The position numbers and the translations under genes were made by a program. From positions 69,918-102,613 of the forward strand of contig CAIOTT010000056.1 in assembly GCA_903861305.1 (NCBI GenBank): DNA of 32,696 nt, written 5' to 3'. Below are positions 1 to 32,696 of the stretch, one piece after another; position 1 is the first letter of the stretch, and every line of letters begins with the position of its first letter. This stretch comes from Candidatus Omnitrophota bacterium (GTDB taxonomy: Bacteria; Omnitrophota; Gorgyraeia; Zapsychrales; Fredricksoniimonadaceae). The notes beneath the pieces were generated by a model. That model was given only the letters and a program-made list of their open reading frames with translations. It was not told the DNA's origin and did no database searches.

Positions 1-74
1 ACGGAACGGCGTGAGGAGCGGCGCTTCAACGACAAAAGCCTGCGCCCGCCGGACGATAGCCCATGAAGGATCGC

Positions 75-1289
75 TCATGGACCCTCAGCGGGTTTGGCAC
101 GCTCATCAGCAACGAGCGGTATCTTGACAGTGAATGTCGCGCCTTCCCCTGGCTTGCTCTCAACCAGGATCGTGCCGTGATGTTTTTCAATGATGCTGTG
201 GACCAGAGAAAGCCCAAGCCCCGTCCCCTGCCCCACGGTCTTGGTCGTAAAGAATGGCTCGAAGATCTTCGGCAAATGCTCCGGCTGTATCCCCATCCCG
301 CTGTCTTTAACCTCGGCATGGACATACCCTCCATGGACCAAAGTCCTGATCCAGATGACGCCATCCCCCTTGATGGCCTGCTCCGCGTTGGCGATAATGT
401 TCACGAACACCTGCAGCATCTGCTGTTCCGAGAAAGACACCGGCGGGAGGCTCCCGTATTCTTTGACCAGCTTGATCCTGTACTTGAGGGTGTTCTTGAG
501 GATCTGAAGGGCCCGGTCGATGCAAACATTCAGGTCACCCGGGACCCTGTTCTCTACAGCCGGATGAGCGAATATCTTCAGGTCCTGGATGATCTTCTTG
601 ATCTTTTCTGCCCCCTGGATGGTTTCCTTGATAAGGACGGGGCGATCCTCGAGGGTCCTGAAAAAACCATTCCCGGTCGCGATGTCCGCCGCAGATACGG
701 TCTTCAGGAACTCTTCCAGGAGATGTTCATAACTCTGCAGCGTGTAAAGATTGGAAAGGATATACGCGGTGGGATTATTGATCTCATGGGCGATACCGGC
801 CACAAGCCGCCCCAGGGATGCCATCTTTTCCGACTGGATCATACGCTCCTGGAAGGCCAGGAGCTGTTCATATGCCGCCTTGAGCTCGGCCGTGGCTTTC
901 TTCACGGCGGTGCTGTCACGGATGATCCCGACAATGAATTGATTGCCGGCCTGGTCGGTATAAAGGGACTTCTTCGTCACGATCGTCAGCGTGACGCCTT
1001 TGGCGTCGGTGAAAAACTCCTCGTTGCTGTTCACCACGCCATTTTGAAAGACCTCTTCATCCTTCCCCCAGAAAACATCCGCCTCTTCCCTGGGAAAGAA
1101 CTCATAATCCGACTTGCCCAAAAGCTCTTCCCTGGAACGCCCGACAAAACTGCACATCGCGTCATTGAGCAGGACCCAGCGGTGCTCGCGGTCCTTGACG
1201 AAAATAGGGTCCGCGACAGCGTTAATGATCGCGAAAAGATATTCCCTGGCGTCCCTGGTTTGCTGTTCATGCTCCGCATTCCCCGCCAT
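75..1289 (-). CDS. PAS-domain sensor histidine kinase
   Basis: 404 aa; PAS-like N-terminus ([43 protein letters not shown]); H-box [25 protein letters not shown]-box [14 protein letters not shown]-boxes [26 protein letters not shown]. Confidence 0.95.
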
Positions 1290-1313
1290 GTGTCACGCCT
1301 CCTCACAACGAAC

Positions 1314-1889
1314 CTACAGTGCGGTCCGCGGGACGGGCCCGATGCACGCCTCGACCACGACGCACTTCTGCTTCCAGAAGGAAAAAGAAATTTCCTGTTT
1401 CTTGAAAAGGTTGTAATCGAACAATACGCCTTCAGGAACGACATTCTTGTACGCAAGAGGGACCGAAAGGATAAGCTCGGCATACCCCAGCGCCTTGAGC
1501 TCGTTCTTGACATTGCCGCCCAGGATCCCGGTGAACTCCCCCACGACGCTTAGGACGGTCAGCTCGTCTTCCGCCTCCCGCGCGGAGCGGCCGAGCGCCT
1601 TGACAAGTTTCTCCGCGATATCCTCTTTCACGTACATGACAAAAGTCCCGACGGGAAATTTCTCGTCGGAGTCCTTTTGCGTCAGGTAATAATTGATAAC
1701 GCCGATGTAGGCCTGGCCGTTGAACTTGTCCATGGGGAAAAGGCGCATATTCCCGTTGTACTCGATGATATCCTTCTCTTCAACGACGGGCTCGGCGGAG
1801 AAATCAACGTGGCACAACTGCCTGAAGGTATCTTCCACCACCCGGGTGGCCGCCGTCTCAATGACCTGTTTTTCAATAGGCCTGGCCAT
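1314..1889 (-). CDS. CheX-like chemotaxis phosphatase domain protein
   Basis: 191 aa; segment LSVVGEFTGILGGNVKNELKALGYAELILSVPLAYKNVVPEG resembles the CheX/CheC-type E..N core; lies between a GGDEF-EAL gene and a histidine kinase gene. Confidence 0.6.
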   Translation of the reverse strand: MARPIEKQVIETAATRVVEDTFRQLCHVDFSAEPVVEEKDIIEYNGNMRLFPMDKFNGQAYIGVINYYLTQKDSDEKFPVGTFVMYVKEDIAEKLVKALGRSAREAEDELTVLSVVGEFTGILGGNVKNELKALGYAELILSVPLAYKNVVPEGVLFDYNLFKKQEISFSFWKQKCVVVEACIGPVPRTAL

Positions 1890-1892
1890 GGA

Positions 1893-3827
1893 TCAGGCCG
1901 CCCTGCGCATACTGTCCAGGAAAGGAAAAACTTCATCTTCCGGCATGGGGCGGCTCAGGAAGAAACCCTGGTAGTAGTCGCAATTATTGCTGAACAGTGT
2001 CTGGCGCTGCAGGTCGCTCTCCACGCCTTCGGCCACGACGCTCAGGTTGAGCTTGTGGGCGAGTTCGATGATCGCGTGGATCATGGCATTCTCTTCACTC
2101 TCCTTGGCGATCTCCTTGATAAAAAGACGGTCGATCTTCAGGTTGGCGATAGGCAAACGCTGCAAATGGACCAGCGATGAATACCCGGTCCCGAAATCAT
2201 CCAGGGAGACCTGGACCCCCAAAGCCCGGATGTCATTGAGGATCTTGACGGCCGTCTCAAATGAATCGATCAAAAGGCTTTCGGTGATCTCGACCTCAAG
2301 GCAGCGTGAAGGCAGTCCGCTGACCTCAAGCGCGCGTTTGATGCTCTCGACGATGTCCCCGCGCCGCAGTTGGGCCACGGAAATGTTGACCGAAATGATC
2401 ATGTCGCCGTAACCGGCCTCCAGGATCTTTTTATTGAACCGGCACGCATGCTCAAGGACCCATTCTCCGATAGGAATGATGAGCCCTGTTTCTTCCGCGA
2501 TGGGAATGAACTCGTCAGGGAACACCAGCCCGCCCTCGACCTTGAACCAGCGCAGAAGCGCCTCAAAGCCGCGGACTTTGCCGTCTTTCATGCTGACAAT
2601 GGGCTGATAAAATATAAGGAACTCGTCCTTGTCGATGGCCTCGCGCAGGCCATGCTCGACCTGCATCCGGCTGACCGCCTGCCTGTTCATCACATGGTCA
2701 AAGAAGCAGAACTGGTTGCGCCCGGAGCCCTTTGCCGCGTACATGGCCGTATCCGCGTTCTTGAGGATATCTTCAAGCGTCTCTCCATCATGCGGGAATA
2801 CCGCGATGCCGATGCTCGCCGTGATGAACAGGCTGTTGCCCGATACCACGCGCGGGACATTAAGCTGTTCACGGATACGGTCCGCGGTGTAGCGGGCTTC
2901 CTCGCCATTCGCAAGGTCGGTCAGAAGGACAATGAACTCATCCCCGCCCAGGCGCGCCATGAGGTCCGTTTCGCGGATGCATCCCGCCAGTTTCAAGGCG
3001 GTATCCTTCAGAAGCTCATCACCCACCGAATGCCCCAGGGTGTCATTTACGCTCTTGAAATGGTCCAGATCCACGAAAAGTACAGCGCACTGCATCCCGG
3101 AGCGCCTGGCATGGGCGATCCCCAGGTTCGCTTTCTCAAGGAACAACGTGCGGTTCGGCAGCGCGGTGAGCGTGTCGTAATGCGCCATGGTGAGAAGTTT
3201 GTTCTCAAGGATCTTGCGTTCCGTGATGTCCCTGCCAATGCCCACAAGGCCGCTCACATTGCCCTCCTCATCCCTGAGAGGTATCTTGGATGTCAGCAGC
3301 CAACGCTTGCTGCCCGAAGAATTTTCGACATACTCTTCGCGGCTGATCACAGCGGCACCCTTGCTCAGCACATTATGGTCGTCCTTGATGTACTGTTCAG
3401 CAAGGTGCCGCGGGTAGATCTGCGCGTCGGTCTTGCCGATCACATCAGACTCGGAGGCCACTCCCATGAAATCAAGGTCCGCGCGGTTGGTGAGTATCTT
3501 CCTGCCCTCCGCATCCTTGACATAAACGCTGTCCGGAAGGTTGTTGACCAGGGTGCGCAAAAAACTGTACTGTTTGGATTCGTTGCGGGCAATGACCCTC
3601 ATCGCGTTGCGGATCAGCAAATAAAGGAGGACCACGGTCAAACCGATAAAACACACATCCTTGAAGGCGGGGAACCTGCGGATCAAGTCGCTATTGCCGA
3701 AGTTCTTCCATAAGAGAGCATCCGAAAATAATAACCAGAGCGTCGCGACCACCGCGTAGATCAGGCTGATGGCCAGCGAAAGGAGCACCGCCAGGGACTT
3801 AATGTTAATTTTCTTCATTACTATCAA
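1893..3827 (-). CDS. Membrane-anchored PAS-GGDEF-EAL protein (cyclic di-GMP turnover)
   Basis: Two hydrophobic N-terminal helices; PAS (LVNNLPDSVYVKDAEGRKILTNRADLDFMG); GGDEF as RLGGDEFIVLL; EAL as FEALLRW with DDFGTGYSSL and KIDRLFI. The ORF begins at TTG; the ATG at 3818 (MKKINIK) is the likelier start. Confidence 0.95.
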   Translation of the reverse strand: MIVMKKINIKSLAVLLSLAISLIYAVVATLWLLFSDALLWKNFGNSDLIRRFPAFKDVCFIGLTVVLLYLLIRNAMRVIARNESKQYSFLRTLVNNLPDSVYVKDAEGRKILTNRADLDFMGVASESDVIGKTDAQIYPRHLAEQYIKDDHNVLSKGAAVISREEYVENSSGSKRWLLTSKIPLRDEEGNVSGLVGIGRDITERKILENKLLTMAHYDTLTALPNRTLFLEKANLGIAHARRSGMQCAVLFVDLDHFKSVNDTLGHSVGDELLKDTALKLAGCIRETDLMARLGGDEFIVLLTDLANGEEARYTADRIREQLNVPRVVSGNSLFITASIGIAVFPHDGETLEDILKNADTAMYAAKGSGRNQFCFFDHVMNRQAVSRMQVEHGLREAIDKDEFLIFYQPIVSMKDGKVRGFEALLRWFKVEGGLVFPDEFIPIAEETGLIIPIGEWVLEHACRFNKKILEAGYGDMIISVNISVAQLRRGDIVESIKRALEVSGLPSRCLEVEITESLLIDSFETAVKILNDIRALGVQVSLDDFGTGYSSLVHLQRLPIANLKIDRLFIKEIAKESEENAMIHAIIELAHKLNLSVVAEGVESDLQRQTLFSNNCDYYQGFFLSRPMPEDEVFPFLDSMRRAA

Positions 3828-3895
3828 TTCTCTATAATGTTACGTATATTCTTCATGAAATAATAATTTAAATCATAATACGCCATTAACAATAA

Positions 3896-3933
3896 AGGCG
3901 CAAGGATTTCTGACGTCCTTTTCAGAGGCGCCT
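3896..3933 (-). terminator. Possible stem-loop at the 3' end of the 4037-codon gene
   Basis: Inverted repeat AGGCGC (3896-3901)/GCGCCT (3928-3933) with inner AAGGA (3902-3906)/TCCTT (3916-3920), overlapping the stop codon. The following minus-strand sequence is AT-rich but has no clean U-tract. Confidence 0.3.
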
Positions 3934-6900
3934 ACTTGCCCGCGCTCACCGGCAACAGCCCAAGGAATTCGGAAATGTCCTTCAGCGGTTCCATGCCGAT
4001 GATCACAGGCCTGATCCCGTCCGCGCCATCCAGCTTGTGCAAGGCGTCGGGAACGAACTGGAACACCGCACCCTGGCCGGCGTCGCGCGACTCAACCGCC
4101 TGCATGCCGGGGCCGAGGTCAATGCCTCCGGGAACAGCAGCATGGTCTAGATCCATGCCTGCAGAAGTCGCCACCTTCCCTGGATCTTTTATCTTTCCAT
4201 TACGAACAAGGGCCTCCCTTTTTTTGTTCCACAAAACCATTGCAACCTGAGCAAAGACTTCATCCGGGCTCTTCCCGGACTGTATGGCATATTGAACCAG
4301 TATTTTGCCATCAAGTTCCTTCAGTTCCCAGGCATCCTTTGCCATCAGCTCTTTAATAAGGCTTTGGACTTTTTCAAACACATTCGCTTCGATGACACGG
4401 GAAATATCATGGGTGTCAAAAATACCCTGTTGGCGCAAAATATCTATCTGCGGGAAGTCGCTGTCAGGGTCAATGTGAACCGCCTTCAGGCCGGCAGGGA
4501 CAGCCTGCGCTGAAAACTTTACAGGCGAAGGCCGGACGAGCGGCTCAACAACTTTCTTGCGACGATCAGTTTTCTTCTCTCTGGAGGCTGTGATCACAGC
4601 TTGCACTTTCTTATCCAGATACTGCTTTGCATTGTTAAAACGCTCCTTTTCAACAAGACCTGACCTGCGGGCATATTTCATCAGTACCTGGCTATCAGCG
4701 ACTGATAACTTGTACCCCTCAAGCTCCAATTGACGTACAAGAACCTGGGCCCTCTCAATTCGCCCGTTACCGAGCAAAAGATTGTAAAAATCAGCACTAT
4801 CAAAGATCTGCTGCCCCAGGAACCATTCAACATACCCGGGCATATTTTTCCTGAACGTATTTCCAAAGGATATGGCCAGCACAGCGGCTCGATGCGGCGT
4901 AAAGATCGCCTCGCCTGAGTTTTTTCTGTACATCAAAAAATCCAGCAGGGACATGGCCCGTTCATAGCGATCATCTTTTTTAGCGATGGCATTAGCCTCG
5001 CTCTCTTCCAGCATTTTCTCACCATCCCAGCGCATGCGCAACAATTGCCGGGAAAAAACATCTTTATCCCATGAGTCGGACACAAGAGTTTTCAAAAAGT
5101 CCATCACATCCGTCGAACGCCCAGCTTCCCCGGGCGCGATGGTCAGCTTTTGCCCGAGAGACAGGACGATATCCCTGTTGGTCAGCGTGACGGCCGTCAT
5201 CTTCGAGGCATTCCTTACCGTTGAACTAAAGAATTTCCGGTACTGCATCAATTGTTTATAAGTGTACGGGGACAGCTTCCGCTTTTTAGTCTTCAAACTA
5301 TCGATCAGGGCCATGACCTGTTCGATCGTTCCCAGCTGGACAAGATTAAAGAACTTCGTGGCGTCTATATCGTTCTGGCCCAGGAACCAGCTCACCTGGC
5401 CGGCGACCTTCCCCCTCCTGTACCTGCCCAGCAATCTCGCCAGCGTAGCGGCCCTGGGAATATCAAAAAGCGGCCGGCCTTCCTTGTTCTTGTAATTCAA
5501 AAGTTCCATGAAAAAAAGGACCCGGGCGTAACCATCTTTTTTCTTCGCAAGCCTGCCGGCGGCGGGCTCCTCCCAAACCTTGTCCCCATTGAAGCGCAGG
5601 CGCGACAATTGCACCCTGAAAGGTTCACCGCGTGACGTCTTTTCAAAGTTTTTTAGGTAAACCCGGACAAGATCATCTCCCGAATTCCCGTCGATGGTCA
5701 AGCCCTCCGGGACCGTGACAGTAGCAACAGAAGCCTCAGCGGCATCGGTGTTGAAGCGGTCAAGTGCCACAGGCCCGGGTGGATCTGTTATCAATCCGCG
5801 GCGAACAAGATCCTCTCTTTTGTTCTTCCACAATTCTGCATCGATCCGCACAACCATATCATCCAAACGCAGATCTGAGCGTGTGGCATACTCTGTCAAT
5901 ATTTTACCGTTAAGCTCAGTAAGCTTCCAGACGTACACCACCTCCTCTTTCTCTTCGTCTTTACCTTTATTTTTATCTCTATCTTCATCCTTGTTCTTCG
6001 TCAGCTTGTTCAAGAGCCACTGGACTTCTTCAAAAACATTCCCCGCGACGATACGGGAAATATCATGGCCGTCAAAAATACCCAGTTGGCGCAGCGCCAC
6101 CATCTGCGAACGATAAGATCTCTTCTTGCTCATATACGATTTCCCGGCCAACAGGACAGCGTCATCAAGGTCAAAAAGCGGCCGGCCCTGCTTGTCCTTA
6201 TATGTCAAAAGTTCTGCCAGAAAAACAACACGCGCGTATCGGCCCGGCGACATCAGGACCTTTTTAACCCCTCTCGCCTCAACCACCCTTTTCCCGCCGA
6301 ATTCCATGCGTGCCAATTGCCGCGCAAAGGCCTGCTCATCCCCGGAAGTTCCTGCGAGCTCTTTCAAGAAGTCCGCAGGAGCACCAATGTCCGGACTGAT
6401 GATGACCGGCGCTGCGCCTGCCACGATCGCCGGGAACGGGTACGCACCAACCGCCTTCTGAACGGATCTGACGACCAACGTCCTGGTCAGCTGATCTCCA
6501 GGGCGCTTGCCCCTGCCTTCAGCCGGGGTCATTTTTCCTGCGGACCGATCGACCCGGCGCGCACCGGGAGAAGCCTTCCGTTCTTCCAATTCCTTCTTGA
6601 TCGCATTGATATATATCCCTTTGCCCGCACCGCCATACGGCTTTCTGGCATACTTGATCAATACTTTGCCGTCAAAAGGCGGCCGCCATCCTTCCTTCCT
6701 CAACTTTTGAATATAACCTTTGATCTTTCCGAGTAACGATTCGACAAAAATATTAAAAATATCATCGGCATCAACAATACCCTGCTCCTTGAGCCAGGGC
6801 ACATTCGCTACAACACCCGCCCTGGTCTTCGTCCCCAAAAACGTGGCCAACGTCACCACCTGATAATAATCCAGGAGAGGCCCGCCCTGATCATCCTTGA

Positions 6901-9900
6901 ATGTTGAAAGTTCGACCAAGGAAAGGGCCCGCTCATAACGATCAGGTTTCTGCGCGATCTCTTTCGCTATATCGAGCCTCAACGGGATCCCCTGCAGGCT
7001 TATCCGCAGCAACTGCCCTGCAAATGCCCCCTCATCCTTGATCTTTTTCAGGCTCTGCCAAAAAGCCCGGACATCACCCACTTCACCATCTGCCTGCGGT
7101 TCAACTGAAACCCATTCAGGAAGCTCTGCGACAGGATCTTTTTGCGCCAAAAGCTCCTTCCTTACGCGCTGCAAACATTCCCGGTCCGTAAGCTTGCGGT
7201 CCGCGGCATATTTGATCAACACCTTGCCCTCGACATCAACCCATGGCTGGCCGCCATTCTTCAAAGCATCCACCAGCGATCTGATCCTTTTATACAGCCG
7301 CCCCCTGAAGATACGGTAGATATCATTGCCATCGAAGAGGCCCTGCGCGGCCAGCCAGCCTGTGCGGGCCGGCGCCCACCGCCTGAAATTGGCCCCGTAC
7401 CTTCTGGCCAATGTCAGGGCCTGGGAAAAACTAAAAAGCGGCCGGCCGGCTTTATCCCGATATGCCCAAAGTTCGATCAAAAATACGGCCCGCGCGTACC
7501 GGTCGTCTTCCCTGGAAATTTCCTCCGCGGCTTTTTGTTTCACGCCGGCCCCATGAAAACTGATCCGCTGCAACTGCCGTGCGAACTCATCTTTATCGTC
7601 GATCTTTTGAAGCTGCTTCATAAAACCCGGAACATCCACATCGCCGCTGCCGGCCTCCGGGGTGATGGAGACCCCTTCAGGAGCAAATTTGACCGGAACT
7701 TCTTTCTTTTCCAGTTCAGCCCTCAAGTTGTTTAGCCAGGCTCCGTCTTTGGGCACCCACATGACGGCATATTTCAACAATATCTTGCCATCGAGCACCG
7801 GCGCTTCCCGGCCGCTCTGCATCAATTGCTCGATCATGAACCGGATCTTGACCACCAACCTGTTCTTCAAAATGTAAGAGATATCGCTGCCGTCAAAAAT
7901 ATCCTGCTCCATCAGCCATTGCAGACGCGACCGGACCTGGCTTCTTCCCCGCGGGCCGGACGACCCGGCGATCGTCACGGCTTGTTCAGGATCGAACAGA
8001 GGCAGGCCCTGCACATTCACGTATGTCAAAAGTTCAACCACAAAAAGCGCCTGCGCGTACCGATCGCCGCTTCGGGCGATCTCTTTGGCCGCCACAGGAC
8101 CGATGGGCCTCCCCTGCGACATGAGGCGTGCCAACTGCCGGGTAAAGACCTCTTCGTCGTCGGTCTCTTTAAGATCTCTAAGAAAATCCGCAACAGCAAC
8201 CTCCTCATTCCCTGCGGCAGGCCCGACGGAGATCCACCGGGGAATACCCGTAACGAAAGCTTCTATCGCCTCAAGTTCGGTCCGGATCCTTTTTATCCGC
8301 TCGGCGTCTATCCGCCCCGGCATCATGGCATGCTTGATCAGCATTTTACTGTCGGGCCCTCGCACTTCCGGCACAGCCTGGCTTAACCCTGCCATAAGGA
8401 GCTCGATCTTCAGGAATATCGTGTTTTTGATAATATAATAAATGTCGTCGCTGTCGAAGATGCCCTGCTTCAGCAGCCAGTTTATACGCCATAACGCCTG
8501 TTCTCTCACATTCAAGCCGGGTGATCCGGCCAATGACATGATCTGATCAAGCGTAAAAAGTAGCTGGCCATTCTCATCCTGGTATGTCAACAGTGCGATC
8601 ACGAAAAGGACCCGCGCGTACCGGTCAGGTTCCCGGGTGATCTTTGCCCATGCATTATGGTCCAGGGCTTGCCCCCGGAATTTGATGCGCCGCAATTCCT
8701 TCAGCAGAACGCCCTCCTGAACTTCTTTCAGCCCTTTCAAATATTCTCCTACATCAACGGGCTTGCCATCATCGCCCGCATCAACAGCCAGCCCTTGCGG
8801 AAAACTTGTGGACATTTCGTTACTCTTGAGCTTTTCCTTGATCCACTCCCACGGGTCATTGCCAAAAGCCCCCTGGTTGCTCATGTACGCCATCAATCTG
8901 ATGCCGTCCACCCGAGAAAGCCGGTATCCTTCACGGGACAGGTCATCGATCAGCGCCCTGGCCCTTTCCAGCCAGCTCCTGGCCAGGAGCGTATAAAACT
9001 GCCGGTCATCAAGGACTGTCTGGCCCAGGAACCAGTTGACCTGTCCGGGCAGCTGCATCCTGTTGCTGCGCTCCAAAGAATTTGCCAGCACGCGCGCGCG
9101 TGAAAGATCGAACAGGGGCTCGCCTTCGTTGTTCCTGTAATTTAAAAGTTCCATCAATACAAGGACCCGTGCATACCGGTCTTTCTTGACGGCAAGCCTG
9201 CCTGCGGCCTGCGGATCCCAGACAACTTCCCCCTGGAACCTCATGCGCGGCAATTGTCCTTCAAAAAAGCTTTCTCTCCCGGCCTGTCCAAGTCTTTGCA
9301 GGAAGTCCCGCGCATCCTCCATGCCTCTGCCATTTTCCGGATCGATGGTCAACCCTGCGGGGATCGTTATGCCGACAACAGAAGCTTCGGCGGCATCGGC
9401 ATCCGCTCTTTCGGGGGTCAGGCGTCCAGAGGGATCTTTTATCTCGTTGCGGTGAACTAAGGCATCTTTCTTCCTCGCCCACAATGCCGCATCGATAGCC
9501 CGCGCCATCTCCGTCAGGAGCAACTCTGGCCTGACGGCATACGTGAGCAATACCTTGCTGTCAAGCTCCGCCAATTTCCAGACATATACTTTCTCCTTAT
9601 CCACCGTCAATTTGTTAACAAGCCATTGGACCTCTTCAAACACTCCTTCAGCGAGGATACGATAAATATCATGGCCGTCAAAAATACCCTGTTGCAGCAA
9701 GAGATTGATCTGCCAATGGTAATCCTTCTTCTTCGTCACGGACAATTTTCCGGCTAATACAACAGCGGCCTGAAGACCAAATAAGGGTTGACCCCCGTCA
9801 TTCTTACGCATCAAAAGTTCTACCAAAAAAAGTGTCCGCGCGAATCGGGCCGCCGGCTTGACCAGCGCCACAGCGTTCCGTTCATCCGCGACCCTTTTCC

Positions 9901-12900
9901 CGGCGAATGTGATACGCGCGAACTGCCGCGCGAAAACTTCCTCATCGCCGGAAGCGGCCTTAAGTATTGCCAGGAACTCCTGCGGGATGCCATCTTTCGG
10001 GCTAATATTGACCGGGGCTAAACCAGGGGGGATCCGGGCAAGAATACCCCTGAGAGGCGCCTCGTTCTCCTCAAGGGCCTTTTGCTTCTCAAGCACTTTT
10101 TGCTTCTGAATAGCCTGAAGCTCTTTTTGCTTCTCAAGGGCCTTTTTCTTCTGAAGCGCCTTATGCGCCTCAAGCACCCTTTTCTTTTCAGCGGCTTTTT
10201 GCTTTTCAAGAGACGCCATTTCCTTAATAGTCTCTTGTCTTTCAAGCGCCCCCCGTAAGTCCTGGATACGATCCGCGTCAACAGTCCCCGTCAGGCGGGC
10301 ATACCTGATCAATATTGTCGCGTCAAGCTCAAAGCGGACCTGGCCCAGGGCCTTCAACCGGTCCATGATCAATTCGATCTTGAGAAATAACTGTTGCTGC
10401 AAAATTGAATAAATATCATGTCCGTCAAAGATCTGCTGTTCCAGCAGCCAATTGATACGCCCTAACGCCTGATCCCTGGCGAACCAGCGCAGTGTTCTTG
10501 CCAGTACCGCCGCTTCATGAATGCTGAAAAGAAGCTGTCCTGCGGCATTTTCATATCTTAACAATTCAATTAAGAAAAGGATCCGCGCATGCCAATCCGG
10601 TTCTTGCGCGATCTTTTCAAGTTCATCCTTGTCCAGATCCTGTCCATGGAATTTCATGCGTGACAACTGGCCGGGGACCGCGTCCGTTTTGATACCTTCA
10701 AGATCTTTCAAGAACATTCCAACATCAACGGGCAGGCCGTCTGGTCCCGGATCAACGGTCAGCCCTTCCGGGAGATCCACGTCCGTATCCTCATGTTCCA
10801 ACCTGTCCTTTATTTCCCGCCAGGGGTCTTTACCGAAAGCTCCCAGTTTGGTCGCATAGGCCATCAGCTTGAGGCCATCCGACGAGGAAGGTTCCCACCC
10901 TTCCGCGAGCAGTTCATCGATCGTGTTCCTGGCCTGATTCAATTTACGGCTTGCCAAAAGCACAAAGAACTGCTCCTCATCAAGGACCCTCTGCTCCAGG
11001 AACCAGGCCGCGTTCCCGGACATCCGCTGCCTGTTCGCTTCCTCCATGACATTCGTCAGCACAAGGGCCCTGGAGAGATCAAAAAGAGGCTCCCCCTTTT
11101 TATTCAAATATCCAAGAAGCTCGATCAAAAACAGGACCCGCGCGTACCGGTCTTTCCCACGGGCAAGCCTTTGCGCGTCCGTGGGGTCCAGGGATGCCCC
11201 CTTGAAATTGATGCGCGGCAACTGGCGGGCAAATGTCTCCGGGTCATCGGTCTTTTTCAGATCATTCAGAAAGCCCCGGGGATCCACCGCGCCGCCCCCC
11301 TTTTCAGGAGTGATGGCGATCCATGGCGGAATGACCATGCCGGAACGGTCTTTCTTTTGAAGCTCCCGGCGTAGATCCTTTAAACGCTCCTTATCGGCGG
11401 GGCCATGCAGGCGGGCATACCGGATCAATATACTGGCGTCAAGCGCAAGGAACGGAGGGCCATCCTGCCGCAAGAGGCTGATCATCGAGCTGATATTCAC
11501 AAATAACTGATGATGCACGATGGCATAAATATCATGCCCGTCAAAGACCTGTTGCTCCTGCAGCCAATGGATGCGCCCTAAAGCCTGTTCCCTGGCGAAC
11601 CAGTGCAGGGATCGCGCCAGGACCGCCGCTTCATGCGTGTTGAACAGCGGCCGGCCTCCCGCATTTTCATATCCCAACAATTCAATGTAAAACAGGGCCC
11701 GCGCATACCAATCCGGTTCACGGGCGATCTTTTCGAATTCCTTTTTATCCGGGTCCTGTCCCTGGAATTTCATCCGCGACAATTGGCCGGGGACCGCCTC
11801 CCGGGAGCTCCCTTCGAGGTCTTTCAGGAATCCCCGGACATCCACAAACTGGCCATCGCGTCCCCGCTCAATGGTCAATCCATCCGGGATACTCACATGC
11901 GTATCCTTGTGTTTCAACCTGATCTTTATTTCCTCCCAGGGATCTTTGCCCAGAAAATCCAGTTTGGTTGTATACGCCAGCATCCTGGCACCATCCCGGG
12001 GGGACGGCTCCCAACCTTCCGCCAGCAGTTCATCGATCAGACGACTGGCCTGATGCAATTTGCGGCAGGACAATAGTGCAAAGAACTGCTGGTCATCCAG
12101 CACTTCCTGTTTCACGAACCATGCGACCTGCCCGGACACCTGTGTCCTGTGCGCCGCGGGCAATGTACTCGCCATCACAAGCGATCTGGACAGATCAAAA
12201 AGCGGCACCCCCTGCCGATCCGTATATCCCAGGAATTCGATCAAAGACAGGACCCGCGCGTACGGGTCTTTCGTACGGGAGATCTTTTCAGCCCTTTTGC
12301 TGTCCAGAGCCTGCCCCTGGTACCTAAGCCGCTGAAGTTGATCATAAAATGCACCGGTGGTTTCTATACCTGCAAGCTGTTGCAGGAAATCCCGGACAAC
12401 ATGGTCACCAGGCTTCCCGTCTATGGTCAAACCTTCCGGGATCGTTATAGCGGCAAGGGACGCCTCGGCGGCGTCGGAACGGATCTCCAGCTCATTGGCG
12501 CCATCATAATCAAGCGACTGGTCAAAGATCTCTTCCAGTTCGACGCGTTCGCCATTCAGCCAAACCGTCACGCTGTCATCGGCTAAAGCCCTTTCCAGTG
12601 TCTCGCGGACATCAGCAAAAGATACTCCGAATTTCTGCAAAGCTTCACCCCAGGATTCCGCCTCCAGGTCAAGGCCATGTCCCAGGATATTCAGATGCAC
12701 AGGCACCAGGACCCCTCTCCCTGTCCAAAGTTCATCGCCCGTGCGTGAAGGGTTGATGGGCGGGGCGGGAATAATATGGTATAAGGTCACTTCGGAAAAA
12801 CCGCCGACACCTTTCTTATCCAATGACCGCTCCCTGCCATACTTCTTCGCATACACCAGGTCTTTATAGGTCCATTTTTTCAGCAGCCTGCGCTCGATCT

Positions 12901-15900
12901 CTTCTTCATCCAGGCCCGCATTCACAAAAAACTGCCTCCTGTCGCGTATTTGCCGGACAGGTGAAGGCAATTCCTGACGATACACGTGAGGTATTTTATA
13001 CTGATATATTATGGCCCAGTTCCTCATGAAATTGTCCATGCCTGAATTGGCACGGGCCCAGCGATACTTGCCGCAGTAACGGTCGAATCTGGCCTTGAGC
13101 CCATCCCCTTCCTGGCTTAAGCGCATATACTCAGGAAGGAACTCCTTGAAGAGCCACCCCTGCATCCGGTTGCGAACATCCAGGCTGAAGCTGAGGAACA
13201 AACGCCGCACAATGGGATCTTCCTGCCTTTTCCCTGCTTCCACTTCCTTCAACAGGGCCTTGTCCTCGACAACAGAATCATCAATGTATTGCTTTAGTTC
13301 GTCGGACAGGATGCCGAGCTCATTGAAGAGGAATTTTACGTCCTGCACATCTACCTGAAGGCCCGTTTCAACACCGCTTTTTTTATTCACCATCGTCCCG
13401 GAAACCAGGTCGGCTTTTAATTTCAACGCATCAAGCGGCAATCCCCCTGTTTTATTTACCGTCCGTAACAATAACTTGCTGCGCATATCTCCGGCGAAAA
13501 CAATGGAATTAAGGATCCGCCGCACAGGCAAACCGGTCGATCTAAGCGTGGACCACAATTTCTTGAACAACTCACCTTTTTCCGCAGACCACTGCCCTAT
13601 ACTGATAGAAAAATAGACATCCTCACCATCGGCGATCATCCAACCTTCTTCCTCCTGCGCCATCCAGAAATCCACGACCTGCCTCAAATATCCTATATTC
13701 CTGAGTAACATGACCTTGATCTTGAAAGCGTTGAACAACGGGAACCCGTCATGATCAACCTTTTGTGAAAGCCAGTCGATCTTCGGCATGATCGTTCCGA
13801 GTTCTTCCAATGAAACACGGTCAACCACATACAAAGCTTCCTTCCCCGTGAGCAATCTTTTCCCGCCACGCCGGTACGCCGCAAGAGCCCTGAACATCAT
13901 GAACCGCCGGCAGGCGCCATCCGCCCCAAGTATCCGGTTCAGATCTTTGATCATGTTGGGATCATCCGTCGCTTCTGCGTACTCCCGAAAAACTTTTATG
14001 AACTGCTCTTTAAGCCACGCCGCAGACTGCTGCCTGATATCGAGGCTGAAACTGTAAGCAACCCGCTGAAAGATATCCTCGCTTTCGGCAGAAACATCGC
14101 TTGCCGTTAACTTTTCCAGCAATGCCCTGTCTTCCCGGACCTGCGCATCCACGTGAGCGTCGAAGGCCTCAGGCCCATTTAACAACTTGCGTAACTCATG
14201 AACACCGGCCACATCGATCCTCGTCATCCCTCTGACGATCCGTTCCTGCTGCTCACTGCCCCAACGCGCTTTATTGTTCGTCTTTTTCCGCATCCAGACC
14301 AAAAATGAAATGATGGTTGAAAACTTCGTCCGGCCATCAAGATGCTGACGAAAATATTTCAAGATCGCGGGATCATCATCCAGTCCCCACTGCATGAACT
14401 GAACAATATCACTCGCCTTGAACAACCACTTTCCTGAGATCATCTGTTCTTGCGCCAGTGACTGGGCCTTTGCCGGCAAAAGAGACTGTTGATCGATAGC
14501 CGCATATCTAACCAATTGAACAGCGTGGTTGGCAGTGAACAATCTTTGCCCATCCCTCTTCAGGTCCAAAAGCTTCATTAACGCAAGCAGCCGATCCTGC
14601 AACCCTTTCTTGCCGGCGATGAACAATGCGGTCTGCTCCGTAAAGATATCCGCACCATCCATTTTCATGCGCCGAAGTTGAAGGGCCATGGCCTTGCGCT
14701 GATCCTGATCTCTTTTTTTATAAGTAGAAAATTTAATAAGAAGGGCGTCGAAACTATCTATATGCCCGTCAACCTCAGGCGCGATGGTCAGCCCCCGTGG
14801 GACCTTAACACCAACAGCCTCCCCATTGGCCGACACACTTTCAGCCTCGACATGGACCTCCAAGGGCTGCTGCAGCGCCAGTTGCGACGCGTCGATCGCT
14901 GTGACTGTCTCCGGGGCGATCTTCATCTGCATGCCGCCCGCGAAATATTTCCTGGGGATCGTTTCCCGGGTGGCCGGATCATATTCTTCACGGATAAAAT
15001 TATAAGCGCCTTTTTTGAAGGCTTCCACATACCGGCCCCAGATAGCCTCGGCTTCTTTGGGGTCATCGATATTGATGCCCGGGACCTTGTTATGGTCCAC
15101 ATAGAACCCGAGCGGAGACCCCGGCATGGCGCCCAGGAGCTTCTTCTTGTACCAGGCCGCAAGGATGAGTGAATTGTAAACCTGGCGTAACGGCGCGAAA
15201 TTTTTTCCTTCGTTGACTTCTTTTTCGAGGACAGGAATGATTATCTCGCGGATGATATCTTTGGGCAGATCTTCCCCCCTCCCATCCCCTACCTGCCGAG
15301 GGGAGGGCTCTAATGGCAGGGCAGATAATGCACCGTTCTTTTCCATAGACCGATAATCTGACTCCAGCATGACCTTGAGGCGTGCCTCGACCACGTACCC
15401 CACGGCAGACTCCGGAGGCAACCCGTCTGTCGCGCGCGGCTTTTCGTACACCACAGCCTTCGCGGGCATGATCCAAACTTTGTTGAACGTATCGACCGGG
15501 ATATCCGTGGTCCCGAATTTTGTCCGCGCCTGCCGGTACACTTCTTCCCAGAATTTCTTTCCCAGCCCGTCCTCGGGGTACATCAGGCTCGCGGTGAGCT
15601 GCTTTAACAGATAGTCCTGCGCGAGAAGGTCCCGCCCCATTTCCGTCCGGCCAAAAGCGTCCGGAACAATACGGTCCTTCTCGTACGGTGAAAGATTGAC
15701 CCACAGTTCGTTCTCGGGGACTGTGAGCGAAGCGAGGAAATATTTGATCAGGCGGGTCGCGACGGCTTTCACCTGCGCATCGGCTGCTGAAGGATCTCCT
15801 TTATCGAGGATAAAATCGAAACGGAAAGGGTCATCACGAAAAACCTTGATGCCCTTTAATAAAGGTGGCGCGAACACAGGGCTCAAGGCAATACGGGCCC

Positions 15901-16045
15901 CAGGTTCCGGCAGCAAAGCCACCCCCTGGGCATAGGCGCGCAGGTCCGACATTAAAAATGCCGGTATCAGCACAGCCGCCAGGACCCTGTGGATCATTTG
16001 CTTTACGCGCAATCCCATCCCCTGTTTTGAAAAGACCACGTCCAC
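3932..16045 (-). CDS. Giant secreted or surface repeat protein (~4037 aa) with N-terminal module, many ~190-aa repeats and a C-terminal module
   Basis: Uninterrupted ORF. Signal-like N-terminus MGLRVKQMIHRVLAAVLIPAFLMSDLRAYAQG. N-module with WVNLSPYEKDRIV and LRQVYNSLILAAWYKKKL, shared with the 26236-32598 ORF. Repeats marked by FxxQLxRMxFxG, DRYARxLFLIELL and IFDGHDIYxI. The ORF opens at GTG; the ATG at 16018 is an alternative start. Confidence 0.9.
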   Translation of the reverse strand: MDVVFSKQGMGLRVKQMIHRVLAAVLIPAFLMSDLRAYAQGVALLPEPGARIALSPVFAPPLLKGIKVFRDDPFRFDFILDKGDPSAADAQVKAVATRLIKYFLASLTVPENELWVNLSPYEKDRIVPDAFGRTEMGRDLLAQDYLLKQLTASLMYPEDGLGKKFWEEVYRQARTKFGTTDIPVDTFNKVWIMPAKAVVYEKPRATDGLPPESAVGYVVEARLKVMLESDYRSMEKNGALSALPLEPSPRQVGDGRGEDLPKDIIREIIIPVLEKEVNEGKNFAPLRQVYNSLILAAWYKKKLLGAMPGSPLGFYVDHNKVPGINIDDPKEAEAIWGRYVEAFKKGAYNFIREEYDPATRETIPRKYFAGGMQMKIAPETVTAIDASQLALQQPLEVHVEAESVSANGEAVGVKVPRGLTIAPEVDGHIDSFDALLIKFSTYKKRDQDQRKAMALQLRRMKMDGADIFTEQTALFIAGKKGLQDRLLALMKLLDLKRDGQRLFTANHAVQLVRYAAIDQQSLLPAKAQSLAQEQMISGKWLFKASDIVQFMQWGLDDDPAILKYFRQHLDGRTKFSTIISFLVWMRKKTNNKARWGSEQQERIVRGMTRIDVAGVHELRKLLNGPEAFDAHVDAQVREDRALLEKLTASDVSAESEDIFQRVAYSFSLDIRQQSAAWLKEQFIKVFREYAEATDDPNMIKDLNRILGADGACRRFMMFRALAAYRRGGKRLLTGKEALYVVDRVSLEELGTIMPKIDWLSQKVDHDGFPLFNAFKIKVMLLRNIGYLRQVVDFWMAQEEEGWMIADGEDVYFSISIGQWSAEKGELFKKLWSTLRSTGLPVRRILNSIVFAGDMRSKLLLRTVNKTGGLPLDALKLKADLVSGTMVNKKSGVETGLQVDVQDVKFLFNELGILSDELKQYIDDSVVEDKALLKEVEAGKRQEDPIVRRLFLSFSLDVRNRMQGWLFKEFLPEYMRLSQEGDGLKARFDRYCGKYRWARANSGMDNFMRNWAIIYQYKIPHVYRQELPSPVRQIRDRRQFFVNAGLDEEEIERRLLKKWTYKDLVYAKKYGRERSLDKKGVGGFSEVTLYHIIPAPPINPSRTGDELWTGRGVLVPVHLNILGHGLDLEAESWGEALQKFGVSFADVRETLERALADDSVTVWLNGERVELEEIFDQSLDYDGANELEIRSDAAEASLAAITIPEGLTIDGKPGDHVVRDFLQQLAGIETTGAFYDQLQRLRYQGQALDSKRAEKISRTKDPYARVLSLIEFLGYTDRQGVPLFDLSRSLVMASTLPAAHRTQVSGQVAWFVKQEVLDDQQFFALLSCRKLHQASRLIDELLAEGWEPSPRDGARMLAYTTKLDFLGKDPWEEIKIRLKHKDTHVSIPDGLTIERGRDGQFVDVRGFLKDLEGSSREAVPGQLSRMKFQGQDPDKKEFEKIAREPDWYARALFYIELLGYENAGGRPLFNTHEAAVLARSLHWFAREQALGRIHWLQEQQVFDGHDIYAIVHHQLFVNISSMISLLRQDGPPFLALDASILIRYARLHGPADKERLKDLRRELQKKDRSGMVIPPWIAITPEKGGGAVDPRGFLNDLKKTDDPETFARQLPRINFKGASLDPTDAQRLARGKDRYARVLFLIELLGYLNKKGEPLFDLSRALVLTNVMEEANRQRMSGNAAWFLEQRVLDEEQFFVLLASRKLNQARNTIDELLAEGWEPSSSDGLKLMAYATKLGAFGKDPWREIKDRLEHEDTDVDLPEGLTVDPGPDGLPVDVGMFLKDLEGIKTDAVPGQLSRMKFHGQDLDKDELEKIAQEPDWHARILFLIELLRYENAAGQLLFSIHEAAVLARTLRWFARDQALGRINWLLEQQIFDGHDIYSILQQQLFLKIELIMDRLKALGQVRFELDATILIRYARLTGTVDADRIQDLRGALERQETIKEMASLEKQKAAEKKRVLEAHKALQKKKALEKQKELQAIQKQKVLEKQKALEENEAPLRGILARIPPGLAPVNISPKDGIPQEFLAILKAASGDEEVFARQFARITFAGKRVADERNAVALVKPAARFARTLFLVELLMRKNDGGQPLFGLQAAVVLAGKLSVTKKKDYHWQINLLLQQGIFDGHDIYRILAEGVFEEVQWLVNKLTVDKEKVYVWKLAELDSKVLLTYAVRPELLLTEMARAIDAALWARKKDALVHRNEIKDPSGRLTPERADADAAEASVVGITIPAGLTIDPENGRGMEDARDFLQRLGQAGRESFFEGQLPRMRFQGEVVWDPQAAGRLAVKKDRYARVLVLMELLNYRNNEGEPLFDLSRARVLANSLERSNRMQLPGQVNWFLGQTVLDDRQFYTLLARSWLERARALIDDLSREGYRLSRVDGIRLMAYMSNQGAFGNDPWEWIKEKLKSNEMSTSFPQGLAVDAGDDGKPVDVGEYLKGLKEVQEGVLLKELRRIKFRGQALDHNAWAKITREPDRYARVLFVIALLTYQDENGQLLFTLDQIMSLAGSPGLNVREQALWRINWLLKQGIFDSDDIYYIIKNTIFLKIELLMAGLSQAVPEVRGPDSKMLIKHAMMPGRIDAERIKRIRTELEAIEAFVTGIPRWISVGPAAGNEEVAVADFLRDLKETDDEEVFTRQLARLMSQGRPIGPVAAKEIARSGDRYAQALFVVELLTYVNVQGLPLFDPEQAVTIAGSSGPRGRSQVRSRLQWLMEQDIFDGSDISYILKNRLVVKIRFMIEQLMQSGREAPVLDGKILLKYAVMWVPKDGAWLNNLRAELEKKEVPVKFAPEGVSITPEAGSGDVDVPGFMKQLQKIDDKDEFARQLQRISFHGAGVKQKAAEEISREDDRYARAVFLIELWAYRDKAGRPLFSFSQALTLARRYGANFRRWAPARTGWLAAQGLFDGNDIYRIFRGRLYKRIRSLVDALKNGGQPWVDVEGKVLIKYAADRKLTDRECLQRVRKELLAQKDPVAELPEWVSVEPQADGEVGDVRAFWQSLKKIKDEGAFAGQLLRISLQGIPLRLDIAKEIAQKPDRYERALSLVELSTFKDDQGGPLLDYYQVVTLATFLGTKTRAGVVANVPWLKEQGIVDADDIFNIFVESLLGKIKGYIQKLRKEGWRPPFDGKVLIKYARKPYGGAGKGIYINAIKKELEERKASPGARRVDRSAGKMTPAEGRGKRPGDQLTRTLVVRSVQKAVGAYPFPAIVAGAAPVIISPDIGAPADFLKELAGTSGDEQAFARQLARMEFGGKRVVEARGVKKVLMSPGRYARVVFLAELLTYKDKQGRPLFDLDDAVLLAGKSYMSKKRSYRSQMVALRQLGIFDGHDISRIVAGNVFEEVQWLLNKLTKNKDEDRDKNKGKDEEKEEVVYVWKLTELNGKILTEYATRSDLRLDDMVVRIDAELWKNKREDLVRRGLITDPPGPVALDRFNTDAAEASVATVTVPEGLTIDGNSGDDLVRVYLKNFEKTSRGEPFRVQLSRLRFNGDKVWEEPAAGRLAKKKDGYARVLFFMELLNYKNKEGRPLFDIPRAATLARLLGRYRRGKVAGQVSWFLGQNDIDATKFFNLVQLGTIEQVMALIDSLKTKKRKLSPYTYKQLMQYRKFFSSTVRNASKMTAVTLTNRDIVLSLGQKLTIAPGEAGRSTDVMDFLKTLVSDSWDKDVFSRQLLRMRWDGEKMLEESEANAIAKKDDRYERAMSLLDFLMYRKNSGEAIFTPHRAAVLAISFGNTFRKNMPGYVEWFLGQQIFDSADFYNLLLGNGRIERAQVLVRQLELEGYKLSVADSQVLMKYARRSGLVEKERFNNAKQYLDKKVQAVITASREKKTDRRKKVVEPLVRPSPVKFSAQAVPAGLKAVHIDPDSDFPQIDILRQQGIFDTHDISRVIEANVFEKVQSLIKELMAKDAWELKELDGKILVQYAIQSGKSPDEVFAQVAMVLWNKKREALVRNGKIKDPGKVATSAGMDLDHAAVPGGIDLGPGMQAVESRDAGQGAVFQFVPDALHKLDGADGIRPVIIGMEPLKDISEFLGLLPVSAGK
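4140..12455 (-). repeat. Tandem array of 14 copies (last one shortened) of a ~185-190 aa protein repeat, ~555-565 nt basic period
   Basis: The IFDxxDIY-equivalent motif recurs near 4425, 4805, 5370, 6065, 6770, 7335, 7890, 8455, 9010, 9675, 10425, 10985, 11545 and 12095, each with the same flanking motifs. Boundaries approximate. Confidence 0.9.
10060..10225 (-). repeat. Low-complexity K/E/Q-rich predicted coiled-coil linker inside the repeat array
   Basis: Translates as LEKQKAAEKKRVLEAHKALQKKKALEKQKELQAIQKQKVLEKQKALEENEAP. The DNA shows imperfect tandem repetition of ctttttgcttctcaag-type units. Confidence 0.85.
14400..14810 (-). repeat. Divergent outlying copy of the ~190-aa repeat
   Basis: GLTIAPEVDGHIDSF...ALQLRRMKMDGADIFTEQTALFIAGKKGLQDRLLALMKLLDLKRDGQRLFTANHAVQLVRYAA...GKWLFKASDIVQFM aligns by eye with GLTIDPxxDG...QLxRMxFxG...IAxxxDRYARxLFLIELL...LF...WLxxxIFDxxDI. 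Confidence 0.7.
14925..15960 (-). other. Conserved N-terminal module, copy 1 (in the 4037-aa protein)
   Basis: Blocks shared with copy 2: WVNLSPYEKDRIV, TEMGRDLLAQDYLLKQLTASLMYPED, DTFNKVWIMPAKAVVYEK, NFAPLRQVYNSLILAAWYKKKL, ETIPRKYFAGG. Confidence 0.9.
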
Positions 16046-16090
16046 CTATTATGAAAGATAACATATATTATTTATAGGTTTCAAGCTGCG
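16046..16090 (-). promoter_or_regulatory. Possible sigma70-like promoter for the 4037-codon gene
   Basis: Minus strand TTGAAA-(18 nt)-TATCTT in a very AT-rich 35-bp intergenic gap: TTGAAACCTATAAATAATATATGTTATCTTTCATAATAGG. Confidence 0.3.
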
Positions 16091-16464
16091 GGGGCAAGGG
16101 GGGCCGAAGGACGGTCCGGCATAGCGTGATACTGGTAATGATTGACTTCGATCGTGCCGTTAAAGAGCTTGCGCAGCTTGTCAGGGCGGGCGTCATCCCA
16201 TGCCGCGGCGTCAATGGATGGCCAGTGTTGCGCCGCGAACTCCCGGTTGATGCCCGGGGCCATATGGCGCGCGATCAGTGCGGCTTCGATAAGGATCGTT
16301 CCGGAACCGCACATGGGATCGATCAGGAGCGTTTCTCGGTCCCAGGGGCTGAGCAGGACCCTGTCGGCAACAAGAAGGTCATGGAAACCAAGGTCCTGCA
16401 GTTCGCGTTTAACGATCGCCTCAAGCCCGAATGTTGAAGTTACGATCAGACGGATCTTTTTCAT
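16081..16464 (-). pseudogene. Internally deleted remnant of a THUMP-domain class I SAM methyltransferase (RlmL/YpsC-type 23S rRNA methyltransferase)
   Basis: 127 aa. N-terminus MKKIRLIVTSTFGLEAIVKRELQDLGF is typical of the family, followed after ~10 aa by the MTase region LLSPWDRETLLIDPMCGSGTILIEAALIARHMAPGINREFAAQHWPSID, then a C-terminal-like KLRKLFNGTIEVNHYQYHAMP. Most of THUMP and the NPPY catalytic region are absent. The ATG overlaps the upstream RNase stop by 4 bp. Confidence 0.75.
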
Positions 16465-17930
16465 CGCCTGGAAGGATTCACCCGTTCGAAATCAATGTGG
16501 CCCTGGTAGGGATCGAGGTCGGTGAGGCGAACATGGACTTTCTGCCCTACCGCCATCCTGTCACCGCCGCGCACCACGCGCCCTTCGACCGGCGGCGCCA
16601 GCAGGCGGACGTAAACACCTTTTTCAGAAGCGCCGGTCACAATGCCGTCGAACGCCTCGCCGATATGCCCGGTCATCAGCACTGCGGCCGCGACCTTCTG
16701 CATGAAGCGCTCCACTTTCTTCGAGGCCTTGTCGCGGTCCGTGCACCAGGCGGAATGTTCGATGAGCTCGCGGCGGTCGTACGGGCACGGCTTGCCGTCA
16801 AGCACCGCCTTGAGAAGCCGCTGGATGATCACATCCACATACCGCCGGTTCGGCGCTGTCGAATGCGTATAGTCGGAGACCGCAAGGCCGAAATGGCCGA
16901 CCGGCGGCTTGCCCGGTTCCAGCATCATGTATTCCCCCGGCCCCAAAAGCTTCACGATGGCCAGCGAAAGGTCGGGGAACCGCACGGGATCCGCGGCCTT
17001 GCGTTTGAACAGGAATAATGACAACGCCCGGGAATCGGGTTCTGGCGGAAGCTTCGTACCAAATTCCGCCGCAAGGTCCACGATGCCAGGCCAGTTCTTG
17101 GGAATGCGCACGATCCGCTGGATCACAGGGACCTTCGCCTTTTCCAGAAAACCCATCACCGTGCCGTTGGCCGCGATCATGAAATTCTCGATGAGATAAT
17201 GCGCCCGGTCCTCGCTCGGAAGGACAAGCGCGGTGACCACCTCGTTCATCATGACCGGCTTGACCTCAAGGCTTTCAAGTTCGAGCGCGCCGCGCTCCAT
17301 GCGGAACGTCTTGAGGCGGCCGGAAGCTTCGTCCTGCAGGCGCACCTGCGTCTCCAGGCCCGGGATCCCGGCAAATGCCGCCGGCGCGGGCCCCCTGTCC
17401 TCAAGCCAGGCGCCGGCCTCTTCATAAACAAGCTTGGCCTTGTTGCACACCAGGGCCCGGTAAATATCCCCGCGGCGGACATCCCCGTTCTTGAGCACCG
17501 CGAACTCAATGACGATCGCCGCGCGGTCCTCACCGGGCTTGAGCGACGTGAGGTCGGTCGAGAATTTCGGGGGCAGCATGGGAAATGTTTCAATGCCGGT
17601 GTAAACGGACGTGGCGTTGTGCTCGGCGTAAAGGTCGGCCTCGCTGCCTTTGTGGACAAAAAGGTCGACGTCCGCGATGGCAACCTTGACCCTGATCTCC
17701 TGGTTCGGGCCGTATTCGGCATATTCGATCTGATCGAGGTCGAGCGAATCCGCGTTGTCAATGGAAGACCACAGCAGGGAACGCAGGTCAGAGCGTTCAC
17801 CCCGATGGGAACGCAGGACGCGCTCGGCATCAAGGCCCCTGAGTTCCTGCTCCACCCGCCGCGGGAACTGGTGATGGAAGCCGTAGCGGTCCATGGCCCG
17901 CCGGGCAATGCTGTGAAGGTCAATAGACAT
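16461..17930 (-). CDS. RNB-domain exoribonuclease (RNase II/R family)
   Basis: 489 aa; RNB motifs DLRSLLWSSIDNADSLDLDQIEYAE, VKVAIADVDLFVHKGSEADLYAEHNATSVY, MLPPKFSTDLTSLKPGEDRAAIVIEF, HFGLAVSDYTHSTAPNRRYVDVIIQRLL. Confidence 0.9.
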   Translation of the reverse strand: MSIDLHSIARRAMDRYGFHHQFPRRVEQELRGLDAERVLRSHRGERSDLRSLLWSSIDNADSLDLDQIEYAEYGPNQEIRVKVAIADVDLFVHKGSEADLYAEHNATSVYTGIETFPMLPPKFSTDLTSLKPGEDRAAIVIEFAVLKNGDVRRGDIYRALVCNKAKLVYEEAGAWLEDRGPAPAAFAGIPGLETQVRLQDEASGRLKTFRMERGALELESLEVKPVMMNEVVTALVLPSEDRAHYLIENFMIAANGTVMGFLEKAKVPVIQRIVRIPKNWPGIVDLAAEFGTKLPPEPDSRALSLFLFKRKAADPVRFPDLSLAIVKLLGPGEYMMLEPGKPPVGHFGLAVSDYTHSTAPNRRYVDVIIQRLLKAVLDGKPCPYDRRELIEHSAWCTDRDKASKKVERFMQKVAAAVLMTGHIGEAFDGIVTGASEKGVYVRLLAPPVEGRVVRGGDRMAVGQKVHVRLTDLDPYQGHIDFERVNPSRR

Positions 17931-18711
17931 CGGGAATAAAATGCTGGCTGTTGATGGGCGGCCGCCTGTAATGTTTGTCCTTCTGGCGCGGCGGCAGCTT
18001 CACCGGCTTGAGGGTAAGGTCCTTGTAAGGGATCAACGACAACAGATGATGGATGCAGTTGAGGCGCGCCCGATCCTTGTCATCGGCCTCGACGACATTC
18101 CAGATGGCTTCCTTGATATCGGTATGGCGGAACATCTCGTCCTTGGCTTTGGAATACTCCACCCACTTGGACCGCGACTGCACATCCATGGGCGAAAGTT
18201 TCCAGCGGCGCACAGGGTCGGTATTGCGCTTCTGGAACCGGCGCTCCTGCTCCTCGTCGCTGATCGAGAACCAGTATTTCACAAGGATAATGCCCGAGCG
18301 GATGAGCATGCGCTCGAATTGCGGGCAAGTGAACAGAAAATCACGGTACTGGTCCTCCGTGCAAAAGCCCATCACGTGTTCAACTCCAGCCCGGTTGTAC
18401 CAGCTGCGGTCGAACAGGACCATCTCGCCGGCAGCCGGGAGTTCATCCACATAACGCTGAAAATACCACTGGCTCTTTTCCTTGTCAGTGGGCGTACCCA
18501 GCGCCACCACACGGCAGATGCGCGGGTTCAGCCGCTGGGTGATACGCTTGATGACCCCGCCTTTGCCGGCCGCGTCACGCCCCTCGAACAGGACAACGAC
18601 CTTTAAGCCCTTCACCTTGACCCATTCGTGAAGCTTGACGAGCTCGATCTGCAATCGGGCGAGTTCCTTCTTGTAGAACTTGCCCTTCAATTTCTTCTTT
18701 TTATCACCCAT
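17920..18711 (-). CDS. ppk2: Polyphosphate kinase 2 family protein
   Basis: 263 aa; Walker A VVVLFEGRDAAGKGGVIKRITQRLNPR; lid/Walker B region VLFDRSWYNRAGVEHVMGFC; KYWFSISDEEQERRFQKRNTDPVRRWKLSPMD, all diagnostic of PPK2. Confidence 0.95.
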   Translation of the reverse strand: MGDKKKKLKGKFYKKELARLQIELVKLHEWVKVKGLKVVVLFEGRDAAGKGGVIKRITQRLNPRICRVVALGTPTDKEKSQWYFQRYVDELPAAGEMVLFDRSWYNRAGVEHVMGFCTEDQYRDFLFTCPQFERMLIRSGIILVKYWFSISDEEQERRFQKRNTDPVRRWKLSPMDVQSRSKWVEYSKAKDEMFRHTDIKEAIWNVVEADDKDRARLNCIHHLLSLIPYKDLTLKPVKLPPRQKDKHYRRPPINSQHFIPDVY

Positions 18712-18779
18712 GACATGACTTTCGGTTGATGCCGGGGACCGTTATCGTCCTGTGCCTCAATGGCGCCTGGCAGAAGGTT

Positions 18780-18807
18780 ATCATAACAACCCGGAACAAA
18801 AAATCAA
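18780..18807 (-). promoter_or_regulatory. Candidate sigma70-like promoter upstream of ppk2
   Basis: Minus strand TTGATT-(16 nt)-TATGAT in the 92-bp gap between menE and ppk2. The -35 hexamer overlaps the menE stop codon. Confidence 0.4.
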
Positions 18808-20222
18808 GCGATGCGTTCCAGGCCTTCGCCGGAAACCAGAACACCAGCCCAGCGCGGACGGTCCACCTTGAGCGGCTCAGGCCCTTCGGCCTGGGGCCAG
18901 CGGAAGAAATCGGCCGGGACCTTGAATTTAGGAAGGGATCGGCACAGATGCGCGGCAAGCAAAGCCCGCGAGACCTCGGCCCCCCGCATACATCGGATGA
19001 GCGCTACAGGGACGCTGCCGAACTCTTCATCGGGCTTCCCCGCGACGAGCGCGGCAGCCACACCCGGGACTTTCAGCAGCCAGGCTTCGACCTCCTCGGG
19101 CTGGATATTCTCCCCGCCTCTGAAGAACATGTTGTCCTTGCGGCCTTTGACCCGAAGCCGGCCGTCCGCATCCAGCTCACCGGTGTCGCCGGTGGCGAAC
19201 CACCCGTCCGCGTCGAAAGGCTTTTCCATGCCCGAGGCGCACGCATACCCCTGGAATAAAACCGCCCCTTTGACCATGATCTCACCGTCGTCTGCCAGCT
19301 TCAGCTCACGGTACGGCAATACGCGCGCGCAGGCAGCAACGGCATCAGCGGCCCCAAGCCGGGATGAGGTGGCGACCTGCGACGCTGTTTCCGTCAAGCC
19401 GTAGGAAATATGGATCGACAACCCCGCGGCCACCGCTTTCTCTAGAAGACGCACAGGGATGGGCGCTCCGCCCAGAAGGATGGCTTTCAACGCGCGCGCC
19501 GCCGCAACACCGCCGGGACCCTCGAGCAGGCGGGCCAGCTGGGTCGGCACCAAAGACACGTGCGTGACGCCGTCCCTCACAAGGACCGCGGCAGGGTCCT
19601 GTTCATCGTGGCCCAGGACAACAGCCGCCCCGGCTGAAAAACAGCGCCAGAGGATGCCGATCCCTCCGACATGAAATAATGGCAGTGACAAAAGCCATCG
19701 GTCCCGGGGGCCAACTGCAATGGCGTCCGCGGCGCCAACGGCGTTATAATGAAAATTGCCGCAGCTCAGCACCGCGGCCTTCGGCATCCCCTGGCTGCCA
19801 GATGTAAATACAACAGCCGCCGCCTGATCAGCCGCGAACCCGACCGCTTCAGCCGCATCAGGGCCCGTCAACGGCATGGCTGCAACGGATGCCGCAAGAT
19901 CACTGTCATCGACAAACGAGGCGCAGTCCAGTTGGGACGCCAAAGCCTTCGCGGCAGGCACAGGATAGCGGGGATTAAAAAGAACGCTGACACATCCTGC
20001 CCGCCAGAGAGAAAAAAGAGCCGCGATATGATCAAGGCTGTTACGGGCAAAGAGCCCCACCCGGCTTCCCGCCGCCGGGCCATCCTGCGTGATCCGCCGC
20101 ACGGCGGCGTTGATGCGCCGGTCCAGTTCCAGGTAAGATATTTCATTGCCGCGGTCACGGACCGCGCAGGCCTGCGGCGTGAGACGGGCATGCACAGAGA
20201 TGGGACAGCCTATTTCAGGCAT
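18804..20222 (-). CDS. menE: o-succinylbenzoate-CoA ligase
   Basis: AMP-binding motif AAVVFTSGSQGMPKAAVLS; HISYGLTETAS; GWFATGDTGELDADGRLRVKGRKDNMFFRGGENIQPEEVE. Start taken as the ATG at 20222 (MPEIGCPISVHARLTPQACAVR), overlapping the menC stop; the ORF extends to 20252. Confidence 0.9.
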   Translation of the reverse strand: MPEIGCPISVHARLTPQACAVRDRGNEISYLELDRRINAAVRRITQDGPAAGSRVGLFARNSLDHIAALFSLWRAGCVSVLFNPRYPVPAAKALASQLDCASFVDDSDLAASVAAMPLTGPDAAEAVGFAADQAAAVVFTSGSQGMPKAAVLSCGNFHYNAVGAADAIAVGPRDRWLLSLPLFHVGGIGILWRCFSAGAAVVLGHDEQDPAAVLVRDGVTHVSLVPTQLARLLEGPGGVAAARALKAILLGGAPIPVRLLEKAVAAGLSIHISYGLTETASQVATSSRLGAADAVAACARVLPYRELKLADDGEIMVKGAVLFQGYACASGMEKPFDADGWFATGDTGELDADGRLRVKGRKDNMFFRGGENIQPEEVEAWLLKVPGVAAALVAGKPDEEFGSVPVALIRCMRGAEVSRALLAAHLCRSLPKFKVPADFFRWPQAEGPEPLKVDRPRWAGVLVSGEGLERIA

Positions 20223-21351
20223 CTTTGACGGGGCGGATGAGTTTGAAATCAAGGTCGCTCTTTTCCAAAGCGTACGGCCCGGGGATGATCATCCTCCCGG
20301 CCGGTTCAAAGGGCTCGTCGAGAAGGTTCTGGGAATACCACTTGCCTGTATCAAGCCCCGCGGGTTCCTCAGGGGTCACCGCGCAGGCCAGATGGGCCAG
20401 CGCCAGCAAACCTACGGAAGATTCAAAGGTGGAACTGATGGCCGCGCGGATCCCGCGGTCATGGGCCCAGCGGACCCATCCCATGGTCTTTTCCCAGCCG
20501 CCCAACAGCATGGGTTTGAGGACCAGCATCTTGAGGTTGTCCAGCCCCTCTAGCTGGTCCTCAGTGCATTCACGCAAGGTCTCATCGAGGGCAAACGGGA
20601 ATTTGGTGATACGGCTGAACTCGTCCAAAGCATCGGGATCGTCAATGGGCTCTTCCAGGTACTCAATGGCACTCGGCTCAAACTCCCTGACAAAATTGAA
20701 CGCCTGGCCGTAGCGCCAGCGGCGATTGGCATCAAGATGAAGCCGGCCATCCGGCGGAAGCACCCCCAGCACCCAGGACACCTTCTGATGGTCCGCCTTG
20801 ATATCAGGGTCCCCGACCTTGAGCTTGAAGGAGCGGCACCCGTCATGGACAGCCGCTAACACCTCTTTCTGAAGGAGCTTCTGGCTCGTTTGCGACAGGA
20901 GCTCCGAACGCGGCACCTGCCCCGTCGACGCCGGGTTAATCAGGCGGTCAAGGCTGACATCACGGCGGCGCGCCAGAAGGTCCAGCACCGCGGTCTCGAA
21001 CGCGCAACGCACGGACGGGAACAACTTCCATGTCCGCAGCCACGCCTCAAAACGCCACGTCAGCGACTCGACATCATCAGGAATGGAATTGCCCCTGACC
21101 TTGTCCTTAAGGAAAAACAGCTGTTTCTGGACATCCTGCAGACGTTCCGCGCTGAAACCGATGAGCGGCGCCACCTCACCCACACCCGTGGTGTGGTCAT
21201 CGCCCTTGATAAAGATCAAGAATCCCGCACGCTCCCGCTGAAACTCTCCGGCAAGCTCAAGCGCCTGGGCCAGCGGCAGGCTGTAACGGAATATCTCAAG
21301 GTCAATGATCTTCACAGGCACCAGCCGATCGAAAAAAGGGCAGCATAACAC
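20215..21351 (-). CDS. menC: o-succinylbenzoate synthase (enolase superfamily)
   Basis: FKLKVGDPDIKADHQKVSWV; LHLDANRRWRYGQAFNFVREFEPSAIEYLEEPIDDP; FALDETLRE; LVLKPMLLGGWEKTMGWVRWA. True start may be internal (~21318, GTG; VPVKIIDLEIFRYSLPL). Confidence 0.92.
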   Translation of the reverse strand: MLCCPFFDRLVPVKIIDLEIFRYSLPLAQALELAGEFQRERAGFLIFIKGDDHTTGVGEVAPLIGFSAERLQDVQKQLFFLKDKVRGNSIPDDVESLTWRFEAWLRTWKLFPSVRCAFETAVLDLLARRRDVSLDRLINPASTGQVPRSELLSQTSQKLLQKEVLAAVHDGCRSFKLKVGDPDIKADHQKVSWVLGVLPPDGRLHLDANRRWRYGQAFNFVREFEPSAIEYLEEPIDDPDALDEFSRITKFPFALDETLRECTEDQLEGLDNLKMLVLKPMLLGGWEKTMGWVRWAHDRGIRAAISSTFESSVGLLALAHLACAVTPEEPAGLDTGKWYSQNLLDEPFEPAGRMIIPGPYALEKSDLDFKLIRPVKDA

Positions 21352-22184
21352 AAAAGGACCCGGCCGGTGGCGGCCAAAGCCTCGTTAAGCGCCGGTCCTT
21401 CACTGAGAGTAAGAACGGTCCTGATCACGGGGGCCGCGACCAGAAGCGTCAGCGCCGCCAGCAGGGTCCAGGGATGCGCGTGCGGGCCTGTAACAAAACA
21501 AAAAGGGACGAGCGCCGCCCCCAGCAGGCACAGGCAATATTCCCATCGGGCAAAAACCCGGCCGAAACGGACCGCGAGCGTGCGCTTGCCGGCCTTGCGG
21601 TCGGCGTCAATATCGCGCAGGTTGTTGACGCAAAGGATGGCGGTCGACAGAAGCCCCGGCCCGACTCCCGCCGCGACAGCCGCCGGATCAAGGCGAAGGG
21701 CCTGCACATAATACGTCCCGGCAACAGCCACAGGCCCAAAAAATACCAGGACAAAAATATCCCCCAGCCCGAGATACCCGAGGGCATGGCGTCCCGCCGT
21801 ATAAAGGATCCCTGCCGCGATGGAAAAGACCCCGATGGCCACCACGGGCCAGCCGCCGCGCCAAACCAGATAAAGCGACACGAGCGCCGCCAGCGCAAAG
21901 GCCAGGATAAAACTGTTGCGCACTGTCGCAGGCGCGATAAGACCCGCCTGCGTCACACGCACGGGGCCGATGCGCTCCGGCGTGTCAGCGCCTTTGCGGA
22001 AATCAAAATAATCATTGGCCAGGTTGGTGCCGATCTGGATAAGGAGCGCTCCCGCCAATGCGCAGCCAGCGGCAAGCGCATGCCCCGCGCCGTCATGCCA
22101 GGCCATGGCCGCGCCGACAACAACAGGCGCCGCGGCCGCGGGAAGGGTTCTGGGACGGATGGCCATCAACCATGGATTTGACAT
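21312..22184 (-). CDS. menA: 1,4-dihydroxy-2-naphthoate prenyltransferase (UbiA family)
   Basis: MSNPWLMAIRPRTLPAAAAPVVVGAAMAW; IGTNLANDYFDFRKGADTPERIGPVRVTQAGLI; LCVNNLRDIDADRKAGKRTLAVRFG; multiple hydrophobic helices. Confidence 0.95.
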   Translation of the reverse strand: MSNPWLMAIRPRTLPAAAAPVVVGAAMAWHDGAGHALAAGCALAGALLIQIGTNLANDYFDFRKGADTPERIGPVRVTQAGLIAPATVRNSFILAFALAALVSLYLVWRGGWPVVAIGVFSIAAGILYTAGRHALGYLGLGDIFVLVFFGPVAVAGTYYVQALRLDPAAVAAGVGPGLLSTAILCVNNLRDIDADRKAGKRTLAVRFGRVFARWEYCLCLLGAALVPFCFVTGPHAHPWTLLAALTLLVAAPVIRTVLTLSEGPALNEALAATGRVLLCYAALFSIGWCL

Positions 22185-22211
22185 AAAAGAAAACCTTACC
22201 TTTAGCGATCG

Positions 22212-23036
22212 TCAGGGACGCCGGGGGAATTTTGAAAAATCAGGTTTGCGTTTTTGAACGAACGCATCCCTTCCCTCCTGGGCCTCGGGAGACATGTAAA
22301 AAAGCATGGTGGCATTGCCCGCGAGTTCCTGCAGGCCGGCCTGCCCGTCGCAATCAGCATTGAGCGCGGCTTTAAGGCAGCGAATGGCCATCGGTGAGTT
22401 GGCCAGGATCTCGCGGCACCAGCTGACCGTCTCTTCTTCAAGGCGCTCAAGCGGTACCACCACATTCACAAGCCCCATCGCCAGCGCCTGAGCGGCATTG
22501 TACTTGCGGCAAAGGAACCATATTTCACGCGCCTTCTTCTGCCCGACGATGCGCGCCATATAGCTGGCGCCGTAACCCCCGTCAAAAGATCCCACACGCG
22601 GGCCGGTCTGGCCGAACACCGCATTTTCCGCGGCGATGGAAATGTCGCACAGAAGATGCAGGACATGCCCTCCGCCAATAGCGTACCCGGCGATCATCGC
22701 GATCACGGGCTTGGGACAGGTGCGTATCTGGCGCTGGAGGTCGAGCACATTGAGGCGGTTGACTCCCTTGGCATCCTTGTAGCCCGCCTCCCCCCTGACC
22801 TTCTGGTCGCCGCCGGAACAGAACGCCCGGCCGCCCGTGCCTGTAAGGATAACGACCCCGATCTTCGCGTCGTCGCGCGCATCATACAACGCCTGCGCCA
22901 TTTCCGTCACCGTCAGCGGACGGAACGCGTTGTGGACCTCAGGGCGGTTGATGGTGATCTTCGCCATACCGCCTGATTTTTCATACGTGATATCCTTGAA
23001 CGTCGCGGCTTTTTTCCATTTCAGCGCGGGGATCAT
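22212..23036 (-). CDS. menB: 1,4-dihydroxy-2-naphthoyl-CoA synthase (crotonase fold)
   Basis: [121 protein letters not shown]. Confidence 0.97.
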
Positions 23037-24808
23037 GCTTGTCCTTCCGGTAATGTTTTATCGATGAACACTTTCAGATCTTCCTGCCACGCCTGGTGCA
23101 GACGGAGATTTTCATCGCGGCGTGTCACGACCTCAATGAGCGCGGGGCCTTTGCGGCGGACCGCTTTGGCGTAGGCACGGATAAATGCCGCAGGGGTCTT
23201 AGGCTGCTCATACGGCACCCCGAACATGGCGGCCGCGTGTTCGAAATGATACCCGTGCGGTATCCCGAAAAGACGGTCAACGTCATCCCCAAGCCGCGCC
23301 ACGGGCAGGAAAGAAAATATCCCTCCGCCGTCATTATTCATCACAACGACCGTGACGGGCAGGCGATTGGCCGCGAGGATGGCCAGTGAATTGATATCAT
23401 GCAACGCCGCGAGGTCGCCGATAACAAGCGTGACCGGCCTTGCCAGGCCGCGCGCGAACCCCCCCGCGCTGGCCATGATCCCGTCAATGCCGCTGGCGCC
23501 CCTGTTGGCGCCTATGGCGATATCCCCCGGCCTGACGGCCCCGTACATATCCATGTCGCGCACAGGCATGCTGTTGCTCAGAAAAAGTCCGTGCCCCGCC
23601 GGGAGCTGCCGGGAGACCAGGCGAGCGACCCCGGGTTCGCTCAACGGCCCGCGCGCGGCTTTCTCTATCCTGGCCGCGATCTTCTGCGACAATTTCTGCA
23701 TGGCAACCAGCGCCGGATCTTCCCGCCGCGCCTTGACCTTTGGCGTCACGGCACAACAGAATGCCTCAACCCCCGCCTCGATGCGCAATGTCACCTGGTG
23801 GGCCGGATCATTGCGCAAAGGGTGGTTAAGGACCATCACGTAATGTTCCAGCCTGCGGCTTTCCAGAAAAAGGTTGAGGCGCTTTGAGGTCATCCGCCCG
23901 CCGACCTGCAGGATCCCGTCGATGTCCAGGGACGCGGCAAAACGCGCGCTCAGCAGCATCTGGTCAAAATGATGGATCACGGGCCCTTGCGCCGGCGTCA
24001 ACCGCAATGTGGAGGTGACATCCGGGAACAGGGGCCACTGCAATCTTTCCGCCAGCTCCAGGACAGCGTCCCTCTCCCCCGGCGAACGCAGTTTCCCGAC
24101 AACGATAATACCGCGCTTGACCGCGTCAAGCGCACGGACAACCTCTGCCGTCGCCGCCGCGTTAAGGGTCCCATCCGGAGCGTGGTAGGCCGTATAGGGT
24201 GCCGTGCCTTCCCGGTGCCTGGCAATATCGGCCAGATAATCATCCGGATCAGCGGCACCGGCCACAGGCGCCAGCGGTTCGCGGAACATGCAATTCAGAT
24301 GCACGGGCCCGCCCGGTGAACGCCTCGCCCGGTAAACCGCCTGGTCCACCGTGGTGAGGACCATGGCGGGCGGGATCTCGATCGTCGGGCACGGCAGGTC
24401 ATACTGGAAGCGCACGTATTCAGTGAAAAGGCCAGGCTGTTCGATCGCCTGGTCCGCGCCCGTTTTGCGCAATTCGGGCGGACGGTCCGCCGTGAGCACA
24501 ATGAGAGGAAGTTTTTTTCTGGAACATTCAATGATCCCGGGAAGGAAATTGGCTGCGGCTGTCCCTGACGTGCAGACAATGACAGCCGGCTTTCCCGCCG
24601 CCGCCGCATAGCCCGTCGCAAAGAAAGCCGCGGCCCGTTCATCAAAATGGACAAGCGCTTTGGCGCGCGGTTCACCGGCAATGGCCAGCGCCAGGGGCGC
24701 GGAACGCGATCCGGGGCAAATGATAAAGGTATCAATGCCGTTACGGATCAACTCATCCACAATGAGCCCGGCCCAGATAAAATTGATGTTGGGATCAGCT
24801 GCTGTCAT
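23033..24808 (-). CDS. menD: 2-succinyl-5-enolpyruvyl-6-hydroxy-3-cyclohexene-1-carboxylate synthase (ThDP-dependent)
   Basis: [101 protein letters not shown]. 4-bp overlap with menB. Confidence 0.97.
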
Positions 24809-26232
24809 GAAAGCGCCTTGAGGATATTGCTGATCTTAAGCTCGACCTCCGCCCATTCACGGTGCGGATCTGACCCCGCCACAATCCCCGCGCCCGCGAA
24901 AACAGAAAGTTCCCTCCCGCGCACCAGCCCTGAACGGATGGCCACCGCGAATTCAGCCTCGTCGCGGCCGATCCAGCCGACAGGCCCGGCATACCAGCCC
25001 CGGTGAAACGCTTCGGCCGCAGCTATACGTTCCAGCGCCGCAGGGGTCGGTGTCCCCGCCACGGCGGGGGTCGGGTGCAAACGCTCCAGGATGTTCCCGT
25101 CCGTAGTATCAGCCGCCAGCACGCACGTGAAACGGGATACCAGGTGCTGGCTGTCACGGAATTTTTCCACCACCGGCAGCTCGTCAACAGTGCTCTGCTG
25201 GCGCAGCGGCAACAAACTTTCACGGATCGCGTCAATCACATGGTGGTGCTCAAGCCGCTCCTTGGGATCGTTCAATAATTCCGCCGCGAACACCCTGTCC
25301 TCGGCGTCGGATGCGCCGCGCGGCCGCGTCCCGGCAACAGCCTCGGTCCAAAGCCGCGTGCCGCTGCGTTTGAACAACCTCTCAAAAGAAGCCCCAAAGA
25401 ACGCTTCGCCCGCGGACGGCTGGAACAGGAAATGGTAACATCCCGGCGTCACCTTCTGGTAAGCGCGCAGGATCTCCAGCGGGTGGCACGCCGCGGATAA
25501 GGACAGGTCTGTCCTCCTGGCCAGGACGAGTTTTGTGATCACGCCCTCGCCAATGGCCTCCAGGGTCCTTTGCACCGCATCGGCCCAGGCCGCACGTTGG
25601 GGAAGATCGCGTTCACGGGCCACGGTCACGGACGGCGCGGCCGCCGGCACGAAGTCCTGCCTGATCCCGTCAAGCGCGCGCAAGGCGGCGCGGCGGTCCT
25701 CCTTCCCCGGACCATCATTGAAAAAATTAACGGCCAACGACATCCGTTGGCCATGACGATTGATCTCGAGGCGCGCCAGGATGAACCACACGGCCGGAAA
25801 GCCCTGCCATTCCCTGCCCCGGCAAACCTGCGCGAAGGAACTTCCCCCGAAATACCGCGCGCCGGGGGCTCCTGCCGCAAGCACCGGCCGTAAGGCCGCG
25901 TCACACTCCTTGAAATCCTGCGCCGCCATACGGATCTCGTGCGCCATGCCCAGCCCGCCGGTTTCCTGCAGGCCTGAACGGTCCTGCCAGTACACAAGCG
26001 GGTGCATATCCTGCGTTTCAAGAAATGATTTTATATCAAGGGGATCGAGGGCAACTTCAACGCGCTGCCAGCCATCTGCGGCGGAAGAAATGATGCTCTC
26101 TCGCAAAACGGCCAAAGCCTGGGGCAGTGTGAACGTTACCGGTGATGTCAGTGATGGTGCCATGGGTACAGTCCTTAAGGACGCGTTAAAAAAACCGGGC
26201 ACCATCTTATCAAATCCGGCGCAAAATGGCAA
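24805..26232 (-). CDS. menF: Isochorismate synthase
   Basis: Chorismate-binding domain KLVLARRTDLSL; TPGCYHFLFQPSAGEAFFGASFERLF; TEAVAGTRPRGASDAED; HHHVIDAIRESL; HPTPAVAGTP; WYAGPVGWIGRDEAEFAVAIRSGLV. Internal ATG at 26163 with AAGGA upstream is a plausible true start; 4-bp overlap with menD. Confidence 0.95.
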   Translation of the reverse strand: MPFCAGFDKMVPGFFNASLRTVPMAPSLTSPVTFTLPQALAVLRESIISSAADGWQRVEVALDPLDIKSFLETQDMHPLVYWQDRSGLQETGGLGMAHEIRMAAQDFKECDAALRPVLAAGAPGARYFGGSSFAQVCRGREWQGFPAVWFILARLEINRHGQRMSLAVNFFNDGPGKEDRRAALRALDGIRQDFVPAAAPSVTVARERDLPQRAAWADAVQRTLEAIGEGVITKLVLARRTDLSLSAACHPLEILRAYQKVTPGCYHFLFQPSAGEAFFGASFERLFKRSGTRLWTEAVAGTRPRGASDAEDRVFAAELLNDPKERLEHHHVIDAIRESLLPLRQQSTVDELPVVEKFRDSQHLVSRFTCVLAADTTDGNILERLHPTPAVAGTPTPAALERIAAAEAFHRGWYAGPVGWIGRDEAEFAVAIRSGLVRGRELSVFAGAGIVAGSDPHREWAEVELKISNILKALS

Positions 26233-26235
26233 AGG

Positions 26236-26430
26236 CTAGGGTTGCGTTATGGCTCCCTGCTCCAATAGAGCCGGGATGCTGACGGGAACGATCTTCCTGA
26301 TCTGCGGCTCCAGCCCGCTGATCCTGATCCCCTCCAACGGTTGGCGGGACAACGGCAAGGGAACGCCGTGGCCGTCGCGAAGGATCTGGAGACCCATCAG
26401 CGCGGCGTCGAGGTTGATGCCGCCGGTTTT
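26236..26430 (-). other. Shared C-terminal module, copy 2 (end of the 2120-aa protein)
   Basis: GGINLDAALMGLQILRDGHGVPLPLSRQPLEGIRISGLEPQIRKIVPVSIPALLEQG compared with GGIDLGPGMQAVESRDAGQGAVFQFVPDALHKLDGADGIRPVIIGMEPLKDISEFLGLLP at 3945-4130. Confidence 0.6.
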
Positions 26431-29400
26431 TTCGATCTCTTGGCTGCTATCTCCCTGCAACAACCCGGCAGGACTGCGCGCCTCTCCAAGGACAGCGGCA
26501 TGCGCATCATTGTAAACATCCACGACCAGCCCTACGGCAACACCCGTCTGTTCCTTGATCCAGGCCTCCATCTCAGACTTAACCTTGACCGCCAAAGAAT
26601 AATTCTCAAACGGCAAATTCGGGGCTTTGAACGGCGTCCCGACTATCCCGCGCTCCCGGTCTACCGGACCGGCAAAGGCGATGCCGATCTTGCGCAGCAA
26701 AGTCACGTCAGCCCCTGCCAGGGATCTCTTGACTTGATCAACTATGCCCCGTGTCACTCCGTCGGAAGATTCGGGATACGCCTCACGCCATTTGACCTCA
26801 ACAGGCTCATCCGTCATGATCCGCCCATCGAGAGAGATTTGCCCTGCCCCGATCTTAGTGCCGCCGATACTAACACCCACCGCAATATACGGCTTATCTC
26901 CCGCAGCTTCCCTGTCCTTGATACGCGTCATTTCGTCAGCCGTCAAGCGCGCCGCAATGATCTCCCTTTCCCAGCTGATACGCGAACGGTGGACACCATT
27001 GACGATCTCCTCAACGCGACTGCCGGCCACCCCGGCGCGTATCAACGCCTCACGCACCCCGTGACGGATACCATGCAACAAAATGTCCTTCTCGGGATCA
27101 CGCGCGCGGGCAAAATTCTCCCCGACACCTGAGACCATAACAAAATTCTTCACCCACGGAGCATCTTGATATACAACAAACATCGCGGCCAAAGCCGAAC
27201 CGATCTTCCCCCCCAAACGATCGACAAAATCCTCAACGGCGTCCTCTTTCTTGTCCACCAGCCCGGACCCTGCACGCAACACCATGTCAACCACCAGGGC
27301 TCGCTGCCGCTTGTTCTCTTCATTCGTATCGGAACTCAATATATTCAAATAAGCCGTTATCTCATCCTCCTGCAAATCCGTATCCATATTTTGAAAAAGC
27401 TTGGACCTGAATGAACTGTCATCCCACAACTGCCGGGCGATCCCGACACCATTAAAAATACTTTCAAACGTATGATCTCCTGGCTCCAGGACAGGCTTCC
27501 GCCCCAGCATTTCTTTCCCGGTAAAAACCCATTGATCGGTTGAGGCACGAAAAACAATATTATGTCCCAACTCCAGCAACGCGCCGCCATCCGTTTCAAT
27601 ATTCCCGTCTTCTCCAACCACCGCACCATTATTGCCTGTGCCGAAAATAAACGCCATGCCGGCCTTGATCAACTGAACCGATGTCTTCTTGTCCGCACCA
27701 ACACGGGCCGACGATGATATCGCCGTTAATCTTTCCAGCGATCCCTTAACAAATTCCAGCGAAGCACCCGTCTGCTCGGCAATCTTATCTGGCGCAACAC
27801 CTTCACGTGACAAACGGACAACATCCTCCCGTGTCACGATCGTAAAACTGGCCGGCCCCTCGCGCGCGGCTCCGGCAGGGATCAATTCCTGAAGTTGCGA
27901 CAGCTTGTCTGTTCCCAGGCTGAAAGGATCCCTCACGGTAGCCGTGGGTTCCAGCGCCCCGGCACCCGCCATTTCCGTCCATCCCGTCGCCAGGGGGAAC
28001 TTGCGCGCGTCAGCTTCGACCACGATCTGCCGGTCCTCCATGGTCACCCATGCGCGCCAGAGACCATCCTTGTCCGGTACGGCCTGAAATGTGTCGTTGA
28101 ACGCCCCGGCTTCTCCGGTCGTGATCTTCTGCCCATCACCGATGTTCCTTCCGGCGATGATATCCTCAAGAGCACCCGTTGGAAAATTAACATGCTTCTT
28201 CAAGCTCATCAAGATCCGTACCTGCGCGGCTTGCCACCACGGATGGATACCAAAAAGATCGGGCACAGGGCTGTCGCCTTTGTTAAGCGTGCTTTCCCAG
28301 ACAGTCAATCGGTTCCCCTTGAGCGTGACCGCCATGGTAGCCGCGAGATGTCCGGGGATGATAGGGCTGTCCTTGACCTCCACACCGGCCTTCACTGTCA
28401 CACCATGGTCGTCGGATGAGATCCCCTGGATCGACCAGCCCAGCTCCGCTCCGGGATGGTAATAGTGCCCCTCCCAGGTGCTCAACCCCGGTTGGCCTTC
28501 AAGCCGATATTCTTTCCCGTCCGCGACAAATGTTTTGGACACTTCTCCGATGGGAAACCCGTAATGCATGGGCGCCGCATTGACATCCACGCCGTCAGAT
28601 CCTGTAAAATGAAAAACCCTGAAACCATCCTCCGGCGACACCTCGAGCTCGGTGCCCGCCTGTTTGTCCGCGATCTTGTAATGTGCGGCCAAAACGCCGT
28701 CCCTTGCCGCAAATGAAGCCGTGATCTCGAATTTTCCTTCCCTGTTGATCCGTGCGATATCGTCCTGTATATGCAAGGGAATAACAAGCTGCCTGGCGGG
28801 CCTTGTCCCTGTCGCCGCGGAGATCTCGTCCCCAAAGGCCTCGGCCACGGTGGCGACAAGATCGGCCAGCTGGCCCTGATTGATAAGCGGCAGCGAACCG
28901 TTCAGCAGCCCCGCAATAATATCCTGCCGCGGCATCCCCTGATTTTCGTACGTCGTGAACACCTGCCCCCAGAGATCCCGGTATCTTTCCGAGTAATAAA
29001 CCCGGAAATCCGCCAAGCCGGTCTTCCTGAGCCTGTCACGGGTGTCCGCATCAAGTTCATTGTCCAGCATATTGGCATTGACGAGTGCCCCGAGGAAGGT
29101 CACGATCTTCTCACGCATCCCTTCATCCTGAACAACGCGCGTGTAGTCGACCTTCATCCCGTCAAACGCGCTCTCCAGACGGGAGAAGATATCCTCCGCT
29201 GGATGAGACGATGTCCCAACCACCTCCTGCGGCACCATCTTTTCAAGGGCATCGATCAGGCTTTTCGCCTGTTGCGGCAGGGTAAGGAATCCTCCGTCGC
29301 GTGCGGCCGCACTGCGGGACAGAATAATATAGGGCCGGCCATCCGTGTGCTGATAAACGGCCGTCAGGATGCCCTGGCGCAGATCAGCTTTGCGTACCCG

Positions 29401-32400
29401 GCCGTTATGAAGCGTTGCCGCAAGCACTGCCGCCAACTGTTTTTCCCGCGCATTCCCCTGGCCCAGCACACGCAGCGCCAGCTGCGCGACAGGTGATGCC
29501 ATGCGCACCGGTTCGCGCCGTTCGATCCAGTTGTCGGCAGATCGCCGGGAATCCACGACCAGCTTCTTCAACCGGTCGATCACCTCATCGTTGAATGCCC
29601 CCTGGAGCATACGCCAGGACCAATTGTTCGGATCCTCCGTGCCCGGGATATTGTAACGGTCCATAAGGCCCACAACGCCATCATCCCCCGCAAGGACATC
29701 CGCGTAATGAAGGACAGCCGTATCAGAATTCGTCATGAACAGGAGCTGGTCCATCAAGAAAGCGATCTTTTCTTCCGAAACCGCCTCCGTGATCCCCGCA
29801 TCGGCTAAAACAACACCAAGCCTGTTCCTTTGTCCCTCATTTAAACTGCGGTACCAGGCCCGCGTGGTCTCATTGTCGTGCGTCCCGTTAAAAGCAACGG
29901 TATCCGTAAAATAATTCCGCGGATTGAAAATATCTTCCTTCGGCCCGACGCCTTCCGGGTTCACTGACATGAATTGCGTCAACTTCATCCCTTTGAGGCC
30001 CGTATCATTCAACAACTTTACCGTGAGCGGCGTGACCGCGCCAAGATCCTCAACGAATAAAAGGTCCGGCAAGTTCGGGTACTGTTCACGCAACGCATCG
30101 AACAGAACGCGCGGATCAATGGTAGCCTGTTCATCCCTTAACCGGTGCCCATCAGACGCCCTGATACCTTCCGGTACGACCCAGGGGTCGGCCAACCCGA
30201 TAAAATGATCGCTGCGAAGCGGGTCCCCCTCCGCCAGTTCAAGGCTGTAAATGAACCGTTTCAGAAGAAAATCAATGCCATCTTCCCGCATCCAGTTATA
30301 AACAGGGTGGCCCCAATCCTGGCCATCAGGCGCAAACGCGTCGCCGGGAACTCCTGAGTGCACAGGTAATTTCCCTGTATCCTTCTCATAAATATAAGCC
30401 GCCTGGTTGCCCCACATATCGGCACTGTTAAAGCGCGGGTAGATCGGCATGTCCGACAGGATGCGGACATGATGTTCTTTGGCGAATTGCTTGCGACGGT
30501 CCCATTGCTGTCGAAGAAGGAACTGAAAAAATTTGATGAATTCGATCTCGTCCCGATGCGCGGCTTCAAAGCTTGCGACAGCGTCGGGTTCCCTGTCCCT
30601 CAATCCCGCCGGCCAATGGGTCCAATCGCTTTCACCCTGAACTGCGCTGATGGCGCGGAACTGGGCAAATTGTTGAAGCCAGTCCATGCGCAGCTTCCTC
30701 CCGCCGATCACCACCTCACGCGCGGTATGGTCAGACTTGAATTTCTCAAATTTATCCCGTAGCGCCATGGCATTGGCATCTTGCCCCCGGCCCAACGCGG
30801 CGAGATAGTTCCCATAACCTTTACGCGCCAGCATTTCCTTATAGTGAAGTGCGCTAAAAGGAACACGTGACGCGGCAATATTCTCCGGGACGATCGCCTT
30901 ATAATCGTCTTCGCTGATCAACTTATCCCGCAGCAGCGCCTCTGGACTTAACGAATTTTCATTAAGCGCGAACAAGGAGCTCCCGTTATATGGACAACCG
31001 TTCTCGTCGGTCATATGCGGCGGCAGGTCCAGCCAGTCCCGCACACCCGCTTTCTCTAACATCAGGATGTGCTCCTCGGAAGCCGGGCCAAAGTCCCCGA
31101 TACCGGTATCCCTTCCATAAAGATATGTGGAAGGTCGCAGTGCGGCCGTCGGCATCAAGACCCCGGCACCCGGTGCCTGCGCCTCGACAGCACCCAATAC
31201 CTGCGCGTTGGTCAATGGTTTCGCACCAGGCATGAACCTGGCCGCCAAAGCCGAAAGCACACTGGCCCGTGCCTTCTTTTCGGCAGCCTCTGCCAGATCA
31301 ACAGACACCTCCGCGGCCCCATCCGGCTTCCTGGCCGCTATCCACGGCCTTGCCTCTTCTCTCGTCGCGGCCCTGAGGTTTTTCTCGGAGAATCCGGTCG
31401 CCCCACCCGACACGTACTTCTTCGGCACCGTGTCACCGGTAACGGGATCTGCCTCTTCCTTGATATAATTGTAAACACCGGCCTTGAACGAGGCCACGTA
31501 CTGTTCATAGATCTGCTGGCGGAACTTCGGGTCGTCCACCCGGATGCCGGCCGTCCTGTCGCGGTCAACGTAGATCCGGCCAAGCAGGCTTTCGCGCAGG
31601 GTCTTCTTGTACCAGACCGCGAGGATCATGGAATTGTAGATCTGGCGCAGCGACGCAAAGTTGCGGCCTGTATTCACTTCTTTCTCGATCGCAGGAATGA
31701 TGACCGCGCGCACAACATCGCTCATCACAGCACTCACAGCCTTATCACCTGCCTGGGCCCCGCCCTTTTTCCTCGTCTTCTGCAAGGCCAGATAATCCTG
31801 TTCCAGCATGACTTTCAGATGCTGTTCGATCACGAACACCTTGTTCCCTTTTTCGTACACAACGCCCTTGTCCGGGATGATCCAGACCTTGTTGAACGTA
31901 TCCAGCGGCACATCCGTCACGCCAAAACGGTACTTCGCCTGCTGGTACACTTTTTGCCAGAACTCTTTGCCCAGCTCATCCTCGGGATAGACCAGCGACG
32001 CGGTCAGCTGTTTGAGGATGTAATCCTGCGCCAGCATGTCGCGGCCCATCTCGGTCTGGCCCAACCCATCCCCGACGATGCGGTCTTTTTCATACGGCGA
32101 AAGGTTCACCCACTGCTCTTTTTCAGGAACGGTCAGCGCGGCAAGAAAATATTTTACAAGTTTTGAAGATTCCTGGCGGAAGGCATCGCTCTCAAAGGAA
32201 AGGCCGGAGTCGCCCTTATCGATGATAAAACTGAACTTCAAAGGATCGTCGCGGTTGATCGCCATGCCGCACGCGAGGGGCGGAAGATACACCGGGCTGG
32301 TGCGGACCATGGTGCCGGGGACCGGGAGGTTCAATGCCGCAATGCCCCCCTGGGCCAAAGCCCCGCCCGCCGGAAGGAGCGTGTTGACAAGAAAGACCAC

Positions 32401-32598
32401 GAGCACGGCAGCGGTCTTAACCCGGGACATGGATCTTCCGTTGAACAAATGATCTGAAACCGTCATGAAGGCTCCTGCCAATACCGGCATCCTGACAATG
32501 TCCTCCTCCTGCGTTACGGAGCGCCTACCTGTGATCCTGATAAAAATAAACCCGGATTTTTCATTAGAAAAATCCGCCCCGCAGGGGTCGCGTGGCAA
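26236..32598 (-). CDS. Giant multidomain carbohydrate-active protein: export signal + N-module + GH77 4-alpha-glucanotransferase + mutarotase-like + ROK kinase halves + C-module
   Basis: Single ORF. Signal-like MSRVKTAAVLVVFLVNTLLPAGGALAQGG. MalQ motifs RSDHFIG, FVEDLGAVTP, GTHDNETTRAW. ROK motifs VSIGGTKIGAG and ELGHNIVF. The ORF opens at TTG; likelier starts are the ATGs at 32466 (AGGAG 5 nt upstream), 32490 or 32430. Confidence 0.92.
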   Translation of the reverse strand: MPRDPCGADFSNEKSGFIFIRITGRRSVTQEEDIVRMPVLAGAFMTVSDHLFNGRSMSRVKTAAVLVVFLVNTLLPAGGALAQGGIAALNLPVPGTMVRTSPVYLPPLACGMAINRDDPLKFSFIIDKGDSGLSFESDAFRQESSKLVKYFLAALTVPEKEQWVNLSPYEKDRIVGDGLGQTEMGRDMLAQDYILKQLTASLVYPEDELGKEFWQKVYQQAKYRFGVTDVPLDTFNKVWIIPDKGVVYEKGNKVFVIEQHLKVMLEQDYLALQKTRKKGGAQAGDKAVSAVMSDVVRAVIIPAIEKEVNTGRNFASLRQIYNSMILAVWYKKTLRESLLGRIYVDRDRTAGIRVDDPKFRQQIYEQYVASFKAGVYNYIKEEADPVTGDTVPKKYVSGGATGFSEKNLRAATREEARPWIAARKPDGAAEVSVDLAEAAEKKARASVLSALAARFMPGAKPLTNAQVLGAVEAQAPGAGVLMPTAALRPSTYLYGRDTGIGDFGPASEEHILMLEKAGVRDWLDLPPHMTDENGCPYNGSSLFALNENSLSPEALLRDKLISEDDYKAIVPENIAASRVPFSALHYKEMLARKGYGNYLAALGRGQDANAMALRDKFEKFKSDHTAREVVIGGRKLRMDWLQQFAQFRAISAVQGESDWTHWPAGLRDREPDAVASFEAAHRDEIEFIKFFQFLLRQQWDRRKQFAKEHHVRILSDMPIYPRFNSADMWGNQAAYIYEKDTGKLPVHSGVPGDAFAPDGQDWGHPVYNWMREDGIDFLLKRFIYSLELAEGDPLRSDHFIGLADPWVVPEGIRASDGHRLRDEQATIDPRVLFDALREQYPNLPDLLFVEDLGAVTPLTVKLLNDTGLKGMKLTQFMSVNPEGVGPKEDIFNPRNYFTDTVAFNGTHDNETTRAWYRSLNEGQRNRLGVVLADAGITEAVSEEKIAFLMDQLLFMTNSDTAVLHYADVLAGDDGVVGLMDRYNIPGTEDPNNWSWRMLQGAFNDEVIDRLKKLVVDSRRSADNWIERREPVRMASPVAQLALRVLGQGNAREKQLAAVLAATLHNGRVRKADLRQGILTAVYQHTDGRPYIILSRSAAARDGGFLTLPQQAKSLIDALEKMVPQEVVGTSSHPAEDIFSRLESAFDGMKVDYTRVVQDEGMREKIVTFLGALVNANMLDNELDADTRDRLRKTGLADFRVYYSERYRDLWGQVFTTYENQGMPRQDIIAGLLNGSLPLINQGQLADLVATVAEAFGDEISAATGTRPARQLVIPLHIQDDIARINREGKFEITASFAARDGVLAAHYKIADKQAGTELEVSPEDGFRVFHFTGSDGVDVNAAPMHYGFPIGEVSKTFVADGKEYRLEGQPGLSTWEGHYYHPGAELGWSIQGISSDDHGVTVKAGVEVKDSPIIPGHLAATMAVTLKGNRLTVWESTLNKGDSPVPDLFGIHPWWQAAQVRILMSLKKHVNFPTGALEDIIAGRNIGDGQKITTGEAGAFNDTFQAVPDKDGLWRAWVTMEDRQIVVEADARKFPLATGWTEMAGAGALEPTATVRDPFSLGTDKLSQLQELIPAGAAREGPASFTIVTREDVVRLSREGVAPDKIAEQTGASLEFVKGSLERLTAISSSARVGADKKTSVQLIKAGMAFIFGTGNNGAVVGEDGNIETDGGALLELGHNIVFRASTDQWVFTGKEMLGRKPVLEPGDHTFESIFNGVGIARQLWDDSSFRSKLFQNMDTDLQEDEITAYLNILSSDTNEENKRQRALVVDMVLRAGSGLVDKKEDAVEDFVDRLGGKIGSALAAMFVVYQDAPWVKNFVMVSGVGENFARARDPEKDILLHGIRHGVREALIRAGVAGSRVEEIVNGVHRSRISWEREIIAARLTADEMTRIKDREAAGDKPYIAVGVSIGGTKIGAGQISLDGRIMTDEPVEVKWREAYPESSDGVTRGIVDQVKRSLAGADVTLLRKIGIAFAGPVDRERGIVGTPFKAPNLPFENYSLAVKVKSEMEAWIKEQTGVAVGLVVDVYNDAHAAVLGEARSPAGLLQGDSSQEIEKTGGINLDAALMGLQILRDGHGVPLPLSRQPLEGIRISGLEPQIRKIVPVSIPALLEQGAITQP
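26450..26910 (-). other. ROK kinase N-terminal half (placed after the C-terminal half)
   Basis: YIAVGVSIGGTKIGAGQISLDG...KIGIAFAGPVDRERGIVGTPFKAPNLPFENYSLAVKV...VVDVYNDAHAAVLGE. Confidence 0.8.
26960..27700 (-). other. ROK kinase C-terminal half (placed before the N-terminal half)
   Basis: FIFGTGNNGAVVGEDGNIETDGGALLELGHNIVF...HTFESIFNGVGIARQL...GGKIGSALAAMFVVYQDAPWVKNFVMVSGVGENFARA. Confidence 0.75.
27950..28640 (-). other. Aldose 1-epimerase (galactose mutarotase)-like domain
   Basis: YRLEGQPGLSTWEGHYYHPGAELGWSIQGI...GHLAATMAVTLKGNRLTVWESTLNKGDSPVPDLFGIHPWW resembles the mutarotase core with its conserved xHPxx strand. Confidence 0.55.
29560..31180 (-). other. GH77 4-alpha-glucanotransferase (MalQ-like) domain
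   Basis: GIGDFGPASEEHILMLEKAG; RILSDMPIYPRFNSADMW; LRSDHFIGLADPWVVP (nucleophile Asp); LLFVEDLGAVTP (acid/base Glu); FNGTHDNETTRAWY (third Asp); PGTEDPNNWSWRM. Confidence 0.92.
31390..32350 (-). other. Conserved N-terminal module, copy 2 (in the 2120-aa protein)
   Basis: WVNLSPYEKDRIVGDGLGQTEMGRDMLAQDYILKQLTASLVYPEDELGKEFW; DTFNKVWIIPDKGVVYEK; NFASLRQIYNSMILAVWYKKTL; VTGDTVPKKYVSGG. Confidence 0.9.
32553..32576. repeat. Perfect 10-bp stem hairpin
   Basis: CGGATTTTTC-ATTA-GAAAAATCCG. Confidence 0.9.
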
Positions 32599-32617
32599 AT
32601 CCGTCGAGGATTTGCCA
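32593..32617. repeat. Perfect 10-bp stem hairpin
   Basis: TGGCAAATCC-GTCGA-GGATTTGCCA. Confidence 0.9.
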
Positions 32618-32641
32618 GCTTTGCGAGGTAATCCTGGACTT

Positions 32642-32696
32642 TTGCACGCACTTTTTAGTGCACAGTATTCTCGACGCTGTTTTGAGAAGCGTGCAA
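32642..32696. repeat. Multi-branched inverted-repeat element reaching the window edge
   Basis: Outer stem TTGCACGC (32642-32649)/GCGTGCAA (32689-32696); inner candidates GCACT-TTTT-AGTGC (32648-32661) and TTCTC/GAGAA (32668-32672/32684-32688). The first inner stem overlaps the outer by 2 nt, so the folds partly compete. Confidence 0.7.

What the first reader, a model, noticed from the sequence alone, without database searches (positions are those of the whole stretch)
4140..12455. Higher-order A/B/C architecture of a ~190-aa repeat domain with no obvious named family
By eye the 14 units fall into three flavours: A (WFLxQxxLDxxQFFxLL...DGxxLMAYATK...DPWxxIK), B (WLLEQxIFDGHDIYxI...LIxRLxxxGxxxxLDxxxLIKYA) and C (GIFDGHDIxRI...FEEVQWLxNKLT...YVWKLxELxxKxLxxYA...LWxxKxxxLVxRxxIxDP). 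N to C order is roughly A B A B C A B B B B C A A' C. Type C is followed by a DAAEAS linker and an A unit each time except at the end. This implies nested duplications. I do not recognise the unit as TPR, HEAT or Ig-like.
Basis: partly seen in the sequence, partly recalled or inferred. Interest (0 to 1): 0.8.

Follow-up and report, generated by a model that had tools for sequence, protein, structure and literature searches.

The report
Exported giant helical-repeat protein, Omnitrophota
An uncultured Omnitrophota bacterium encodes a 4,037-residue protein, very probably exported, whose bulk is 14 copies of an undescribed all-helical repeat unit in a nested A/B/C order, set between two end domains that it shares with some fifty otherwise different proteins of the same genome.

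Summary
ORF window 3932-16045 (-), 4037 aa, carries 13 full units of about 187 aa and one shortened unit (residues 1199-3948), plus the divergent outlier (412-552). The order A B A B C / A B B B B C / A A' C and the three DAAEAS linkers are exact. A tree supports A (96/96), C (100/99) and the split A+A' versus B+C (98/93); B is not a supported clade (54/39). No Pfam, NCBIfam or PDB sequence family claims the unit. AlphaFold2 (pLDDT 88.5) makes it an alpha-solenoid: a short beta linker, a helix, then about four helical hairpins. The nearest solved folds are TAL-effector-like/BurrH and mTERF solenoids, at scores that may reflect only a common arrangement; no membership is shown. Best reading: an exported superhelical binding scaffold or adhesin. 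Export is well supported; binding is inferred. The 14-unit array was found in no other of 80 genomes of the order; four others carry fewer units.

The parts
3932..16045 (-). P0001, 4037-aa exported repeat protein (GTG start as listed; nearby ATG alternatives at residues 10 and 17)
   Evidence: Single open frame
15926..15997 (-). Signal peptide, residues ~17-40, ending AYAQ
   Evidence: Hydrophobic stretch in P0001; head hydrophobic in 97 of 100 family members, 'AQ' nearby in 80
14924..16003 (-). N-terminal family domain (N-dom), residues 15-374, signal peptide included
   Evidence: 52-64% identical to P0002 and P0003; HMM E 5e-167
14366..14812 (-). Outlier repeat unit u00 (N-terminal two thirds of a unit)
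   Evidence: E 5e-13 with the first-round profile
12710..14155 (-). Two copies of a second conserved segment ('SFSxDxR' domain, residues ~631-694 and within 801-1112), shared with P0003 and the G016 proteins
   Evidence: BLASTP self-match E 5e-6; E 3e-16 to G016a
12482..12718 (-). Small conserved domain (residues ~1110-1188), beta-grasp-like by eye, shared with P0003
   Evidence: 42% identity over 79 aa, E 4e-17
12458..12475 (-). DAAEAS linker 1
   Evidence: Exact
11897..12451 (-). Unit 1, type A
11339..11896 (-). Unit 2, type B
10781..11338 (-). Unit 3, type A
10223..10780 (-). Unit 4, type B
10049..10222 (-). K/E/Q-rich, coiled-coil-like spacer
   Evidence: Sequence; tandem DNA repeat family D6
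9455..10048 (-). Unit 5, type C
9380..9397 (-). DAAEAS linker 2
   Evidence: Exact
8813..9373 (-). Unit 6, type A
8255..8812 (-). Unit 7, type B
7694..8254 (-). Unit 8, type B
7133..7693 (-). Unit 9, type B
6566..7132 (-). Unit 10, type B
5810..6433 (-). Unit 11, type C
5729..5746 (-). DAAEAS linker 3
   Evidence: Exact
5168..5722 (-). Unit 12, type A
4592..5167 (-). Unit 13, type A'
4202..4519 (-). Unit 14, type C, shortened (middle of the unit missing)
   Evidence: HMM positions 110-186 only
3950..4135 (-). C-terminal family domain (C-dom, 'GGIDL'), residues 3971-4032
   Evidence: HMM E 8.6e-15
26236..32598 (-). P0002, a second member of the N-dom/C-dom family in the window, with GH77, aldose-epimerase-like and ROK-like cargo

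Best explanation
P0001 is an exported giant protein of an Omnitrophota bacterium. Shown: it has a signal-peptide-like head plus N-dom, a middle made mostly of an undescribed ~187-aa unit, and the family's C-dom; its sequence is almost free of cysteine. Predicted with good confidence: each unit is a short beta linker, one helix and about four helical hairpins, and successive units stack into one long alpha-solenoid of some fifty hairpins. Inferred: N-dom and C-dom are the sorting or anchoring ends common to a large exported protein family, and the solenoid between them serves as an extended binding scaffold or adhesin (partner unknown: protein or surface polymer). The A-B-(...)-C order arose by duplication of units and of A-B pairs, with C units and DAAEAS linkers marking the borders of three blocks.
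For: Repeat and classes. Solenoid: AF2 mean pLDDT 88.5, pTM 0.65, helical hairpins throughout both units. Frame: N-dom 52-64% identical between P0001, P0002 and P0003, whose middles differ; at least 52 N-dom matches in the own genome and 45 C-dom matches; 74 of roughly 86 complete N-dom ORFs in fetched loci end in C-dom, 0-19 residues from the C-terminus. Export: hydrophobic head in 97/100 members; Cys 1.0 per 1000 in P0001, about 2 per 1000 in the family, against 13.8 per 1000 in 11 annotated neighbouring genes; no other clear membrane helix in P0001. Lineage: nearly all N-dom loci in genome contigs are titled Omnitrophota or Omnitrophica.
Against: No binding partner, adhesin domain or anchor motif was found. 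Other family members carry cytosol-type domains (GH77, methyltransferase, histidine-kinase-like ATPase, PPDK_N, DnaJ, ATP-grasp), which is odd for plain surface proteins. pTM 0.65 leaves the angle between units uncertain, and the AF2 job saw 20 rows, mostly paralogues from this one protein. N-dom itself has a middling model (pLDDT 70) and no fold match, so its role as a sorting domain is a guess.
Confidence: 0.55

Rival explanations
1. P0001 is a released or delivered effector that acts on or inside a host or prey cell; the repeat array binds a host macromolecule, with the N-dom/C-dom family as the effector repertoire of a predatory or parasitic Omnitrophota.
For: Cargo of family members includes cytosol-type enzymes and a DnaJ domain; Omnitrophota are argued to include predators or parasites with giant ORFs of unknown role (PMC10066038); strong paralogue expansion.
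Against: No translocation signal or host is known, no delivery apparatus was looked for, and most cargoes have no recognised domain.
Confidence: 0.2
2. The solenoid binds nucleic acid, as do the nearest folds (TAL-like, mTERF) and the nearest local sequence pattern (PPR).
For: The 11 best Foldseek hits are TAL-like or TAL-derived by my reading of their titles, as are ranks 13-14; BurrH and mTERF are among the VIA rows, Z 4.5-8.0 for the whole set; the last hairpin scores above all 150 shuffles against a designed PPR.
Against: Foldseek E is 0.016 at best, VIA Z is inside the range that the tool calls common for helical repeats, rmsd 10-14 A over the long alignments. BurrH sequence similarity is no better than shuffles (15 of 150 reach it). 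Most units are near neutral in net charge. The protein looks exported.
Confidence: 0.07
3. Not exported: a cytoplasm-facing scaffold whose hydrophobic head is only a membrane anchor.
For: Some relatives carry ATP-dependent enzyme domains; localisation was not measured.
Against: AxAQ-like ends and about seven-fold cysteine depletion across the family.
Confidence: 0.12

Closest known systems
Giant ORFs of Omnitrophota (Seymour et al. 2023, PMC10066038)
   Same: Same phylum, very long ORFs with few annotated domains, suggested roles in adhesion or predation.
   Different: That paper counts ORFs above 20 kb; this one is 12.1 kb. The passages read mention no repeat unit like this and no shared N-/C-terminal pair; the supplements were not available.
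TAL-effector-like / BurrH repeat solenoids (closest solved fold)
   Same: Short-long helical hairpins stacked in a superhelix; best structural matches of the model.
   Different: Period is a 187-aa block of about four unlike hairpins with a beta linker, not one ~33-residue repeat; no sequence match above chance; no Pfam match.
mTERF fold
   Same: Helical-hairpin solenoid, VIA Z 4.5-5.8, e.g. 3.5 A over 118 residues for an mTERF-family chain.
   Different: No sequence family match.
PPR / TPR-type solenoids
   Same: Helix-turn-helix units; the last hairpin resembles a designed PPR above shuffles.
   Different: One hairpin only; HHalign probability 12%; no Pfam match.
Type IX secretion cargo (Bacteroidota)
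   Same: Works-like comparison only: signal peptide plus a conserved C-terminal domain on many different cargoes (PMC11285876, PMC12618676 abstracts).
   Different: C-dom here is ~60 aa of 'GGIDLN...FNxDPAM...PVIINIxPL' type and is paired with a ~340-aa N-dom; homology and T9SS genes were not tested.

Membership tests
Pfam repeat families (TPR, HEAT, ARM, ANK, PPR, TAL, mTERF and others) | Match to the family's sequence model at its curated cut-off | tested here: not met
   Whole protein at E<=1 and nine separate units at E<=10: no repeat family listed
TAL-effector-like solenoids | Superhelix of short-long helical hairpins | tested here: inconclusive
   Best PDB matches, but Foldseek E 0.016-0.2 and VIA Z 6-8, within the range said to be common for helical repeats
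TAL-effector-like solenoids | Sequence similarity of hairpins to a TAL-like repeat | tested here: not met
   BurrH hairpin profile scored 13.4; 15 of 150 column shuffles did as well
TAL-effector-like solenoids | Homogeneous ~33-35-residue repeat with a two-residue variable site | tested here: not met
   Repeat period is ~187 aa; the hairpins inside a unit show no significant mutual sequence similarity; no two-residue hypervariable site recurs in the hairpins and the DRYAR loop is conserved
TAL-effector-like solenoids | Base-specific DNA binding | not testable with these tools
   Needs binding assays
mTERF | mTERF fold | tested here: inconclusive
   VIA Z 4.5-5.8
PPR | Tandem 35-residue PPR motifs | tested here: not met
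   One hairpin resembles a designed PPR (0 of 150 shuffles reach it, probability 12%); period and Pfam do not fit
Omnitrophota N-dom/C-dom family (defined here) | N-terminal N-dom behind a signal peptide | tested here: met
   HMM E 5e-167, residues 15-374
Omnitrophota N-dom/C-dom family (defined here) | C-dom at the C-terminus | tested here: met
   HMM E 8.6e-15, residues 3971-4032 of 4037
Type IX secretion cargo | T9SS-type C-terminal domain and T9SS genes in the genome | not tested
   Named as an analogy only

The most novel reading that the evidence does not exclude
N-dom and C-dom are the two address tags of an undescribed, lineage-specific export or surface-display route in an order of Omnitrophota, carrying some fifty unlike cargoes per genome in the most expanded genomes, among them enzymes that may act on other cells and this 14-unit solenoid.
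Probability: 0.35. Interest if true: 0.82.

Novelty: new variant of a known kind. Interest (0 to 1): 0.55.

Why it matters
Giant Omnitrophota ORFs are called poorly conserved and functionally obscure (PMC10066038). Here one long ORF can be read: a definable repeat unit with a predicted fold, and a conserved pair of end domains that groups some fifty of a genome's large proteins into one family. If the ends are sorting tags, they give a direct handle for predicting the exported proteins of a phylum without isolates and for testing the predator or parasite hypothesis.

Tried and rejected
TPR, HEAT, ARM, ANK, Ig and other Pfam families: no match to P0001. NCBIfam and PHROGs: nothing convincing. 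PDB by sequence: nothing with window units; with a broader profile only weak summed hits to a designed PPR and BurrH, of which BurrH is not above shuffles and the PPR match covers one hairpin. BFVD viral folds: best E 0.15, no clear match. Internal homology of hairpins within a unit: not significant, best pair 1 of 60 shuffles before correction for ten tests. N-dom fold: no match above VIA Z 4, model middling. BLASTP self-comparison gave no off-diagonal rows, taken as HSP containment and replaced by HMM and diagonal scans. TPR, HEAT and ANK structures do not appear in the VIA list, which does not exclude them.
Full report
WHAT IS THERE. The finding lies in a single open frame on the minus strand, window 3932-16045, 4037 aa. 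Profile searches recover 13 full units of about 187 aa and one shortened unit between residues 1199 and 3948, and the divergent outlier at 412-552. The self-similarity is far beyond a shuffled control. Successive copies sit about 555-561 nt apart within blocks, with longer steps at the C units and linkers. No unit pair is close to identical: among the seven pairs compared at DNA level the highest identity is 74.2% (u02/u04).

ORDER AND CLASSES. The order is A B A B C - A B B B B C - A A' C, with DAAEAS before each leading A (residues 1191-1196, 2217-2222, 3434-3439). A maximum-likelihood tree of 13 units supports A (u01, u03, u06, u12; 96/96), C (100/99; with the short u14 also 100/99) and A+A' against B+C (98/93); B has 54/39 support, so B may be a grade from which C arose. 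The first two A-B pairs are the clearest tandem duplication: u01/u03 51%, u02/u04 61% protein identity. The fourteenth unit lacks its middle part.

FOLD. AlphaFold2 on the pair u03+u04 with 20 rows gave mean pLDDT 88.5 and pTM 0.65: in each unit a short strand region (IPxGLxIxPE), a helix, then alternating helices with tight turns, all the way through. By the helix list this is about four hairpins per unit. Conserved positions are mostly core hydrophobics plus R42, G47, G82, D120, L143 and L180, invariant in the 13 units. The hairpins within one unit are not detectably homologous by sequence. I read this as an alpha-solenoid, with about fifty hairpins over the array; the superhelix geometry between units is not fixed by these data.

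NEAREST FOLDS. Foldseek against the PDB gives no hit below E 0.001, but its first eleven hits and ranks 13-14 are TAL-effector-like structures or TAL-based editors by my reading of their titles (E 0.016-0.2). VIA-align ranks TAL-like and BurrH first (Z 5.9-8.0 for the first 34 rows), then mTERF proteins. The tool's own note says that Z under about 13 may be only a common arrangement for helical repeats, so this is a lead about shape, not a membership. By sequence, a broadened profile touches a designed PPR (E 0.0019, summed over seven weak repeats) and BurrH (E 0.32). Against column shuffles the BurrH similarity is ordinary (15 of 150 reach it), while the PPR similarity of the last hairpin exceeds all 150 (score 20.6 against a maximum of 17.8). 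No Pfam repeat family matches the nine units scanned.

THE FRAME AROUND THE REPEATS. Residues 15-374 of P0001 are 52-64% identical to the N-termini of P0002 (same window) and P0003 (same genome, contig C55), although the remainders differ: P0002 carries GH77, aldose-epimerase-like and ROK-like regions. In fetched loci 74 N-dom ORFs also have C-dom, and about 12 ORFs that are not cut by the locus end have N-dom alone; C-dom ends 0-19 residues before the C-terminus. Both domains are present in P0001 (E 5e-167 and 8.6e-15) and in P0002 (1e-154 and 1.6e-6). No Pfam or NCBIfam model covers them. N-dom was found in 30 of 117 genomes drawn from the phylum, strongly in the window's order and one genome outside it, weakly in others; loci in genome contigs are almost all titled Omnitrophota or Omnitrophica, with one record titled Phenylobacterium that I suspect is misnamed.

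EXPORT. The head of N-dom is hydrophobic in 97 of 100 members, and 80 have AQ nearby, as in P0001's AYAQ. P0001 has 4 cysteines in 4037 residues, the family about 2 per 1000, while 11 annotated neighbours have 13.8 per 1000. I take export as likely. The final location is not known.

CARGO. Twenty cargo regions scanned against Pfam gave mostly nothing, and single cases of a histidine-kinase-like ATPase, HEAT_2, PPDK_N, trypsin-like protease, DnaJ, and methyltransferase-like and ATP-grasp-like hits (some of the last two kinds below the curated cut-off). Mixed cargo between constant ends is why I suspect the ends to be sorting tags. That step is inference.

DISTRIBUTION OF THE REPEAT. With a broadened profile the unit occurs in 5 of 81 genomes of the order: the own genome (P0001 and P0003), G016 (two adjacent N-dom/C-dom proteins with about four units each), and single units in G033 (in a frame of over 10,000 codons), G025 and G050. 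The 14-unit array was seen only in the own genome. Assemblies are incomplete, so absence is soft.

HOW IT PROBABLY WORKS. P0001 leaves the cytoplasm by its signal peptide (supported), is placed by its two family ends (inferred), and presents a long helical superhelix (predicted) that binds something over an extended surface (inferred from what solenoids generally do; PMC11514114, reviews them). I give the scaffold or adhesin reading 0.55 and an effector reading 0.2. Nucleic-acid binding, which the nearest folds would suggest, gets 0.07 because most units are near neutral, the sequence link is weak and the protein looks exported.

LIMITS. One AF2 job per domain; rows mostly paralogues; no localisation data; literature search covered open papers only, and the paper on Omnitrophota giant ORFs was searched by terms rather than read whole. 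The phylum assignment rests on titles of records that share N-dom, not on marker genes.

Noticed in passing
window 26236-32598 (-), P0002: N-dom protein fusing 4-alpha-glucanotransferase (GH77), an aldose-epimerase-like and a ROK-like region, with a weak C-dom: a cytosol-type enzyme fusion behind a signal peptide.
   Followed up: partly
window 18804-26232 (-): Menaquinone-type gene run (chorismate-binding, TPP enzyme, enoyl-CoA hydratase, UbiA, MenC-like, AMP-binding) directly downstream of P0002 on the same strand and upstream of P0001.
   Followed up: no
window 16081-16464 (-): 127-aa ORF matching only part of an RlmL-type methyltransferase (UPF0020 positions 21-65 of 197); looks like a fragment or short relative, 35 bases upstream of P0001.
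   Followed up: no
window 75-3827 (-): PAS sensor kinase, CheX-like protein and PAS-GGDEF-EAL protein lie downstream of P0001.
   Followed up: no
L030:1602-12766 (G016 contig C38): Two adjacent N-dom/C-dom proteins of about 1.8-1.9k aa with about four repeat units each: a simpler architecture that may resemble the ancestor of P0001.
   Followed up: partly
L031 (G033 contig C62): Open frame of more than 10,000 codons mixing, by eye, HTH-like, ROK-like, epimerase-like and peptidase-like stretches with one repeat unit.
   Followed up: no
L111: N-dom/C-dom protein with a DnaJ domain on a RefSeq record titled Phenylobacterium sp.; probably an Omnitrophota contig in a misnamed or contaminated bin.
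   Followed up: no

Follow-up and report, generated by a model that had tools for sequence, protein, structure and literature searches.

A probable natural circular permutation of a ROK-family domain within a giant protein of Omnitrophota

Near the end of a 2,120-amino-acid open reading frame from an Omnitrophota bacterium lies a ROK-family domain whose two lobes occur in swapped order, C-lobe first. We consider it very probable that this region is a naturally circularly permuted single domain of the ASKHA fold, a judgment that does not extend to its activity. The window (the entire 32,696-nucleotide stretch of DNA analyzed here) is part of contig C56 of a 1.74-Mb genome that consists of 74 contigs and is estimated to be 68% complete. 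The original prediction, that ROK C-lobe motifs precede the N-lobe motifs, was confirmed: all of the motifs that it quoted are present, in the order given, within a single open frame on the minus strand, namely FIFGTGNNGAVV, LLELGHNIVF, FESIFNGVGIARQL and VKNFVMVSGVGENF, followed by YIAVGVSIGGTKIGAG, GIAFAGPVDRERGIVGTPFKAPNLPF and VYNDAHAAVLGE.

The reading frame occupies positions 26236..32598 (minus strand, as are all features described for it). It is listed with a TTG start, and a later start ahead of a hydrophobic VKTAAVLVVFLVNTLLPAGGALAQ stretch is possible. Its first portion is a module of approximately 330 residues (31400..32400) that begins, as judged by eye, like a signal peptide and that has no match in Pfam or NCBIfam. 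This is followed by a 4-alpha-glucanotransferase (GH77) domain (29599..31116; PF02446, E 2.3e-84) and by a stretch weakly resembling aldose 1-epimerase (28009..28566; PF01263, E 0.0021, below cut-off). The ROK C-lobe then spans 26941..27666, as delimited by a lobe profile and by alignment with canonical C-lobes. It includes the GTG phosphate-2 motif (27634..27642), the ELGH motif that supplies the sugar-binding Glu and His (27562..27573), the Glu of FES..NG that corresponds to the third sugar-binding acid of ROK proteins (27463..27465), and RSRISWERE (26962..26988), a C-lobe tail motif that is a signature of the subfamily. A linker of about 14 residues, predicted to be mostly helical, leads from the old C-terminus to the old N-terminus (26899..26940). 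The ROK N-lobe comes second in the chain (26482..26898; PF00480 and lobe profile), with the phosphate-1 motif SIGGTK, in which Asp is replaced by Ser (26854..26871), and the NDA motif containing the catalytic Asp (26503..26511). The frame closes with a C-terminal module of about 70 residues, GGINLD...PVSIPALL (26239..26457), which is common to other giant proteins of this genome.

Standard family profiles recognized only part of this domain. The Pfam ROK profile (PF00480) matched the N-lobe alone, at profile positions 2-97 of 294 with an E-value of 0.0058, below its curated cut-off; the match ends short of where a C-lobe would start, and the C-lobe is invisible to Pfam. Similarly, of the 318 positions in the NCBIfam ROK glucokinase profile, 1-120 aligned (E 4.5e-8), a match that falls well short of the cut-off. 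When separate lobe profiles were made from canonical relatives, the C-lobe was detected at 1.4e-36 and the N-lobe at 6.3e-36, in C-then-N order. Since each lobe is highly significant with its own profile, this arrangement is not a product of chance. The N-lobe, with its GGTK and NDA motifs, and the C-lobe, with GTG and ExGH, both group with canonical members, so evolutionary membership in the ROK family is not in doubt, even though the linear N-lobe to C-lobe order of the family is lacking. The two lobes are complementary and their breakpoints coincide with the normal lobe boundary, as had been proposed.

To model the permuted sequence with AlphaFold2, we used an alignment composed of the two permuted proteins (the second is described below) and separate halves of canonical relatives. 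Two independent incomplete domains in such a model would, according to the original prediction, have spoken against permutation; the fold obtained was instead a single domain modeled with confidence (mean pLDDT 88.8, pTM 0.86), comparable to that of a canonical relative modeled as a control (G043; pLDDT 86.3, pTM 0.86). The secondary-structure elements of the permuted model match those of the control, with their order rotated at the lobe boundary. A single ROK/ASKHA domain is thus what the model predicts, and the packing of the lobes in it may derive partly from ROK folds learned by the network, the alignment rows being mostly unpaired half-domains. In Foldseek, which follows chain order, the canonical model aligned with the ROK glucokinase 3vgk over 401 columns (TMt 0.75), whereas the permuted model aligned over 127 columns covering one lobe only (TMt 0.30), and none of the entries listed for it reached a TM of 0.4. 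A full-length match for the canonical protein against a one-lobe match for the permuted protein is what circular permutation predicts. A canonical profile searched against the PDB likewise matched ROK glucokinases (best E 2.4e-16).

A second permuted protein was found among 392 genomes of the phylum. Candidatus Omnitrophota HKST-UBA13 (G273; contig JAGQKV010000007.1), which belongs to the same taxonomic order as the window's genome but to another family, aligns with the ROK region of the window in a single alignment of 394 residues (query residues 8-402) at 44-46% identity. Because this one stretch crosses both lobes, the HKST-UBA13 protein has the same swapped order. Its permuted domain resides in a different giant protein (a 4,710-residue frame) of a separate assembly; PF00480 scores above cut-off there, unlike in the window, and no other Pfam match, including GH77, was detected in that protein. 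Given that a second, distantly related genome carries the same swap, the permutation is a real, inherited rearrangement.

Among 48 non-redundant two-lobed reading frames, tallied with lobe profiles run on the loci collected, 45 have N-C order, one has a C(tail)-N-C arrangement, and the remaining two are C-N. The closest unpermuted relative (G043) has its N-lobe first and its C-lobe second, the two matches lying 15-24 bases apart, and is 47-49% identical to the window in the N-lobe and 35-36% in the C-lobe; G032 has the normal order as well. The canonical homologs are whole domains without missing halves, which, together with the one-domain model and the same order in a second assembly, supports the proposed reading of a circularly permuted ROK domain. 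A scan of genome contigs with the permuted lobe pair recovered HKST-UBA13 only, and searches of the order, class and phylum, covering about 500 distinct Omnitrophota genomes, revealed no third swapped case; viral contigs and plasmids gave no match to the permuted domain. Three weak matches that were C-lobe only or appeared to reach the junction (G234, G045 and G384) were rejected, as they turned out to be canonical.

Trees built from the N-lobe and from the C-lobe each placed the window nearest to HKST-UBA13 and then to G043, and a combined tree united all three in a clade with support of 100/100. Within this clade, a sister relationship of the two permuted proteins to the exclusion of G043 received support of 73/29, with AU p-values of 0.40 and 0.21 for the alternatives. 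With such values, either one or two permutation events are possible; the linkers of the two proteins, which are alike in length and can be aligned (AARLTADEMTRIKDREAAGDKPYIAVG versus AARFTEEERSQL-DKTDATPQDALAVG), favor one.

The residues of the active site were compared between these proteins. In ROK kinases the roles of the NDA, ExGH, third Glu and GTG residues are known. In both permuted proteins NDA retains its Asn and Asp and ExGH its Glu and His, and the GTG loop and the third Glu are present as well. Ser occupies the phosphate-1 Asp position in these two proteins, as it does in almost every canonical subfamily member; this replacement may alter the binding of ATP or Mg. Neither the permuted domain of the window nor its HKST-UBA13 homolog contains a single cysteine, and the Zn-binding HxxxCxCGxxGC motif, which is not universal among ROK proteins, is accordingly missing. 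The absence of Zn-binding cysteines had been pointed out alongside the swap; the absence is borne out, but it has no tie to the permutation, as unpermuted subfamily members are without the motif too. Both the loss of the Zn site and the phosphate-1 Ser, being common to the unpermuted subfamily, predate the permutation or are independent of it. As judged from their residues, the canonical relatives closest to the permuted proteins appear to have lost more of the active site than these have: the third Glu and the sugar-binding His are missing from G043 (L010, G043:C57), and G032 (L040, G032:C7) has NNT in place of NDA and has lost the catalytic Asp.

The permuted domain plausibly arose by duplication followed by loss of the outer halves. 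A ROK domain would have been tandemly duplicated inside a giant gene, after which the first N-lobe and the last C-lobe would have been lost, leaving the old C-terminal tail joined to the old N-terminus through a short helical linker. One relative (G321; L091, G321:C133, reverse strand) carries the ROK tail twice, before the N-lobe and again after the C-lobe; this repeat of 43 residues scores 134, against a best score of 59 in 500 shuffles, and is likely to be a remnant of a trimmed tandem duplication. Such a doubled tail is what trimming one copy of a tandem pair leaves, making this origin plausible. Short linker segments are also repeated on either side of the ROK domain in G338, G484 and G136. 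The repeats flanking the ROK domain at L059, L105 and L056 (SSSPLA-NSYGAVV, MKDGEK-YPAGD and RYSAQ) are possible seams of domain shuffling in giant genes.

The N-terminal module of the 2,120-residue protein has 63 matches in the window's genome, located at the head of large reading frames; about 54 of the 63 span nearly the whole module, with identities mostly of 48-58%. Both giant frames of the window begin with it, the second being at 3932-16045 (minus strand). Most of 20 such frames that were fetched end in a shared GGIDL-type C-terminal module, with differing enzymes in between, and six that were scanned include among their payloads a glucan water dikinase-like protein, beta-propellers, a radical SAM enzyme with a phosphatase, and a PLP enzyme. 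Giant reading frames are known in Omnitrophota and have been termed poorly understood (PMC10066038). The present data suggest that this phylum has an extensive repertoire of giant proteins that has apparently gone undescribed. Adjacent to the permuted gene, the frames at 18804-26232 (minus strand) resemble by eye a menaquinone-pathway cluster (menF, menD, menB, menA, menC and menE-like).

That the pieces were misjoined in assembly or binning is conceivable for a genome so fragmented and incomplete, but the open frame is intact where the lobes meet, and the independent HKST-UBA13 assembly, which here takes the place of read coverage, has the lobes in the same order with a comparable linker. That homolog refutes this explanation, to which we assign virtually no weight. 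A tandem duplication that lost its outer halves would also yield the observed order if the products were two separate, degenerate half-domains without a joint fold or function, and the remnant tail ahead of a complete domain in G321 fits such a history. As the alternative to permutation, the original prediction had offered a tandem pair of ROK domains, each deprived of the opposite half; this description likely captures the evolutionary route, but as a state of the present protein it is very unlikely, because the halves are complementary, they are modeled as one domain, and all of the sugar-contact and catalytic residues have survived in two genomes whose domains are about 45% identical. It is improbable, though less so, that the lobes pair between two chains as a domain-swapped dimer, an arrangement that the short linker and the lobe order would equally suit. 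The single-chain model is confident, however, and known ROK structures place the C-terminal helix close to the N-lobe, so that a short linker suffices within one chain.

Taking the region as a permuted single domain, we find it somewhat more probable than otherwise that it phosphorylates a sugar with ATP, the substrate perhaps being glucose from the 4-alpha-glucanotransferase domain within its own chain. Like those of other ROK kinases, its lobes would clamp around sugar and ATP, since nearly all elements of the site are present and only chain connectivity differs. The 4-alpha-glucanotransferase reaction can release glucose, and the most economical scheme would join glucan processing and sugar phosphorylation in one protein, with GH77 releasing glucose that the ROK domain phosphorylates. 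No other ROK protein and no PF02685 glucokinase were detected in the window's genome at its 68% completeness. The GH77 partnership is not conserved, as the HKST-UBA13 protein lacks any other Pfam match, and the signal-peptide-like start would place the protein outside the cytoplasm, where ATP is scarce, which, like the altered phosphate-1 residue, counts against a kinase. The latter point, together with the subfamily-wide phosphate-1 Ser and loss of the Zn site, would suit a non-kinase module for sugar binding or regulation, and ROK repressors do use the fold without catalysis. We regard this as rather unlikely: neither permuted protein has lost the catalytic Asp of NDA or the GTG phosphate loop, whereas canonical relatives such as G032 and G043 did lose residues of this kind.

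The domain shares with ROK proteins (PF00480), including the glucokinases 3vgk of Streptomyces griseus and 2qm1 and the N-acetylmannosamine kinases, both lobes, the GGTK, NDA, GTG and ExGH motifs, the third Glu and the predicted fold; it differs in having its C-lobe first, in lacking CxCGxxGC, in its phosphate-1 Ser, and in residing within a 2,120-residue protein. With the unpermuted Omnitrophota subfamily (G043:C57, G174:C9 and G351:C88) it shares the giant reading frame, the missing Zn site, the phosphate-1 Ser and the RSxxxxERE tail, but those domains follow the normal N-to-C order. Of the relatives found, the HKST-UBA13 domain alone matches it in the swap, with a linker of nearly equal length. 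A literature search on circular permutation in ROK, ASKHA, hexokinase and glucokinase proteins, in a collection with few subscription journals, returned no report of a permuted ROK domain. In our estimation the chances are about even that we are dealing with a still active ASKHA-fold sugar kinase, the first to be found circularly permuted in nature, and that it came about through duplication and trimming in giant multidomain proteins whose N- and C-terminal modules are shared while the domains between them are shuffled.

The two-lobed ASKHA fold, shared by hexokinase, actin and Hsp70, is very widespread. A permutation conserved in nature would demonstrate that this fold does not depend on lobe order and would suggest how permutations can come about. 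It would also be a warning that standard family profiles detect just half of such enzymes. If an active permuted kinase has indeed come from shuffled giant genes, these proteins would offer a natural setting in which to study permutation and the shuffling of domains.
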